DNA of 64,000 nt from Pseudohongiella sp. GTDB taxonomy: Bacteria; Pseudomonadota; Gammaproteobacteria; Pseudomonadales; Pseudohongiellaceae. Both the position numbers and the translations under genes were made by a program. The DNA is taken from positions 62,001-126,000 of the forward strand of contig NZ_DRFV01000010.1 in assembly GCF_011050365.1 (NCBI RefSeq). Reading direction: 5' to 3'. The notes under the pieces were generated by a model that was given only the letters and a program-made list of their open reading frames with translations, did not search any database and was not told where the DNA came from. Shown in pieces: positions 1 through 64,000 of this stretch; position 1 is the stretch's first letter; every line of letters starts with the position of its first letter.

Positions 1-130
1 TGCGGTCACGACGCTCCACGCAGGAGGTCAGATTTCTCTTCATGTCTTCTCGGCATCGATACCATATATCGAAGACTGCGTTTCGGCCAAATGATCATTC
101 GTATCACGCCCCATAGCTGGGAGTTGGAAG

Positions 131-316
131 TTAAAGGTCCGGGCGGCGGCTGTTTGACGAAAGGTCGATGCGCAGATCCGTCGCATATTGCACTCCGCCT
201 TGAATCTCTTCGGTCGCAACAACCCCCGTGGAAAACAGGAGGCAGATCACTAAAGCTACAGGGCAATGGTAGAATCTCGGGCTGTACTGGGTCTTCGGGA
301 TCGTCTCCGCATGCAA
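131..316 (-). CDS. Possible small secreted protein, or no gene (1-333)
   Basis: The first 333 bases hold no gene I recognise. The best candidate is a 61-residue minus-strand frame starting at a TTG just after the DUF1259 stop. It has a hydrophobic stretch (roughly residues 17-34) ending like a signal peptide, followed by a short polar tail. There is no clear ribosome binding site. It could be a truncated secreted protein, since reading continues in other frames further left. Confidence is low. Confidence 0.2.
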   Translation of the reverse strand: MHAETIPKTQYSPRFYHCPVALVICLLFSTGVVATEEIQGGVQYATDLRIDLSSNSRRPDL

Positions 317-333
317 GCATTTATCTTCACATG

Positions 334-1215
334 CTACTGCACATTCACCAGGTCTAGGGCCGACTTAAGCCCCCTTGCCAGCGCTTCCGGTGCGCCCACT
401 CCCCAGAAATGCATAAAAAACAGCCGGGGTTCCTCCTCAAGCATGTGATTATGCAGCGCGGTAACCTCGATATCGTTGTCACGCAAAGCTCGCAGAACTG
501 GATTGACTTCGTCCGCTGTCAGAACAAAGTCGCCGGTAGTTGCAGCCTCGTCGCCGCCGGCAGACTGGAAATTTATAGCAATCTCAGCACCCATTCCTGC
601 GGGCAGGGCCATGCCATCCTCACTGATAGGCGCTGCACGGGGAATGCTGACTTTATAAACACCGCCGTCGGCACTTCCTTCATGCTCCAGCACCTGTGCG
701 ATGATTTCGCTGTTGAAATCCAGGCCTTGCTCTGCGCTGTTTGCTGTAGGACTGTTCATGGGCGTTTCACTAAGGGCAATGGCATCCCTGAAGGTTTTGG
801 CCAGTTCTATGGGATCACCATGTGCCTCCACATGCATGTACATCGGGAATGGCTGGGCGCGCAGCAAATGGTTATGGATAGCTGTCACTTCCACCCCCCC
901 TTCGGCGAGCCGCTTCATCACAGGGTTTACCTCCTCCTCAAGCAGAACAAGATCTCCCATCACCATGACCTGATCATCATCGGTGGGGTGGAAAGCGAGC
1001 CATGTGCCCAGTGCGAGTCCCGGCATGACATTAGTGCCGTCTAAAACCACCTCGAGATCCGTGCGTGGGAAACCGAAACGGTGGACTTCCCCAGCCTGGC
1101 CGCTCACAGGCCGAGCCAAGATTTCGCCCACCTCAGGCCAGTCAACCTGTGCGCTTGCAGGATTGGTGGCAAGTCCTAGAACTGAAATGAGAGCTGTAGT
1201 GCATAGCGTTCGCAT
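334..1215 (-). CDS. DUF1259 (LppY/LpqO-like) periplasmic protein
   Basis: This 293-residue protein has a clear signal peptide (cleavage near residue 22, after PASA), so it should be exported. The mature part holds two copies of the DUF1259 fold. Each carries a conserved core: VTAIHNHLL with MYMHVEAHG in the first half, and VTALHNHML with FFMHFWGVG in the second. The family has no established biochemical function; the conserved histidines suggest metal or small-ligand binding, which is inference. An AAGGAG ribosome binding site lies just before the ATG. It is divergent from chrB across about 100 bp, so a link to chromate or oxidative stress is possible but unproven. Confidence 0.85.
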   Translation of the reverse strand: MRTLCTTALISVLGLATNPASAQVDWPEVGEILARPVSGQAGEVHRFGFPRTDLEVVLDGTNVMPGLALGTWLAFHPTDDDQVMVMGDLVLLEEEVNPVMKRLAEGGVEVTAIHNHLLRAQPFPMYMHVEAHGDPIELAKTFRDAIALSETPMNSPTANSAEQGLDFNSEIIAQVLEHEGSADGGVYKVSIPRAAPISEDGMALPAGMGAEIAINFQSAGGDEAATTGDFVLTADEVNPVLRALRDNDIEVTALHNHMLEEEPRLFFMHFWGVGAPEALARGLKSALDLVNVQ

Positions 1216-1317
1216 TGGATTGCTCCTTACATATGCTTATGAGATCTTGGAGGATAAACTCATCATTTCGATGATACAAGTGTTGCTTACGGCCATGACT
1301 GAAGATACATTCTACAT
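1216..1317. promoter_or_regulatory. Divergent promoter region with small dyad
   Basis: This 102 bp gap separates the divergent DUF1259 and chrB genes and must contain both promoters. A short dyad, ATCAT-TTCG-ATGAT, lies at 1262-1275. ChrB proteins have been described as chromate-responsive regulators, so this could be an operator. That is inference from position; the arms are only five bases long. Confidence 0.3.
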
Positions 1318-2313
1318 ATGAGCGAAAAAATCTCCGAAAATCAGGCGGCCAGCCGTGAAAAATGGCTTTTATTGATATTCCAGCTACCTTCGAAACCGGC
1401 TTATTTGAGGGTCAAAATCTGGCGAAGACTGCAGGGCATAGGTGCGATTGCTGTCAAAAGCTCCGTCTATGCCCTGCCCGCGAACGAAGAGTCTTTGGAG
1501 GACTATGAGTGGTTACTGCGCGAGATCGAGGAAGGCAGCGGTGAAGGCCTGATTTGTGAAACGCAGTTTGTGGATGGTTTGACTGATGCCCAGGTTCGTC
1601 AACTGTTTGATCAGGCCAGAGATGCGGACTACGACGCTGTGGCAACAGAGGCTCGCGCGCTTGACGAAGCAATCAAGAACGATAAAGAGCAGGAAACGGG
1701 GGATGTGCGCAATCAAATTGTTCGCCTTCGCAAGAAACTAATAGAAATTGAGGCAATCGACTTCTTTGGGGCAAATGGCCGTGAAGCGGCCGAGGGGTTG
1801 CTTTCGGCTCTCGAAGATAATCTCAAGAATGCCACTGAGAAAGTAGATAACGAGGTTAAAAAAACCGCGTCTTCAGCCATTCCACAAGGTAGCGTTTGGG
1901 TGACACGCAAAGGCGTACATGTAGACCGAATTGCATCTGCTTGGTTAATACGACGCTTTATCGATCCGGAGATGCAACTCAAATTCGTGGCGGCCACAGG
2001 ATACATCCCTGAGGATGGCGAGTTGCGATTCGATATGTTTGAAGCCGAATTCACTCATGAAGGTGATAACTGCACATTTGAGGTACTCCTGTTGCGAGCC
2101 GGCTTGGAGGTGCCTGCCCTGCAGAAAATCGCTGAAATTGTTCATGATATAGACATTAAGGACGGCAAGTTCGCCCGAGAAGAAGTCGCCGGCATAAGAA
2201 CCTTGATCACCAGCATCTGCCTGTCGACTTCTGATGACGACGAGCGTATTCGACGGGGCTCAGTCGTGTTCGCCGATCTCTATAGGTATTTCAAAAGGAA
2301 GGGTTTGCAATGA
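1318..2313 (+). CDS. chrB: Chromate resistance regulator ChrB
   Basis: The 331-residue protein matches the two-part ChrB family. The N-terminal part (about 1-135) begins with a KWLLLIFQLPSKPAYLRV-type segment, and a charged linker follows. The C-terminal ChrB domain starts near residue 195 with VWVTRKGVHVDRIASAWLI. In characterised systems ChrB is a chromate-sensing regulator needed for full induction of chrA. Its stop overlaps the chrA start (ATGA at 2310-2313), indicating translational coupling. It starts at the ATG at 1318 with only a weak upstream Shine-Dalgarno sequence. Confidence 0.92.
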   Translation: MSEKISENQAASREKWLLLIFQLPSKPAYLRVKIWRRLQGIGAIAVKSSVYALPANEESLEDYEWLLREIEEGSGEGLICETQFVDGLTDAQVRQLFDQARDADYDAVATEARALDEAIKNDKEQETGDVRNQIVRLRKKLIEIEAIDFFGANGREAAEGLLSALEDNLKNATEKVDNEVKKTASSAIPQGSVWVTRKGVHVDRIASAWLIRRFIDPEMQLKFVAATGYIPEDGELRFDMFEAEFTHEGDNCTFEVLLLRAGLEVPALQKIAEIVHDIDIKDGKFAREEVAGIRTLITSICLSTSDDDERIRRGSVVFADLYRYFKRKGLQ

Positions 2314-3704
2314 CGGACACTCGCAACGTGAAAGCCGAAGATAACGCTCCGGAAACCGGCGGGCATAACATACCTTTTTCGGAAGCATTGTGGGTTTGGA
2401 TGCGGGTCGCTGCACTGTCCTTTGGCGGCCCCGCCGGTCAGATCGCCGTGATGCACCGGATTCTGGTGGAGGAGAAAAAATGGATCGGCGAAAACCGATT
2501 CCTGCATGCGCTGAACTACTGCATGCTCCTGCCGGGACCAGAGGCGCAGCAGCTCGCGATATATATCGGCTGGTTGCTGCACAAGACAAAAGGGGGGCTC
2601 GCTGCCGGCATTCTGTTCGTGCTGCCAGGATTCCTTTCAATTATGGCGCTCAGTTATATCTATGTGCTCTATGGCAACATCAGCGCAGTTGAAGGCTTAT
2701 TCTTTGGCCTCAAGACCGCCGTGTTGGCCATTGTACTGCAGGCCGTCGTGCGAATCGGCTCCCGTGCACTGAAGAATAATGTCATGCTGGGTCTGGCAGC
2801 TGCCGCGTTCGTGGCTATTTTCTTCCTCGGCATACCGTTCCCACTCATTATTCTCTCGGCAGCGCTAATAGGTTACTTCGGTGGCCGTACCGGAATGCCT
2901 GCCTTTGTCATTGATACCAGCCATGGCAAGCAGGGAGAGGGTCTGTCCGATGAGGACTCAGCATTAGGCGCCACCATACCGGCGCATGCCAAACCCACCG
3001 TCTCTTGGTCCATCCGAATATCACTGATTCTGCTGATTCTATGGTTCGGACCGATTGTGTTATTAATCCAGACGGTGGGGATGGAAAATGTCTTTTCCCA
3101 GATAGCCATATTCTTCAGCAAGATGGCGATGGCGACCTTTGGGGGCGCGTACGCTGTTCTCGCTTACGTGAGCCAGGCGGCCGTGGAAAACTTTGGATGG
3201 CTGACCCCAGAAGAGATGCTTGACGGTCTGGGCATGGCGGAAACAACCCCCGGACCGCTGATTCAGGTGGTCCAGTTTGTCGGTTTTTTGGCGGCTTTCC
3301 GGGATCCAGGGACTATGAACCCCTATACAGTTGCGACATTCGCCGCTGTACTGACTACCTGGGTAACATTTGTGCCCTGTTTCTTATGGATTTTTCTGGG
3401 CGCCCCCTTCATTGAAACCTTACGCGGCCATAAGGCACTCTCAGCAGCCCTCGCGGCAATCACGGCGGCAGTGGCGGGTGTCATCCTTAATCTTGCACTC
3501 TGGTTCGCGATGCACGTGCTATTCGAAGTGCGTGAAATCCATGCCTATGGGTTGACGGTAGATGTGCCTGTGCTGAACACGATCGATATACCCTCTTTAC
3601 TAATGACTATCGCTGCGCTACTGGCGGTATTCTACCTCAAGATTGGGATGATAAAGGTTCTCGGGCTTAGCGCTTTGGTTGGGATGGCTTTCTATTCTTT
3701 ATGA
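2310..3704 (+). CDS. chrA: Chromate efflux transporter ChrA
   Basis: This 464-residue inner-membrane protein is a long-chain, two-domain member of the CHR family, which exports chromate from the cytoplasm. The first half has the signature FGGPAGQIAVMH and a PGPEAQQLAIYIG loop. The second half repeats the pattern with FGGAYAVLAYVSQ and AETTPGPLIQVVQF. Around ten or more hydrophobic segments are visible, with a charged cytoplasmic-type loop near residues 205-235 between the halves. It overlaps chrB by four bases. Chromate resistance operons are common mobile-element cargo. Confidence 0.95.
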   Translation: MTDTRNVKAEDNAPETGGHNIPFSEALWVWMRVAALSFGGPAGQIAVMHRILVEEKKWIGENRFLHALNYCMLLPGPEAQQLAIYIGWLLHKTKGGLAAGILFVLPGFLSIMALSYIYVLYGNISAVEGLFFGLKTAVLAIVLQAVVRIGSRALKNNVMLGLAAAAFVAIFFLGIPFPLIILSAALIGYFGGRTGMPAFVIDTSHGKQGEGLSDEDSALGATIPAHAKPTVSWSIRISLILLILWFGPIVLLIQTVGMENVFSQIAIFFSKMAMATFGGAYAVLAYVSQAAVENFGWLTPEEMLDGLGMAETTPGPLIQVVQFVGFLAAFRDPGTMNPYTVATFAAVLTTWVTFVPCFLWIFLGAPFIETLRGHKALSAALAAITAAVAGVILNLALWFAMHVLFEVREIHAYGLTVDVPVLNTIDIPSLLMTIAALLAVFYLKIGMIKVLGLSALVGMAFYSL

Positions 3705-3724
3705 CGTCATTGCGGCCTCGGTAG

Positions 3725-3746
3725 GGGTGGCAGTTATCCGCCACCC
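3725..3746 (+). terminator. Hairpin after chrA
   Basis: Twenty bases past the chrA stop, GGGTGGC (3725-3731) and GCCACCC (3740-3746) form a perfect 7-bp stem with an 8-base loop. No T-tract follows, so it may be a weak or Rho-dependent terminator, or only an mRNA-stabilising hairpin. Confidence 0.4.
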
Positions 3747-3974
3747 TCCGCACAGGGCCGTGAGTGCGAAACTATCGCATTCAGATATGTGTGGAAGAAT
3801 AGGTAAATGAATACGCGACGCAACTGAAACTTTGGGCGCGCAGACCCACTACTTGGATGACGGGGCTGTATCTATCGGCAACAACCAAGCGTAATAGCAG
3901 ATCCTCTGCCTCTCGAAGATTCTTCGCATTAATTGGCACACATAAACAGCTTACAGGTTGCTATGACCGTACTG
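3747..3974. other. Intergenic, no gene seen
   Basis: Between the chrA hairpin and the IS remnant I see no convincing coding frame in either direction. The segment next to the IS truncation point contains GCGTCCGGCCAT on the minus strand (4007-4018). The same 12-mer recurs at 10066-10077, past brxL. It may be scar sequence from earlier rearrangements. Confidence 0.4.
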
Positions 3975-4775
3975 TTACAATCCGGCGCACCTCAGATCAA
4001 GATGTGATGGCCGGACGCTTACGTCGAACACATCAGCACGCGCCATTTCTCGTGTTTTGTAGATGCGCTTCTTTATGCGCTCCTTTTTCAGGCTGCTAAA
4101 AAAGGATTCGGCAACTGCGTTGTCCCAGCAATTGGCACGCCTGCTCATGCTCGGCTCAAGCTTGTTTGATTTGCAAAACCTTACCCAATCATCACTACCA
4201 TACTGTGAGCCCTGGTCTGAGTGGATGATCACCGGCTTTACCGGCTTTCGTCGCCACACGGCCATCATCAACGCGTCAAGCACCAGCTCTCTATGAATCG
4301 TGGGCTTCATCGACCAACCGATGACTTTGCGGGAGAACAGATCCAGCACAACGGCCAGATAAAGCCACCCCTGCCAAGTACGTATATAGGTAATGTCGGT
4401 TACCCAGGCCGTATCCGGTGCTGCGACCGTAAACTCCCGGTTCAGCGCATTGGCAGCAATAAGAGCGGGCCTGCCGCCTTGCGCCCTGGGTGCCTTGTAG
4501 CCTCTAAGGGCCTTGATCTTGTTGCACTTCATGATTCGGGCGACACGATTTTTACCGCAACCCTCGCCAACCTCTCGCAGATCCTGGTACACGCGTGGCG
4601 CGCCATATACGCCACCGCTGCCCTCGTAGGACGCACGGATCAGCCCCAGTAATCGCTGATCCTCGATTGTCCGATCCGATAAGGGCTTGTGCAGCCATTG
4701 GTAGTATCCGGCTCGGGCCACTTTCAGCACACGACACATGGTCTGTATGCCAAACTCGTTGCGATGCTCGAGCAT
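3975..4775 (-). pseudogene. IS3 transposase OrfB, 3' truncated
   Basis: This is the catalytic half of an IS3-family transposase with an rve integrase core. The DDE residues are visible in WVTDITYIRT, IIHSDQGSQYGS and NAVAESFFSSLKKE, and an HTH_21-type region precedes them. Normally it would be made as an OrfAB fusion by -1 frameshifting; an A6G run lies at 4821-4827 near the end of orfA. The usual C-terminal segment after EMARADVFD is replaced by about 17 unrelated residues. Because the end and the left inverted repeat are gone, this copy is unlikely to transpose itself. Confidence 0.85.
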
Positions 4776-4786
4776 GAAACGGTACT

Positions 4787-5071
4787 TTACTCGGGCTCCT
4801 TGGCAAAGTACCGCGCGGCCTTTTTTAGAATATCACGCTCCTCCTCGGTGCGACGAAGTTGCGCTTTAAGAGTGAGAACTTCACTTTTTGCTGCCACCAA
4901 TTCGGCAGCCTGCTGATCGGATTTGTCTGGCTTGATCGCTTTGATCCACTTGTACAGGCTGTGCGCAGAGACACCCAATCGTTCTGAAACTTCGGCCACG
5001 GTATAACCACGTTCGACTATTTGACGAACGGCTTCTTGTTTGAATTCCGGGGTAAATCGTGCATTGCTCAT
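4787..5071 (-). CDS. IS3 transposase OrfA (HTH)
   Basis: This 94-residue protein is typical of IS3-family OrfA. An N-terminal helix-turn-helix (RFTPEFKQEAVRQI to LGVSAHSLYKWI, about residues 5-42) binds the element ends. A leucine-zipper-like coiled coil ending in EERDILKKAARYFA follows. The ribosome binding site AGGAGG lies shortly before the ATG. The slippery A-run near the 3' end is the expected site for -1 frameshifting into orfB. Confidence 0.92.
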   Translation of the reverse strand: MSNARFTPEFKQEAVRQIVERGYTVAEVSERLGVSAHSLYKWIKAIKPDKSDQQAAELVAAKSEVLTLKAQLRRTEEERDILKKAARYFAKEPE

Positions 5072-5092
5072 ATGACTTCCTCCTATGCTAAT

Positions 5093-5172
5093 ATCATAGC
5101 CCGGAAGTGTCTACGGGACTGGGGTAAGTCCAATCATAGCCCGGAAGTGTCTACGGGACTGGGGTAAGTCCA
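5093..5172. repeat. Perfect 40-bp tandem duplication of IS end
   Basis: A 40-base unit (ATCATAGCCCGGAAGTGTCT... through GTAAGTCCA) occurs twice without a mismatch, at 5093-5132 and 5133-5172. Read on the minus strand, each unit starts with TGGACTTACCCC, the IS3 terminal inverted repeat. The element therefore has a doubled right end, possibly from a partial nested insertion or slippage. Confidence 0.9.
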
Positions 5173-5174
5173 AC

Positions 5175-5228
5175 AGACTGCGTTTTCAGTACAGCAAATC
5201 AGGCCCCCAATTATGGCTCATCAACTAA
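5175..5228 (+). pseudogene. Possible 3' remnant of a lost BREX gene
   Basis: From the inner edge of the duplicated IS end, one plus-strand frame is open for 17 codons and stops at TAA 5226-5228, 18 bp before the pglZ start. It encodes LRFQYSKSGPQLWLIN at its end. The spacing fits the tail of an upstream operon gene cut by the IS. The segment is too short to identify, and the reading is inference. Confidence 0.25.
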
Positions 5229-5246
5229 CGCCGGCAGGTGTAACCC

Positions 5247-7868
5247 ATGGACACTAAACAACTACAGCAGGGTCTGCATCAGGCATTTTTCACCGAACAG
5301 CACCGTATCGTGTTCTGGTACGATGCCGAGCAAAGTTTCCGTGAAGAACTCGACCAGCTTGAACTGCCGGGCATCCAGGTGCTGGACATGGCGCAGGAGG
5401 CCAGCCTGGCACTGAAGTTTCGTTTAGAGCTGGACGATCCGAAAGGCAAGTACCTGCTCTATTACCCCAGTGCAGAACCCGACATCAAAGAAGACTGGCT
5501 ACTGGACATCAAACTCTATTCTCGCAGCTTCTACGCCGACCGTATTTCGTTGATATTTAACGAGCTGGGCCTAAGTCAACAAAGCTTGCGTAAACATCTG
5601 GCGAACCGGCAGCGCTTTCTAGCCAACAAAAATCGAATTGCGGCGCTTAAGAGAGTGGTCGCCGTCGATGCTGACTCGGAACAGCTTGACCTGACAATGA
5701 TTGCCGTCACGCTCAGCGCACCTGGCTCTGACATTGCCACCTTGTTGTTTACGCTAGGTGAACAAGCTGCTGCTCATGATCTGGGTTTGGAAACGAACCC
5801 GCCCGCTATTGAGGACTTGATTAAATACGACCTGCTCCCGGCTCTGCTCAGAGCGCTGCAAAATGAAGTAGGGTATCCAGTGAGCGCAGAAGAGCTCAGT
5901 GGAGAGCATACCTTCAGTCTGGGGCAACTGATGATTCGCCTTCTCACCACCGGGTTTTGTGAAAGTGTTGGTGATATACCTGCCTGGGCGAAGAGCATCG
6001 CCATTCCCTCTGCGGGAGCACGAGCAACATCACGTGCTTTGCTCTCCAGGTGGAGAGACAGCTCACGGTTTTATCCCGCTTACGACGCGATTTCACACTG
6101 GGTGGGGAGCGCCCTGCGTATACAGCAGAAGCTCAGCGAACTACCCCTGCCGACATTATCGAACATTGCCACCTTTGAGGCTGCAGAAAAGCAGATTGTG
6201 GTTGAGCTGTGTCATGCGATCCCGCAAGCCGGCGCAATCGACCTGGCGACCCTGGAGCAAATCATCAGAAATCGCCTGGACGGTTACTGGGCTTCGCGCC
6301 ACAAAGACGATCAAACCCGGAAAAAATATCGACTTATTTATGCCGCTCTAAGCGCGGCGATCGATCTGTTTGGCCTACGCCACAGTCACGCTGCAGGGTT
6401 TCACTATCCCAGTTGCGAAGCTATCTATAAGGCGTACGAGAAAGAGCTGTATCGCTTTGATACTGCTTACCGGCATTATATGACAGCCGCACGTAAAGCG
6501 CATATCGATTTGCTACGTGAGCTCGATTCTGCAGTGGAAGCGTGTTACGCGGATTGGTACATTGCTCAGTTATCGCGTAGTTGGAGCGATAAACTTGAAG
6601 CAGAGAATCGTCTGGCCCACTGGCACATGCCTGGCACTCCCGGCCAGCAGCAATTTTACCGCCACTGGGTGCAACCGCAGTTTGATGGCTCGCGCAATAA
6701 ACGTGTCGCCGTCATCATCAGTGATGCCTTTCGTTATGAAGCCGCCGTTGAGCTGCGCGAGCGCATTGACGCTAAAAGGTACAGCCAGGCCAAACTGTCC
6801 AGCCAGTTAGGTGTATTGCCCAGCTATACGACGCTGGGCATGGCGTCACTGCTGCCACACAAGAGCTTGGATTACCGGGAAGGCGCAGGAGACGAGGTAT
6901 TGGCCGACGGTCAGTCCACGAAAGGCACGGCTGCACGGAATAAGGTCCTGACTGCTCATGGTGGCATAGCAGTCAGCGCTGAAGATGTAAAAACCTGGTC
7001 TCGCGAAGCTGGCCGGGAGGCTTTAAAGGACCAACAACTGGTTTATGTCTACCACAACATAGTTGACGCTCGTGGCGACAGCGCCGCCACAGAGGCAGAG
7101 ACCTTTGACGCAGTAGAACAAGCCATAGAAGAATTGGACGAGATGGCTCGTAAAATACTGATGCATTTTAACACCAGCACAGTGATCATCACCGCGGATC
7201 ACGGTTTCCTGTTTCAACAAAGTAAGCCCAACAGCGTAGACAAAACCGAGCTTACCGATGTACCGGGGAATATTATCAAGAGCAAAAAACGCTATGTGAT
7301 TGGTCCTTCATTGCCCCACAACAAGGAAGTATGGCACGGCAATACAAAACACACGGCCAGCACCAGCAGTGACACTGAGTTCTGGATCCCTAAGGGAGCC
7401 AACCGCTTTCATTTTGTTGGCGGAGCCCGTTTTGTGCACGGCGGCGCCATGCCTCAAGAAATTGTGGTGCCGGTGCTGACAGTGAACCAGCTCCGCGGTG
7501 AAAAGGCCGAGCGACGCTCGATGCGCAAAGTGGAAGTTATCTCTGCCCGCTCTAGCCTCAAGATGGTAAACAACATCCAACGCTTTGATTTGCTGCAAAC
7601 CGAGGCAGTCAGTGACAGAGTCATGCCCGTAACGCTGTCAGTGGGTATCTACGACGGCGACCAGTTGATCTCCAGTGAGGAGACCGTGACATTCGATTGC
7701 AGTACCGACTCCATGAGCGAGCGCACTAAGCAGGTACGGCTGTCGCTGCAAGGCAGCGACTTTGATCGCAAACGCGATTACTTCCTGGTGCTGAAGGACA
7801 AAGATCTGAAAACCGAAACCGAGCGCTACCGGGTCATTATTGATCTAGCCATTACCAACGACTTTTAA
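5247..7868 (+). CDS. pglZ: BREX phosphatase-like protein PglZ (type 1)
   Basis: The 873-residue protein matches the PglZ family of BREX phage-defence systems, which has an alkaline-phosphatase-like core. The metal-binding blocks are visible: VAVIISDAFRYEA with Asp493, and VIITADHGFLF with Asp651 and His652. A long helical N-terminal half precedes them and a beta-rich tail follows. The length fits type 1 (PglZ-A). PglZ is required for BREX defence and methylation in studied systems. brxL follows after 15 bp. The expected upstream genes brxA, brxB, brxC and pglX are absent and an IS3 remnant sits there, so this locus is probably a remnant. Confidence 0.92.
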   Translation: MDTKQLQQGLHQAFFTEQHRIVFWYDAEQSFREELDQLELPGIQVLDMAQEASLALKFRLELDDPKGKYLLYYPSAEPDIKEDWLLDIKLYSRSFYADRISLIFNELGLSQQSLRKHLANRQRFLANKNRIAALKRVVAVDADSEQLDLTMIAVTLSAPGSDIATLLFTLGEQAAAHDLGLETNPPAIEDLIKYDLLPALLRALQNEVGYPVSAEELSGEHTFSLGQLMIRLLTTGFCESVGDIPAWAKSIAIPSAGARATSRALLSRWRDSSRFYPAYDAISHWVGSALRIQQKLSELPLPTLSNIATFEAAEKQIVVELCHAIPQAGAIDLATLEQIIRNRLDGYWASRHKDDQTRKKYRLIYAALSAAIDLFGLRHSHAAGFHYPSCEAIYKAYEKELYRFDTAYRHYMTAARKAHIDLLRELDSAVEACYADWYIAQLSRSWSDKLEAENRLAHWHMPGTPGQQQFYRHWVQPQFDGSRNKRVAVIISDAFRYEAAVELRERIDAKRYSQAKLSSQLGVLPSYTTLGMASLLPHKSLDYREGAGDEVLADGQSTKGTAARNKVLTAHGGIAVSAEDVKTWSREAGREALKDQQLVYVYHNIVDARGDSAATEAETFDAVEQAIEELDEMARKILMHFNTSTVIITADHGFLFQQSKPNSVDKTELTDVPGNIIKSKKRYVIGPSLPHNKEVWHGNTKHTASTSSDTEFWIPKGANRFHFVGGARFVHGGAMPQEIVVPVLTVNQLRGEKAERRSMRKVEVISARSSLKMVNNIQRFDLLQTEAVSDRVMPVTLSVGIYDGDQLISSEETVTFDCSTDSMSERTKQVRLSLQGSDFDRKRDYFLVLKDKDLKTETERYRVIIDLAITNDF

Positions 7869-7883
7869 GATGAGATTGACACC

Positions 7884-9923
7884 ATGGACAACTTGCCCAC
7901 AAAAGACCTGGACCAACTGCTTAACGAGCATTTCGCCGGACGTGTGGTTCGCAAAGACCTGACCAAGCTGATCAAGGAAGGGGCTAACGTACCGGTATAC
8001 GTACTCGAGTATCTGTTAGGTATGTATTGTGCTACCGACGATCAGGAAGTGATCGACGAAGGGCTCAGGAATGTTAAAACCATTCTGGCAGAGAACTATG
8101 TCCGCCCCGATGAGGCCGAGAAGATCAAATCGCTGGCCAGAGAGCGCGGCACGTATAGGGTGATTGACCGAGTCACAGTCCGCCTGAATGAAAAGAAAGA
8201 CCGTTATGAAGCGGCGTTCAGCAATCTGGGCATTAAAGACGCTGAAATATCAGCAGGTATCGTAAAGGAGAATGAAAAGCTGCTGGTAGGCGGAATCTGG
8301 GTCATTGCGACACTAAGTTACTTCCACGATGAAGGGCAACCGGGCTCTCCGTTCAGTGTCACTTTGTTAAAGCCTATACAGATGCCCAACATGAATATGG
8401 CCGAGCTGTTTGACGGCAGACGACAGTTGAACACCGATCAATGGCGCGAAACGCTTATGCGCTCTATTGGCATGGAGCCTTCCACACTGGAAACAGACGT
8501 TCAGTGGCACCTGCTGGCCCGAATGATTCCGTTTGTGGAAAACAACTATAATGTCTGCGAACTCGGCCCTCGTGGCACCGGTAAAAGTCATATCTACAAG
8601 GAGTGTTCTCCCAACAGCATATTGGTGTCTGGCGGCCAGACAACGGTCGCTAACCTGTTCTACAACATGAGCACCCGGCGCATAGGGCTGGTAGGTTTAT
8701 GGGATGTTGTCGCCTTTGATGAGGTGGCTGGCATCAAGTTCTCCGACCGCGATGGTGTGCAGATCATGAAGGACTTTATGGCTTCAGGATCCTTCGCGCG
8801 TGGCCGGGAGCAAATGGAAGCCTCAGCCTCCATGGTATTTGTCGGCAATATCAATCACAGCGTCGAGAGTCTGGTCAAAACCAGTCACCTACTGGCCCCC
8901 TTCCCTGACGCCATGATCGATTCAGCATTCTTTGACCGCTTTCACGCTTACATACCCGGCTGGGAAATACCCAAAATGCGGCCCGAGTTTTTTACCAACC
9001 GCTACGGCCTGATTACGGACTATCTTGCAGAGTTTTTTAGGGAGATGCGGAAGCGTGGATTTGCCGACGCTATTGATAAATACTTCAAGCTTGGAAACAA
9101 TCTCAACCAGCGCGATGTGATAGCAGTACGCAAGACTGTCTCTGGCCTTTTAAAACTTCTTCATCCCCATGGTGAGTTCGAAAAAGACGATGTACGCCCG
9201 TGCCTGGAGTACGCATTACAAGTTCGTCGGCGTGTCAAAGAACAGCTCAAAAAAATTGGCGGCATGGAGTTTTACGATGTGCATTTTAGCTACATCGATA
9301 ATGAAACCATGGAAGAGCATTTTGTTTCTGTCAAAGAACAGGGAGGCGGGAAACTGATACCAGAAGGCCCAGGGAAACCGGGAATCGTGCACACGATTGG
9401 GCTTGGTTACAGGGATATGCCCGGCGTCTACAGAATAGAGCTGCAGGTTACCAAAGGTTCTGGGAAACTGGCGACTTCGGGCCTTTGGAATCTGAATCCG
9501 GCGAAGGAGCAGGTACGGATAGCCTTTGATTACTTCAAGGCGAATGCGACAAGGATCAGCGGCAGCGCCAAGGTTATGGATCATGACTTTCATTTGCATG
9601 TTGTTGACCTGCAAAGCACTGGCCCCTTGATACCACTTGCGCTATCCAGCCTGGTTGCATTCTCTTCCGGACTGCTTGGCCGCCCCGTGCAGAACCAACT
9701 TGTGGTATTGGGCGAGATGTCTCTGGGCGGCTCTGTCACACCCGTGGAAAGCCTCGCCGAGTGTATGCAGGTAGCATTTGATGCCGGCGCCAAGCGGGTC
9801 GCCATGCCAATGGCTAGCGCCAAGGATTTGCCAACTATACCTGCAGAGCTTTTTACCAAGTTCCAGACCAGTTTCTATGGGGACCCGGTCGAGGCTGTGT
9901 TTAAGGCGCTGGGGGTAGATTGA
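7884..9923 (+). CDS. brxL: BREX Lon-like ATPase BrxL
   Basis: This 679-residue protein matches BrxL. An N-terminal helical region is followed by an AAA+ ATPase with Walker A GPRGTGKS (residues 228-235) and a DVVAFDEVAGI Walker B region. The C-terminal Lon-protease-like domain contains LGEMSLGGSVTPV. BrxL is the effector-like last gene of type 1 BREX operons; reported forms bind DNA as ring-shaped oligomers. It is co-transcribed with pglZ. With brxC and pglX missing, normal BREX modification is not expected from this locus alone. Confidence 0.93.
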   Translation: MDNLPTKDLDQLLNEHFAGRVVRKDLTKLIKEGANVPVYVLEYLLGMYCATDDQEVIDEGLRNVKTILAENYVRPDEAEKIKSLARERGTYRVIDRVTVRLNEKKDRYEAAFSNLGIKDAEISAGIVKENEKLLVGGIWVIATLSYFHDEGQPGSPFSVTLLKPIQMPNMNMAELFDGRRQLNTDQWRETLMRSIGMEPSTLETDVQWHLLARMIPFVENNYNVCELGPRGTGKSHIYKECSPNSILVSGGQTTVANLFYNMSTRRIGLVGLWDVVAFDEVAGIKFSDRDGVQIMKDFMASGSFARGREQMEASASMVFVGNINHSVESLVKTSHLLAPFPDAMIDSAFFDRFHAYIPGWEIPKMRPEFFTNRYGLITDYLAEFFREMRKRGFADAIDKYFKLGNNLNQRDVIAVRKTVSGLLKLLHPHGEFEKDDVRPCLEYALQVRRRVKEQLKKIGGMEFYDVHFSYIDNETMEEHFVSVKEQGGGKLIPEGPGKPGIVHTIGLGYRDMPGVYRIELQVTKGSGKLATSGLWNLNPAKEQVRIAFDYFKANATRISGSAKVMDHDFHLHVVDLQSTGPLIPLALSSLVAFSSGLLGRPVQNQLVVLGEMSLGGSVTPVESLAECMQVAFDAGAKRVAMPMASAKDLPTIPAELFTKFQTSFYGDPVEAVFKALGVD

Positions 9924-10213
9924 GAGACGTGAGCAGATCTCCAGTTAGGTAGCATACCTTTTTACTGCTACGGCGAAGGCCATCGATTACAGTTTAAAAC
10001 GCTGGAGCGCTCTGATGTCAACGGCAATCTAATTTTGACCCACCAGGCGGCAATGTAAAATGTATGCGTCCGGCCATGAAGCTAGGTGATAAACATTCAA
10101 ACTTAATACTCTCCGTCATTGGTAAATCTCTTGCAACCCATAAACACCATTGACACCTAATGACTGAATCATAAAAGCGAAAAATAAAAGAAAGAATAGC
10201 CCCAAAATAAACA
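9924..10213. other. Intergenic between brxL and the HEPN gene, no gene seen
   Basis: This 290 bp gap lies between convergent genes. Around 10020-10045 the sequence TCTAATTTTGACCCACC resembles the ends of some IS elements as I recall them, but no transposase fragment is visible. A 12-mer at 10066-10077 also occurs inverted at 4007-4018. From about 10080 the sequence becomes AT-rich, like the next two genes. Confidence 0.35.
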
Positions 10214-11143
10214 TTAAACCACAGCATTTCGCCTGTGCAATTGGAATTCAGATAAGCTAAACGACATTATTTGCAGGAGAACTAATGACAGCCAATACAT
10301 AGCTACTGGATTTATGAAGCTAAAAAATGTATCTGAGTCGACTATTCTATTGCTTTTGATGTTGTTCGGGACAATGCTTTGGTTGTGAAAAAATCGATTG
10401 CGTATATGAATAATAAAACTACCCATATCACAATAATTTATAGATATTTTTTCGAATTCAGTTGTATCCTCGTGCAGTATTCCCAGATCTATAGCTTCCT
10501 TTACAGACCTAAACATTTGCTGCCTCACTAAATCATTAGCTACGTCAAATTTTATATCGACGGAAGTCTGAGCGATACTATCCCCTTCGTATAACGTTAC
10601 TGCAAATTTTTTAAAGAACCCAAGCTCTTTCTTTTCACTGTCTCCGGTCATGAGATTCCTTAATTGGTTGAATGAACGCATGAAATCTTGGGTTTTAGAT
10701 GCGTATATTAGCGGAAAAGCGTAAGATACTTTTTCTAGTATCCGATACAAAAATATAAATGCAGAAGTATGAGATGCTTTTCTTTCCTGCAGCAAAAAAT
10801 GCGATATTTCTGACAATATCGCTTCATAGAATTTATTGTTGGTAAACTTAGTATTATTAATGAATATTGCAAGATCTTCGGCGGTTGTATCCTCGGACAG
10901 CAGCCTGGGGAAATCTCTTCCCCAATTTCTAAAGCGAGATAAATCACTATGAAAGTAATTCTTCCTGCTTTTAATTATCGTGTCCGAGTAGTTATGAGTA
11001 AGTATTACGTTGCCAGATAAAAGACGCAGTATTAGTAGTAATTCTGGATTTCTACTTTCTTTAATCTTAAGAAATTCCGGAATCCTTTCCTTTATTCTGC
11101 TGGGGAGATTGTCTGAGTAGCTGAAAGTTAGATAATCAGCCAT
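10214..11143 (-). CDS. Unknown protein with HEPN-like RNxxxH motif
   Basis: I do not recognise this 309-residue protein as a named family. It is rich in predicted helix, with a helical segment LYRILEKVSYAFPL near 132-145. A C-terminal IHIRNRFFHNQ (Arg248, Asn249, His253) matches the Rx4H signature of HEPN ribonucleases, including the Asn after Arg, and a hydrophobic helix follows. HEPN proteins often act as toxins or defence effectors; that role is inferred here. Its start overlaps the stop of the DGQR-motif gene by one base (TAATG), so the two are almost certainly co-translated. Base composition is AT-rich compared with neighbours, suggesting separate acquisition. Confidence 0.7.
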   Translation of the reverse strand: MADYLTFSYSDNLPSRIKERIPEFLKIKESRNPELLLILRLLSGNVILTHNYSDTIIKSRKNYFHSDLSRFRNWGRDFPRLLSEDTTAEDLAIFINNTKFTNNKFYEAILSEISHFLLQERKASHTSAFIFLYRILEKVSYAFPLIYASKTQDFMRSFNQLRNLMTGDSEKKELGFFKKFAVTLYEGDSIAQTSVDIKFDVANDLVRQQMFRSVKEAIDLGILHEDTTEFEKISINYCDMGSFIIHIRNRFFHNQSIVPNNIKSNRIVDSDTFFSFINPVAMYWLSLVLLQIMSFSLSEFQLHRRNAVV

Positions 11144-12165
11144 TAAGAGGTAGTCTCCATAAATACCTCAGTCAGTTCCAGCTCATCTAGATTTGAATAC
11201 TTGAAATAGTTCTCTATGTAAACCTGGGATAGCTCTCGTCTATATTTACCTAAATTAACTTTTGAAGGATTAATATTCCTAAACGCTGACTCGAATAAAT
11301 CAATGGACCTTTCAAAGTCTTCGATCGTTGATTCAGATATTTCGCGATATGAACTTTTAATTCCTACTGAAAAACCAATTAGGTTATTTCCCACTTTCAG
11401 CCACTTTTTAACTCTTTGGCTTTCGCTCAAGCGGTCTATTTCACGGACTACGTCTTTGAAGTCAATGTCATCGAACTTAGGTTGCTTATCCATGATTCGA
11501 CCAACGATAATCTGGTCCATTTTCTCACCGATAATTTTATTGTTATCGTTGTTAACTGTCCCAGTCAGAAATGCGAGGTATGCCTTAGACAAATCGCCCA
11601 AATCAAAGGATCCCTTAACTAGATTTTCGGCACGCTCTCTCTCTGACTGAACCGTTATACTGACATCCGAGAAATCGAATAACTCATGAGTTAATATCTC
11701 GATCTGATGTCGTGGAGTCATAGGCTTTTGGCCATTGTTAAGTGTTATCATCCTATATAGAAGCTTATCCTCCGAAGGCGATATGATTACATTAATATAC
11801 AAAGGCTGAGTGCCATCAAATCTCGCATCCTCGCTTGCCCGCCGCAGGGTGTTGAGTCTTTGAATTCCATCAAGGATATAGCCCGAATCGATATTGTCCA
11901 TTATATATTTTGAGATTTCTGCATTTTCTGTAAGTGAGAATCCTTTCTCAACAAACGCAATTGTGATTGGTGGCATTAGACAGTGATCTAAGATGTCCCG
12001 TTCAAGACGTGCGTAGAATTTTCTATCTTGAATTTTACGCTGTCCTGAAAATCGATCAATGAGTGGGAAAAGGTTCTCTATTGCATACTGATAGGTAGTT
12101 TTACCAGTCGCAACAACGCTGCCTATAACGTTATCATTGGCCGTATCGAAAATTATTACGCTCAA
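11143..12165 (-). CDS. DGQR-motif (DUF262/DGQHR/DndB-like) protein
   Basis: This 340-residue protein carries GYILDGIQRLNTL at residues 95-107. That closely resembles the DGQQRLTTL core of DUF262 proteins and the DGQHR motif of DndB-like proteins. A second conserved-looking block, TLNNGQKPMTPRHQIE (141-156), sits where those families have their LN-G segment. In relatives such as GmrS and SspE this fold binds or hydrolyses nucleotides and controls nuclease activity. It is the upstream gene of a two-gene operon with the HEPN-motif protein. Composition is AT-rich. The family assignment is by motif; the function is inference. Confidence 0.7.
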   Translation of the reverse strand: MSVIIFDTANDNVIGSVVATGKTTYQYAIENLFPLIDRFSGQRKIQDRKFYARLERDILDHCLMPPITIAFVEKGFSLTENAEISKYIMDNIDSGYILDGIQRLNTLRRASEDARFDGTQPLYINVIISPSEDKLLYRMITLNNGQKPMTPRHQIEILTHELFDFSDVSITVQSERERAENLVKGSFDLGDLSKAYLAFLTGTVNNDNNKIIGEKMDQIIVGRIMDKQPKFDDIDFKDVVREIDRLSESQRVKKWLKVGNNLIGFSVGIKSSYREISESTIEDFERSIDLFESAFRNINPSKVNLGKYRRELSQVYIENYFKYSNLDELELTEVFMETTS

Positions 12166-12845
12166 GAATATTTCCTCTGTATTCCCAACATAGAATACTT
12201 ATATAATATTTCTATTAAATGAACTTTACTTACACGCTTACAAAACGAGCTTATTGCAATTTTCATTCGCCAATCGAGGGCTCAGTAAAGCGCTAATTCT
12301 TCCAGACATCTTAGACAAGCGATATTTCGCGGTTTTTCTACCCGCCCCACCATCGCCAATGCACGAATTCTACGAGAATAGTAAAATTCTATCTAGCCTG
12401 ACAGATACTAGCGGAACTGTTTAGCAAAGCCAGAATTGACCATTACTCCCTGTACTGAAAAGAGGATAATTCGACGTGCAATCTTCGCTAAGCGCACTAT
12501 AGGGTTCCTTCCAAGCTTGCTTGATATTCGTTAACCAACTGAAATACATTACCAAAAACCTTCGCCTATCCAACTGGTCGGATTGAGCGGGTAGAAACGT
12601 TTAATCTAATTGATAAATAAAGAAAATGCCACTAAACACATCAAAAGTCTGTATCGCAAGCCACGGCGGGGGATGGCCTGATATGGCCTCACGATTGGGC
12701 TTAATATAATCTTGTCCACGCTACGCACTTCAATCTCTAAAATTTATAGACCTTTTTTTGTATATGCCGTTCACGATTTAGGATCGAGCTTATGTATCGC
12801 TTGTTTCCCGCACATCTAGGTGCACAGGTGTGAGAGAAACTTTTT
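12166..12845. other. 680 bp AT-rich region, no gene seen
   Basis: No plausible coding frame was found on either strand. The region lies upstream of the DGQR gene (leftward) and of the DNA-binding protein gene (rightward), so it should hold both promoters. It may also be a junction between cargo and the conjugation-related backbone, because the base composition changes on its right side. Confidence 0.5.
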
Positions 12846-12883
12846 GAAGCAAATCGTATCAGTTTTGTGATACGATTTGCTTC
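12846..12883. promoter_or_regulatory. Perfect 16-bp palindrome, likely operator
   Basis: GAAGCAAATCGTATCA (12846-12861) and its exact complement (12868-12883) flank a 6-base GTTTTG loop. It sits immediately before the rightward gene encoding a putative DNA-binding protein. A dimeric autoregulator site is the simplest reading; a hairpin terminator is less likely because only a short T-rich stretch follows. Confidence 0.6.
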
Positions 12884-12909
12884 GTTTTGTTACGGTTTGT
12901 GGGGTGGGT

Positions 12910-13416
12910 GTGGATAGGAAAATTCGAGTTAGGCTCAGTGCTTTTGCTGAGCGATTGTCTGGCCCTCTAGGCAATGTGCCTCTGGATCGGGCAATCAGAG
13001 CTGATTTGGGGCTATTTCGGGATTTGCGCGAATCTGGCGCAACATGGCCGCAGATCGCCAATGCGTTGGCGGCAGCAGGTGCCCGGCGTCCCGACGGCAG
13101 TGCCATCCCCACCGACCATGTGCGGAGCGCGGTGAGCCGTCAGCTAAAGCGTAACCCACCACCGACTGAAACACGGCAGGAACGCCCCACACCATCAAAC
13201 AGGCAGCGATCCCCGCGCGTATCGCAGATATCACCTAAAGTTGTCGGGATAAGCTCTCGGCATCGCGTGGAAGGAACGAAACCAACTATTCGGCCAGAGA
13301 ACAATGACCAACCTGGAAAAGACAGCGTCACAGAAGCCTCAGCACTTTCATCTGGCCGAAGCAATCAGTCGATCTTGGATAAATTGGCGAGGACTCGCAA
13401 ACTGCGCGAGTCCTGA
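12910..13416 (+). CDS. Putative plasmid-type HTH DNA-binding protein
   Basis: I do not recognise a named family. The frame is open from a TTG at 12877, but that codon lies inside the palindrome. GTG at 12904 or 12910 is a more likely start, and none has a strong ribosome binding site. Residues GATWPQIANALAAAG and DHVRSAVSRQLKR look like a helix-turn-helix unit, and a long polar, basic, probably disordered tail follows. Position beside ArdA and a MobF relaxase suggests a relaxosome accessory or stability protein, comparable in role to TrwA or StbA of R388-type plasmids; this is inference. Confidence 0.55.
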   Translation: MDRKIRVRLSAFAERLSGPLGNVPLDRAIRADLGLFRDLRESGATWPQIANALAAAGARRPDGSAIPTDHVRSAVSRQLKRNPPPTETRQERPTPSNRQRSPRVSQISPKVVGISSRHRVEGTKPTIRPENNDQPGKDSVTEASALSSGRSNQSILDKLARTRKLRES

Positions 13417-13434
13417 CGCATCCTTGTGAGCGGA

Positions 13435-13947
13435 TTAGATGTTGTGAAATACATGAGCTTTTTCGAAACCAACCTCGATTACTAATAGATCTCCGTTCAT
13501 TCTCATATCCCGTCCCATTGCTTCATAATCTATATATGGTGCTAAATGCTCAGGAACATCACCGCACTGCTCTGTCAATTCCTGTGCGTAGTCAGCCAAG
13601 GATGCATAAAAACCGCAATAACCCTCCTCAGCGATTAGCCGCGCTTGCTCTAAATCTCCAATTACGTTTAGCAGCTGACCGCCGAACTCTGAAAAATCAG
13701 ACATAAATTCAGCAACCTCGCACAAAATCTCAATACTTTCATACTCAGCCACGGTATATCCGTTAAAACCCTCGTAATCGTGAATTGCATGTTCTTCAGC
13801 CCCTGGCATTGGTGACGCTCTAAGCATTTCCTGAATTTGATCTCGAATGCACCCTGCACCTTCTAAAACCTCAATCCACCGACCGTGCAATACACCACTG
13901 TTGTAGGCGGATAGGTCTGCGACATAGATTCGGGGAGTGTTAGTCAT
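13435..13947 (-). CDS. ardA: Antirestriction protein ArdA
   Basis: The 170-residue protein starts at ATG 13947 with a GAGGA ribosome binding site; upstream in-frame extension is non-coding. It begins MTNTPRIYVADLSAYNSG followed by LHGRWIEV, diagnostic of ArdA. It is highly acidic throughout, as expected for a DNA mimic that blocks type I restriction enzymes. In plasmids ArdA protects incoming DNA during transfer. A cluster of strong hairpins lies 50-170 bp upstream. Confidence 0.92.
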   Translation of the reverse strand: MTNTPRIYVADLSAYNSGVLHGRWIEVLEGAGCIRDQIQEMLRASPMPGAEEHAIHDYEGFNGYTVAEYESIEILCEVAEFMSDFSEFGGQLLNVIGDLEQARLIAEEGYCGFYASLADYAQELTEQCGDVPEHLAPYIDYEAMGRDMRMNGDLLVIEVGFEKAHVFHNI

Positions 13948-13998
13948 TGTCAAATCCTCATTAGGCCTTATGGGTATGTGTTCGCGGTTGCGCACATA

Positions 13999-14113
13999 CC
14001 CTCTGCCGACAGAGGGCGACTCGGGCGGGGGTGAAAAAATCAACAAAAATCGCGGAGGCTCCGCCGCGTGGATACCGTCTATTTTTGTTGATTTTGAGGG
14101 GTGAAGGACCCCT
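13999..14113. promoter_or_regulatory. Nested hairpin cluster upstream of ardA
   Basis: Three perfect inverted repeats are packed in 115 bp. CCCTCTG/CAGAGGG lies at 13999-14016. A 15-bp arm AAAATCAACAAAAAT (14036-14050) pairs with 14081-14095 and encloses a GC-rich inner hairpin. AGGGGT/ACCCCT lies at 14097-14113. In conjugative plasmids such as ColIb-P9, hairpin-forming single-strand promoters (ssi/Frpo) drive early ardA expression on entering DNA. This could be such a promoter, or part of an origin of transfer. Confidence 0.55.
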
Positions 14114-14331
14114 GCATGAAAATAGCGCTGAAAAATAGAGGCTTGTGACCTCTGACAGTATTTCGACCGCTTTCGTAATTTAAATCTTGGAGTAGAATAT
14201 ACGGGCGACTCCAATTTATGCGTAAGCACGTCTTATCCTGCGATCCGCTAAACAAGCAAAAGGCCGGATGCTACGCGCCGCTGTTTTGAGCATTATGAGC
14301 GCGACGTTGCCAAGCAATGAGGAGAGAAGGA

Positions 14332-14895
14332 ATGCATTTTTTCAAGATAACCTATTGTTTGATCGCCGGATTAATGATGGCTGGCTGCGAAACAGCTCGA
14401 CCAATACACGTCGAGCGATACGTTTCTAACCCATCAACGCTACAAGCGCTCCTAAAAAGTCCGGCCACAAGCGTCTCAGTTGGTAAAATAGAAAATGGTG
14501 TAGGTATTGAAACAACACTTGACTGTCTCAACGAGGGCATTCCCTTCCCTGACTTGGCCACAGCTGGGGACTATATCCGATCTGGCCTGATCGCTGAGCT
14601 TAGCAATGCAGATCAATTCGAAGTCAATGCAACCAATTCGATAGCAGGTAGTGTGGTCGTGGCAGAGTTGACTTTCGAAAGAAAGATCATGTTAGCTGCT
14701 CATGGTGGCACTTGGAATTTTGAAGTAAACCTGACTTCAACAAATGGCCAATCTATGACCGTCAAGTCCAGTCATAGCTACCATACAGGCTATGCCCCTA
14801 TCAGGTGCAACATAGCAGCAGATTACCTGATGCCAGCTATCCAAACTCTTATTTATGACATCGTTAGAACTCCAGATTTCCAAAAACTATTCTGA
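14332..14895 (+). CDS. Putative lipoprotein
   Basis: A 187-residue protein is predicted from ATG 14332, preceded by an AGGAGAG ribosome binding site; an in-frame ATG at 14317 is less likely because the site lies after it. The N-terminus has a hydrophobic stretch ending in a lipobox, GLMMAGC, so it should be lipid-anchored after signal peptidase II cleavage. The rest shows no domain I recognise. It lies between ardA and the relaxase gene, with which it is convergent. An entry-exclusion or envelope role is possible but not shown by the sequence. Confidence 0.7.
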   Translation: MHFFKITYCLIAGLMMAGCETARPIHVERYVSNPSTLQALLKSPATSVSVGKIENGVGIETTLDCLNEGIPFPDLATAGDYIRSGLIAELSNADQFEVNATNSIAGSVVVAELTFERKIMLAAHGGTWNFEVNLTSTNGQSMTVKSSHSYHTGYAPIRCNIAADYLMPAIQTLIYDIVRTPDFQKLF

Positions 14896-14926
14896 AGCCG
14901 CTGTTCAATGGTACACCCGGTCACAG

Positions 14927-17566
14927 TTACGCTCCCAATTCCAGATCCTGGCGTTTATCGAGTGGTCTCAGTTGAAGCGCCGCTCGCTTGCAGGCCTCGT
15001 ACTCCAGCAAATCTACAGTCGACTCTTTTATGTTTGATCGGGACAGACGTGCTGCCAGCCATCGTATTCGCTCCGCTTGTGACGGCTCTGTATCGCGATC
15101 GATAAACGGAGCAGACTGCCCGAGGCGGATGCTTTTGTTGACGATATTTTTATTAACCACAAGTTGTGTGCTGTCACGCGCGCGACTGGCCGCTACGTAT
15201 GTATCATGTTTGTCATAGGCAGGGCTAAGCAGCACAATCGCGTTATCGACAGTCAGGCCTTGCGCTCCGTAAATAGTCGATGCGTAGGCGTGGCTGATTG
15301 GCAATCGATTTTTATCATCAGCCAGTGTGGACAGTGGGAAACTTAAGCGGCGGCCGTGGATGCTGACATCTACGACTTGAGTCTCTAGATCAGCATTCTC
15401 CGTTCGACCCGCAACGTGCAAGACAGTTGCTGTCGTGCCGTTGATTACACCCAACCCGTCGTCCCGTTTCAGGAACCGTATCTCATCTCCGGCGGCCAAA
15501 TTAATTTTGGCCGTGTGACCCGAAGGTGTAATCGTACTCAGTGGTATTTCCGGGCCGTAAACGACTCCTTCGGCTTTTAATCGAGACCTGATTTGCTCAT
15601 TAATGGCTCGAACTTCCGCATTCGTTTTGGCTATGAGCAGCATAGATTTAGCAGGATTTGACCGACGGAGTTGTGCCCAGCGATCACCAATCTCTCTGAT
15701 TGATGCAGCGTCTCCTTCAGCTTCTATGAGGAGGCCGCGCTCGGCAAAAGCCCCGAGCGCGGCCCCAGCATCTCCGTTTCCAAGCGCTGTCACTGCGTCG
15801 CGTGCCCACGCCTCGTGCTGTCTAACAATAGTGGATACACTACTGTTTTCTACTGCCCTGGCTACCAATGGGAGCCCACCAGCTCCCCCTATGGCCTGCA
15901 GCTGATCCCGATCACCAACAAGTACAACTTTGGCTCCAGATTTCTCGACAGCCTGGAGCAGCTTGTGGGTATCCTCCGAGCTCATGAGTCCAGCTTCATC
16001 AACGATCAACAAAGTGCGATGATCGAGGAATCGATGGTTATGATGAGCGACCTCGAGCCACGACGCCAGCGCGCGGGTTTCTATCTGAAGGTCGACTTTC
16101 AATTCATTGGCAATGCGCCAGGCTGATGCGGCGCCAATTACTCGCAACCCAGCGTTTTTATACGCCTCAACGATCGGTGCCAGTGTAGTAGTTTTTCCAG
16201 ACCCTGGACTGCCTTCAATACAAGCGATTCGAGCGGTGCTGCAAGCGGCGAGAGCTGCTGCTGATTGTTCCACACTTAATCCGTGCTGCTGGAAGCGCTC
16301 CGTTATGTCTGCTGGATCAATCTCGTGCCAGTTCTCCTGGGCCATGTTGGATGCGATGTGGACCACATTCTTTTCAATCTTGATGCGATCTGGCGTTGAG
16401 TATCGAAGCGCACCTATAACGTCGGTACCCAGAGCTACAAAATCATCGTCTTTGACGAGACCCTCAATTCGATTGGCAATCTGCTCAGGTGTCAGCCCTG
16501 AGCCGACCAGTTCAGCTGTTCCCGCTCGAATCAGGTCGCGCCGATCAACTACACTGCGTGTTTCCATCAACTCGCAGATTACGTCCGATCGGTAATCTGG
16601 AAGGATATCAGCGGATAGCGTCGCTAGGTCTCGACCATTTGCAGCCTCCAATGCCAGCCTATGGAGGTCAGAAATGTCGAAACCGTTGGCAAGTGCTGCT
16701 TCTCTCCAGATCTGGTCGCTATCAAGATCGTGGCTCGGCAGCTTTGCAGATCGGGTTGATTTGGATACAGATGCAGCCAGTTCTGGAGATTCTTTACCTG
16801 TTGTACCTGCTTCAGATAGCTCGTCGACAATCTCATTGTGTCTCGCACTGAAGTATCCGATAATCTCGTCATCAATTCCCGCAATCTCGAAAGTACCATT
16901 GTGACCAATTCGATCTATCGTGTATCCCAGTTTTTGTAGTTCGAAGGCAAGTGCAGCGTGATATGTGGCGCCTGCCGCCATTTTCCAGTCGCGTAGTACA
17001 GTGGAATGAAGCGCACCGATAGTGCCATCTGCTCGAACTGCCAAGTTCGGTATCACACAGTGGGTGTGAAGGTTTGGGTCACCAAACTCCCGCCCATCAC
17101 TATGTCGTGCAGGGCGGCTGTCTCCGTGCTGAAAACACGCGGCTGTCAGGGCGACCTTTTCGTAAAAAAGACCGCCTTTACCTCGCCGGCCGTAACTAGC
17201 CTCCCGCTCCAAGACACTCAGAGCTGCGCGGACTGCTTTGGCCTGCGCGTGCTCAATCGCTAATTTAGTTTCAGGGCCTCCGCCGGCCCACAGGAGCGAC
17301 ACGGACCGAGAGGCTGACATTGTGTAATCGAAAGCCGGTATACGGTCAGTACGCCTACCGGAAGCAGGCAAAAGAGACTCGCCATTAGTATCAATACCGG
17401 CGAATAGGTTTTCAAATTCTCTAATATCAACTTGACTACCGTCATAAATGTCGAGTTGACCCGAAGGACAGTACCAGACCGAAGGAATATGATTGCCCTC
17501 CAAGTAATACTGAGTTTGAGTTGTGTAGTAACTGCTGCTTGCTGCGGGATTCCACGTGGCCACCAT
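14927..17566 (-). CDS. MobF-family conjugative relaxase-helicase (TrwC/TraI type)
   Basis: This 879-residue protein nicks and unwinds the transferred strand. The N-terminal relaxase domain has paired tyrosines at 13-14 and 20-21 and the metal-binding histidines His147, His167 and His169 (DPNLHTHC). A superfamily 1 helicase follows, with Walker A GSPGSGKTT (452-460) and Walker B LLIVDEAGLM. It is shorter than R388 TrwC and F TraI. A terminator-like hairpin separates it from the coupling-protein gene upstream, so it may have its own promoter. A cognate oriT should be within this element. Confidence 0.93.
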   Translation of the reverse strand: MVATWNPAASSSYYTTQTQYYLEGNHIPSVWYCPSGQLDIYDGSQVDIREFENLFAGIDTNGESLLPASGRRTDRIPAFDYTMSASRSVSLLWAGGGPETKLAIEHAQAKAVRAALSVLEREASYGRRGKGGLFYEKVALTAACFQHGDSRPARHSDGREFGDPNLHTHCVIPNLAVRADGTIGALHSTVLRDWKMAAGATYHAALAFELQKLGYTIDRIGHNGTFEIAGIDDEIIGYFSARHNEIVDELSEAGTTGKESPELAASVSKSTRSAKLPSHDLDSDQIWREAALANGFDISDLHRLALEAANGRDLATLSADILPDYRSDVICELMETRSVVDRRDLIRAGTAELVGSGLTPEQIANRIEGLVKDDDFVALGTDVIGALRYSTPDRIKIEKNVVHIASNMAQENWHEIDPADITERFQQHGLSVEQSAAALAACSTARIACIEGSPGSGKTTTLAPIVEAYKNAGLRVIGAASAWRIANELKVDLQIETRALASWLEVAHHNHRFLDHRTLLIVDEAGLMSSEDTHKLLQAVEKSGAKVVLVGDRDQLQAIGGAGGLPLVARAVENSSVSTIVRQHEAWARDAVTALGNGDAGAALGAFAERGLLIEAEGDAASIREIGDRWAQLRRSNPAKSMLLIAKTNAEVRAINEQIRSRLKAEGVVYGPEIPLSTITPSGHTAKINLAAGDEIRFLKRDDGLGVINGTTATVLHVAGRTENADLETQVVDVSIHGRRLSFPLSTLADDKNRLPISHAYASTIYGAQGLTVDNAIVLLSPAYDKHDTYVAASRARDSTQLVVNKNIVNKSIRLGQSAPFIDRDTEPSQAERIRWLAARLSRSNIKESTVDLLEYEACKRAALQLRPLDKRQDLELGA

Positions 17567-17655
17567 TTCTAACTACCTCAATCGATTAGTTGACGGGTAC
17601 TTTTCTCATGGATCCACATGTCAAAATTAGATTTTGAATAAAAATAGGAAAAAAT

Positions 17656-17678
17656 GGCCGTTTTAGTTACAAACGGCC
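17656..17678 (-). terminator. Rho-independent terminator after coupling protein gene
   Basis: GGCCGTTT (17656-17663) and AAACGGCC (17671-17678) form a perfect 8-bp stem with a 7-base loop. On the minus strand it is followed by ATTTTTTCC. It sits 20 bp past the coupling-protein stop and about 90 bp before the relaxase start. Confidence 0.7.
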
Positions 17679-17699
17679 TTCGCAATAGCTGCTGGCGGA

Positions 17700-19430
17700 C
17701 TAAGAAAGAGGTTTGTGTCGATTGACGTTCCTTTTCTTGCGATGTATTTTTTGAACAGGGACATGTGACGGCCTTCGTTCAATCCAAGATGTGAAAGGAA
17801 TGTTTACTATAGCTGGCACACCCAGCCCAAAAATTGCTGTTCTGACCTGAAGCTGACCATTGATTTTTCGAACGCCTAAATCATCTGATAGTTGATGAGC
17901 CTCAATGACTGATATTTTCGACTCTCGGCGCGTCGAAGGGTGATCTTTTCTGGCCGGATCCCATGTAACAACCGTACGACTACCAGCATACTTTTCCACG
18001 ACACGGCCCCGAGTTTCACTTATACCAAGCTGACAAACGACTTTTATTCTGAAGCGAGCTTCAAGTGTCTTAGCATCTTCGTCTCCATAATTCTTTATAA
18101 CTTGCTCCCAATCCTGTGCTGCGGCAATGCATCGCACGCCTTTTTCGCGGCCCACATTGAGTAACTCTGGCAATCGGTGCAGTTTTTTTAGCACAGGAAG
18201 CTCATCTAAAATCATGTATAACCACGGCGACGAACGCTTGGGCATCTTTGCTGAAAGAATTTTTCCGGCAATGACCTCAACCAATAGTCCATTTATAGCT
18301 GTTGACAGATTCGGGTGTTCCGAGGAGTTTTGGAGGACCAATTTGCCTGGTAGGTTAGAGTCTACTGACAGCCACTCTGAAATGCTGAACCGTCGTGATT
18401 TTGGTGTGCGTCTAGAGAGCTCTACAAACGGTAGGATATTTGTTAGCGCCGCGATCCACAAGGTCAAGAGAATGGATTGAGTTGTCCGATTTATTTGCCC
18501 ATCGGTCTCCACAACGATCAGCACCGAATCTGGAGAACCGTTCTTTTCCAAGGTTTCCTTTAGATCCTTAGCAGATTGAAATATCTGCCCGTTTAAGTGC
18601 TCCCAGGTCCAATTGACGCCATGCTGCTTTCGTAGGCATTCGATTAGGCCGGTTAGCACTCTCCTGGCCGAATTCGGCCAGACGCTATCTCCGGTATCTG
18701 CAGATTGAATAAATTTTGCGGAGAACTCCGCTGAATCCTGGCTGTTTCTAATATCACGACCGGGCTCCCAACACCAACTTCGTCCGTCATTGATGGCACT
18801 GAGTATGAAATTATCCTCAGGTAACTCGGCTGTGAAGTCGCCTTTGGCGCAATGAATTACGAGACGATAGTCGTGTTGAAGGATTTGTTCTAGCCACCCT
18901 CTAAGAATTCCTGTTTTGCCAGATCCATGATCGCCCAATAGGATCGTATAAAACGACTCTGCTGCGCGCGTCAGTTGCACATACGGCATCAACCATAGGC
19001 AATCCTTGTCAGGCTTCCCGTCACGCTTAAGTTTTGCTCTGATTGATCCTCTGCCATCGGAGTCATATAGGAGTCGGGTGCCCTGAATCGTTTGTGCAGT
19101 TTCTCGTAGGGGTATGTGCCTGATTTTATAAAAAAACGCAACTGATCCTCCGGTAACGCCTGCGAGCACGATCACAATCAGCTGCCATTTTATGGCAGGA
19201 ATCTCCAATAGTGATTTCGTGTTTTGTAGGCGGCAACCAATATCGATGCCGCAGCCACTCCCCTGAGCTATGAAGCCGACAGACCAAACGTATTCCCAAA
19301 CATCTGACAGGTTAACCTGCAGGCTTGTAAAATCCCTGTCCCACCAGTGTATAGTTGCCACACCAAAAACGAGTGTCATTGTCAAAAGGGCAATTGTGAC
19401 TGACGTCAATAGCGGTTTCCGTGTATACAT
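17700..19430 (-). CDS. Type IV coupling protein (TrwB/TraD-like)
   Basis: This 576-residue inner-membrane ATPase links the relaxosome to a secretion channel. Two N-terminal membrane segments (about 8-28 and 82-102) flank a short periplasmic part. A RecA-like motor follows, with Walker A GDHGSGKT (166-173), Walker B YMILDELP near 410, and AAAQDWEQV. The C-terminus is strongly basic. The gene lies upstream of the relaxase in the same orientation, as in R388, and overlaps nothing. Since no mating-pair genes are seen, it may connect to a helper element's channel. Confidence 0.88.
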   Translation of the reverse strand: MYTRKPLLTSVTIALLTMTLVFGVATIHWWDRDFTSLQVNLSDVWEYVWSVGFIAQGSGCGIDIGCRLQNTKSLLEIPAIKWQLIVIVLAGVTGGSVAFFYKIRHIPLRETAQTIQGTRLLYDSDGRGSIRAKLKRDGKPDKDCLWLMPYVQLTRAAESFYTILLGDHGSGKTGILRGWLEQILQHDYRLVIHCAKGDFTAELPEDNFILSAINDGRSWCWEPGRDIRNSQDSAEFSAKFIQSADTGDSVWPNSARRVLTGLIECLRKQHGVNWTWEHLNGQIFQSAKDLKETLEKNGSPDSVLIVVETDGQINRTTQSILLTLWIAALTNILPFVELSRRTPKSRRFSISEWLSVDSNLPGKLVLQNSSEHPNLSTAINGLLVEVIAGKILSAKMPKRSSPWLYMILDELPVLKKLHRLPELLNVGREKGVRCIAAAQDWEQVIKNYGDEDAKTLEARFRIKVVCQLGISETRGRVVEKYAGSRTVVTWDPARKDHPSTRRESKISVIEAHQLSDDLGVRKINGQLQVRTAIFGLGVPAIVNIPFTSWIERRPSHVPVQKIHRKKRNVNRHKPLS

Positions 19431-19431
19431 T

Positions 19432-19827
19432 TCAATAGCTCCCCAAATTGATCATTTTTAATGCGGTGTTGCATAGAGCCAGCATTATTAAACCCGCTGA
19501 CAGGCCATAGATTAATGCTCGGATTGTCCACAAAGGCTCGGATCGACGCTGTTTCTTCCAGCCAAACGATTCCCCAATCTGCTTTGATGGTTCGATCGTT
19601 TCTTTGGACCGCTTTTTGATGCTGCACTCAGCTAATAAAGATGTCTGATCAATGGAGGACAAGAAATGCCGTAAACCAGAGCTGCCAAGTTTTTGCAGGA
19701 CACGGGGATCGAAATCTCCACTTTTGGTTAGGAATTCCTTAGCTTGTGATCTTGCTATGTCAGCACGGGCCTCCGATCCATCGTAAATTGCAGACTGAGC
19801 CTGCTTACGGAACTGTTCCTTATTCAT
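19432..19827 (-). CDS. Hypothetical protein with one membrane segment
   Basis: This 131-residue protein has no family I recognise. The N-terminal two thirds is polar and charged, and a single hydrophobic segment near the C-terminus (ALIYGLSAGLIMLALC) should anchor it in the membrane. Its start overlaps the ParA-like gene end by four bases and its stop is one base from the coupling-protein start, so it belongs to the same operon. A TrwM- or TraG-partner-like role is only a guess from position. Confidence 0.65.
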   Translation of the reverse strand: MNKEQFRKQAQSAIYDGSEARADIARSQAKEFLTKSGDFDPRVLQKLGSSGLRHFLSSIDQTSLLAECSIKKRSKETIEPSKQIGESFGWKKQRRSEPLWTIRALIYGLSAGLIMLALCNTALKMINLGSY

Positions 19828-20639
19828 GTTCGGGCCTCGTTGATGGTAAACGTTTTATCGAGTTGATCGAACACAGACACCAGCCACTGGCTGATGTCGC
19901 CACGGGCGATTTTGGATTCCGCACGTGGAAGCCCAGTCAATGCCATGGTCTCAGCTGTGGTCATGTCGACAACGTCTATGAACCGGCAATTAGCGGATTC
20001 GAATGAGCGCCAGGATCCGGCTGGTATTGCGGGCAGTGTTATCCTCCCTGATTTTTTAAACCACGGATTAAGGTACTTCTTGGCCGCTTCAGCGGCGGAA
20101 GACTGAGAGTTTTTCTGGGATAGCATGCCATCTCGGCGATTCTCCACGAGATAGAATGATGCGCTGGGAAGCGTTTTTTGTAGTCGTTCGGCGGTCCATG
20201 CGGCTTGCCGGATCGACTCGGCTTCAGCGAGGAAAGGGATAAGGATGTGGCATTGGATATCCCAATCCAAAAGATCTTCCTCAAGATCAACCAGGGAGGC
20301 CCAAGTGGCGAACCTGTCACACTCGCCCGCACCGACATCGATTAGAACTGGGGATGTTGAATGTGTTTGTTCAATTCTTTCAAGCAACGGGCTGAATCTC
20401 TGGACCTCAATTTCAGGATTAACCCTGGCAGCCGCTGGGTCAGACGCAATGGTTAACACATCCCCACCCAGAGCATCTGCCAGGCGACGCTGACGGTCTA
20501 TCTGTATGACTGATGGTGGGTTGCCTGCGAGAGACAGCCAGTCGCACACGCCCAGCGATAGTAGGGATTTTCCGACACCTCCCTTTTCGCTAGCGGCTAG
20601 GATTAGATGGTGTTGTGGTAGAGCTAATTGTGCAGTCAT
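19824..20639 (-). CDS. ParA/MinD-like ATPase
   Basis: The 271-residue protein begins with a deviant Walker A EKGGVGKS (residues 18-25) and continues with QIDRQRRLADALGG and LIDVGAGECDRF, as in the ParA/MinD superfamily. Such ATPases partition plasmids or position conjugation machinery. No ParB-like gene is adjacent, and its operon continues into a membrane protein and the coupling protein, so a conjugation-linked role (as for VirC1) is as likely as partition. A GGAGGAAA ribosome binding site precedes the ATG. Confidence 0.85.
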   Translation of the reverse strand: MTAQLALPQHHLILAASEKGGVGKSLLSLGVCDWLSLAGNPPSVIQIDRQRRLADALGGDVLTIASDPAAARVNPEIEVQRFSPLLERIEQTHSTSPVLIDVGAGECDRFATWASLVDLEEDLLDWDIQCHILIPFLAEAESIRQAAWTAERLQKTLPSASFYLVENRRDGMLSQKNSQSSAAEAAKKYLNPWFKKSGRITLPAIPAGSWRSFESANCRFIDVVDMTTAETMALTGLPRAESKIARGDISQWLVSVFDQLDKTFTINEART

Positions 20640-20710
20640 GATTTCCTCCTGCGTGGCTAATCTGAGGCTTCAATCTAGCCCCGCAAGAGGCTCATAAACT
20701 GGATTTCGAA

Positions 20711-21889
20711 TCAATTTAGCTTCATATACTTCCGGTTACTCGGTGCGTGTAATTGCTTGTACCATAATGGCAGAGGCATAGAGGCTGTAAGCGCTTTGTG
20801 CCAGAATGCAGCCTCCTTAGTTTGATTTGTATCTCCTTCCCAACTCGGCTGCCGGTAACGCTCAACGATATCCAGCATATCGTCTAGGATTTGAAATTCA
20901 TTTATGGTGAATTTAACGCTTTTCCTACCTCTGGCTAATTGCCCGAGTTTTTGCAGGATTTCAAAGTGACCACTGTTTCCACCATGAACCTGAAATATTT
21001 CCATCGGATTGAAATCACCGGCGAATGCGGCGGGGAGCAGATCTAGCACATCTAAATGAATGTCGTCGCGGGTGCCAGCTATTTCGATTAGTTTCGATGG
21101 GCTTACGGCTTCACCTTTAGAGACAGCTTTCGCTTCATCACCTCTAGCAAGTCTGAGCTGCTTTGCACGTTTTTTACAACGTAAGAGGCTGATTATTTGC
21201 AAGATCTCAAAATCTATTTTTCCCTGTTGCTCAACTTTCGATAAGTTCAGAAAATCGGAGGCTAAACCTTCAATCGCAGCTTCCAAGTTCTCTGTATTGT
21301 AATAAGCATTAGGGCCAATTTTAGACGCATCTGAGTGGAAGGTAGTCAGTAAGGAAATGCAGTCTTTCGATTCTGAAGATACGTCAGAATACGATTCTAT
21401 CAATTTATCAGCGAGATACTTGACGACGTTTTCTCTTCGGACCTCAGCAGTGAGCTTTTTCCTTCCTTCTCGAGCTTTCTCACATTCGAACAGTTGCTCA
21501 GTTATCGAATAAATGACATTTTCCAGGACTGATCGAATATGTACCTCTATCATTCCAAGTTCCTGCCCACCCCGAGTTCTCTTGTCTATGGTTAGATACG
21601 CCTTGGCCGAGAAAAGAATCGGCTTCCCGCGCTGGAAATCTTTTTTTTGCGAATCGATAGCTACAAAATTAAGTGGCAACGTTAGCAGTGAGTCACATAT
21701 GATGATGTCATAAGCAAGACCATTTCTTTTGAGATAGGCTAATAATTCCGGCGGAATCTCCAGGCTATCCGGGCTATTGAAGGCTGAGTTGAAAACGATT
21801 ACGGCTACCTCATCATCAGGCAGATTATTCTGTTTGCAGTAAGCTCTTAATTCGTAAATTCTCTCTGCCAGTCTTGGGTCATTAAACAT
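20711..21889 (-). CDS. Hypothetical element-encoded protein
   Basis: I do not recognise this 392-residue protein. It is soluble and mixed alpha/beta in composition, with no membrane segment or nucleotide-binding motif that I can see. It lies 71 bp upstream of the ParA-like gene and downstream of the RepA-like ATPase gene, all on one strand. Position next to replication-type genes would fit a plasmid replication or maintenance factor; there is no sequence motif to confirm that. Confidence 0.7.
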   Translation of the reverse strand: MFNDPRLAERIYELRAYCKQNNLPDDEVAVIVFNSAFNSPDSLEIPPELLAYLKRNGLAYDIIICDSLLTLPLNFVAIDSQKKDFQRGKPILFSAKAYLTIDKRTRGGQELGMIEVHIRSVLENVIYSITEQLFECEKAREGRKKLTAEVRRENVVKYLADKLIESYSDVSSESKDCISLLTTFHSDASKIGPNAYYNTENLEAAIEGLASDFLNLSKVEQQGKIDFEILQIISLLRCKKRAKQLRLARGDEAKAVSKGEAVSPSKLIEIAGTRDDIHLDVLDLLPAAFAGDFNPMEIFQVHGGNSGHFEILQKLGQLARGRKSVKFTINEFQILDDMLDIVERYRQPSWEGDTNQTKEAAFWHKALTASMPLPLWYKQLHAPSNRKYMKLN

Positions 21890-21997
21890 TATGGTTTATC
21901 TCCTATTACAGTTTTACAATGAACTTTTTTTGTCCGATGTCTTGATATTGCACTTGGTGTTGTAAATACAGGGTCTTTAGACCTTGCCCCTTGAAAG

Positions 21998-22043
21998 TGA
22001 GTATGTTGGTCGAACTGTGCACATTGATCATATTGGTCAAACT
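21998..22043. repeat. Two iteron-like direct repeats
   Basis: TGAGTATGTTGGTCGAACT (21998-22016) and TGATCATATTGGTCAAACT (22025-22043) agree at most positions and are spaced 27 bp start to start, close to 2.5 helical turns. They sit in the ~250 bp non-coding gap 21890-22142, directly after the RepA-like ATPase gene. The gap also contains GGTCT-TT-AGACC at 21972-21983 and a GGCGTG/CACGCC dyad. A replication origin or regulator site is possible. Confidence 0.45.
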
Positions 22044-22142
22044 CAGTACCGGCGTGGCTTTCAGGACTTTCACGCCTCAGTATTTCAAGCTGTCCCCATC
22101 CTAAAAGTGTCAAAAAACACAGTTTCCCGGGGACTAGCTTTT

Positions 22143-23180
22143 TCACGCCAAGTGATAGAACTTTGTATTGCGCTCGAGCCCTCTTTCGACCTTCCAAAGC
22201 GGTGTTTCACCCCCTGCGTAATGCTTCAGGCACGCCACTACCTTGCGTTTCGAAACACCATGCTCCGCACAAAACTCGATGATGTCGCACTGCTTAATCC
22301 GATTGGCCTCTATCGCCTCGGTGATGCGTTCAATGGCCTCCTGGTCCAACTCCATACGAAGTCGTAACGCTCTGCGCTGTGCAACGTCCTCGAACTCCTC
22401 CAGGCGGGTCACTTGTCGATCAGGGGAAATGCGAAATGTCATCCTCTCGATCTGGGCCCGAGTTTTGTCAGGCTCAACTGAAACGGTCATGCTTCCGTCC
22501 GGATGCTTTTCAGGGATCAGGTAGATCAATTCATCAACATCACTGCGAAGATCACCTGTGCCCTCGTAGATCGGCTTACCGTCAGAGTCATTATATTTGT
22601 TGGTGTGAGCCAGCAGGATAACGGTGCCGCCCTTCGCGGTCATACTACGCAACAGACCCAACAGCGATTTCGCTGACCGCTTGTTGATAACGTCACACAT
22701 CTTTTTGAACGTATCGAATACGAAAACATGTTTAGACAGATCCACGGCTGTGTTATTCATCCTCTCCAAATTTGAGACAATGTCCCTCATCGATTTACCG
22801 ACCTTCATATCAGGCAGAAGCAGTTTGATGCCCGCCTCGTCTGCAGTTTCTATGAAGCCCTTGGCATCGCCTGCCGATATGTCTGCGTTGATGTAAATCA
22901 CCTGATATTTGCGCTTTACCATATCCGCGCTGAGATCGAGAAAGATGGTGGTTTTCCCGCCGTTTGGCGGTGCGGGAACGACAATCAGATGACCGGCGAC
23001 AATCAGGCCAGGAATAATAAATTCAGGGTCAGATAACTCACTGGCCTCTTCAAGCGACATTGTGAAATCTTCCATCCAGTCAAAAGGGTTTGTTGGTTCA
23101 GGGGCTGCAAACTGGCGCTCAACGAGGGTATTCAGATTGATCGGCATATCATCCATGCTGTTGTAACCTCGCCAATCCAT
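22143..23180 (-). CDS. RepA-like RecA-fold ATPase
   Basis: This 345-residue protein has a RecA/DnaB-type ATPase core. The Walker A is PPNGGKTT (71-78), a VFVFDTFKKM strand corresponds to Walker B, and VILLAHTNK provides a sensor-like motif. It resembles the hexameric RepA helicases of RSF1010-type plasmids and the AAA ATPases found in integrated elements, which unwind DNA at replication. The C-terminal 90 residues contain a possible winged-helix (CAEHGVSKRKVVACLK). The start is uncertain: ATG 23180 overlaps the preceding gene by about 30 bp, and internal methionines 9 or 12 are possible. Confidence 0.8.
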   Translation of the reverse strand: MDWRGYNSMDDMPINLNTLVERQFAAPEPTNPFDWMEDFTMSLEEASELSDPEFIIPGLIVAGHLIVVPAPPNGGKTTIFLDLSADMVKRKYQVIYINADISAGDAKGFIETADEAGIKLLLPDMKVGKSMRDIVSNLERMNNTAVDLSKHVFVFDTFKKMCDVINKRSAKSLLGLLRSMTAKGGTVILLAHTNKYNDSDGKPIYEGTGDLRSDVDELIYLIPEKHPDGSMTVSVEPDKTRAQIERMTFRISPDRQVTRLEEFEDVAQRRALRLRMELDQEAIERITEAIEANRIKQCDIIEFCAEHGVSKRKVVACLKHYAGGETPLWKVERGLERNTKFYHLA

Positions 23181-23415
23181 GTACGCGGCGAGCTACTGCC
23201 AGCATCATGGCTTTATCCGCTGGCGTCAGGGGCTTGCCCGCAGACAGAGCGGATATGCAAGCAACACACTGATACAGATCGGCGTCAAGTTCGCGGAGTA
23301 TTTCCCCTAGAGCCTCTGTGAGAATCTCGATTTGCAGATCTTTTTGGGATGAGTCCTGATTTGCTTTGGCGGCGTTTGGGGTATTTTCTCGCTTGTTCAT
23401 GCCTCCTCCATACAC
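23149..23415 (-). CDS. Small hypothetical protein
   Basis: This 88-residue soluble protein is mostly helical and of unknown family. It overlaps both neighbours by about 20-30 bp (RepA-like gene downstream, another small gene upstream), which supports translation as part of the alpA-repA operon. The N-terminal 25 residues are polar and possibly disordered. Confidence 0.55.
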   Translation of the reverse strand: MYGGGMNKRENTPNAAKANQDSSQKDLQIEILTEALGEILRELDADLYQCVACISALSAGKPLTPADKAMMLAVARRVHGLARLQQHG

Positions 23416-23615
23416 TGAATAAGCACAAAGGCTGAATCAACGATTTGCCAGGGTTCGCAATCTAGACCAACAGCCTGGGGCTGGCTACGAATCTTTATCA
23501 GTGCATCTATACCGTCAACCTCGACGGCAGCGATGTATAGAGCGTGGTGGATGGTCGCTTCACTGGGAATGCCCTCCCTCCCGATCGAATGCTGGCTATT
23601 GTTACGGGTAGTCAC
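23397..23615 (-). CDS. Small hypothetical protein
   Basis: This 72-residue protein has no recognisable domain. It contains a motif-like AVGLDCEPWQIVDSAF near the C-terminus. Its start is one base from the AlpA stop and its end overlaps the next small gene, so it is most likely the second gene of an operon led by alpA. Confidence 0.5.
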   Translation of the reverse strand: MTTRNNSQHSIGREGIPSEATIHHALYIAAVEVDGIDALIKIRSQPQAVGLDCEPWQIVDSAFVLIQCMEEA

Positions 23616-23616
23616 C

Positions 23617-23856
23617 TCACACCCCCTGCTTAGACTTGGTTTCTAGCCATGCATCGAGATCATTTTTGATCCATCCGACACAACGGGCGCTTAAGCGGAT
23701 TTTCCGGGGGAAATCAGGGTCATGCTCAGAGAGGAAGTGGAGCTTCGTTCGACCGATGCCAAGATAATGCATTGCATCGGAAGGGCGCAAAAAAGCCTGA
23801 TTCAGCTTTTTCCGCTGATTGTTGTTTTGCGTTGTTTCTATAGACACTTTGAACAC
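23617..23856 (-). CDS. AlpA-family transcriptional regulator
   Basis: This 79-residue protein has the AlpA/MerR-like winged-helix pattern: LRPSDAMHYLGIGRTKLHFL, then DPDFPRKIRL and WIKNDLDAWLE. Such proteins regulate integrase or excision genes of integrative elements and often act as excisionase-like factors. The apparent start is GTG at 23856, inside a near-perfect inverted repeat that could be its own operator. Confidence 0.8.
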   Translation of the reverse strand: MFKVSIETTQNNNQRKKLNQAFLRPSDAMHYLGIGRTKLHFLSEHDPDFPRKIRLSARCVGWIKNDLDAWLETKSKQGV

Positions 23857-23881
23857 CTACGTTGTTTGTCGGTGTTTCAAA
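23848..23881. promoter_or_regulatory. Inverted repeat overlapping alpA start
   Basis: TTTGAACACC (23848-23857) and GGTGTTTCAAA (23871-23881) are complementary apart from one extra T. The left arm covers the GTG start of the alpA-like gene. This arrangement suggests autoregulation. Confidence 0.5.
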
Positions 23882-23924
23882 TACTATGGCAGATGATACT
23901 GCTTAGGTGGGAAAAGCTCGGCGC

Positions 23925-24617
23925 TCAGTTTTTCCTACGGGTGTGTTTGGACTGAATCCTGTAAAGAAGCCTCCGCTCATCCCAGATCTTTCTGACGCCC
24001 TCATAGCTCGGCAAACCATACCGTGTGTATTCAGGTAAGGACGCCATGGCCTCTTGCACAATGTCGCAGCCGCTATTGTTGTTCCTGCCGTTACGAGTTG
24101 GACTTATCTTTCCTTCCTGGCAAACCGTATAAACACTTATTTGAATGGCTTCGTCCCTGAGAGCCAACTTACGGTTACCCTTCCTCGGTCGGGAAGGCTT
24201 TTGTAGGTGGTTTCGCAGCATCTCGGCCAGCTCTGGTGTTAATCCGCGCTCCAGATTCGAGGTAGCGATGTACAAGCACGCGTCGTAAGCTGCGCTATCG
24301 TACTTTGCAAGATCCACCAATTGTGAAAAATCCGTGCCAACAAATTCCAGCAGCCCAAGTTGTAGGGCCAACAAACAGTCAGAGAAATTATTGGTCCCAT
24401 AGTTAAAGTCATCCCCCGACAACGGCCACGGCCGATCTTCTTCGTCTCGTAATTCCACCCCGGTGGAAAAAGCAAATGACAACATAGCAACAGCGTTACC
24501 ATCATTATATCCAATGGTTGTATCTATGTTTTGAATGAGAAGAGTGCGTGCCAACTCCAACAATTCGCCTCTGTCCATCATCGCAAAACCGCCCCGCCTG
24601 GGATTGATGAGCCGCAC
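23925..24617 (-). CDS. Hypothetical protein following integrase
   Basis: I do not recognise this 230-residue soluble protein. Its start overlaps the end of the integrase gene by 40 bp and it is read from the same strand, so it is probably co-transcribed with integrase. The C-terminal part is basic (LLYRIQSKHTRRKN) and could bind nucleic acid. Genes in this position are sometimes directionality factors, but no helix-turn-helix is obvious. Confidence 0.65.
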   Translation of the reverse strand: MRLINPRRGGFAMMDRGELLELARTLLIQNIDTTIGYNDGNAVAMLSFAFSTGVELRDEEDRPWPLSGDDFNYGTNNFSDCLLALQLGLLEFVGTDFSQLVDLAKYDSAAYDACLYIATSNLERGLTPELAEMLRNHLQKPSRPRKGNRKLALRDEAIQISVYTVCQEGKISPTRNGRNNNSGCDIVQEAMASLPEYTRYGLPSYEGVRKIWDERRLLYRIQSKHTRRKN

Positions 24618-25957
24618 GCAATCGTGCTTGCCACAATATCCAAAGCCTCAACTGCCTGATCAGGACAAAGGTGTCCGTAGTGCTGCAGGATCATTTCGAC
24701 GCCCTTATGGCCGGCCAGCTTCGCCACGGTGAAGACCGGGACACCGGCAGCGAGCATCGCGCTGATAAAATGGTGCCTGAATGCATAGAAGTTAAGTTCG
24801 TCGGCCAATCCGCCCAATAGTTTAACGTGGGTCCATGGCCTTCTGTGAGCCTGCACGTCCAATTGCCTGCCCGTTTTCGGCGATGGAAATACCAGACCTG
24901 TGCTCGGCTTGCCCTGATCCGCCCACCACGCTACCAAGACCGCCTTAATCGTTGTGTTCAGTCTCATATCGACCACTGCCGGCTTCTTCTCCCGGCGGAT
25001 TGCATGAGAGGTTTTTTCACACACCTTTGTCAACCTGCTGGAGCTCAGATTTAACTCCTGCCAGGTAATGGAATACAGATCGCCCGGGCGCAGCCCAGTA
25101 TGGAGTCCCAAATGGCAAAAAGGGATAAACCAGTGAGGGTAGTTCACGTCATCAAGATCGGACAGTTCAGGTTTACCGTGAGCACGACTGCTTCGCCTTT
25201 GCCGACGCAACTCCTCCGCGAAGGCGTCAAGACCAGTCAATACACCGTGAATCTCCTCGTTGCTCAGCAGGCGCCGCTCAGACTTGCCCGGATCAGCCCG
25301 AGTGCTGTGCTGGTCTTTCAGGGTGGGTTCCAGCAATTTATGATTTGCCAAGGGGTCTGAATCGAGGACGCCATCTTTCACTGCTCGGCGGATCATTGTT
25401 TTCAGAGCCCCGAAATTGCGTCGGACAGTGCTGTATGCTCTGCCATTCTTTTCAGTTTCAAGCTGCCATTTGTTGATATCGATCTTGTCGATCGTGGCCA
25501 TATCCCGATCAAGCAAGTCAGCGAAGTGACCGGCGATCCTGTTATAGTTGGCTTTCGCGTTATCAGCCTTCCAGCTTCGCTCCATGTGCGGGCGATAGTA
25601 GTTATCCAGGTAATGACGCAGCGTTCTGGCTTCTGCTTCCCTGGCGGCGTCTTGAGCCTTTATTCGACGCACTTGTTTGTTCTGCAGCGGGTCCACATCG
25701 TTGCTTTGCAGGTCCAGCACGGTTTGTGCAGCCGCCACTGGTTTCATGTTGTTATAACTGCCCAATGTCGCTACCCGGCGCTTTCCTGTCGGATCAGTAT
25801 AACGCCAGCGCCATGATCCGCCCTTCTTCAGTTTGATCAGGCTCAGACCGGGAATTCGCTTGCATGACAAAACATCGCGTTCCCCGGCCTCTTTCAGGAA
25901 CTGGTGAGCAGCAGCGTCAGAAATGGACGTGATTTTTGCTTGCGCCTTAGCCATCAT
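24578..25957 (-). CDS. Tyrosine recombinase (integrase)
   Basis: This 459-residue integrase resembles the P4/DUF4102-type enzymes of genomic islands. An N-terminal arm-binding domain (about 1-90) and a SAM-like core-binding domain (115-210) precede the catalytic domain. Catalytic residues appear in HTGLRPGDLYS, FYAFRHHF, KLAGHKG and the nucleophile region ILQHYGHL. The usual HxxR histidine is a tyrosine here (YAFR), a substitution seen in other family members. The gene points away from the tRNA-Arg(CCT) fragment about 155 bp upstream, consistent with integration at that tRNA gene. Confidence 0.93.
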   Translation of the reverse strand: MMAKAQAKITSISDAAAHQFLKEAGERDVLSCKRIPGLSLIKLKKGGSWRWRYTDPTGKRRVATLGSYNNMKPVAAAQTVLDLQSNDVDPLQNKQVRRIKAQDAAREAEARTLRHYLDNYYRPHMERSWKADNAKANYNRIAGHFADLLDRDMATIDKIDINKWQLETEKNGRAYSTVRRNFGALKTMIRRAVKDGVLDSDPLANHKLLEPTLKDQHSTRADPGKSERRLLSNEEIHGVLTGLDAFAEELRRQRRSSRAHGKPELSDLDDVNYPHWFIPFCHLGLHTGLRPGDLYSITWQELNLSSSRLTKVCEKTSHAIRREKKPAVVDMRLNTTIKAVLVAWWADQGKPSTGLVFPSPKTGRQLDVQAHRRPWTHVKLLGGLADELNFYAFRHHFISAMLAAGVPVFTVAKLAGHKGVEMILQHYGHLCPDQAVEALDIVASTIACGSSIPGGAVLR

Positions 25958-26113
25958 TCTCTCCTAGGCAGAGGACAGAGGTTCAATTTTGTGCGACCAA
26001 TATGTAACCATAATGGCAACACAAACACAAACAATAAGACACATCAAAAAACATATATTGTTTTTATTCATATGCTTAAGAAAGTATAGACACGTGATGC
26101 AAGGGGTATTTTT

Positions 26114-26161
26114 GCCCTCCTAAGGGGCAGGTCGCAGGTTCGAATCCTGCCCGGGGCACCA
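26114..26161 (+). tRNA. tRNA-Arg(CCT) 3' fragment, element attachment site
   Basis: From the anticodon loop CTCCTAA onward the sequence is a tRNA 3' half: T-arm GCAGG-TTCGAAT-CCTGC, acceptor strand CCGGGGC, discriminator A and CCA ending at 26161. The 5' half is missing; the sequence before it is AT-rich element DNA with no D-arm. This is the displaced 3' end expected when an element integrates into a tRNA gene. The intact tRNA-Arg(CCT), with a GCCCCGG 5' acceptor strand, should lie at the other element end. Confidence 0.8.
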
Positions 26162-26253
26162 CTACAAATAAACTGCCCCCCGATTCAAGGGGTGGGCAAT
26201 ACCCCCAACACCGGCTAATCTATAGTCCAAATCAATAACACGGGGGCTGACAC

Positions 26254-26895
26254 GTGCGCTACGGACTGATTGTCGAGGATCTGCCCGAGGCCCGTGCCTG
26301 GCTGACGACAGCACTGGGTGAAGCATTTCCCGGAATACAGATCGCCACCGCCGGTTCGCTGGCCGACGCCCGCCACGCCCTGACCTCGCAACTGCCCGAT
26401 ATAGCCCTGATTGATATTGGTCTGCCCGACGGTTCCGGCATCGACCTGATCAATGAACTGAACATCAAACACCGCAGTGTCATGTCGATCGTGACCAGCG
26501 TATTTGATGACGATACCCACCTGTTTTCGGCGCTGGGCGCCGGCGCTTCCGGTTATCTTTTGAAGGATCAGAGCCGTGACGAGCTGACCGGTATGCTCAA
26601 ACACATTGTCGACGGGCAGCCGCCGCTGTCACCTGCCATCGCACGGCGCCTGCTGGGTTTCTTCAATCCACGCGAAGACGTCGCCCCCGCTCACCTGACT
26701 GCGCGCGAAAAAGAAGTGCTGATCCTGATCGCAAAGGGTTACAGCACACCCAAAGTCGCCGGCCTGTTGGGCATCACCAGTAATACGGCAGCCGGTTACG
26801 TCAAATCCATCTACGCCAAACTCAACATATCCAGTCGCGCCGAAGCCACCATGGAAGCCTCCCGCCGCGGCCTGGTGACGCAGAGCATGTTTTAA
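26254..26895 (+). CDS. NarL/LuxR-type response regulator
   Basis: This 213-residue protein starts at GTG. The receiver domain has Glu8-Asp9, the phosphoacceptor Asp54 in LIDIGLPDG, and a lysine in LLKDQS. The C-terminal LuxR-type helix-turn-helix runs from LTAREKEVLILIAKG through NTAAGYVKSIYAKLNISSR. It is convergent with two adjacent sensor-kinase genes that have the matching HisKA_3-type phosphoacceptor segments. I infer that the three form one signalling unit. The signal and target genes are unknown. Confidence 0.92.
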   Translation: MRYGLIVEDLPEARAWLTTALGEAFPGIQIATAGSLADARHALTSQLPDIALIDIGLPDGSGIDLINELNIKHRSVMSIVTSVFDDDTHLFSALGAGASGYLLKDQSRDELTGMLKHIVDGQPPLSPAIARRLLGFFNPREDVAPAHLTAREKEVLILIAKGYSTPKVAGLLGITSNTAAGYVKSIYAKLNISSRAEATMEASRRGLVTQSMF

Positions 26896-28823
26896 CCGGA
26901 CAGCGACTGTTGTGCAGAATCCGGTGGCGTCGCCGCCGTGACAGGTAACGGTATACATACACTCATGCCTTGGCCAGCGCCGGTGTGCACTTGACTGACG
27001 GCATCCAGGGCACGCAGCCGTTTGTGCAGCAGCGGAGGCACACCAGCCGGATCATCCGCCGCACTCCCCTCGATAGTCACCTCAACCTGCAATACCCTGC
27101 CGTCAATACCCACGCTGTTGTCGTCCACCAGACTGACCGTCAGAGTCAGGGAGCGGGTTTCCGGCATCCGCAACCAGAAACCACTGAGCTCCCGAAGCAG
27201 CAGGCGCAGCTTCAGCATTCTGCGATTGCTACACGAGATACCGTCAAGCATGTCATTGACATGCCAGCTAAACGTTTTTTGCAGGGACGAGGCCCGGCTT
27301 TCGTTTTCGGCCATGCAATCTGCCAGCACCGCGGCAAGCTGATGTTCTTCATGCATAACCAACCTGACAATATCCCGCAGGTCCTGCAGTGCACTTCGTG
27401 CCAGATCCCGCGCCTTGCCCTGCTCTACTTTAAACACCAGCGACAGCAGGCGCGCCCCCATATCATCATGCAGATCGCGATACACCTGCTCGCGCTCCGA
27501 TGCCAGATGATTGTCGCGCTGCAATTTCACCTGCTGACTGAACACCTCGCGCAGGTTCTTTTCCGCTTCCGCCAGACGATGCAGCAACTGTCTGTTGATA
27601 TCGTCAAGCCTGGTCACACTGTCCAGGTAAGCCCTGACACCGTGCCAGGTAACAATAATCATCATCACCGGCTGGGTGATATATGACACAAACATGTCCC
27701 AGCGCCAACGTTCCATGCTGTTGCTGATCGCCAGTGAAACATCATGACCTGCCGCCATCAGCATGATCACAAGGCCTGCGATGATGCTATAGACTTCAGT
27801 GTTACGCAGAGACCTGACCCTTAATAGCTGAATGATCAGTATGACAAAAAGCAGTTGCGCAAAAAGCTGACCGATGCTGCCGGCAAAAACGACCTGCCGA
27901 TCAGGCACCGCCAGCAGGATCACGCCGTGTACCAGCGACACCGCCAGCAGCCAGCGCAGTCTGTTCACTGCCACCCGCAAATAGTACGAATAGATAAAAG
28001 CAAGCAAACACAAAGCGCCGGCCACTGTTCCCCAGTGGGAAAGGCGCAGGAAATCAAACTCGCCCGGCAGCACCGTTGGCACCGTCGGCAACAGAATATA
28101 GAGCAGCGGAAACGACCAGCTGATGCTCATCAAAGCAATCAGCAGCCAGTGTCCCTGCCGGATTCGCGCCCACACAAACGCACCCAGGCAGGCAATGAAC
28201 ACCATCGCCAACAAGCTGATTTTGACCAGGTCGATCTGCAAAAAGTAGTTGAGCCGGTAACGGTTGGTAACTGTTGCCTCATCGCCCAGAATCATCGGGC
28301 TCATGACACCAAAATTTGGCGCCGAATGTAGCCGGACATACAGCATCTGCGGCGCACCGGTAACCAGTGCTTCGGGTAACGTCCATGTCACCGGTCGGTT
28401 CCAGTTGCGTTGTAGCTGACCCGAAGCGAGAGGACCGGCGCTGCCCAGATAATGCTCATCCAGCCACACTTCCATGTTCATCATGTGGCGCAGCAGCAAC
28501 AGGTGTCGCCAATTGTTGTCATGCGCCTGTGGTGGCAGCGGCAGCCGGTACCAGGCCTGGGTCTCTGTTGCCGGCTGCAGACTGTCCGCAGACCAGGAAC
28601 GGGGCAAGGGGGTTGGCCGCCAGGCATCATCGCCGAGATACCACGGCGGGCTGGATTGCTGCGGCGACACAAGGCCACTGCTTGCTGCCTGCGCCGAAGT
28701 CAGGAACAGTGAGCCGCGAGCAGAATCGGGCTGTCCACCCGACAACATCGTCACCAGTGCCAGCGCGGCCATGACCAGCACGACCACAACACCCACGATT
28801 ATCTGCCACAGGCGCAAGCTCAT
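26892..28823 (-). CDS. 7TM sensor kinase-like protein, ATPase domain degenerate
   Basis: This 643-residue membrane protein has an N-terminal anchor, a periplasmic sensory part (about 60-190) of 7TMR-DISM type, and then seven or so membrane segments (195-400). A HisKA_3-like segment follows with YRDLHDDMGARLL, so the phosphoacceptor histidine is present. The C-terminal part lacks a convincing N-box and the DxGxG G1 box of histidine-kinase ATPases; only a GAGQGMSVCIPL G2-like end remains. It may depend on the neighbouring complete kinase, whose gene it overlaps by four bases (ATGA). Confidence 0.82.
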   Translation of the reverse strand: MSLRLWQIIVGVVVVLVMAALALVTMLSGGQPDSARGSLFLTSAQAASSGLVSPQQSSPPWYLGDDAWRPTPLPRSWSADSLQPATETQAWYRLPLPPQAHDNNWRHLLLLRHMMNMEVWLDEHYLGSAGPLASGQLQRNWNRPVTWTLPEALVTGAPQMLYVRLHSAPNFGVMSPMILGDEATVTNRYRLNYFLQIDLVKISLLAMVFIACLGAFVWARIRQGHWLLIALMSISWSFPLLYILLPTVPTVLPGEFDFLRLSHWGTVAGALCLLAFIYSYYLRVAVNRLRWLLAVSLVHGVILLAVPDRQVVFAGSIGQLFAQLLFVILIIQLLRVRSLRNTEVYSIIAGLVIMLMAAGHDVSLAISNSMERWRWDMFVSYITQPVMMIIVTWHGVRAYLDSVTRLDDINRQLLHRLAEAEKNLREVFSQQVKLQRDNHLASEREQVYRDLHDDMGARLLSLVFKVEQGKARDLARSALQDLRDIVRLVMHEEHQLAAVLADCMAENESRASSLQKTFSWHVNDMLDGISCSNRRMLKLRLLLRELSGFWLRMPETRSLTLTVSLVDDNSVGIDGRVLQVEVTIEGSAADDPAGVPPLLHKRLRALDAVSQVHTGAGQGMSVCIPLPVTAATPPDSAQQSLSG

Positions 28824-30316
28824 ACTGTGTTCCCGGCCAGCTCACCATCAGCCGCTGGCGCGCCCTCTGCCGCCGCACGCAACGGCAGCATGAATTCGAG
28901 TGTCGTACCCCCCTCCGGAGCAGACGACTGCCTCAGCGTACCGCCCAGTTCTTTAACCCGGCTATGCATGTTGATCAGGCCACGTCCCGGCGAAAATTGC
29001 GCCGCGATGCCCTTGCCATTGTCACCGATACTGTAAAACAGGCGACTATCTGATACCCGCACGCTGACAGTCGCGGTGCTGGCCCGGGCATGTTTTAACA
29101 GGTTACTGAACGCTTCCCGCACCGTTCGGCCAAGTGCCGAGTGCTGGCGGGCATTAAGCGAGGCCTCAGCCAGCGCTCCATCCTGCTGCCAGTTCAAGGC
29201 AATGCCTGCCTGATCACAACGACTCTGGGCTTCGCTGCGAATATCCGCCAGCACCTCAGTCAGTGGCCGGCAGTGATCCGGCAGCAGACTGCGCGAGTCG
29301 CGTAACTCGGCCAGTGCAGAGCGAGCAAGATCCATCGTGTCACGGTCGCCGGCGGAATACATCAGCTGCAATAACTTGTCGCCGAGATCTTCGTGGATGG
29401 ATTGGTAAATAACGCTTCGCTCGTTCATGCGCGCGGCCTCCAGCGCATCGCGTGTGAGCTGTCGGTAACGCTGCTGCAGCTCGGCAGTGGCCTCGGCCAC
29501 CCTTTGATCCAGCGACGCGTTGAGTATCGTCAGTTCGGCTCGCATCTCAGCGTGTCGGCTGGTCAGAAAATACAATGCCGCCAGCACCCCGGCCAATTGA
29601 CCGACCGGTACCAGCTGCGGTGTCATACCGGGATGATTTGCCAGCTCGAGGCCTGCAATCAATACTACGCTGTCGACACCAATAAGCAGCAGGAGGCTCA
29701 ACACCGCCACCCTGAACACTGCCTGCGGCAGCCGGGTGCCACTTCCTGACAGCGCTGACACGGATGTTTGCAGCATGCGCAAAAAGATCAGTATGGCAAT
29801 AAAATACAGTACGTTGACAGTGAGCTGCACTGCCGCCGGCAGCGACAACAGCATGGGCAGATAATACAGGTTGCCCGCAAACGCCAGACTGAACAGCCAC
29901 CTGAGCAGCGGCAGCGCGGTTTTTCTCAGTAACACCAGCAGCAGTATCAGTGCGACCAGCAGATTGACGACACCCGTCCACACCGGAATCTGCCAGAACA
30001 ATAAATCACGTTGCTGCAGGATTTGTTGCAAATGAGCATAGGTACCCGGGAGGACCGGCACCCCGTCAGCCTGTAACTCACGGATCAGGCCGACAGCCGC
30101 GCGCCCGCCGGCGACATCCGATTCAGCAACAACCGGTCCGGGCAACAGAATCAGACTGCCGGTGCGACCGGATTGCACCGGCAAATCCGCCACTGTGACC
30201 GGTGTGGAGGTCAGCAATGCAGGACGCGCAGGTGCTTGAGCCAGCAAAGACGTTGACAGCAACACCAGGCAAATGCCCGACAATATCCTGATGAATAATT
30301 TCAGTAAGAAACTCAT
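28820..30316 (-). CDS. Membrane sensor histidine kinase (NarX/UhpB type)
   Basis: This 498-residue protein has a signal-like N-terminus, a short periplasmic region and several membrane segments up to about residue 255. The cytoplasmic part has HisKA_3 (IYQSIHEDLGDKLLQLMY) and a complete HATPase domain: N-box REAFSNLLKHA, G1 GDNGKGI and G2 GRGLINMHSRV. It overlaps the downstream degenerate kinase gene by four bases. It is the likely phosphodonor for the NarL-type regulator at 26254. It is divergent from the 30474 operon. Confidence 0.9.
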   Translation of the reverse strand: MSFLLKLFIRILSGICLVLLSTSLLAQAPARPALLTSTPVTVADLPVQSGRTGSLILLPGPVVAESDVAGGRAAVGLIRELQADGVPVLPGTYAHLQQILQQRDLLFWQIPVWTGVVNLLVALILLLVLLRKTALPLLRWLFSLAFAGNLYYLPMLLSLPAAVQLTVNVLYFIAILIFLRMLQTSVSALSGSGTRLPQAVFRVAVLSLLLLIGVDSVVLIAGLELANHPGMTPQLVPVGQLAGVLAALYFLTSRHAEMRAELTILNASLDQRVAEATAELQQRYRQLTRDALEAARMNERSVIYQSIHEDLGDKLLQLMYSAGDRDTMDLARSALAELRDSRSLLPDHCRPLTEVLADIRSEAQSRCDQAGIALNWQQDGALAEASLNARQHSALGRTVREAFSNLLKHARASTATVSVRVSDSRLFYSIGDNGKGIAAQFSPGRGLINMHSRVKELGGTLRQSSAPEGGTTLEFMLPLRAAAEGAPAADGELAGNTV

Positions 30317-30473
30317 GCACCTGCAGTCTTCAGATGGACCCGGAACAGTCTAGCACACTGTCTGGCCGGGCCAGCAACCAAGTGTCGGTTTACTGAAAGG
30401 CACGTATCAGGGTATTTGTGCTAGGCTTCCCCGATGGATTCCCAGCCGCTAACCCGACGATGCATCGCATTCA

Positions 30474-31622
30474 ATGACCCAGATAACTGAACAGAAGCCC
30501 CTGCAAACCGAACTGACGCGAATTGTGCTGTCCGGTGGTGCCGGGTTGCTGCTTTTTGCAGGGCTGCTCTGCGCGTTGACCACCGTCAATGCAGCACTGC
30601 TGTTTCTGACCGCCGCTGTTGCCTTGTGGCTGCTGGGCTGGCAACAGACCCGCAAGCGTCTGCCGCTCAACCGCGCCAACCCATCCGCCCCGCTCTACCC
30701 GACACTGGGCTGGGCCAACCGGATGACACTCGGGCGCGGCTGGCTGATTGCGGTTACCGGCGGTTTCCTGCTCATTCCCGGGGTACTGATCACGCACCCT
30801 GTACTGCTGTGGACGGCGGCCGCGCTGTATTCGATTGCGGCAATCCTGGATCGCGCCGATGGTTTTGTCGCCCGCCGCAGCAAACAGACCAGCCTGCTGG
30901 GCGGCGAACTTGATACTGTGTTTGACGCCCTGGGTTTGCTGGTGGCGCCACTGCTGGCCCTGCAGCATGGCAAAATTCACGCCGCTTATCTGCTGGTAAG
31001 CGTTGCCTATTATCTGTTTGTCATCGGCATCAGGATCCGTCAACAGCACAACAAACCGGTTTACCCGCTGCCACCCAGTCCTCTGCGCCGAACTCTGGCG
31101 GGTTTCCAGATGGGCTATGTCGCCGTGGTGTTGTGGCCGCCTTTCCAGGCCCAGATCACGGTGCTGGCCGGGTTTGGTTTCATGGTGCCGCTGCTGACCG
31201 GTTTCTGGGTGGACTGGCTACTGGTCAGTGGTCGGCTCCGGCCCCAAGCGCATGGCACGGGCAACCGCTTCCGGCAACTGCACCAGCTCACCCAACGCTG
31301 GCTGCTGCCAGCCATGCGTGTGGCGGTGGTGCTCAGCGCGTATCTGATTTTCGTCCGGCCGGCCATGACGCTGACACCTGCGGAAATTGTGGTCGCCGCA
31401 TTGATCGCACTGGCCGTCCTGCTGATGGCACTGGGATTGGCCGGACGCGCCGGCGCCGTCCTGTTATTGATGCTGCTGGCCTGGACCGTGCCTGCACCCA
31501 TTGACTCTGGCCCACTGCTTGTCTGCCTGTTCGCCACCGTCGCCATTCTGCTGCTGGGCTGCGGCCGGTTCAGTCTGTGGCAGGCCGACGACGACTGGGT
31601 TAATCGACAGGATGGTGCCTGA
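30474..31622 (+). CDS. CDP-alcohol phosphatidyltransferase family protein
   Basis: This 382-residue integral membrane enzyme has the complete family signature. D126, D129-G130, A133-R134, G143, D147 and D151 fit DxxDG-xx-AR-x8-G-xxx-D-xxx-D. Such enzymes join a CDP-alcohol to an alcohol or sugar headgroup. It is longer than typical PgsA or PssA proteins, with about six extra hydrophobic segments C-terminal of the catalytic part. Its stop abuts the next gene, a flippase-like protein, with a one-base overlap. Its substrate is unknown; context suggests a role in the surrounding GTP-derived metabolite cluster. Confidence 0.88.
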   Translation: MTQITEQKPLQTELTRIVLSGGAGLLLFAGLLCALTTVNAALLFLTAAVALWLLGWQQTRKRLPLNRANPSAPLYPTLGWANRMTLGRGWLIAVTGGFLLIPGVLITHPVLLWTAAALYSIAAILDRADGFVARRSKQTSLLGGELDTVFDALGLLVAPLLALQHGKIHAAYLLVSVAYYLFVIGIRIRQQHNKPVYPLPPSPLRRTLAGFQMGYVAVVLWPPFQAQITVLAGFGFMVPLLTGFWVDWLLVSGRLRPQAHGTGNRFRQLHQLTQRWLLPAMRVAVVLSAYLIFVRPAMTLTPAEIVVAALIALAVLLMALGLAGRAGAVLLLMLLAWTVPAPIDSGPLLVCLFATVAILLLGCGRFSLWQADDDWVNRQDGA

Positions 31623-32644
31623 TGCCACAATCACGCTGGATTGCCCTGCTGTTATGGCCCGTTGCACTGGTACTGGTGACATGGACGCTCAGTCAAATGC
31701 CTCTGGCCGGCATCGGCGACACTCTGGGTAAGCTGAGCTGGCAGCAGTGGCTGGTGTGGACGCTGGTCAACCTGCTGGTGATCATGGTCAGCACCGAACG
31801 CTGGCGCCGCCTGGGCTGCATGCTGGGCAAAGCGCCCGGGTTCCTGCAAATGCTGCTGATCCGCCAGGCCGGGCAAACCGTCAGTTTCATCACCCCGGCG
31901 CCGCATTTTGGTGGCGAACCATTTCAGATCTACTGGCTGTACAAACGCGCGGGCATGGCGGTTCATCGTGCGGTGCTGTCGCTGGCACTGGACCGGTTCT
32001 ATGAGCTGTGGATCAATTTCATGATGTTACTGCTGGGTGTCAGCCTGTTGCTGCTCGCGCCACAGTCGGGCATGCAGGCAGGCAGTCAAAACAGCGACTG
32101 GCAAATGATCCTGCTGTTGATGATGACCCTGCTGGCGGTGTTGTCCGCCATCGCCTGGCTCCTGGTACGGCAGCCGGCCCTGCTGTCCGCGCGGCTGGAA
32201 AAAGCCGGTGCCCGCTGGCTCAGCAGTCCGCGACTGAAAACATTGGGTGAGCACTGGCATTTGATGGGCAGCGACCTGAAAGCCGTGGTCAGGTCGCAAA
32301 AGCCGGCGTTGCTCACTGCGCTGGTTCTATCATTGCTGGGGTGGGCGTTGATGATTTTTGAAGTGTGGCTGGTGCTGGCCTTCTTTGACATCAGGCTCAA
32401 TGCTGTTGAACTGGCGCTGATTCTGGTTGCCATGCGGCTGGCGCTACTGCTGCCTCTGCCGGGCGGCATCGGTACGCTTGAAGCCGCCGTATTCTGGACG
32501 TTCCAAAGTCTGGCCCTGCCAGTGGAATCAGCACTGGGGCTGATTGCCCTGATGCGCCTGCGCGATGTGGTGGTGCTGCTCTCTGGCCTGTTATGCCTGC
32601 GCGCGCTGCAAACCGCCCGTCCCGCACCGACTCAACCGGCCTGA
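31622..32644 (+). CDS. Flippase-like membrane protein (LPG synthase TM family)
   Basis: This 340-residue protein has about eight membrane segments and belongs to the lysylphosphatidylglycerol synthase transmembrane / UPF0104 family. Conserved pieces include FITPAPHFGGEPFQIY near residue 90, a LDRFYELW segment, and a LPLPGGIGTLEAAVFW block near 280. The membrane part of MprF in this family flips a lipid. Translationally coupled to the CDP-alcohol phosphotransferase gene, it may move the lipid product across the membrane; this is inference. Confidence 0.85.
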   Translation: MPQSRWIALLLWPVALVLVTWTLSQMPLAGIGDTLGKLSWQQWLVWTLVNLLVIMVSTERWRRLGCMLGKAPGFLQMLLIRQAGQTVSFITPAPHFGGEPFQIYWLYKRAGMAVHRAVLSLALDRFYELWINFMMLLLGVSLLLLAPQSGMQAGSQNSDWQMILLLMMTLLAVLSAIAWLLVRQPALLSARLEKAGARWLSSPRLKTLGEHWHLMGSDLKAVVRSQKPALLTALVLSLLGWALMIFEVWLVLAFFDIRLNAVELALILVAMRLALLLPLPGGIGTLEAAVFWTFQSLALPVESALGLIALMRLRDVVVLLSGLLCLRALQTARPAPTQPA

Positions 32645-32658
32645 TCCTGACACATAGG

Positions 32659-33036
32659 TCAGAATGCTTTTTTATACGCCGCCCAGCAGGTCGCGTTTTC
32701 CCACAGCTTGACGTTCAATGAACCTGCACCTGGCGGCTTTATTGTGTCCAGCATGCGCTCACAAATAATGCGGCTGAAATGTTCGATGCTGGGATTGAGT
32801 CCGGCAAACTCGGGCTTTTCATTGAGCATGCTGTCGCGGAAATCATCAACGATACTGTCAAGCGCGGCTTCAATCTCCACGATATCCACCAGATAGCCGT
32901 GTTTATCGAGCTCGGCTGCCTCGATGCTGATCTCGGCAACATAGTGATGGGCGTGGGGGAAATTTTCACTGCCCCAGTCACCACCGATCAGAAAATGGTT
33001 GGCAATAAAGTCTTTGGTCACGGCAACGGTATACAT
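32659..33036 (-). CDS. PTPS/QueD-fold protein with altered active site
   Basis: The 125-residue protein has the 6-pyruvoyl-tetrahydropterin synthase fold, with probable zinc ligands His14, His28 and His30 (PHAHHY) and the substrate-anchoring Glu113. The catalytic cysteine that sits four residues before the HGH motif is replaced by Glu24, resembling the ExxxHxH pattern of PTPS-III enzymes. The catalytic Asp-His pair (LDHHYLND in QueD) reads FRDSMLNE (66-73). It is therefore probably neither a standard PTPS nor QueD. It is last in an operon with a dehydrogenase, a RibD-type reductase and a GTP cyclohydrolase II. Confidence 0.85.
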   Translation of the reverse strand: MYTVAVTKDFIANHFLIGGDWGSENFPHAHHYVAEISIEAAELDKHGYLVDIVEIEAALDSIVDDFRDSMLNEKPEFAGLNPSIEHFSRIICERMLDTIKPPGAGSLNVKLWENATCWAAYKKAF

Positions 33037-33078
33037 GTTTCTTCCTTTCAGATTGGGTTTGGCAAAATTTACGCCATG

Positions 33079-34122
33079 CTAGTCATAAACAAAAACGGCC
33101 TGCAGCACATCGGCGTGGCCTTCGTGCAGCAGTTGATAAAGTGACCCGGCATCGTTCAACGCCCTGCGGTGGCTGATCAGTGTTTGAGGCTGCAGGCGTC
33201 GGATCATCTGCCAGGCCAGCTCAAAGCGACGCGTTTTGTCCCAGCGACCGGACAGCGCTGATGCCAGTGTACTGACCTGACTGGTAGTGATCTTCAAACG
33301 GTTGCGATGCGCCTGCGCACCCAGCGCGATGGCAGCGGACTTGTTACCGTACCAGCTGCCAATGACAATGCGACTGTCGAAACCACTGAGCGTGATCGCC
33401 AGATTGAGCGCATCGGGCACACCACTGACTTCATAGATCAGATCGGCGCCTTTGCCTTGCAGGGACTGCGATTGCAGCTCGCTCAGATCAGCCAGCGGAC
33501 TCAGGCTGGCGCGGGCACCCAGGGCAAGTGACTGCTGCTGACGTTTCTCCAGAGTGTCAAAGGTGTATAGCGCCGACAGAGGATGCAGCGCCAGCACACC
33601 GGTCAGCAGCAGGCCCACAACGCCCTGCCCGACAACAATCACCTGTTCACCGAGCATCGGCGCGCCGTCCTGCACCAGGTTGACGGCGGTTTCCATATTG
33701 GGCAAAAACACCGCCGATTCGGTGGCCACGTCATCAGGCACCGGGGTCAGCTGCTCTGCTGTGGCCACAAAGTGCGACGCATGCGGTTGAAACGAAAACA
33801 CCCGCTGACCCACCCAGGCCGAGTCGACACCCTCGCCCGTATCAACAACTTCACCGACACAGGCATAACCGTATTGCAGCGGATAGGTAGCCGCCGATTG
33901 CAGTGTCTGCAAACTGGCGTCAAGTGACATTTCTTCAGGAAGCTGACCACGGTACACAAGCATTTCGGAGCCGGCACTGATCGCCGAACACAGGGTTTTC
34001 ACCCGCAGCTGCCCCGGCCCGGGCGGCGCCAGCGGCACAGACCTGACTTCCAGTTGTTCCGGCCCGGTGAACCACAGCTGCTGTGCCGTGATGCTGTCAA
34101 CATTTTTTATCGGGCCGTTCAT
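33079..34122 (-). CDS. MDR (zinc-type) dehydrogenase, BchC-like
   Basis: This 347-residue oxidoreductase has the medium-chain dehydrogenase layout. A catalytic GroES-like domain includes LCSAISAGSEMLVYRG, and a Rossmann fold carries VIVVGQGVVGLLL and the acidic strand end TFDTLEK, pointing to NAD(H). The ISAGSE form, in place of the usual Cys-rich structural zinc loop, resembles BchC and related dehydrogenases. It overlaps the upstream RibD-type reductase by four bases and is 43 bp from the PTPS-like gene. It likely oxidises or reduces a side-chain alcohol in the same pathway (inference). Confidence 0.85.
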   Translation of the reverse strand: MNGPIKNVDSITAQQLWFTGPEQLEVRSVPLAPPGPGQLRVKTLCSAISAGSEMLVYRGQLPEEMSLDASLQTLQSAATYPLQYGYACVGEVVDTGEGVDSAWVGQRVFSFQPHASHFVATAEQLTPVPDDVATESAVFLPNMETAVNLVQDGAPMLGEQVIVVGQGVVGLLLTGVLALHPLSALYTFDTLEKRQQQSLALGARASLSPLADLSELQSQSLQGKGADLIYEVSGVPDALNLAITLSGFDSRIVIGSWYGNKSAAIALGAQAHRNRLKITTSQVSTLASALSGRWDKTRRFELAWQMIRRLQPQTLISHRRALNDAGSLYQLLHEGHADVLQAVFVYD

Positions 34123-34853
34123 CTGGCGTGTCCTTCGCTGGTCGCTTCTGTCTGTTTATATTGCACCTGCCCCCACATGATAAGATCGGTACCCAGGGTG
34201 TCGGTAAATAGCGGAGCAATGTGCGGCAACGACGAGCGCTCAGCAAACGCCAGGTCGCCCACCGCCTTGTAGCCCCCCACCAGTCTGGGCGCTACGGTCA
34301 ACACAATCGCATCGACCAGCTTCTGCTTCAGAAAGCCGGTGATCACATTGGCGCCACCTTCCACCATCAGGCTATTGATGCCGCGTCGCTTCAGCTCACG
34401 CAAGGCTTCGTGCAGGCATACCTGTCCGTCTTCATTTCCCGGCAAACGGATAATTTCCAACGCCGAGTCCTCCGGACATGTTGCATCAGCACTGGTCAAC
34501 ACCCAGCAGCGTTTCTCTGACAGGTGACACAAACGGGCGGCAGGTGGCATTCGAAAGCGCGCGTCCAGCACAATCGGCTGTGGGTCGGGTCCGTCCCACT
34601 GGCGCACATTAAGCCTGGGGTCATCCGATAATACCGTGCCGATGCCCACCAGTATGCCATCATGCAGACTGCGCAGGTGATGCGTCAACTGCATGGCCGG
34701 GTCCCCGCTCAAAGCCAGGGGTTCACCTGATTGCAAGGTAATACTGCCATCCCAGCTCTGCGCATAACTCAAGGTAACGAACGGGCGGTCGCCGACATCG
34801 GACTGCTCACGCTGAGACAGCAACCAGTCCTCAATTTGCTGATTGAGGTTCAT
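34119..34853 (-). CDS. Stand-alone RibD_C-type pyrimidine reductase
   Basis: The 244-residue protein matches the reductase half of RibD: SYAQSWDGSI, ILVGIGTVLSDDPRLNVR, QPIVLDARFRMP and VEGGANVITGFL. These form the NADPH-dependent fold that reduces the ribosyl side chain of diaminopyrimidines. No deaminase domain is present, unlike bacterial RibD. This is the arrangement of archaeal and fungal reductases, which act before deamination. Its N-terminus overlaps the end of the GTP cyclohydrolase II gene by 23 bp. Housekeeping riboflavin genes presumably lie elsewhere, so a specialised pathway is likely. Confidence 0.88.
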   Translation of the reverse strand: MNLNQQIEDWLLSQREQSDVGDRPFVTLSYAQSWDGSITLQSGEPLALSGDPAMQLTHHLRSLHDGILVGIGTVLSDDPRLNVRQWDGPDPQPIVLDARFRMPPAARLCHLSEKRCWVLTSADATCPEDSALEIIRLPGNEDGQVCLHEALRELKRRGINSLMVEGGANVITGFLKQKLVDAIVLTVAPRLVGGYKAVGDLAFAERSSLPHIAPLFTDTLGTDLIMWGQVQYKQTEATSEGHAR

Positions 34854-35511
34854 TCTCTTCCTGGCTGGTTTCTCTGGCCCTGGCAGGCATCACCAACATG
34901 TGATCCATACGCTTGGCCTTGGTCAGCAGATAGGCTTCATTGTCAGTGTTGACCGGCGCTTCCAGCGACACCCGCGAACTGACATTGATACCGGACGCCT
35001 GCAATGCGGAAATTTTTAACGGGTTGTTTGTCATCAATTGCACAGACGCCACACCAAGGTCTTCCAGTATACAGGAGGCCAGCGAGTATTCGCGCTCATC
35101 GGCACCATGACCCAACATCAGGTTGGCATCAACGGTATCATAACCCTGATCCTGCAGATTGTAGGCGTCCAGCTTGGCCATCAGACCAATACCCCGGCCC
35201 TCCTGGCGCAGATAGACAATCACGCCCCTGCCTTTGGCGGCCACCATGGCCATGGAGCGCTGCAGTTGCTCGCCGCAGTCACAACGGCGCGAACCCATGA
35301 CATCGCCGGTGAAACACTCCGAGTGCACACGGGTCAGTATATCCTCACCTGACACATCGCCCATGCAAAATGCCAGGTGCTCTTTGTTATCCACTGAATT
35401 GGTGTAATAAACCAGCTGGAAGTCACCGTGTTCAGTCGGTATACGTCCGGAGGTGATCCGGGTCACCGTGGGTTTGGCGCTGCCTGCTTTAACTGCCCTG
35501 AGGTTCATCAT
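34831..35511 (-). CDS. ribA: GTP cyclohydrolase II
   Basis: From ATG 35511 the product is 226 residues. It has the zinc site Cys66, Cys77 and Cys79 (ECFTGDVMGSRRCDCG) and the catalytic block LRQEGRGIGLMAKLDAYNLQ. The enzyme opens the GTP ring, releasing formate and pyrophosphate, to give a diamino-ribosylaminopyrimidinone phosphate. No DHBP synthase domain is attached. The start is uncertain: ATG 35541 is an alternative, and longer frames run into the divergent gene. It is the first gene of a four-gene operon, so the promoter should lie at 35512-35700. Confidence 0.9.
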   Translation of the reverse strand: MMNLRAVKAGSAKPTVTRITSGRIPTEHGDFQLVYYTNSVDNKEHLAFCMGDVSGEDILTRVHSECFTGDVMGSRRCDCGEQLQRSMAMVAAKGRGVIVYLRQEGRGIGLMAKLDAYNLQDQGYDTVDANLMLGHGADEREYSLASCILEDLGVASVQLMTNNPLKISALQASGINVSSRVSLEAPVNTDNEAYLLTKAKRMDHMLVMPARARETSQEENEPQSAN

Positions 35512-35706
35512 AATTGGAAATACTACGGTGCGGCCATGCATTAGGCAAGCTACCGCCTTCAGTTGGTTGAACTGCGTTGTTCTGTAGTCTACGCTCGCCG
35601 ACACGATCCGGTTTTCTGCCCCCGCGTATTGGCAATACGAATGCTGTTTGGTAAGCGTGCGGCATTTGCATACAATGGAGCCCCGATTACGCTGGACGGA
35701 TGTCTT

Positions 35707-36786
35707 TTGAAGCCAGAACTGTATTTTGTCATTCCCGGAGAGTTGCAGACGCTGACCGGCGGTTATGCCTACGATCGCGAATTGATCCGGGCCCTGCAAG
35801 CCGCCGGCATCAGGGTTCACCACGTTGTCCTGTCATCCCGCTTTCCCGCGCCTGACGCTGCGGCGCTGACCGATGCGGGCGCAAAAATGGCCGCCATTCC
35901 CGATCATGCCCTGGTAATGATCGACGGACTGGCCTATGGCGTCATGGATGCGATTGCTGAACAAGAGCACCAACGCCTCAATATCATCGCCCTGTGCCAT
36001 CATCCGCTGGCCCTTGAGTCCGGGCTTGACGCCGATCTGGCGAACACATTGTTCCGGTCGGAGAAAAAAGCACTGGCGCTGGCGTGCGCTGTGGTAGTCA
36101 CCAGCCCGGCCACTGCGGCCCTGTTAAAAAACCGCTTTGACATTGCTCCGGAAAACATTACCGTTGCCCTGCCCGGCACCCGCAAACGCAGCTTTGCGCC
36201 GTGCCGGGGCAATCCGCCGCGCCTGCTGACGGTGGCCACACTGACCCGGCGCAAGGCCCATGATGTGTTGATAACGGCATTGTCGCAGATACAGGACCTG
36301 GCCTGGAGCGCACGTATCGTTGGCGGCGATCACTTTGACCCGGCCTGGTCGGGTTTTGTTAAAAACAAAAGCATTACTCTGGGTCTGGATCATCGTGTTC
36401 ACTTTACTGGTAGCATCGACGACCTGAATGCGGAGTATACGGCAGCCGATATTTTCGTGTTGCCGTCCCGGTTTGAAGGTTATGGCATGGTGTTCGCCGA
36501 AGCACTGTCGTTTGGCCTGCCGGTGGTGGCGGCACATGCCGGTGCCGTTCCCGATGTTGTGCCGGCCAGCGCGGGCATGCTGGTGCCTGTCGACGATGCC
36601 GACGCACTGGCAGCCGCGCTACGCAGCATTCTTAGCCAACCGGAGCGCTTGCAGGCGTTACGGCAAGGCGCCCAGGCGGCAGCGGCCGAGCTGCCAGACT
36701 GGCAGGACACCGCTGCCCGGGTCATCCGTGTATTGCAGACAGTGGCAAGTACCACAGAACATCAACACAGACATTATGAGGCATAA
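35707..36786 (+). CDS. GT4-family glycosyltransferase
   Basis: I chose the TTG at 35707, preceded by GGACGGA, because LKPELYFVIPGELQTLTGG is the usual start of GT-B enzymes. An upstream in-frame extension to 35563 overlaps the divergent promoter. The 359-residue cytoplasmic enzyme has the C-terminal donor-binding site with the EGYGMVFAEAL (E-x7-E) motif and a GSIDDLNAEYTAADIFVLPS block. It is divergent from the ribA operon and three bases upstream of a methyltransferase gene. The acceptor may be the GTP-derived product of the neighbouring operon (inference). Confidence 0.88.
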   Translation: MKPELYFVIPGELQTLTGGYAYDRELIRALQAAGIRVHHVVLSSRFPAPDAAALTDAGAKMAAIPDHALVMIDGLAYGVMDAIAEQEHQRLNIIALCHHPLALESGLDADLANTLFRSEKKALALACAVVVTSPATAALLKNRFDIAPENITVALPGTRKRSFAPCRGNPPRLLTVATLTRRKAHDVLITALSQIQDLAWSARIVGGDHFDPAWSGFVKNKSITLGLDHRVHFTGSIDDLNAEYTAADIFVLPSRFEGYGMVFAEALSFGLPVVAAHAGAVPDVVPASAGMLVPVDDADALAAALRSILSQPERLQALRQGAQAAAAELPDWQDTAARVIRVLQTVASTTEHQHRHYEA

Positions 36787-36789
36787 CCC

Positions 36790-37590
36790 ATGAGCGGATT
36801 TTCCGTCAACTGGCTCGATCTGCGCGAACCGGCCGACCAGGCCGCACGCCATAAAGGACTGGCCACGACCCTGGTCAACTTTCTGCAGGCCGACGCAGAC
36901 ATTTCCCCGATCATCGTTGACCTGGGCTCTGGCACCGGTTCCACCCTGCGCGCGCTGACCGGGCTGGGAGCACAGCAATGCGTCTGGCGGCTCGTCGATC
37001 ACGACCCGGCCCTGCTCAACGAAGCTCTGCGCCGACACAGCCAGGGCGAGATTGTGGAAGACTATCAGGCCGATCTGCAGGAGGTTGATGCCTTGCCTCT
37101 GGGAGGCGCCGCACTGCTGTCGGCGTCCGCGTTATTCGACCTGGTATCTGAGGAGCTGGTTGATGCCCTGATCGCCAGATTGCGCACACAACCTACCGCC
37201 ATTTATGCCGCACTGAACTACGATGGCCGGACTGAATGGACGCCGGTGCATCCGCTGGATGAAGCCGTGCTCATGGCATTCAATCAGGATCAGCGCCGGG
37301 ACAAAGGCATGGGGCCAGCACTGGGGCCGGACGCAGCCGGGTATATGCAATCGATGCTGGAAAACGCCGGCTATCGCGTGCTTACCGGTGACAGTGCCTG
37401 GCTGCTGGGGCCAGATCAACAGGCGCTGGTTGCAGATCTGATCCGGGGTATTCGTACTGCGGTCGCCGACGATGACGCTCTGTCTGCGGCAGCGCTCGAC
37501 GAGTGGCAGGCGTTCCGCTTGTCCCATGCCGCCAGCGGCCATGGCCTGATCGGCCACATTGACGTACTGGCGTTTCCGCCGACAGACTGA
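36790..37590 (+). CDS. SAM-dependent methyltransferase
   Basis: The 266-residue protein has a class I Rossmann methyltransferase motif I, IVDLGSGTGSTLRAL (about residues 40-54), and an acidic VDHDPALL motif II, followed by a LFDLVSEEL region. It begins three bases after the glycosyltransferase stop, so the two are co-translated. Substrate unknown; toxoflavin biosynthesis pairs RibA/RibD-like enzymes with a methyltransferase, which makes a pyrimidine or pterin substrate plausible. Confidence 0.8.
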   Translation: MSGFSVNWLDLREPADQAARHKGLATTLVNFLQADADISPIIVDLGSGTGSTLRALTGLGAQQCVWRLVDHDPALLNEALRRHSQGEIVEDYQADLQEVDALPLGGAALLSASALFDLVSEELVDALIARLRTQPTAIYAALNYDGRTEWTPVHPLDEAVLMAFNQDQRRDKGMGPALGPDAAGYMQSMLENAGYRVLTGDSAWLLGPDQQALVADLIRGIRTAVADDDALSAAALDEWQAFRLSHAASGHGLIGHIDVLAFPPTD

Positions 37591-37682
37591 CGCCGCCTGT
37601 CACGACATGGACAGGACTTGCCTGCAAGCGTCATTCAAGTGATCATGACGTAATTGCTGCTTCCGTTACTCTGGCTGACATT

Positions 37683-38771
37683 ATGGCTTTTTTGCCGCAC
37701 TCACATCACCGACCCGCCAACGTCGGCCCCGTTCACCATCAGACGCGCCTGGTGTATGCGATCCTGATTATCATGGCGCTGTACTTTACGGTGATCGGCA
37801 GCATTAACGTTTTCGTTTTTGCCAGCTACAAAGTGGCCGCCCTGGATTACACCGGTACTGTCGGGGTTGCCCTGGCGCTGCTGTATTTTCACCGCTCCGG
37901 TCACTTGCTGATAGCATCGTGGCTGGTCGTGGTCGTTCTGATTGGCGTGCTTTTGAGTTTTATTCATATGGCAGAGGGACGCAATTATTCCATCATCTGG
38001 GTCACCATCCTGCCGCCGGTGGCATTTTTCCTGCTGGGCCGACGCGCCGGCGCCTGGCTCACCGGACTGGTGTTCAGCTATGTCATCGGCTTTGTTTATC
38101 TGCGCCTGCCCGACTGGCCACAGACGGCGGTAACACTAGGTGCGTGGTTGAACATTGTTGAAGTGTTGCTGGCTCACTGGTTTCTGTTTCGCCTGTATGA
38201 GCGATCGCGGGCGGAGGCGTTTGCGGAATTGGAACATCTGTCGGTGACAGACAAGTTGACGGGGTTGTCCAATAGAAGCCATCTGGACACGTTGTTACAG
38301 CAGGAAATCGAGCGCCATCGCCGCAGCGGCAAACCCATGACGCTGGTCTTGTGCGACATCGACTTTTTCAAACGCATCAATGACGAACATGGCCACCTGA
38401 CCGGGGACAAAATATTGCAGGAAGTTGCTGAGGTGCTGACCCGTAATATGCGCGCCAGCGATCTCTGCGGACGCTGGGGCGGTGAAGAGTTCCTCATCAT
38501 CTGCCCTGACACCGCCAGTGATTCGGCAGCAGCCATCACCACCAAGTTGGGCGCTGCGCTGGCAAAGGCCCCCTTCAGCCTGGGGCTGCGTGTCAGTCTC
38601 AGTTTCGGCATTGCCTGCCAGGACAACAGCGAGCAACAATCGGATCAACTGCTGCGGCGCGCTGACGACGCCCTGTATGAAGCCAAGCGGCGTGGCCGCG
38701 ACCGTGCCGTCATTGCCACGAGCAATTCCACTTATGAACCGGCACTAACACCACAGGGGTTTTGTCCATGA
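37683..38771 (+). CDS. Diguanylate cyclase (GGDEF)
   Basis: This 362-residue protein has about six N-terminal membrane segments (residues 25-180), then a GGDEF domain (about 190-345) that makes cyclic di-GMP. The active-site sequence is GGEEF within GRWGGEEFLII. An RASD inhibitory site sits five residues before it, so product inhibition is expected. A metal-binding LCDIDFFKRIND block is also present. A 28-codon frame overlaps its stop as ATGA. Confidence 0.93.
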   Translation: MAFLPHSHHRPANVGPVHHQTRLVYAILIIMALYFTVIGSINVFVFASYKVAALDYTGTVGVALALLYFHRSGHLLIASWLVVVVLIGVLLSFIHMAEGRNYSIIWVTILPPVAFFLLGRRAGAWLTGLVFSYVIGFVYLRLPDWPQTAVTLGAWLNIVEVLLAHWFLFRLYERSRAEAFAELEHLSVTDKLTGLSNRSHLDTLLQQEIERHRRSGKPMTLVLCDIDFFKRINDEHGHLTGDKILQEVAEVLTRNMRASDLCGRWGGEEFLIICPDTASDSAAAITTKLGAALAKAPFSLGLRVSLSFGIACQDNSEQQSDQLLRRADDALYEAKRRGRDRAVIATSNSTYEPALTPQGFCP

Positions 38772-38854
38772 CGATCGAGTACGGCATAGACCGCTTTGAC
38801 GTTCATGTGCAACTGGTCAGCTGGCAAGAGATACCTGTCGACCCCTTTCAATAG
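38768..38854 (+). CDS. Possible 28-residue coupled ORF
   Basis: An ATG overlaps the GGDEF stop (ATGA), and the frame runs 28 codons to TAG 38852-38854, encoding MTIEYGIDRFDVHVQLV at its start. It may be the beginning of a gene later truncated, or chance. No family is recognised. Confidence 0.25.
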   Translation: MTIEYGIDRFDVHVQLVSWQEIPVDPFQ

Positions 38855-39334
38855 ATACACAGACCGAATCCACTGCTGAGCGGATAGCCAGCAAATGTGC
38901 CCACTATTTGATTGAAGAATGGTCCAAATGGATCCCGACCTTCTGAACAGTATCGGCCTGCCCCCATCCGGCCCTGTTTCTGAAAACTCCACAGGGCAAT
39001 GCACGCCCGGATTTCCAGATTATTTTATTTGTGTGGTATCGCACTGAGTACACCGGGAGACCTGCCAGGCTGTTTGCCAGTGTTAGAACTGCCGAGTCTC
39101 ACCGCACCCACATCATGCAGCGACAGAATATTCACAATGTTGCCAATCTCGTGCGTTACGCGATTCGCCGTGGCATGATCAACGCCTGACTCGTTGCCTG
39201 ATTGGCTAGCGGCATAGCCACTCCGGTGACAAGGCCATACGATAACCCACGTGACGGATGATGATAAGGGACACGATAGTTCGATATCAGCAAATAAGCA
39301 CCCCATTTTCGCTCGTTCAGAGATATGCATTGAT
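38855..39334. other. 480 bp without a supported gene
   Basis: No frame here looks convincing on either strand. A minus-strand frame across 39025-39360 overlaps the transglutaminase start and has poor composition. The region should contain the promoter of the transglutaminase-like gene. Confidence 0.45.
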
Positions 39335-40213
39335 ATGATCAGACTAAGCTTTTCAATCACACTGGGCTATCAGGTGTTAAGTTCACCCTGCGATTTCATT
39401 TTCAATTTTCACCCGGCAATCACTGACAGGCAACGCGTGCTTGAGGAGTCATTAACGATCAGACAGGATGTCATTGCAAAAAAATTGAGCCAGGATAGCC
39501 ATGGCAGCCGTTACCTCAGACTGCAGGCATGGCCTGGTGAATTGACGTTAGACTACCAGGGTATAGTCGAAATCAACCATCTTCATGCAAACCCTGACAC
39601 GCTACATGAAATGCCAGTGTCTGAATTGCCGCTGGATGTGTTGACGTATATTTATCCCAGCCGCTACTGCCAGTCAGATAAGTTTGCATCACTGGCCAAT
39701 TACGAGTTCGGTTCCATGACACCCGGTTATCATCGTGTCATGGCCATTCGTGACTGGGTGACACGACGGACACGTTTCGTCAGCGGCAGCTCGGGCAGCG
39801 CCACCTCAGCCCTGGAAACACTGCTTGATCATAAGGGGGTTTGTCGCGATTTTGCACACCTGATGATTGCCATGTGTCGGGCGCTGAATATTCCGGCCAG
39901 ATTTGCCTCGGGTATTGATTACGGCGCCGATCCCAGCCTGGGGCCCACCGACTTTCATGCCTACGTCGAAGTCATGCTCAGCGGGCGCTGGTACCTGTTC
40001 GATCCCAGCGGAGTAACTGAGCCGATGGGACTGGTCAGACTGGGGACAGGACGCGATGCGGCTGATGTCGCTTTTGCCAACGTGTTTGGTAACGTCTCGG
40101 CAACGGCGCCACTTATCGCTATTACCGCTATCGTGGATTCAGCACAGGGGTTGGATCTGCCGGCATATACACGTGATGCCTTGTCCAGTACAGATCAGCA
40201 TTGCACTGCCTGA
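39335..40213 (+). CDS. Transglutaminase-like protein
   Basis: I prefer ATG 39335 (MIRLSFSITLGYQV), which begins at the family's usual first strand; the frame is open further up to 39251. The 292-residue product has an N-terminal beta-rich domain and a transglutaminase-like core with the Cys170-His208-Asp223 triad (KGVCRDFAHL, DFHAYVEVML, YLFDPSG). Many bacterial members act as cysteine proteases or amidases. No signal peptide is visible, so it is probably cytoplasmic. Confidence 0.85.
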   Translation: MIRLSFSITLGYQVLSSPCDFIFNFHPAITDRQRVLEESLTIRQDVIAKKLSQDSHGSRYLRLQAWPGELTLDYQGIVEINHLHANPDTLHEMPVSELPLDVLTYIYPSRYCQSDKFASLANYEFGSMTPGYHRVMAIRDWVTRRTRFVSGSSGSATSALETLLDHKGVCRDFAHLMIAMCRALNIPARFASGIDYGADPSLGPTDFHAYVEVMLSGRWYLFDPSGVTEPMGLVRLGTGRDAADVAFANVFGNVSATAPLIAITAIVDSAQGLDLPAYTRDALSSTDQHCTA

Positions 40214-40262
40214 TTGTGTCCGTCCTCTCCAGCGAGTGCCTGATCAGCTCAACGGCTGCGGC

Positions 40263-40968
40263 TCAGAAACGGTCCCGGTCAGCGGCCATGATGGCGTAGC
40301 ACGCGCATGACTCTGCCTCCAGCCCTGTTCTGTCCAGTATCGTGATCAGGCCACGGGAATAACTGATCAGTTTTTTATTCTGCAGAAAACTGGCTGCGAT
40401 ACTGATGGCACTGCGCTGAACGCCCAGGATTTCCGACAGGTGTTGCTGGGTCAGTAACCAAGTGGCAGTCATTGGTCAACAATAACCAGCGCGCCAGGCG
40501 GCTGCTGACCCGGTGAAACTGATTACAGCCCGTTGTTCTGTTGGCTTGCGACATCAACCCGAACAGATAGCGTTTGACGGTCACCTGCAGAGGCGAACTG
40601 TTCTGCAGCAAGTCCCTGAATGTCGGCCGGGTCAGTTTTATGGCATAACCTTCTTCTCGCACAATCTCACGCATGGCTGCTTCATTGACGTCCAGAACCT
40701 CATGGGCGCCCAGCATGCCGTCAGCGCCGATCATGGCCAATTTGAATGGCGCATGATCGTCAATGCAGATCACCAGAGATAGCTGGCAGCTCAGGGGAAA
40801 ATAGACATGCTGAGGTTCTTCACCGTATTCGCACAACAGCTCGCCAAAGTTGAGTTTAACGTTATCGCTGTTATCCAGAATCCGCTGCTTTACCGCAGCG
40901 GGCAGTGAGTCCAGCAAACGATTGACTGAGACAGCGGAGCGCTTTGCAGACATAATTGCATCCGGCAA
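40263..40968 (-). pseudogene. Crp/Fnr-family regulator, frameshifted
   Basis: The N-terminal cyclic-nucleotide-binding-like domain and linker read in one frame from 40968 to near 40460 (through SSRLARWLLLTNDC). The helix-turn-helix continues in another frame: LLTQQHLSEILGVQRSAISIAAS, then ISYSRGLITILDRTGLE to 40263. A single small indel near 40450-40475 accounts for the split. Intact relatives are atypical Crp proteins that lack cyclic-nucleotide ligands. It could be a sequencing error, but the neighbouring paralogue is also broken. Confidence 0.75.
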
Positions 40969-41085
40969 CTGCAGCGCGCCACTTCCGGGCGCGGATAAAT
41001 ACGCTGCAATATCTTAACCGCACTGGAGTGTATGCAACCCTCCCCTGGCCTGTCTGTTCGGCAGCGTATATAACAGCGCCGACAA

Positions 41086-41548
41086 TTAGCGTGCCGCTGA
41101 GAGTCCCGCTGCATGCTTCAGTTCTACGAACAGCCGGTCGGTCTCTTTTTTTAACACCGTGTAACATTCACAAGTCAAGCGTTCCAGTTGTGGTCTGTCC
41201 AGCACTGCTATCTTACCGCGGCTATAGGTAATGACGCCCAGCCTCTGCAGTTTACCGGCAGCAAATGCCGACCAGGCCTTCATTACCCACCACCGAAATT
41301 TCCGCGGACGAACCATTCTCCATGACATACAACAGCGACACGATGCAATTTGTCGGAAAATACACATAACCCATTTTGTCGCCCGACTCGGACAGCACCT
41401 GCCCCAGTTTAAGTTCAACCAGTGACAGCTCCCCTGTCAACCGTGCTTTAGCCTCCGCGTCCAGAAGCGATAGCAGCACATTCTGTCCCGGGGCCGACTC
41501 AGCCGGGTCGACTTGTATTGCCGCGCTGGTGGCTAATCTTGTAGTCAA
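41086..41548 (-). pseudogene. Crp/Fnr-family regulator with internal deletion
   Basis: From TTG 41548 (AAGGAG site upstream) the N-terminal domain reads through NEGLVGI. It then breaks, and the C-terminal end of the same family (AAGKLQRLGVITYSRGKIAVLDRP to the end) resumes in another frame down to 41086. Compared with its neighbour, about 100 residues covering the dimer helix and most of the helix-turn-helix are missing. The junction lies near 41265-41275. This copy cannot bind DNA normally. Confidence 0.75.
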
Positions 41549-41765
41549 AATTTATCTCCTTGGCGAACGCAGGACAGTGACCAAACCCAATATTGGGCAG
41601 AACCAACGTCCGGACGGCGTAACCCATTCTACAGGGATTGCACACAACCGTATGTTCGGTACGTAACATATGGCATAAGTCTCAAACCACTGAATGACCA
41701 CCACTTTACCGTCGGCCTGCGATATGTTTACCTGTAGTCTTCGACCAATATGAGGAGTAAAAACC

Positions 41766-42191
41766 ATGAAAAAGCATGCTTCGGCCCACTGGGAAGGCAA
41801 TCTGAAACAGGGTAAAGGCACCATCAGCAGCGAAAGCGGGGCGCTGAAAGACAATCCCTATGGCTTTAACACACGCTTTGAAGACACGCCTGGCACCAAC
41901 CCCGAAGAATTGATCGGGGCAGCGCATGCCGGCTGTTTCTCGATGGCGTTTTCCATGCTGCTGGGCGAGGCCGGCTTCACGCCCGACAGCATTGACACCA
42001 AAGCCACGGTGACACTGGATAAAGTCGATGACGGTTTTGCGGTGACGGCGGTGCATCTGGTCATGCGAGCGAAGATCGCAAAAATTGACCAGGCCGGCTT
42101 CGAGTCCATCGCCAACAAGGCCAAAGCCGGCTGTCCTGTCTCCAAACTGCTGAAGGCTGATATCACGATGGATGCCACGCTCGACGCGTAA
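41766..42191 (+). CDS. OsmC-family peroxide-detoxifying protein
   Basis: The 141-residue protein matches OsmC, a thiol peroxidase of organic hydroperoxides. The two catalytic cysteines are Cys57 (GAAHAGCFSMA) and Cys123 (AKAGCPVSKLL). A GAGGAG-type ribosome binding site precedes the ATG. The two broken Crp/Fnr regulators lie upstream on the opposite strand. Confidence 0.93.
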   Translation: MKKHASAHWEGNLKQGKGTISSESGALKDNPYGFNTRFEDTPGTNPEELIGAAHAGCFSMAFSMLLGEAGFTPDSIDTKATVTLDKVDDGFAVTAVHLVMRAKIAKIDQAGFESIANKAKAGCPVSKLLKADITMDATLDA

Positions 42192-42297
42192 CCAGCCAGT
42201 CGATTGTGCACAAGGTGCTGAATCGGGGTGTTTGGCTATCACGGGCAAGCCGTGAGAGAATTAAATGCCTGAAAAAGCCAATGCAGGAGGCAACATC

Positions 42298-42540
42298 ATG
42301 AAATTCGACGATATGTTACTTGATCCGGCCAGCGCCTTTGATTCACCTGACCAGGTCGTGAGCGACGCCCAGCTCAGTGCGCAACAGAAAATTCAGCTTC
42401 TGCGCCGCTGGGACGACGACGCCCGGCAATTGCTGACCGCACAGTCGGAAGGCATGAATTCAGGTGACAGTGCTTCAGATATCCTGAAACAGGTTCAGGA
42501 GGCACTGGCTACGCTGGGCGCCGGGGCCTCGGATACCTGA
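42298..42540 (+). CDS. Small acidic hypothetical protein
   Basis: I chose ATG 42298 because an AGGAGG site precedes it closely; the frame is open from 42265. The 80-residue product is acidic and helical (KIQLLRRWDDDARQLL) and has no named domain I can assign. Similar short proteins are common beside OsmC-type genes as I recall. Its 3' end overlaps the convergent RND permease gene by 46 bp. Confidence 0.7.
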   Translation: MKFDDMLLDPASAFDSPDQVVSDAQLSAQQKIQLLRRWDDDARQLLTAQSEGMNSGDSASDILKQVQEALATLGAGASDT

Positions 42541-45500
42541 TGCCCCGGGCCGAACCTTGCCAATATCAGCACCAGCAGCGCCGGTAAAAACGTCACTGTC
42601 ACGATTGCTGCGCCAACCAGACCAAACAGGACAATGGCGCCGACACCACGATAAAGTTCGGTGCCCTCCCCCGGCAGCAGCACCAGCGGTGCCAGACCAC
42701 AAAGCGTGGTCAGTGTAGTCATGGCAATCGGGCGCAGACGCGAGTCGACCGCTGCCGCCACCGCATCAACAACCGCCACATGCTTTTCTGCCAGATTTCT
42801 GCGTGCCTGGTCTACCACCAGAATCGGGTTGTTCACCACCGTTCCCATCAGGATCAGGAAACCCAGCATGGTAATCATGTCGAAGGGCTGGCTGATCGGC
42901 TGTAGCCCCATCAGGGGGAGCAGGCCACCGACCAGGTTCATCAGCGCAAGCCCGACGATGCCGCCGGCCACACCCAGCGGAATCGTGGTCATGATCAACA
43001 ACGGATAACCCCAATGGGAAAAGATTGCGACCAGCAACAGATAAACAATCAGCACCGCAATCAGGAAATTGCCCATCAGGGCATCACGCGTTGCGTTAAG
43101 CTGATCACTGGCGCCTGACAGACTGACATCTACCCCTGTCGGCCAGTGCCCCTCATTCTGCAAGGCCTGAATCAACTCTGTACGCACCATCTCCACGCCC
43201 GTCTCCAGCGCAATATCATCGGGCGGGATGATATTCAGGGTTACCGTTCGGCGCCCGTTGACCCGGCGCACGGTACTGGTATCGACGGTTTCCTCGATGG
43301 TGGCCAGTGACGACAATGGCAGGCTGCGGCCGTCGCCCGTGCGCAGCAACAGCCCGGGCAGATCGGCCAGCATTGCTGCCTGATCGGCGCCGCGATCGCC
43401 GTAAAGGTAGAGATCTACCTTGTCATCATCGAGGAAAAAATCATCGACGTAAGCCCCTTCGGTCAGCGCAGCCACGGTGAAACCGATGGCATCGCCGGAC
43501 AATCCCAGTTCGGCAACACGCTGCCAGTCAGGCCGGATCTGCACCAGAGGTTGCGCCAGATTCAGGGCTGACGGCTGGGACTGGATTCTGGGGTTGTCAA
43601 ATACCTCGCGCGCCCGGTCATATGCCAGGTTGGCAGCGGTGTAGACAGATACCAGGTCGGGGCCGGAAATATCCATGTTGATGCTGCGGGTTCCGCCATC
43701 ATTACTGGAAATAATCGAGCCTTTGGCAGCAAATGCACGCATGCCGGGAAAGGTCTCGTAGTAATCGGTCAGGGCCGTCATCAGCGCCTCGATATGGCGT
43801 GGATTAACCGTCTCCGCAATAATGCGGATACCGGTGGCCGTTATCGACAGATTCAGTGAGGTGATGGGCGGGATTTCGGTTTCACCGCGCTCGAATGCAC
43901 CCGGATCAGCATTGACGTGCGGCAGCATGTGTTGGCGAACCTGCTCACCGATCTCGGCCATGGCTGCCAGGTTATAACCCGGCGGTGCACTCATGGAGGC
44001 AAACGTCTTCGCCTCCTCGCCTTCGGGCAAATACTCTGCCGGCGGTGTCAGTACCAGAATAATAAAGCCGCAGGCAAACACCGTGCTGCCAATGACCAGC
44101 AATCGCCGCACCGGTCGCTCTATCAGGCCGCGTATGGCGTTGCTGGCAAACGATAGTGTGGCCCCCGGCGCAGATCTGTCGGTAGCCCCTGTCTGCTGCC
44201 GGCGACGGAAAGACGTGGGAGAGAAATCCAGCCGTGCACTCAAGGTCGGAATCACGAAGATGGCAACAGCCATCGACACCAGGATGGCACTGGAGATTGC
44301 AATGGCCACATCGGAATACAGTTGCCCCGCCTCCTCCTCAATGAACAGAATCGGCAGAAACACCAGCACGGTGGTCATGGTGGATGCCAGCACCGCGGGC
44401 CACACTTCACGGACACCTTCGATAGCCGACGCAAATCTGTCCAGCCCCTTGCGTCGAAACCTTTCAATATTTTCCAGCACCACAATACTGTTATCAATGG
44501 TCATGCCGATGGCAAACGCAATGCCTGCCAGCGAAATCACGTTGATGGTGCGCCCCGTCAACATCAACCCCAGAAACGCCGCCACCGCGCACAACGGTAT
44601 GCCAATGACACCAACAAACGTGGCATTGACCGAGCGCAAAAACAGAAACATGACCAGCGTCGCGAATATTGCGCCGATACCAAGATTGGTCCACACATTG
44701 CCGATTGATGCCTCGACATATCGGGTATCATCTGTGCTCAGTTGCAGTATCAGGCCCGCCGGTGCCAGGACGTCCCGATTTATCAACTCAACCTCGTCCA
44801 TCATGGCACGCTTGATCGCCAGCACATTGGAACCGCTTTGACGACGCACCTGCATACCCAGCACCGGTTCGCCATCGTAAGTCGATATTTCCCTGCGTCG
44901 CGCCTGTCCCTGACTGATGCTGGCGACATCTGCCAGGCGCACAACTGCATCGCCCTGCCGCAAAAGCACCACGTCACCCAATTCATCCCGGGACTCGAAG
45001 CGACCAACTGTGCGCAGCAGATAACGCCGCTTGCCGGCCGTCAGTTCGCCACCGGAAATATCCTGATTACGGGCCAGAATTGCATCACGCACATCCAGTA
45101 CACTCAATCCTCGCTGCGCCAGCGCAGAGCCATCCACATCCACCTGTATCTGACGATCCGTACCACCGCCCACCGACACTTCCGAGACACCCGCCACGCT
45201 TTCCATCAGAGGACGCACCCGATCTTCGATAAAATCCTGCATCCGTTCGATATCAATGTCTGCCGGGTTGCCGGGCAAGGTCCCGACGCGGAAGTACATG
45301 AAAGCATTGGACGAGAATGACGCCGCCACGATACGTGGCTGGTCAACATTGCGGGGATAGGAGGAAACCTGACTCAGGGCGTTATTGACCTGAATCATGG
45401 ACTCGACAACATCGGTGCCAAAGGGGAATTCCAGCTCAATCTGTGCCGAGCCACTGCCCGCCGAGGCCACCAGCCGGCTCAGATTGGGCACATTGCGCAG

Positions 45501-45704
45501 AAACCGCTCCTGCTCGATCAGGATATCTTTTTCGATATCCTGCGGCGTGGCGCCGGGCCAGCGCGTTTCCACGCTGATGGTGCGCAGTTCCACATCGGGA
45601 ATCATCTGCACCGGGATACGGGTCGCAGCAACGACGCCGATGACAGTGATGATCAAGGTGATGACGGTCACCAGGATGGCACGATTGACAACGCTGACAA
45701 ACAT
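42495..45704 (-). CDS. RND efflux permease
   Basis: The 1069-residue protein matches AcrB-type inner-membrane transporters: a first membrane helix, a large periplasmic loop, then repeated helix bundles. The TM4 region reads AIGMTIDNSIVVLENIER, so only the first Asp of the AcrB Asp-Asp proton-relay pair is present; the second is Asn. This occurs in other subfamilies. It is translationally coupled to the upstream adaptor gene (one-base overlap). No outer-membrane channel gene follows, so a TolC encoded elsewhere is presumably used. Substrate unknown. Confidence 0.93.
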   Translation of the reverse strand: MFVSVVNRAILVTVITLIITVIGVVAATRIPVQMIPDVELRTISVETRWPGATPQDIEKDILIEQERFLRNVPNLSRLVASAGSGSAQIELEFPFGTDVVESMIQVNNALSQVSSYPRNVDQPRIVAASFSSNAFMYFRVGTLPGNPADIDIERMQDFIEDRVRPLMESVAGVSEVSVGGGTDRQIQVDVDGSALAQRGLSVLDVRDAILARNQDISGGELTAGKRRYLLRTVGRFESRDELGDVVLLRQGDAVVRLADVASISQGQARRREISTYDGEPVLGMQVRRQSGSNVLAIKRAMMDEVELINRDVLAPAGLILQLSTDDTRYVEASIGNVWTNLGIGAIFATLVMFLFLRSVNATFVGVIGIPLCAVAAFLGLMLTGRTINVISLAGIAFAIGMTIDNSIVVLENIERFRRKGLDRFASAIEGVREVWPAVLASTMTTVLVFLPILFIEEEAGQLYSDVAIAISSAILVSMAVAIFVIPTLSARLDFSPTSFRRRQQTGATDRSAPGATLSFASNAIRGLIERPVRRLLVIGSTVFACGFIILVLTPPAEYLPEGEEAKTFASMSAPPGYNLAAMAEIGEQVRQHMLPHVNADPGAFERGETEIPPITSLNLSITATGIRIIAETVNPRHIEALMTALTDYYETFPGMRAFAAKGSIISSNDGGTRSINMDISGPDLVSVYTAANLAYDRAREVFDNPRIQSQPSALNLAQPLVQIRPDWQRVAELGLSGDAIGFTVAALTEGAYVDDFFLDDDKVDLYLYGDRGADQAAMLADLPGLLLRTGDGRSLPLSSLATIEETVDTSTVRRVNGRRTVTLNIIPPDDIALETGVEMVRTELIQALQNEGHWPTGVDVSLSGASDQLNATRDALMGNFLIAVLIVYLLLVAIFSHWGYPLLIMTTIPLGVAGGIVGLALMNLVGGLLPLMGLQPISQPFDMITMLGFLILMGTVVNNPILVVDQARRNLAEKHVAVVDAVAAAVDSRLRPIAMTTLTTLCGLAPLVLLPGEGTELYRGVGAIVLFGLVGAAIVTVTFLPALLVLILARFGPGHQVSEAPAPSVASAS

Positions 45705-46789
45705 CAGCGCTGCGCCCCGCCGACGCGCTCCACATCGATCCCCTGGCGCAACGACTCGTTGCCACGCGATACAATCAATTCATCGCCGCCCAGGCCCGAT
45801 TCGATGTACACGCGGTTACCGGCGGTACCGGCCAACATCACGCGTTGCTCGCTGACGCTGTAGGTGTCACCGTCACCCCCGGATTCCGCTACCCAGACGG
45901 TCACCCGACCATCGGGATAACGATTAAGCGCATCACGGGGTACCGACAGCGCGTCGCTGTCCCGCTGAACAGTCAGCGTACCCTCCAGGCTCATGCCCGG
46001 ATTCAGGTTGAACCCCGGTTCCGGCCGGGCTCGCAGCAGGAAGGTTCTCGCCTCGCCGCTGTTCACCGGCAGCCAATTGACAATAGCAGCCGGCCTGGCG
46101 TTGTCGCGTGTCGCACCAGCAGCGCTGACATGGAGTACGCTGCTGTCATTCAGCTTGGGGAATGCCTGTTGTGGAACCTGAAAGTCCAACGCCAGCGTAT
46201 CGGTATCAATCAGCGTAAACACCGGCGTGCCTGGTTGCACCCACTCACCAGCATCTGCCCGGCGACTGCTGATGACGCCGGCGAAAGGTGCGGTAATGCG
46301 ATGTCGGCGCAACCGCGCCTGCTCAATGGCCAGCGCGGCCTGTGCGCCAGCCAGCGCGGCTTCAGCAGTTGCCACTTCGCTCTGGCGACGGTTGACTTCG
46401 GTGGTAGCGATATTGGTGCCTGCGCCTACCGATCGGGCTTCATCAAGCACACGACGCGCTTCGGACAGCTCGCTTTCTGCCTGCTGTTGCTGCGCCCGCG
46501 CCTGCATCAGTGCCAGCTCTGACAGCTCCGCGTCGAGGGTCAGCAAGGTATCACCGGCAGCGACACGGTCACCCACATCAACCTGGCGCGTAAGCACCAG
46601 TCCGGCAATGGAGACCGAAATATCTGATCGGCGAAGGGCCGTGACGGAACCGGTTAGCGGTACTTCTTCAAGCATCGGGCCCCGAGTCACAGCCGAGAGT
46701 TCAACCCGGGGCAGATTCTGGGCGCTGGCCTGGCTCGCCATTGCCCATATAAGCAATGGCACCAGCCAGCGCCCGACAACTGAATGCAT
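45704..46789 (-). CDS. RND periplasmic adaptor (membrane fusion protein)
   Basis: This 361-residue protein has an N-terminal signal peptide ending in ASA and no lipobox cysteine. Beta-barrel, lipoyl and helical-hairpin parts are visible: VTALRRSDISVSIAGLV, then a long coiled coil with QARAQQQQAESELSEARR (residues 95-145), then ITAPFAGVISSRRADAGEW. It bridges the permease at 42495 to an outer-membrane channel. The two genes form an operon. Confidence 0.92.
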   Translation of the reverse strand: MHSVVGRWLVPLLIWAMASQASAQNLPRVELSAVTRGPMLEEVPLTGSVTALRRSDISVSIAGLVLTRQVDVGDRVAAGDTLLTLDAELSELALMQARAQQQQAESELSEARRVLDEARSVGAGTNIATTEVNRRQSEVATAEAALAGAQAALAIEQARLRRHRITAPFAGVISSRRADAGEWVQPGTPVFTLIDTDTLALDFQVPQQAFPKLNDSSVLHVSAAGATRDNARPAAIVNWLPVNSGEARTFLLRARPEPGFNLNPGMSLEGTLTVQRDSDALSVPRDALNRYPDGRVTVWVAESGGDGDTYSVSEQRVMLAGTAGNRVYIESGLGGDELIVSRGNESLRQGIDVERVGGAQR

Positions 46790-46875
46790 TTCATGCTCCT
46801 GTATCGAGTAAAGCAGGCTTGGCTGCGTTTATCGAGTCTACGAACCTGAAGCGCAATCGGACTAGTCAGTCATGG

Positions 46876-47790
46876 TCAGCCATCCAGCGTTCTGGCACCA
46901 CCAAAGACATCAAACAAAGCGCTGAACAAGCCGGACAGGGTCAGCGTCATGACGGCAAAATCCTGGTCAAACTGCTGTGCCGCTGTTTCTGCATCCGCTT
47001 CCTGTGCTTTCTCCAGTACCATGTCTTCAAAGCGCAACCGACTGATCGTCAGATCGTCAGCAATGACGCAGCTGAGACTCTGATTCCACACCACACCGAG
47101 TTTCTTGACCTGCTTGCCCGCCTCCAGATGCACCCTGATCTCATCAGAGGTGAGATCCTGACCGGAACAGCGTATCGAGTTGCCATCTTCCGCCGGATTG
47201 AACAGCTCGCAGTTCTCGCTGATGTCGAACTGTCCCTCAGCCACCTGCGCCTCTAACCATCGTGTCATCACGGAGCCCGGTGCCTGCTGCACATCGGCGG
47301 GCACCACCGGCATCGAACCCAGGCTCTCGCGCAGCCCGGAGATCAGCTCCTCAGCGGCACTGGCACTACTGGTATTGATAACCAGCAATCCGGCCTGGCT
47401 ATCGATATAGGCAAACACTTTGCGGGTGCGGGAGAACGCCTGCGGCAACAGCGCGGCAGTGACGTCATCCTTGATCTGCAATTTCTCCTTGCGATAAACC
47501 TTGCGGCTTTGCCGGGCTTCCAGTTCTTCGACTTTTTCATTGACGACATCGTTCACCACCGAGGCCGGCAGCAATTTCTCATCCTTGCGGGCACACACCA
47601 TTATGAAGTGTCCCATACTGTGGGTCAGCGCCTCTTCCTCTTTGCCCAGCGGACTGATCCAGCCAAAGCGGCTGCGCTCAAAACTGCTACAGGGTTGAAA
47701 CACAAACCCGGACAGTTTCTTGTCCAGCTCGTCGGCAGACAACTCAAACGGCCGGGTAAATTGATACAGGCGGACATTCTTAAACCACAT
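46876..47790 (-). CDS. rdgC: Recombination-associated protein RdgC
   Basis: The 304-residue protein starts MWFKNVRLYQFTRPFEL, the typical RdgC N-terminus, and contains LGKEEEALTHSMGHF and the C-terminal DQDFAVMTLTLSGLF. RdgC forms a DNA-binding ring and limits RecA-mediated recombination. It stands alone, upstream of and in the same orientation as nothing obvious; the RND adaptor gene lies on its 3' side. Confidence 0.95.
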   Translation of the reverse strand: MWFKNVRLYQFTRPFELSADELDKKLSGFVFQPCSSFERSRFGWISPLGKEEEALTHSMGHFIMVCARKDEKLLPASVVNDVVNEKVEELEARQSRKVYRKEKLQIKDDVTAALLPQAFSRTRKVFAYIDSQAGLLVINTSSASAAEELISGLRESLGSMPVVPADVQQAPGSVMTRWLEAQVAEGQFDISENCELFNPAEDGNSIRCSGQDLTSDEIRVHLEAGKQVKKLGVVWNQSLSCVIADDLTISRLRFEDMVLEKAQEADAETAAQQFDQDFAVMTLTLSGLFSALFDVFGGARTLDG

Positions 47791-48179
47791 GAAACTACTC
47801 CCTTCGATATATCAGCGCTGCATTGTACCGAATCAAATCGAATGACGAAGCGGTAATTTTCATATTTTTTTTATTACCCATATTGACTTTCAGAATAATA
47901 GGCATAAAATTCCCCTCCCTCGCGACTGACCAAACGTCAGGTTGCGAAGATAAATCTTTTTTCAGGCACGGTCTCATGATTATTTCACCAGACACAATGC
48001 GACATCGCTATGCGCTGTCCACCACCAAACCGGTTTCCACACCGGTGGTGCTGTGCTGGGCGTCATTCACAGGTATGCCTGTGCGTAGCCAGCGCATTGC
48101 GCGCAACGGTGAAATGGAGCAGGAGGTCTGCCAAACGTAGTTTGTAATTAGTGTCAGCTTTACAAATAAAGTTTAACGA
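47791..48179. other. Intergenic region, weak small ORF only
   Basis: A plus-strand frame at 47823-48140 encodes 105 residues with an early hydrophobic stretch and a basic tail, but it overlaps the rdgC promoter area and has no family or clear ribosome binding site. A shorter version from the ATG near 47976 (MIISPDTMRHRYALS) is possible; a strong terminator follows at 48180, which would suit a short transcript or small RNA ending there. Confidence 0.3.
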
Positions 48180-48215
48180 AGGCCTCTGAGTTTCCAAAAA
48201 TTCAGAGGCCTTTTT
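48180..48215 (+). terminator. Strong rho-independent terminator
   Basis: AGGCCTCTGA (48180-48189) pairs perfectly with TCAGAGGCCT (48202-48211), with a 12-base loop and then TTTTCTTTG. No gene reading right ends close upstream, so it may end a small transcript from 47.8-48.1 kb. A second short hairpin, CCCGGCG/CGCCGGG (48243-48260), lies in the MFS gene leader. Confidence 0.75.
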
Positions 48216-48314
48216 CTTTGTCTGAAAAAAGCCATAGCCAGACCCGGCGGTAACGCCGGGAACAACAAAAAGGGATAGTAGTGCGGGCCTCAGGGGCCAG
48301 CGAAGGAGTGTATT

Positions 48315-49529
48315 GTGGTTAATAAACTGCAAAGAAATATCAATATTGTTTACGCATTGGCGTTCTTTCACATGTTTTTGCTAATTGTGCCGGTGCTGGT
48401 GCCATTTTTTCAGTCCAAAGGCCTGAGTCTGTCGGAGATCTTCTACCTGCAGGCGATTTACGCAGGTGCGATTGTGGTACTGGAAGCCCCGTCGGGCTAT
48501 TTCGCCGACATCATGGGACGCCGGCTGGCGCTGCTGATCGGGGCACTGGCGCACGGCCTGGGGTTTTTATGGCTGAACTTTGCTGACGGCTTCTGGGGCC
48601 TGGTGATTTTCGAGCTGATACTGGGCCTTGCTGTCAGTATGCTGTCAGGCGCTGATCTGGCGTTGCTGTATGACAGTGAACGAGCGTTGGCCAATGACGA
48701 GGGCGAACACGCGCAAAGCCTGTCGCAACTTGGCTTTACCAAGTCGCTGGCGGAAGGACTTGGCGCCCTGTTCGGCGGTTTGTTGGCGATGTGGTCGTTC
48801 GACGCCATGGTGTTGATACAGTCATTGACTGCCTGGGTCTGTCTGTGGATGGCATTTCTTGTTGTTGAACCCCCGGTTGACAACGCCGCCGAGCCCGGCG
48901 ATCGTGTCGTCAGCCTGAGGGATATTTACCAGCATGTCGCCAAAGGTGATCGTATCCTGCGCATGGTATTCATCGCACTGCCGGTATACAACCTCGCCAC
49001 GGTGCATGTGGCATGGCTGATACAGCCATACTGGGACAACATGGGGTTGTCGCTCGCCCTGTTCGGAGCGTTGTGGTTCGCGCAAAGCCTGACCGTAGCA
49101 TTGGCCAGCAAATGCGGGTATGTTCTGGAGAAAACCAGAGGCGCGGTATTTGCTCTGGTGGTGATCGGGGTACTACCGGTGATCGGCATCTTCGGCATGG
49201 CCTGGCTGGGTGGCTGGGCCGGCGTGGCACTGTGTTTTATGCTGTTCTTTTGCCGCGGTCTGTACCAGGTGATTCTGGCCAACGCTTTGAACCGGCGGAT
49301 TCCCGGGCGTTTCCGCGCCACCGTGAATTCGCTGAACAGCCTGTTGTTCCGATTCGGGTTTATCCTGACCGGCCCGTTTGTCGGCTATCTCGCCGACATG
49401 CATGGCATCAGTACCGCGCTGAACCTGTTGGGAGTCTGGTCAGTGCTTGCCTTCGCTGTGATCATGTGGCCGCTGATTCGTGCGGTCAAGTTGCTGGAGG
49501 CGAACAAGGTCGGCGTTCAGCGCAGCTAA
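48315..49529 (+). CDS. MFS transporter
   Basis: The 404-residue protein starts at GTG with GAAGGAG upstream. It has about 12 membrane segments and the MFS loop signature GYFADIMGRRLALLIG between TM2 and TM3. Its substrate is unknown. The leader between terminator and start contains a small GC hairpin. Confidence 0.9.
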   Translation: MVNKLQRNINIVYALAFFHMFLLIVPVLVPFFQSKGLSLSEIFYLQAIYAGAIVVLEAPSGYFADIMGRRLALLIGALAHGLGFLWLNFADGFWGLVIFELILGLAVSMLSGADLALLYDSERALANDEGEHAQSLSQLGFTKSLAEGLGALFGGLLAMWSFDAMVLIQSLTAWVCLWMAFLVVEPPVDNAAEPGDRVVSLRDIYQHVAKGDRILRMVFIALPVYNLATVHVAWLIQPYWDNMGLSLALFGALWFAQSLTVALASKCGYVLEKTRGAVFALVVIGVLPVIGIFGMAWLGGWAGVALCFMLFFCRGLYQVILANALNRRIPGRFRATVNSLNSLLFRFGFILTGPFVGYLADMHGISTALNLLGVWSVLAFAVIMWPLIRAVKLLEANKVGVQRS

Positions 49530-49544
49530 CGCGTTTAGCTGCTT

Positions 49545-49592
49545 GCAAACCACATTTAAGCCCGGGGTTGTCCTGGCTTCAGTGTGGTTTGC
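49545..49592 (+). terminator. Hairpin after MFS gene
   Basis: GCAAACCACA (49545-49554) pairs with TGTGGTTTGC (49583-49592), and an inner AAGCC/GGCTT pair extends the stem. It lies 16 bp past the MFS stop. No T-tract follows, so it may act as an mRNA-protecting structure rather than a true terminator. Confidence 0.45.
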
Positions 49593-49626
49593 GGGATGCC
49601 ATAACTATGAATACTGTTCAAGTGGA

Positions 49627-49670
49627 TTGACTATAACAGTGGGTTGACTACAACAGAGGGTTGACTAACC
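49627..49670. repeat. 17-bp tandem repeat, about 2.6 copies
   Basis: TTGACTATAACAGTGGG (49627-49643), TTGACTACAACAGAGGG (49644-49660) and a partial TTGACTAACC (49661-49670) run head to tail. They precede the DNA glycosylase gene by about 80 bp. TTGACT resembles a -35 element, so the copies could offer several promoter starts, or be an operator array. Confidence 0.7.
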
Positions 49671-49750
49671 CGCCAAGGTGACAAAATGATGCGTGTTCTG
49701 AGACCAAGCATGGCGGATCCGCGGCTGTCGAAAATTCGCGGGCACCAGCC

Positions 49751-50257
49751 GTGAGCCATCGCATTCACAGTTTCGCGCCGGTTGCTGGTGATGATGCCCG
49801 GGTGTTGATTCTGGGCTCCATGCCGGGCGTGGCATCATTGCGTGCGCAGCAATACTATGCGCATCCACGCAACGGCTTCTGGACAATTCTCAGTCGGCTA
49901 TTGAATCTACCGGACAACTTACCCTACGCATCCAGGCTGGTGGCGTTGCAGGAAAATCATATCGCGTTGTGGGATGTGTTGCAGACCTGTACCCGATCCG
50001 GGAGCCTGGATTCTGACATAATTACATCATCCATCGTTGCAAACGATTTTGCCGGCTTCCTCAGCCAACATGACAGGGTCAAAAGAATATATTTCAATGG
50101 CGCCAAAGCGGAAACGGTGTTTTTGCGATATGTTCTGCCCACCCTGCCAGCAGAACGAGAGCACATACAGCTGCAACGGTTGCCCTCAACCAGCCCGGCG
50201 CATGCGGCCATGTCGCTTGCCGACAAAACCGACGCCTGGTCCGACATCATAAAGTAG
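49751..50257 (+). CDS. DNA-deoxyinosine glycosylase (UDG family 6)
   Basis: The 168-residue protein has the uracil-DNA-glycosylase fold with [23 protein letters not shown] and the C-terminal STSPAHA motif of the hypoxanthine-DNA glycosylase family. It removes deaminated bases (hypoxanthine in characterised members) for base excision repair. The start is GTG 49751. Convergent with the exopolysaccharide operon. Confidence 0.88.
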
Positions 50258-50284
50258 CGTGGTTAACACAGCACCGCAGAGTTT

Positions 50285-51763
50285 TCAGCTGGCAGGTGGT
50301 TTTCCGGTCGGGCCCGGCTTAACGGGTTTTGCCGACTGCCCCAGTCCCGATCGGGTCATTTCGCCCCAGTTTTTTTTCTTGCGGATGAATTCCCACCAGC
50401 CCTGTGCGCGCCAGATATTATTGAGCTGGCGATAACCAAAGTTCTCAATAAGAACAATGGCTATCAATTTAAGCAGGTCTTTGGCCCTCGGAATCCGATG
50501 CAAGGCCACCTCTTCCAGTATCAGCGCGCCGGCGCTGACAAAAATGCCGAAGAAAAATGTCAATGCCAAAAAGGCGAGTGCGAACGCCGGGTTCAGCATG
50601 CCGCTGAACCACAACAATGGTACCAGCACATAACCCAGCACCTCGACCAGCGGCGCAATCACATCAATCAGCAATGAGAACGGCATACCGATGACACCAA
50701 TCCGACCATAACGTGGATTCATCAGTAGTTTGCGGTGTTTGAAAAACGTCTCCAACGCTCCGCGCTGCCAACGCCTGCGTTGTCGCGACAGAATTGTCAG
50801 GTTCTCGGGCACTTCAGTCCAGCATACGGGTTCTGCTACCGATACCACTTCGTAAGGGATCCTGTTTTCCCGGTGGTAACGATGCAGGCGCAGCACCAGC
50901 TCGTAATCTTCACCGACAGTATTGACATCATAGCCGCCGGCAGCGAGCGTGGATGAGCGGCGGAAAATACCGAAAGCTCCGGAGATCATGATCAGCACTT
51001 TCAGCTCACTCATGGCAACCCGGGCAACCAGAAATGCGCGGGTATACTCCACGGTCTGCAGCAATGGAATCAGCTTATTGGACAACCCTACCCGGGTCAC
51101 CCTGCCACCACGGATATCACAGCCATTGGCAACACGAATGGTGCCGCCCACCGCAATCACCTCCGTCGGGTTACTCAGGAAAGGCTGCACAGCATGCAAC
51201 AACGCGTCGGATTCAAGCATGGAGTCAGCATCGACGGCACAAAACAGTGGGCTGCGCGAGACATTGATGCCTACGTTAAGCGCATCGGCCTTGCCGCCGT
51301 TTTCCTTGTCAACAACAACCAGGTTGTTATACCGGCCCGACTGATAAACGCGACGGATGGGTTGGTGCGGTGCCAGATTATCGTATGCCCGAAGGCTCGG
51401 CCGGAGATCAAAATTATCGATGAGTTTCTGCAGCGTATCATCCTTCGAGCCATCGTTGACCACAATGACCTCAAAATGCGGGTAACGGATACTGAGCAGT
51501 GATCGGGTACTTTCAACAATATTCATGCTCTCGTTGTACGCCGGCGCAATCAGCGATATCGGAGGCGCCCCCGGTGCCCGTTGTTGCCACAAGGTTTCAC
51601 GGTTTTGCGTCTGATCCTCGCGGCGCATGCTACCACTGGCTATCAGTAACTGAATCAGTACTACCAGGTTTTGTGCCAGACCGACCGCAATAACAAAACC
51701 CACCACCCATTCGGCGCTGCCGTTAAGTGCACGCAGAAACAGCGTCGTGATCTGTTCAAGCAT
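50285..51763 (-). CDS. Family 2 glycosyltransferase (processive polysaccharide synthase type)
   Basis: The 492-residue inner-membrane enzyme has one N-terminal helix, a cytoplasmic GT-A domain with FEVIVVNDGSKDDT and CAVDADSML (DxD), and SRQRRRWQRG (QxxRW) for processive synthesis. Several C-terminal helices follow. It resembles PgaC/IcaA-type synthases. It is the last gene of a four-gene operon and overlaps the HEAT-repeat gene by eight bases. It probably makes an exported polysaccharide; the sugar is not deducible. Confidence 0.88.
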   Translation of the reverse strand: MLEQITTLFLRALNGSAEWVVGFVIAVGLAQNLVVLIQLLIASGSMRREDQTQNRETLWQQRAPGAPPISLIAPAYNESMNIVESTRSLLSIRYPHFEVIVVNDGSKDDTLQKLIDNFDLRPSLRAYDNLAPHQPIRRVYQSGRYNNLVVVDKENGGKADALNVGINVSRSPLFCAVDADSMLESDALLHAVQPFLSNPTEVIAVGGTIRVANGCDIRGGRVTRVGLSNKLIPLLQTVEYTRAFLVARVAMSELKVLIMISGAFGIFRRSSTLAAGGYDVNTVGEDYELVLRLHRYHRENRIPYEVVSVAEPVCWTEVPENLTILSRQRRRWQRGALETFFKHRKLLMNPRYGRIGVIGMPFSLLIDVIAPLVEVLGYVLVPLLWFSGMLNPAFALAFLALTFFFGIFVSAGALILEEVALHRIPRAKDLLKLIAIVLIENFGYRQLNNIWRAQGWWEFIRKKKNWGEMTRSGLGQSAKPVKPGPTGKPPAS

Positions 51764-52862
51764 TCAACACCTCCTGCGCCTCAGTGTACTGGCGCAGTCC
51801 GTTTTCATCCAGAATCAGCGCCGCCATTCTTGCACCGCGACCGAATCCGCCACAGCCGGTATAGGTGGCCCGTACCTGCAGCACGACGATGCCGTCGTCA
51901 CCCAGTTTGAACAATGCTTCAGCGGCACGAAAACGAACCCACCAGTTGCGATCATCCACCAGAAAATTCAGCGCCGACAGACACTCCTGCATACCAATGC
52001 GGCCAGCCGCCTTGGCTGCGACCGCGCGCACCTGCCAGCTCATATCAGACAGGCCGCGCCGGACTGCGTCGCCAGCGGCAGGATGCTGCAGGGCAGACAA
52101 TGCGCGCAAGGCGGCTGCTCTCACTTCTGCATCTGCATCCCCGGCATAACGCAACAGCACGCCCAGCACCTGGTAATCGCGGGCGTCGACCATGGCTTCT
52201 GCAATAAGCAACTTTTCGGTAATGCCAAGGTTACTGTGCGCAGCCAGAGATATCAGGTGAGCAGGCGAGACCCTGGCAATGTCACGGAACAACGTGCGCA
52301 CATCACGTGATTTTGCCGCGATGGAGAATTTGAGTTTCTCCATCAGAACATCCAGATCTGGCAGTGCATCAATGACCAGCAAGGAATCGGCTGCGGCGAT
52401 GCGGGTTTCTTCATCCGGGTCATTCAGCGCTTTCAACAAGGCTTTTTCAGTTTTTTTATCGGGGAACATTTGCAGGGCGGCAGCGGCCAGGTGGCGCTGG
52501 CGACTGCGGCCCCGGGCCAGATCCTTTACGCACTCTTTTCTGAAGCTGATTCTGCGCAACAACTCCGCCAATCGGGTGCGCTCTTTACCGCGCACCAGAT
52601 GAAACAGGTCAATTGCAAGTTTGCGCAATACCGGCTTGTCACGACGGCGAAAGTCGAGCAGATTCTGCAGGTCAGCCTGATCCGGCTCGCTGTCATCCAG
52701 CATGTAACGAAACAGGATCTGCTGAATAGCTTTCCTGACCTCACTGTAACGTTTGGTCCTGTACTCATCTATGGCACGTCGAGCCACCAGCACCAGCAAT
52801 ATCAGCAGAGAAGCGCCAGCCAGCGCCCATGTCGCCAGCCATATCAGCTCCAGCAGGTACAT
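51756..52862 (-). CDS. Membrane-anchored HEAT-repeat protein
   Basis: This 368-residue protein has one N-terminal membrane helix (about 6-28), then an array of HEAT-like helical repeats with recognisable alternating units. Examples are ADSLLVIDALPDLDVLMEKL, AEVRAAALRALSALQHP and WQVRAVAAKAAGRIG. The repeats form a scaffold for protein contacts, perhaps bridging the synthase and the outer-membrane protein encoded next to it (inference). No enzymatic motif. Confidence 0.82.
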   Translation of the reverse strand: MYLLELIWLATWALAGASLLILLVLVARRAIDEYRTKRYSEVRKAIQQILFRYMLDDSEPDQADLQNLLDFRRRDKPVLRKLAIDLFHLVRGKERTRLAELLRRISFRKECVKDLARGRSRQRHLAAAALQMFPDKKTEKALLKALNDPDEETRIAAADSLLVIDALPDLDVLMEKLKFSIAAKSRDVRTLFRDIARVSPAHLISLAAHSNLGITEKLLIAEAMVDARDYQVLGVLLRYAGDADAEVRAAALRALSALQHPAAGDAVRRGLSDMSWQVRAVAAKAAGRIGMQECLSALNFLVDDRNWWVRFRAAEALFKLGDDGIVVLQVRATYTGCGGFGRGARMAALILDENGLRQYTEAQEVLNA

Positions 52863-52931
52863 AACACCTCCCGCCTGCTGCTTACGGCAGCCCAGGTGAG
52901 CCCATCAGACCAAAGGCGAACATGCATGTTA

Positions 52932-54320
52932 TTAATACCGGTAGGAGACACTGAGCCCGTAGTTTTCGCGGGAATACGAATTGCGCCTGTCATAACGGCC
53001 AGCGTTAAAGCGCAGCGCGACACCCGGCGTCGCTTGCCAAAGTACATAGGCATTGCGCGAGCGGGTGTCAGTGGTAATACGATTTTCGGTCTCTGCACCG
53101 TCGGCAATACTGGCACCAACCCTGAAACGGCCGCTGAGTTGCCAGTTGAGGCCCAGCATCCAGCTGACGCTGGTGTCGCTGTCTTCGTCACGCACCAGGC
53201 CCAACCCGGGTGTCAGCCAAAGCGCAGTGCCGGCGACGTAGTGCTCCAGATCAACACCCAGCCGCGACACCGTCCCGGTCCTGTAATCAGCTACTTGCAG
53301 CGATGGGGTGAGCAAAGTGGGTCCTACGTAGTCATTGCCTTCATTCAGGCGAACAGATACAGCACCGCGAAGCCGGTAGCGGGCAGAAAATTCACTGTCA
53401 CCACTGATTGCTGCGGAGAGTTGCCAGGGCAGCGCACCCTGCTGGTTACCCAGCCATCCCGCCTCGAATACGGTATCCCGGTTATCAAACCGGCGGTTGT
53501 TTTCCGCCCTGAGATAATACGTACTGTTGAGACTGCGCTGACGTCGGTACTCAATGAACTGATCCCGCCAGTGACTCAGCGCAACATCCCGAAAGCGGCT
53601 ATTGTCAAAACCAACAATCAATTCGTTAACCGGACCGGGCGGGCTCAGCGTACGTTCAACCCGCAGCCTGACATCAACATGGTCCGGTGCCAGCTGCGCC
53701 GCAGCCGCCAGCGCCTGCCGGGCCAGCTCATCCTGGCCCTGAGCGGCCCTGGCATCATAAAGCCCGATCCACGACTCCAGATCATTGTCATCAAGCATTC
53801 CTGCACGCTCAAAATACGTCACTGCCTGCCCCGGCCGCTGTTGATACAGCGCAATCCGGCCGGCCAGGTTCAAGGCCTCTATATTGTCCGGATGCTGCTG
53901 CAGTACCTCTGCCGTCTGCTCTGCGCCTTCGGCGAACAGGCCTTGAAAAGCACGCACCCTGGCACGGGCCAGGCGCAAACCTGTATCTTCGGGGTTTTGC
54001 GCCAGGGCCTCTTCCAGCAAGTCCAGCGCTTCGCTGTAGCGCGCCTGAAACGCGATCACCATGGCCAGCAGTGTCGCCACTTCGGTTTTATCCGGCGGAA
54101 TCGGGTAAGCGACACGCAGAGTTTGTTCGGCGGCCTCAAGCTCTCCGGCGTTGCGTTGCGTGACAGCCTGCTGAATGAGTTGGTCATAGTCCTGCGCCTG
54201 CAGGCTTGCTGACCCCAGACAGGCAAGCACAATGAGTAGCCATCGCGCCACAGGCACCGATACCTTGCTTTGGCAGCAGGTGCCCGCAGGCGTGGCGGCC
54301 AATTCTGATTGCATGGTCAT
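52932..54320 (-). CDS. TPR-YaiO-like outer-membrane protein
   Basis: The 462-residue protein has an N-terminal signal peptide (about residues 25-41 hydrophobic, ending LQAQ). A tetratricopeptide region (about 45-215) follows, with repeated units such as ALDLLEEALAQNPED and AVTYFERAGML. The C-terminal half is rich in alternating strands, ends in SVSYRY and matches the YaiO-type beta barrel. TPR plus barrel is the organisation of PgaA-like polysaccharide exporters. It overlaps the response regulator gene by four bases. Confidence 0.85.
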   Translation of the reverse strand: MTMQSELAATPAGTCCQSKVSVPVARWLLIVLACLGSASLQAQDYDQLIQQAVTQRNAGELEAAEQTLRVAYPIPPDKTEVATLLAMVIAFQARYSEALDLLEEALAQNPEDTGLRLARARVRAFQGLFAEGAEQTAEVLQQHPDNIEALNLAGRIALYQQRPGQAVTYFERAGMLDDNDLESWIGLYDARAAQGQDELARQALAAAAQLAPDHVDVRLRVERTLSPPGPVNELIVGFDNSRFRDVALSHWRDQFIEYRRQRSLNSTYYLRAENNRRFDNRDTVFEAGWLGNQQGALPWQLSAAISGDSEFSARYRLRGAVSVRLNEGNDYVGPTLLTPSLQVADYRTGTVSRLGVDLEHYVAGTALWLTPGLGLVRDEDSDTSVSWMLGLNWQLSGRFRVGASIADGAETENRITTDTRSRNAYVLWQATPGVALRFNAGRYDRRNSYSRENYGLSVSYRY

Positions 54321-54682
54321 TTCTTCAGTGCCCGTTCAATACGAAATAATAATTCATCTGGCGAAAATGGCTTGATCACGTAGTCGGTGATGCCCTGTTG
54401 CAAGGCCTCGATAACATCCTCCTCGCTCCATTGCGAAGCCAATACCAGAATGGGGATATCGCGACAGACGGCATCCTGCTTCAGGACTTTCACGATTTCA
54501 TGAGCATTACGCCCCGGCATCTGATAATCCAGAATCACAAGGTCGGGCGGTGACGCCAGGATCTGCTCCAGCGCCTCTTCGCCATCGTTAGTGCTGCGCA
54601 CGAGGTAAGACTTCCGCTCCAGACGGAACCGCAACAAATCAATCAGCAAAGGATCGTCATCGGCAATATAAACGTTAACCAT
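54317..54682 (-). CDS. Single-domain response regulator
   Basis: I choose ATG 54682 because AGGAGCAG precedes it; the frame runs up to 54700. The 121-residue receiver has Asp8-Asp9-Asp10, the phosphoacceptor Asp52 (LVILDYQMP) and the switch lysine in VIKPFSPDEL. It has no output domain, so it probably acts by protein contact on the downstream polysaccharide genes, with which it is co-transcribed. No kinase gene is adjacent. Confidence 0.88.
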   Translation of the reverse strand: MVNVYIADDDPLLIDLLRFRLERKSYLVRSTNDGEEALEQILASPPDLVILDYQMPGRNAHEIVKVLKQDAVCRDIPILVLASQWSEEDVIEALQQGITDYVIKPFSPDELLFRIERALKK

Positions 54683-54820
54683 CAAGCTGCTCCTGAACAC
54701 TCAAATCCCTGACTGTTTATTGTAACCGCCAGCGTCAGTCGATGATACCGCCCGGGTCTGCTAAACTCGATCGTACCGTCGTCCCAATCGCACAGTGACC
54801 CTAGTCGAGAGTAGCGCCCA

Positions 54821-56038
54821 TTGTCCACTCCTGCCCCCGAAGCAAGCAGTATCCCGCATGCGCTGCCCTCCCGCCCATCAATTTTGCTGCTCAGTGGCCT
54901 GGGCATACTTTGCACGATGGTCACCGTGGTTTTTGCCCGCCTCGCCTACGGCCTGGTATTGCCTGCCATGCGCGAGGATCTGGGGCTAAGCTACACACAG
55001 GCTGCCAACCTTGGCACGGTAACAGCCATGGGGTACCTGACACTGCTACTGTACGCCGGCGTTTTTGCCGGGCGTTTCGGCGGCAAGCGGGCGATAATGA
55101 CCGGGCTGAGCCTGGCCGCCACCGGTTTTTTGCTGTTAAGTCTGGTATCGGCCTATGGCTGGCTACTGTTAGCCATGACCCTGCTGGGTTTTGGCACCGC
55201 CTTTGCGTTTACCCCGCTGATATCGCTGCTGGGCAGCTGGTACCCTGACCGGCGCGGCACCGTTATCGGCTTCGCCAACAGTGGCGTAGGGCTGGGCATT
55301 CTGATCAGCGGAGCGCTGGTTCCCGCGTTGACCAATGCCGCCGGCCCCACAGCATGGCGCCTCGTCTGGGGCATCTTCTTTATCAGCGCCATGCTGACGC
55401 TGGCGTTGACTGCCACTCTGCTACGTGAGCCGCCGCGGCACGCTGAAGCCGTTAGCGTCCGACATGGCCTGGCCAGCGTATACCGTAATCGACATGTTGT
55501 GGTGATTGGCGCGGTTTACGGTATCCTCGGCGCTACCTATATCGTACAAACCCTGTTCATGTTCAGCTTCGCACTGGAATCGGGCGTTACTCCGATCACC
55601 GCGGGCAGACTGGTTGCGCTGATGGGCCTGCTTTCGGTAGTCGCCGGCCCGGCCTGGGGCTGGGCCGCCGACCATATCGGCCATGCCAATGCCTTGCTGA
55701 TTTGCATGCTGTTATCTTGCGTGGCTACAATAATGCCTGTCCTGCACGCTGAGACACCCGTCTTTGTATTGCACTATGTGTTGATGGGGGCATCGGTCAG
55801 TGGTTTGTTCACTTCGATACTGGCCGCCTCAACCAGCACCGTGAAGCAGCAGCATGCCGCCATGGCAGTCAGCTTCGTGACGGTGTTCTTTGCCCTCGGC
55901 CAATTGCTGGGACCGGCCATTGCAGGATTGCTGATCGACTGGCAACAGGATTTCAGACTGACCTTCAGCCTGAGCAGTATGCTGCTGATTTTTGGCGCCA
56001 TACTGGGCCGTTACAGCCGGAAATTTGTCACGCGGTAA
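54821..56038 (+). CDS. MFS transporter
   Basis: This 405-residue protein has about 12 membrane segments. Loop 2-3 carries the signature GRFGGKRAIMTG, and there is a GSWYPDRRGTVIGFANSG segment after TM5. The start is uncertain: TTG 54821 is the best available. It resembles the YbfB and oxalate/formate-type MFS branch; substrate unknown. Confidence 0.82.
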   Translation: MSTPAPEASSIPHALPSRPSILLLSGLGILCTMVTVVFARLAYGLVLPAMREDLGLSYTQAANLGTVTAMGYLTLLLYAGVFAGRFGGKRAIMTGLSLAATGFLLLSLVSAYGWLLLAMTLLGFGTAFAFTPLISLLGSWYPDRRGTVIGFANSGVGLGILISGALVPALTNAAGPTAWRLVWGIFFISAMLTLALTATLLREPPRHAEAVSVRHGLASVYRNRHVVVIGAVYGILGATYIVQTLFMFSFALESGVTPITAGRLVALMGLLSVVAGPAWGWAADHIGHANALLICMLLSCVATIMPVLHAETPVFVLHYVLMGASVSGLFTSILAASTSTVKQQHAAMAVSFVTVFFALGQLLGPAIAGLLIDWQQDFRLTFSLSSMLLIFGAILGRYSRKFVTR

Positions 56039-56114
56039 CTTGAACGTAATATTAGCTATGGCAGTTCTGCAGTAAAGTTTCAACGTGATATGCTCTTTTT
56101 AACAAATAGAGACA

Positions 56115-56912
56115 ATGTGGATATGCGAGGTTGTATTGCAAACCATCAAATTACATAACGCTGAGCCGCAGGAGCTGGGATGCAGCGGATGCCGGGACAA
56201 CGATGATAACCAGTTTGACCTGAGCTTTGCCTTTCAGCCCATCGTTCGCGCCAGTACCCGCGAAGTTGTATCGTATGAAGCCCTTGCCCGTGGCCCTGAA
56301 GGTCAGGGTTTTGCTTATGTGCGCGACCAGATCAACAACGACAATCTGTATAACTTCGACCAGACCTGCCGGGTCAGGGCGATTGAGCTGGCGACCAAAC
56401 TCAACATCAAAGTAGCCCTCAATATCAATTTCACGCCCAATGCCGTTTATCGCCCAGAGCTTTGCATTCGCACCACATTGGCAGCCGCCAGGGAATTCGG
56501 CTTTCCTGCGGAGAAGATTCACTTTGAAGTGACCGAAAGCGAGGAAGTCAGGGAAAAAATGCACCTGGTCAACATTTTTGAAACCTACAAAAAGCTGGGC
56601 TTCACTACCGTGATCGACGACTTTGGTGCCGGGTTCTCGGGTCTGAACCTGTTAGCCGAATTTCAGCCCGATTACATCAAGATCGACCGCGTACTGATTG
56701 ACTATGTTGACCAGCGACCCGCACGCCAGGCCATTATTCAGGGCGTGGTGCTGACCTGTCGGAAACTGAATATCGATGTGCTTGCGGAGGGCGTGGAGCG
56801 CGAAGAAGAGTATCGCTGGCTGGCCGGAGAAGGCATTGATCTGTTCCAGGGGTATTACTTTGCTTATCCGGGTTTCGAAACACTGCCGGAAGTGCCTGAC
56901 GACTTATTTTAA
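56115..56912 (+). CDS. EAL-domain cyclic di-GMP phosphodiesterase
   Basis: The 265-residue protein is an almost stand-alone EAL domain. Residues include Glu55 in YEALARG, the metal ligands in NINFTPNAV and HFEVTESEEV, the loop 6 DDFGAGFSG, IKIDRVL and AEGVEREEE. All catalytic residues appear present, so hydrolysis of c-di-GMP is likely. A GCSGCRDN pair of cysteines lies at 22-29. A strong terminator follows. Confidence 0.9.
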   Translation: MWICEVVLQTIKLHNAEPQELGCSGCRDNDDNQFDLSFAFQPIVRASTREVVSYEALARGPEGQGFAYVRDQINNDNLYNFDQTCRVRAIELATKLNIKVALNINFTPNAVYRPELCIRTTLAAAREFGFPAEKIHFEVTESEEVREKMHLVNIFETYKKLGFTTVIDDFGAGFSGLNLLAEFQPDYIKIDRVLIDYVDQRPARQAIIQGVVLTCRKLNIDVLAEGVEREEEYRWLAGEGIDLFQGYYFAYPGFETLPEVPDDLF

Positions 56913-56958
56913 TTCGACAAAGCCATCGAATAAAAACACTGGATAGAAAGCATTAAAT

Positions 56959-57006
56959 AAAAGCAAGAGGGGGCAGGTTGCCAGCAACCTGCCCCCTCTT
57001 GCTTTT
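56959..57006. terminator. Long bidirectional terminator
   Basis: A perfect 22-bp stem: AAAAGCAAGAGGGGGCAGGTTG (22 bases, first half AAAAGCAAGAGG) at 56959-56980 pairs with 56985-57006 around a CCAG loop. A-runs and T-runs at the ends suit termination from both sides, between the convergent EAL and TonB-receptor genes. Confidence 0.9.
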
Positions 57007-57028
57007 GTGAAGCGAGTGCTCCGCTCGA

Positions 57029-60000
57029 TCAGAACTGCATCAGAACACGAGCATACAAACGGCGACCACGACCATCAAACTGATATGCATCGTAGTTTAA
57101 CGCACCGCTGTAATGGAACGGAAGTTCGGCATTAAAGGCATCGTGCGCCCCTACCGTAAACAGGGTCGTACCCAGATTCCGGTTAGCCCACTCGTGCACG
57201 TAGTTGTACTGCAGATCGATACTGTGGTAGCTATCAATCTCTCGATTCACAATCGAACGCACATAGTCATTACCGTTCTCAAAGGTGTCTTCGTACGCCA
57301 GGTTATCATACGAGCCGACAAAACGGTTGATCATGGTTACGGTATGTTTCATGCTGGGGGCGGTCCAGCTTAGCGTCAGGTTGCCCTTTTTGTCAGGCAG
57401 CGAACGCACCAGCAAACCATCACCGGTGGTCCCTGCCGCATCAAACAGACCGGTTTCACGTAGCCCCAGCTCCAACCCGGGCACATCACTCAGCTTGTAC
57501 TGGTTAACGAATGTGAAATCAGAGGCGATACGGAAACGACCCATATCAGTATCCCAGGCGTAAGACGCCTTCAGGTCAACACCATCAGCAGTCACCTCGC
57601 CAGCGTTGATCGTGGCTGAACTGATGGTAATCAGGCTGCCGGTGGTGCTGCCAGCCGAGCGCACAACACCATCAACGACGTAGGTGCGCGGATCAACCAC
57701 ACAATCCAGACGCGACAATGGTATTACCTGACCAGAGGATGTTTTGGAAGCCTCCGGATCGTCACCCCACTGCGCTGACAGCGCCGCCGGATCACATGAC
57801 TGATAGGGATCCAGACCAGCATAAGCCGCACTGGGACTGCTGGCAATGGTGCCATTAACGACATAATTATCCGGATTGGCGGCAGCAACCTCAAACGCAG
57901 AAATTTCACCACCAATGGCAGAAATAGCCGGCTGTGGCATCACCCGGTCCTTGACCTCGAAACGCCAGAAATCCGCATTAAAGCTGAACCCCTGCAGGCG
58001 CCCCTGCGGTGTCCAGATGAATCCGGCACTGTAGGTGTTGGCGTATTCATTGCCAATATCCGGTGCCGGTGTCCCCACCGTATAGGTGGTTTCAGGCTCT
58101 GCATTGGCATTGGTCGGTGCGGCCATGCCGGCGCGGACAGCCTGGGCACTGATAGGGTCACGGAAAGTCACCTGGCCGGCTTCCAGCCCTTCCAGCTGAA
58201 CCCCGATATTAGGCGCCCGGAAAGACTGCGAGAAGGAGCCTCGCACCAGCAGGGAATCGGTGGGCCGCCAGCTCAAGGCCACTTTGGGTGTTACCTCGCT
58301 ACCGATCCGACCGCCGTAATCTTCGTAACGCAGGGCTACCTGGGACTCAACGCCGTTGAGAAATGGCAAGGACACTTCCATGAACGCAGCGTTGGTGGTA
58401 CGGGTATGATCGTAGTTAAAGATACACTCCGAGCACTCAAAGTTGTTGGACACATACTGGAATTCATTCGGCGTGCCATCCGCGCCGTAACCGGCAATTG
58501 CGTTAAGTCCCGGCTGATTCATCGCCGGTGCTATGGACGCAGTGCTCTGTTCACGGTACTGAGCGCCCACCGCAAACTGGGCGACACCACCCGCCATTTC
58601 AAACATCTCGCCGGACAGCACTGCATCAAACACACCCAGTTTATTGCGCTTGTCCGAGCGTCGTATGGTGGGTAGCATCCAGTCGACCAGCTCCTGTGAG
58701 TTGGCCAGATTGGGATCCGACTGGCGAGTCAGGAAGGGGTTATAGAACTCACATCCGCCCTGCCCCTGATTATTACTGGTCAGTGCCAACGATAACGACT
58801 CCCTGGTATTGAAGACAAAACCGGGAAAAAACAGCTGCGTCATACTGGCACCGACAAAATCCCAGCCCGTTGGAATAGCGGGTGATATATGCCCACGTGC
58901 GCTGAGGAAGTCAAAGTCCGGGACCCCATTGGGTGTACAGTTGGGGCCACCCAGGCCATTGGCCGCCAGGTGTGCACGATCACGCTGGAAGGTCTTGTAC
59001 TCAAGCTCAAAGCTGGTACCACTCCACGAATAGCTGACGTCGTAGTTGAAACGGCGGTTGTTGAAAGCAATAAATTCGCCTTTGAGCCCGGTCTGGACGC
59101 TCACCGCCTCCGTGCGGCTAACCTGGTTGCCACCGCCCATACGCGGCGAGCTACCGATATTGGGAGCGCCGTAAGACGGTACATTAATGCCGCCATTGCG
59201 GATATCGGTCGGGGCATTGGTGATGTCGGCTGCCGTGGGTCGCGCCAGCCCGATTGACGGCGCGAAATAACCCAGCTCCATGGGCTGACCAATCGAATAA
59301 CCACCCCAGGCCGGATTACCCACATGCGCACCGGGCTGAGCCAGGAACATGGTTGGGCCACGGGCGGAATAAGCCCCGGCGTCGGAGCGTTCAATGTCGC
59401 TGCTGGAGTATTGCGCAAAGGAATAGAACTCCACCGTGTCATTGAAGGCATGATTAAAGGCGCCTGCAACGCTGTCGCGCTCCATGCCGACATTGAGCAA
59501 TGACCATTGATAGGTATCTTCCCGACAACTGGCGCTGGGTTCACCCCGGTCTGCAGTCCGGGTACCGGTAAAATAAGGCGCGCCGTCTGCCGACGAGAGC
59601 TCGAAACACAACGGGTCAGTGTACCTGGGGTCCGCGTTACCACCTTCCGCCACCGCCTGCGCCATCACCTCCTGATTCAGATATGCAGAGTTGACGTTGG
59701 AACCAAACGCCGCATTTGCCAACGGTGTTCCAAAACCACCCACGGTGCCGGTAAACTCAGACCGCTCATCAAAATACCGTGCCGCACTGATAGGAACAGG
59801 GTCCCGACGGAACATTTCACCAGACAACACAAAATGCGTAGAACCGGAATCATTGGCCCAGCCCCAGATGGCACTGAGGGTGCGATCCTGGTTGCCCATG
59901 TCTTTTTCAATAGCCTGAATATCACCATACAGTTCCAGTCCTTCAAACTGGGTACGCATGATGACGTTGACCACACCGGCCACCGCATCAGCGCCGTAGA

Positions 60001-60496
60001 GCGCCGAGCCGCCATCGGTCAGCACCTCCAGGCGCTCAACCATGACCAGGGGAATGGTGTTGATATCAACAAACTCACCGCCGGTTGGCGTGACCGTCGC
60101 AGCCGGCGCCATGCGTTTACCATTGATCAGCGTCAACGTAGAGTTCTCACCGAGGTTTCTCAGGTTGATATTGGCCATACCGGAGGTCGCGCCCATTTCT
60201 GCGATGCCACCGTCCGAGCCTTCGTTGCTGATAGAGCCAGAGTTAACTTCGAGGTTTTTGATAACGTCCCAGATCTGGGCCGCGCCCTGCGCTTCGATGG
60301 ACGCTCTGTCCACCACCTGCACCGGTGATGGCGCATCCAGCGGGCTGCCACGAATGTAGGAACCGGTGACAATGACTTCTTCGACTTCGGATTCTGCGTT
60401 GTCCTGTGCTTGAACAAGACCAGGCAGGCAGGCTGCACTCGACATGACCCCGGTAAGCACCAGAGCTTTTCTTCGGAAACCAGGCCACTTAGACAT
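57029..60496 (-). CDS. TonB-dependent receptor
   Basis: The 1155-residue outer-membrane receptor has a signal peptide, a TonB-box-like EEVIVTGSYIRGSPLDAP segment, a plug domain (about 50-180, with NLRNLGENSTLTLINGKR) and a large beta-barrel ending in Phe (VLMQF). It is larger than most siderophore receptors, like the big receptors of marine gammaproteobacteria and Sphingomonas relatives. It is closely similar to the receptor encoded upstream, so the pair arose by duplication. Ligand not deducible. Confidence 0.92.
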   Translation of the reverse strand: MSKWPGFRRKALVLTGVMSSAACLPGLVQAQDNAESEVEEVIVTGSYIRGSPLDAPSPVQVVDRASIEAQGAAQIWDVIKNLEVNSGSISNEGSDGGIAEMGATSGMANINLRNLGENSTLTLINGKRMAPAATVTPTGGEFVDINTIPLVMVERLEVLTDGGSALYGADAVAGVVNVIMRTQFEGLELYGDIQAIEKDMGNQDRTLSAIWGWANDSGSTHFVLSGEMFRRDPVPISAARYFDERSEFTGTVGGFGTPLANAAFGSNVNSAYLNQEVMAQAVAEGGNADPRYTDPLCFELSSADGAPYFTGTRTADRGEPSASCREDTYQWSLLNVGMERDSVAGAFNHAFNDTVEFYSFAQYSSSDIERSDAGAYSARGPTMFLAQPGAHVGNPAWGGYSIGQPMELGYFAPSIGLARPTAADITNAPTDIRNGGINVPSYGAPNIGSSPRMGGGNQVSRTEAVSVQTGLKGEFIAFNNRRFNYDVSYSWSGTSFELEYKTFQRDRAHLAANGLGGPNCTPNGVPDFDFLSARGHISPAIPTGWDFVGASMTQLFFPGFVFNTRESLSLALTSNNQGQGGCEFYNPFLTRQSDPNLANSQELVDWMLPTIRRSDKRNKLGVFDAVLSGEMFEMAGGVAQFAVGAQYREQSTASIAPAMNQPGLNAIAGYGADGTPNEFQYVSNNFECSECIFNYDHTRTTNAAFMEVSLPFLNGVESQVALRYEDYGGRIGSEVTPKVALSWRPTDSLLVRGSFSQSFRAPNIGVQLEGLEAGQVTFRDPISAQAVRAGMAAPTNANAEPETTYTVGTPAPDIGNEYANTYSAGFIWTPQGRLQGFSFNADFWRFEVKDRVMPQPAISAIGGEISAFEVAAANPDNYVVNGTIASSPSAAYAGLDPYQSCDPAALSAQWGDDPEASKTSSGQVIPLSRLDCVVDPRTYVVDGVVRSAGSTTGSLITISSATINAGEVTADGVDLKASYAWDTDMGRFRIASDFTFVNQYKLSDVPGLELGLRETGLFDAAGTTGDGLLVRSLPDKKGNLTLSWTAPSMKHTVTMINRFVGSYDNLAYEDTFENGNDYVRSIVNREIDSYHSIDLQYNYVHEWANRNLGTTLFTVGAHDAFNAELPFHYSGALNYDAYQFDGRGRRLYARVLMQF

Positions 60497-60699
60497 GGAT
60501 ATTCCCCCTGTGATTATTATTTTAGGAACGTACTGCTCTACTCGTCATTAGCTAAAGCAACTCGCTACTTCACCGGCGTGCCTTCCGTGTTTTACCGGTA
60601 CATCAGGGAATCAGGGAAAACTGTATCCAATTGACACGGGCAATGCAATCATATTTGAACTCGTTCACAATTTGAGACAGAGAACGCTGCAGCCATAAA

Positions 60700-60728
60700 A
60701 AAAGCCCGCCAGAGGCGGGCTTTTTTTA
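60700..60728. terminator. Bidirectional terminator between TonB receptors
   Basis: AGCCCGCC (60703-60710) and GGCGGGCT (60714-60721) form an 8-bp stem with an AGA loop. An A-run lies on the left and a T-run on the right. It separates the two receptor transcripts. Confidence 0.88.
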
Positions 60729-60734
60729 TGCGGG

Positions 60735-60823
60735 GTTAAAGGAGACGGAGGGCGGGTATGGGGGCGGAGGGGTTTGCGTTGCAAATCCTGTCTCCGTCGC
60801 CTTTCTCCTCCGCCCCCTTTAAC
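60735..60823. repeat. Imperfect 43-base inverted repeat, purine-rich arm
   Basis: Two 43-base arms, 60735-60777 and 60781-60823, begin and end with matching sequences (GTTAAAGG...GGTTTGC against GCAAATCC...CTTTAAC) around a GTT loop. Internal positions are about half paired, many as G-T. The left arm is purine- and G-rich and the right arm is pyrimidine-rich. It lies just after the receptor stop at 60829. Confidence 0.6.
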
Positions 60824-60828
60824 CTCTA

Positions 60829-63800
60829 TCAGAACTGCAACAACGCTCTGGCATACAGGCGACGACCACGACCATCAAACACGACCGCATCGTAGTTGAT
60901 GGCGCCCGCTTCCCGATACGGCAGGTCAGCATTGAATGCGTCCAGTACACCGACGGTAAAGACGGATGTGCCGAATGCCTGATTGGCCCACTGATGCGTG
61001 TAGTTGTACTGAAGATCAACACTCTGGTAGCTGTCAATCTTCCGGCTCAACAGCGCGCGGACTTCATCATTGGCGTTGGCAAAGGTGTTTTCGTAAGCCA
61101 GATCGCTGTACGAACCGATGAAGCGCGTAATGATGGAAGCCCCATGATTGCCATTGCTCATCCAGCTCAGGCTGATATTGCCTTTGTTGTCGGGCAGTGA
61201 ACGCACCAGGTTGCCATCGCCGGTGGTACCGGCAGCATCAAACACACCAGTTTCCAGCAGACCCAGTTCCAGACCGGGTACATTTTTCAATGTGTACTGG
61301 TTAACGTGTGTGTAATCAGCACTCAGACGGAAACGACCCAGGTCATTGGTCCACCCGTAGCTGGCCTTCACGTCAATACCATCAGCAATGATGGTACCGG
61401 CGTTGATGGTGCTCAGCTGTGTTGTGGTCAAGGCTCCTGTGCTCACACCAAAGGTACGAACCACACCTTCGATCTGGTAGGCGGCCGGATTAACCACGCA
61501 GTCCAGGCGCGAGCCGGCCTGCACATCACGGAAGCCGGTGTCACCACCCGGGGTGCCCTGGGTGCTGGGATCAGTACCAAACTGAGCTGCCAGTGCATTG
61601 GGGTCACAAGGCGTCAACTGTTCATAGTTGGCCCATTCACCGGTGCGGCTGGATGGAATGGTACCGTTCAGAACATAGTTCGACGGGTCGGCTGCTGCTT
61701 GCTGGAACAGCGCCAGCTCGTCAGCGATCGCTGAAATACCCGGCTGTGGCAGCACCTTGTCGGTCAGCTCAAAGCGCCATGCATCAGCGGTCAGACTCAG
61801 GCCTTCAAGCCGGCCAGCTGGTGTCCAGACAAAACCGGCACTGAAAGTATCGGCGTATTCATTGCCCACATCCGGAGCCGGACCGCCCAGGGTATAGGTA
61901 AAGTTCGGCAAGGCATTGTCATTGTTGACTTCAGCCAGACCGGCACGGACCGCCTGGTTACGCAGCGGATCGCGGAAGGTATTGCTGGATGACTCCAGCC
62001 CCTCTTCCACAATGCCCACGTTAGGTGCGCGGAATGACTGCGAGAAGGAGCCACGCAGCAACAGGGTATCGGTCGGGCGCCAGCTCAGCGCCACCTTCGG
62101 TGTCACTTCACTGCCGATATTACCGCCGTAATCCTCATAACGCAGCGCTATCTGGGTTTCCACATTCTCGATCAGCGGCAATGACAGCTCACCAAACACA
62201 GCAGAGATGTTGCGGTCGTTGCTGTAATTGAAAATACACTCCGAACACTCGAAGTTGTTGCTGACATAATGCGTGGTATTGGGTTCACCGTTGGTACCCC
62301 ATTCCAGAATGGCATTGGCCAGGCCCGGCTGGTTCATTGCCGGTGCAATGGACTTGTTGTTCTGCATACGGTACTGGGCACCCACTGCAAACTGGGCCAT
62401 ACCACCACGCAGTTCCAGTAATTCACCGGACACAACGGCGTCGATGACACCCAGCTTGTTACGCTTGTCGGCACGTTTCACCGTTGGCGCCATCCACGCC
62501 ATCAGCTCATCGCTGTTGGCCAGATCCGGGTTGGTCATTTGTGTCAGGAAGGGGTTGTAGAACTCACACCCGTCCTGGCCCTGGTTGTTACTGGTTAAAG
62601 CCAGAGACAGACTTTCGCGGGTAGTGAACACAAAACCCGGGAAGAACGTTTGGGTATACCCTTTATAATAGGCCTGATTACTCACGTTCCACATCGTGGG
62701 AAGAGCACCACCAAAGGGGCCCGGCTCATCACGGAAGTTGAAATCGCTGATGCCGTTGGGCGTACAGTTAGCACCACCCAGGCCATTTACCGCCAGTTCT
62801 GCGCGGTCGCGCTGGAAAGTCTGGTATTCCTGCTCAAAGCTGGTACCACTCCAGGAGTAACCCACGTCATAGTTGAAACGGCGATCGTTAAAGGCATAGA
62901 ACTCGCCTTTAACACCGGCCTGCACACCCAGGGTTGCCGACTCGGTGATGTTGGTGTTGCCACCCATCCGCGGTGTGTTGGAATCCTGCACACTGGCATA
63001 AAACGGCACATTCATACCGCCATTGGCCAGCGTATTGGGCGCATTGGGAATACTGGTCGGGCGCGTCAGCCCGGCTTTGCCAGCGTAATACCCCAGCTCT
63101 GCAGTCATGCCGATGCCGTACCCGCCAAAGGCAGGATTACCCGCATGCGAACCAGGCGCAGCCAGGAACACAGTAGGACCACGTGAACCGTGGGCACCTG
63201 AGTCAGAGCGCTCGATTGTGGTATCGGAATACTGGAAGAACGAATAGAACTCGGCATTTTCGTTAAACGTGTGATTAAACGCACCGGCGATGCTGTCACG
63301 CTCCATGCCCACGCTCATGAAATTCCACTCTTCAGTGAATTCACGGCAGGTGCCACTGTTGGCGCCACGATTATCGGTACGGGTACCCGTAAAGAACGGA
63401 CGACCATCGGCAGCGGTCAGGTCATCACACAAGGGATCCGTCAAAACTGTGTTAGCGGTACCACCCTCAGCGATGTTGCGCTGGGTAATGTCGGTATTGA
63501 TATAAGCCTGGTTAATTCGCGAACCAAAGGCCGGGTTGGCCATGGTGGCGCTGATATTGCCGGCAATGCCGCCAACAACACCGGTGTATTGCGCGTTCTC
63601 ATCGTAGAAATTGCCGAACTCGACGGGAACGGGATCACGACGGAAGATTTCCCCTGACAGTACAAAATGGGTGTCGCCGCTGTCGTTGGCCCAGCCGTAG
63701 ATGACGCTGCCGGTTTTGTCCTGGCGGCTGGTGGCATTTTCCAGCGCCTGTACATCACCGTAAACTTCCAGACCTTCAAACTGGGTACGCATGATGACGT

Positions 63801-64000
63801 TGACCACGCCTGCCACGGCGTCTGAACCGTACAGTGCAGAACCGCCGTCAGTCAGCACTTCAACGCGCTCAACCATAACCAGCGGAATGGTGTTGATATC
63901 GACGAATTCGCCGCCGCTGCGGGTTACAGTTGCAGCAGATACCTGACGCTTGCCGTTGATCAGCGTCAGTGTGGAGTTCTCACCCAGGTTACGCAGGTTG
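60829..64000 (-). CDS. TonB-dependent receptor (N-terminus beyond window)
   Basis: The frame is open to the window end. The visible 1057 residues begin in the plug domain at NLRNLGENSTLTLINGKR, with the later MVERVEVLTDGGSALYG block, and run to a barrel ending in Phe (ALLQF). The signal peptide and TonB box lie upstream of 64000. It shares many identical segments with the receptor downstream, including NFECSECIFNY and SFSQSFRAPN, so they are tandem paralogues. A terminator and an inverted repeat separate the genes. Ligand not deducible. Confidence 0.93.
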   Translation of the reverse strand, partial: NLRNLGENSTLTLINGKRQVSAATVTRSGGEFVDINTIPLVMVERVEVLTDGGSALYGSDAVAGVVNVIMRTQFEGLEVYGDVQALENATSRQDKTGSVIYGWANDSGDTHFVLSGEIFRRDPVPVEFGNFYDENAQYTGVVGGIAGNISATMANPAFGSRINQAYINTDITQRNIAEGGTANTVLTDPLCDDLTAADGRPFFTGTRTDNRGANSGTCREFTEEWNFMSVGMERDSIAGAFNHTFNENAEFYSFFQYSDTTIERSDSGAHGSRGPTVFLAAPGSHAGNPAFGGYGIGMTAELGYYAGKAGLTRPTSIPNAPNTLANGGMNVPFYASVQDSNTPRMGGNTNITESATLGVQAGVKGEFYAFNDRRFNYDVGYSWSGTSFEQEYQTFQRDRAELAVNGLGGANCTPNGISDFNFRDEPGPFGGALPTMWNVSNQAYYKGYTQTFFPGFVFTTRESLSLALTSNNQGQDGCEFYNPFLTQMTNPDLANSDELMAWMAPTVKRADKRNKLGVIDAVVSGELLELRGGMAQFAVGAQYRMQNNKSIAPAMNQPGLANAILEWGTNGEPNTTHYVSNNFECSECIFNYSNDRNISAVFGELSLPLIENVETQIALRYEDYGGNIGSEVTPKVALSWRPTDTLLLRGSFSQSFRAPNVGIVEEGLESSSNTFRDPLRNQAVRAGLAEVNNDNALPNFTYTLGGPAPDVGNEYADTFSAGFVWTPAGRLEGLSLTADAWRFELTDKVLPQPGISAIADELALFQQAAADPSNYVLNGTIPSSRTGEWANYEQLTPCDPNALAAQFGTDPSTQGTPGGDTGFRDVQAGSRLDCVVNPAAYQIEGVVRTFGVSTGALTTTQLSTINAGTIIADGIDVKASYGWTNDLGRFRLSADYTHVNQYTLKNVPGLELGLLETGVFDAAGTTGDGNLVRSLPDNKGNISLSWMSNGNHGASIITRFIGSYSDLAYENTFANANDEVRALLSRKIDSYQSVDLQYNYTHQWANQAFGTSVFTVGVLDAFNADLPYREAGAINYDAVVFDGRGRRLYARALLQF

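Follow-up and report, generated by a model that had tools for sequence, protein, structure and literature searches.

Described DUF262 and HEPN systems and the gene pair in the window

Dazbog is a tested defense system. Its DUF262 gene is required and likely recognizes methylated DNA, according to the part of the source that treats the system (PMC10952713). Phage methylases can activate Dazbog, as stated in the section of a 2025 review that calls its mechanism unclear (PMC12409349). In the literature passages on Dazbog and on DUF262 with HEPN and phage, a scope outside which the founding Dazbog papers lie, DzbB is not called a HEPN protein. The names DzbA and DzbB returned only papers unrelated by title.

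Domains of the ParB/DUF262 type with a DGxQR motif also occur in GmrSD, BrxU, SspE, and DndI, where DUF262 is accompanied by DUF1524. Modification of the DNA stimulates the ATPase of DndI, hydrolysis of ATP shifts the conformation, and the substitution R87A in D-G-Q-Q-R abolishes ATPase activity (excerpted text of PMC11662687). A table in PMC10952713 lists PD-T4-2 as one defense system with DUF262 and HEPN, and the passages on ptuXYZ in PMC11980606 describe a DUF262 protein and a predicted RNase in one operon. HEPN effectors also occur in the two-gene units of HEPN/MNT and other HEPN toxin pairs.

The pair studied here (Table 1) lies in a window of 64,000 nucleotides from a contig of Pseudohongiella sp. 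Unlike in GmrSD, BrxU, SspE, and DndI, its predicted effector is a separate HEPN protein. Relative to PD-T4-2, the difference lies at the level of the PADLOC models, among which the window proteins match only DzbA. The RNase of ptuXYZ differs in its BECR fold and is joined by a P-loop ATPase (same passages of PMC11980606). In contrast with HEPN/MNT, the protein that accompanies the HEPN protein is of the ParB/DUF262 type and not a nucleotidyltransferase.

The first-pass annotation of this DNA had described two reading frames of 340 and 309 residues joined by a TAATG overlap, and both were confirmed, on the minus strand. The motifs that it named fall at residues 98–107 (LDGIQRLNTL, with D99 as claimed) and 248–253 (RNRFFH). 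It had also called the pair AT-rich: the GC content is 39.0% in the dzbA-like gene and 35.6% in the dzbB-like gene versus 53.7% in the window, and the neighbors brxL and the relaxase gene have 51.4% and 52.6%. In the alignment, two relatives (L005 and L002) start in the same column as the dzbA-like gene does with its TTG. Upstream of the pair (12845–12884), a strong hairpin resembling a terminator contains a perfect inverted repeat of 16 bases.

Table 1. The gene pair, its motifs, and its context, in window coordinates
Feature	Position	Strand	Basis
dzbA-like gene, 340 aa, TTG start; predicted ParB/DUF262-type sensor/NTPase	11143..12165	(−)	ORF
LDGIQR motif, residues 98–103; predicted nucleotide-binding DGxQR of DUF262 proteins	11857..11874	(−)	D99, G100, Q102, R103 in 73/73 rows
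dzbB-like gene, 309 aa, ATG start; predicted HEPN ribonuclease effector	10214..11143	(−)	ORF
RNRFFH; predicted catalytic HEPN R-x4-H (R248, N249, H253)	10385..10402	(−)	Conservation; end of predicted helix 237–252
TAATG stop/start overlap of the dzbA-like and dzbB-like genes	11141..11145	(−)	Read from sequence
AGAGGA, ribosome-binding-site-like, 5′ of the dzbA-like TTG start	12173..12178	(−)	Read from sequence
Context only, outside the unit: BREX pglZ (5247–7868) and brxL (7884–9923)	5247..9923	(+)	Pfam PglZ 1.7e-61, BrxL_ATPase 2.1e-142
Context only: genes of the mobile element for ArdA, a TrwC relaxase, and a TrwB-type coupling protein	13435..19430	(−)	Pfam matches

The claimed location beside BREX genes on a mobile element is correct, as the pair lies between pglZ–brxL, on the opposite strand, and the genes for ArdA, the TrwC relaxase, and the TrwB-type coupling protein. 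A special tie to BREX was not borne out. Of six BREX query proteins, two came from the window and four from the complete operon of an Acinetobacter piscicola plasmid (L103); none had a match at E 1e-6 in the ORFs of 81 related loci, whose flanks reached about 8 kb at most, and a BREX-accessory role was rejected. One locus (L020) has a PglZ-looking ORF after the pair, as judged by eye.

The BREX operon of the window is itself split between window positions 1318–9923 and positions 44000–63500 of the same contig (C10, L105), so that brxA, brxB, brxC, and pglX precede the window (pglX was matched as two pieces). Between pglX and pglZ come, in order and several of them by eye, a SIR2-looking ORF, an IS66-looking transposase, a dehydrogenase-looking ORF, chromate-resistance-like genes, and an IS3-type element. 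Between the IS3-type element and pglZ, a 40-base unit is perfectly duplicated in tandem (5093–5172). On the A. piscicola plasmid, a different DUF262 gene and a DUF3696 gene, which we take to be Menshen-like, are found downstream of the complete BREX operon, past an IS3 element.

The DzbA-like protein and its relation to Dazbog

By model and profile comparison, the first protein is a homologue of DzbA. It matched the PADLOC DzbA model PDLC03835 at E 2.1e-43 over residues 5–333 of 340, and the 73 aligned DzbA-like rows matched a canonical DzbA at E 1.2e-25 (hhalign). Of these rows, 70 matched GmrSD_N/DUF262 (PF03235) with E no higher than 10 (best 5e-7), and the window's own protein gave no PF03235 match in the Pfam search. 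For both window proteins the Pfam, NCBIfam, and PDB sequence searches gave nothing useful, and phage records held no match to the DzbA-like protein. Its predicted model points to a ParB/sulfiredoxin/DUF262 fold: the best 28 VIA rows were all ParB-type, sulfiredoxin, SspE, BrxU, or DndI, and the best Foldseek rows, none of them below 1e-3, were BrxU, ParB, Noc, and PadC. This predicted fold comes together with the DGxQR motif of the DUF262/GmrSD_N (ParB-like) family, which is invariant throughout the alignment (Table 1).

The likeness of the fold to GmrSD, BrxU, SspE, and DndI would suit a type IV-like restriction system, with the DzbA-like protein itself doing the cutting or binding of modified DNA and the HEPN protein in an accessory role. 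However, neither window protein had a Pfam or NCBIfam match to the DUF1524 nuclease domain at E up to 10, and the conserved motif of catalytic type sits in the partner; we consider such an arrangement improbable.

The pair had been called undescribed. This label is not supported, as the dzbA-like gene is a homologue of dzbA of a known system and canonical DzbA is also followed by R-x4-H proteins. The surveys of 398 and 345 genomes gave 17 DzbA loci in 15 genomes at E 1e-10, five of them window-type, and an R-x4-H protein followed DzbA in 17 of 17, canonical loci included. The partners were picked here by adjacency and not by motif; the centers G419 and G411, and G405, were survey genomes already known to hold the pair. 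Canonical loci share the A-then-B gene order, and the R, the H, and one Glu, in Y-x3-E, were common to all 13 canonical or other partners. At one canonical locus (L091, identical to L106), the PADLOC models matched at E 4.9e-145 for DzbA and 3.9e-70 for DzbB, and the motif of this DzbB is RNLFVH.

The window type differs from canonical Dazbog in both of its proteins. A DzbA tree of 39 rows (the window, L002, every third other window-type row, and 13 canonical or other rows) has one branch, with support 100/100 and length 2.42, that splits the 26 window-type from the 13 canonical or other sequences, with the caveat of long branches joining inside the canonical group. Window-type partners are mostly about 300 residues long (285–404), whereas canonical ones have 353–447. 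The PADLOC DzbB model did not match the window's partner at E 10; five of 72 window-type partners matched at E up to 10 (best 2.9e-5), and 67 failed. Because the DzbA model is matched and the DzbB model is not, we filed the pair as a Dazbog variant and not as Dazbog proper. By its sequence relations it is a widespread and deeply split variant. More deep DzbA branches (L107, L117, and L118; L109, L110, and L123) each had their own R-x4-H partner, and DzbA–HEPN modules therefore seem to be of several types.

The PADLOC DzbB model matched in five of 398 genomes, and DzbA adjoined the match in four. At L095/L101, an R-x4-H protein matched this model at E 7.5e-6 with no DzbA within about 4 kb; missed also by the profile of the 13 partners, L095 is therefore probably another HEPN protein. 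Among 14 control genomes, Thermotoga maritima gave a match to the DzbB model at E 10 and not at 1e-5. Phage records had no match to canonical DzbB, and one viral-contig scan with canonical DzbB found no relative.

The HEPN-type partner

The second protein fits the published HEPN pattern in its motif and predicted model. The passages of PMC3710099 that define the pattern give Rx4-6H with a polar residue after the R, the motif at the end of helix 3, an acidic residue on helix 2, and an insert between helices 2 and 3. The window's protein has R248, N249, and H253. The secondary structure of its predicted model gives helices at residues 103–121, 125–149, 237–252, and 270–308, numbered H1–H4 by our own assignment from the model's secondary-structure line. 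RNRFFH would lie at the end of helix 237–252 and the invariant E137 on an earlier helix, with residues 150–236 as the insert. The first-pass annotation had said that a predicted structure without a HEPN four-helix bundle around R248–H253 would speak against it; the predicted helix order, at the level of secondary structure, is that of HEPN.

Among 72 partner rows, chosen by a length of 270–345 residues and by RN/RHxxxH anywhere in the protein so that the motif counts are partly circular, H253 and E137 were conserved in 72 and R248 and N249 in 71. The single R248 exception (L068) has K in the aligned motif KNRYFH. Left out of the rows were L072 (404 residues), L060 (a duplicate of L005), L053, L057, and L079 (partner lost or broken), and L006, L008, and L075 (contig ends). 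The conservation goes beyond chance: after shuffling, R[NHDSC]xxxH occurred in only 7.3% of 14,400 sequences from window-type partners and in 6.6% of 2,600 from canonical partners. Catalysis has been lost in some HEPN families, according to the same passages (PMC3710099), and the partner might be a non-catalytic RNA-binding HEPN protein; the near invariance of all four residues argues against this, and we regard it as very improbable. We predict instead that the partner is a HEPN ribonuclease.

HEPN proteins also topped the VIA list for the predicted model, and no Foldseek match in PDB or BFVD fell below 1e-3. None of the curated models of Pfam, NCBIfam, and PADLOC, HEPN and DzbB included, matched the window's protein, and a few of the 72 rows had weak matches to Csx1, Cas13, and ApeA models.

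The window-type and canonical partner families were aligned by hhalign over 148 columns at E 3e-5 and a probability of 73%, and both the LYR-x-LE and the R-N-x3-H stretches fell into register. The canonical profile was built from the 13 partners adjacent to DzbA and replaced an earlier set containing L095, which had given E 1.1e-4 and 57%. A canonical profile matched some window-type partners at E down to 2.1e-8 (0.2 for the window's own); with the window-type profile, no canonical partner scored above shuffles. From these profile alignments, a shared HEPN type is well supported, and the two DzbB families are likely, on weak evidence, to be direct orthologues.

Fold, motif, and predicted helices agree with a coupled pair of a DUF262/ParB-type and a HEPN-type protein, as had been proposed from the sequence, and apart from the word "undescribed" that interpretation is largely supported; its further step, that the first protein would sense nucleotides or modified DNA and control the RNase, is an inference.

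Pairing, distribution, and proposed mode of action

With the dzbA-like protein or its alignment as query, 79 related loci were gathered, and 73 had a full-length partner directly downstream, counted by profile and length alone. Homologues of the two genes, which would speak against a unit if rarely found together, are thus nearly always neighbors. The remaining six loci end at a contig border (L006, L008, and L075) or have the partner lost or broken (L053, L057, and L079). The gap between the two genes in the 73 relatives was −71 to +38 bases when the longest ORFs were taken. Pairwise identities of both families correlated (Mantel r 0.81, 69 pairs), and none of 2,000 permutations reached this value (best permuted r 0.11). 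The two families co-evolve, and the two genes form a genuine, conserved unit.

The relatives come from at least five phyla and from viral contigs, and one is on a mobilizable Lactiplantibacillus plasmid beside type I R-M genes. The set has some redundancy: L078 is a repeat of L003 and L060 of L005, and a single MAG supplied both L074 and L075. The unit is sparse: at E 1e-5, a survey of 398 genomes from the window's phylum found it in two, one of them the window's own. A neighbor census of 139 flanking ORFs from L004–L082, with ORFs above 1,000 residues left out, had Pfam matches to nine phage integrases, four HNH_2, three cytosine methylases, and also housekeeping genes among its 25 top families. 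We claim no enrichment because the census shows these 25 families only and has no control.

A reverse search with the partner profile found four of 345 genomes, the same four that have an adjoining window-type DzbA (two were known beforehand), and seven viral contigs, all seven of which carry DzbA. A window-type partner without DzbA was not found in these two surveys, while L053, L057, and L079 keep DzbA and have the partner as an 88-residue remnant, missing, or in pieces; natural loss thus affected the effector only. This is what would be expected if the partner is toxic alone, and it would also suit a plain toxin–antitoxin pair, in which a HEPN toxin and a DzbA-like antitoxin mainly stabilize the mobile element without specific phage sensing. 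The two genes overlap and are found on mobile elements, and HEPN proteins are known toxins of such pairs (PMC3710099, in the passages on toxins). However, DzbA is large and better conserved than its partner (44% vs. 25% mean pairwise identity), its predicted fold is of an NTPase/DNA-recognition type, and Dazbog has been tested as a defense system (PMC10952713, in the part on Dazbog). We find the plain toxin–antitoxin account unlikely, although it could be true together with a role in defense.

Our preferred reading, to which we give a probability of about 0.7, is that the two genes form an anti-phage module of the abortive-infection kind, a deeply diverged Dazbog variant in which a sensor gates a HEPN RNase. 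The DzbA-like protein would bind a nucleotide and detect invasion by some cue, which is most likely a modification of the phage DNA such as methylation. It would keep its DzbB-like partner inactive, or switch it on upon sensing, and by analogy with DndI its nucleotide state may gate the RNase. The DzbB-like protein would be a metal-independent HEPN RNase that cuts RNA of the cell, perhaps tRNA, at its R248/H253 site. This cutting would act as a suicide switch, halting growth before the phage multiplies.

As 67 of the 72 partners fail the DzbB model even at E 10, annotation would record half a system or miss the pair. An R-x4-H protein after DzbA in every survey locus suggests that DzbB proteins are, as a rule, ribonucleases of the HEPN type. 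We think it somewhat probable that in all Dazbog-type systems, canonical or window-type, a HEPN RNase is gated by a ParB/DUF262 protein that senses modified phage DNA, and that the window type is a second widespread type, half missed by current models because its DzbB has diverged. The survey result leads to a direct hypothesis on Dazbog action, a modification-sensing switch for an RNase, and the main value of the pair would be as a lead on how Dazbog works.
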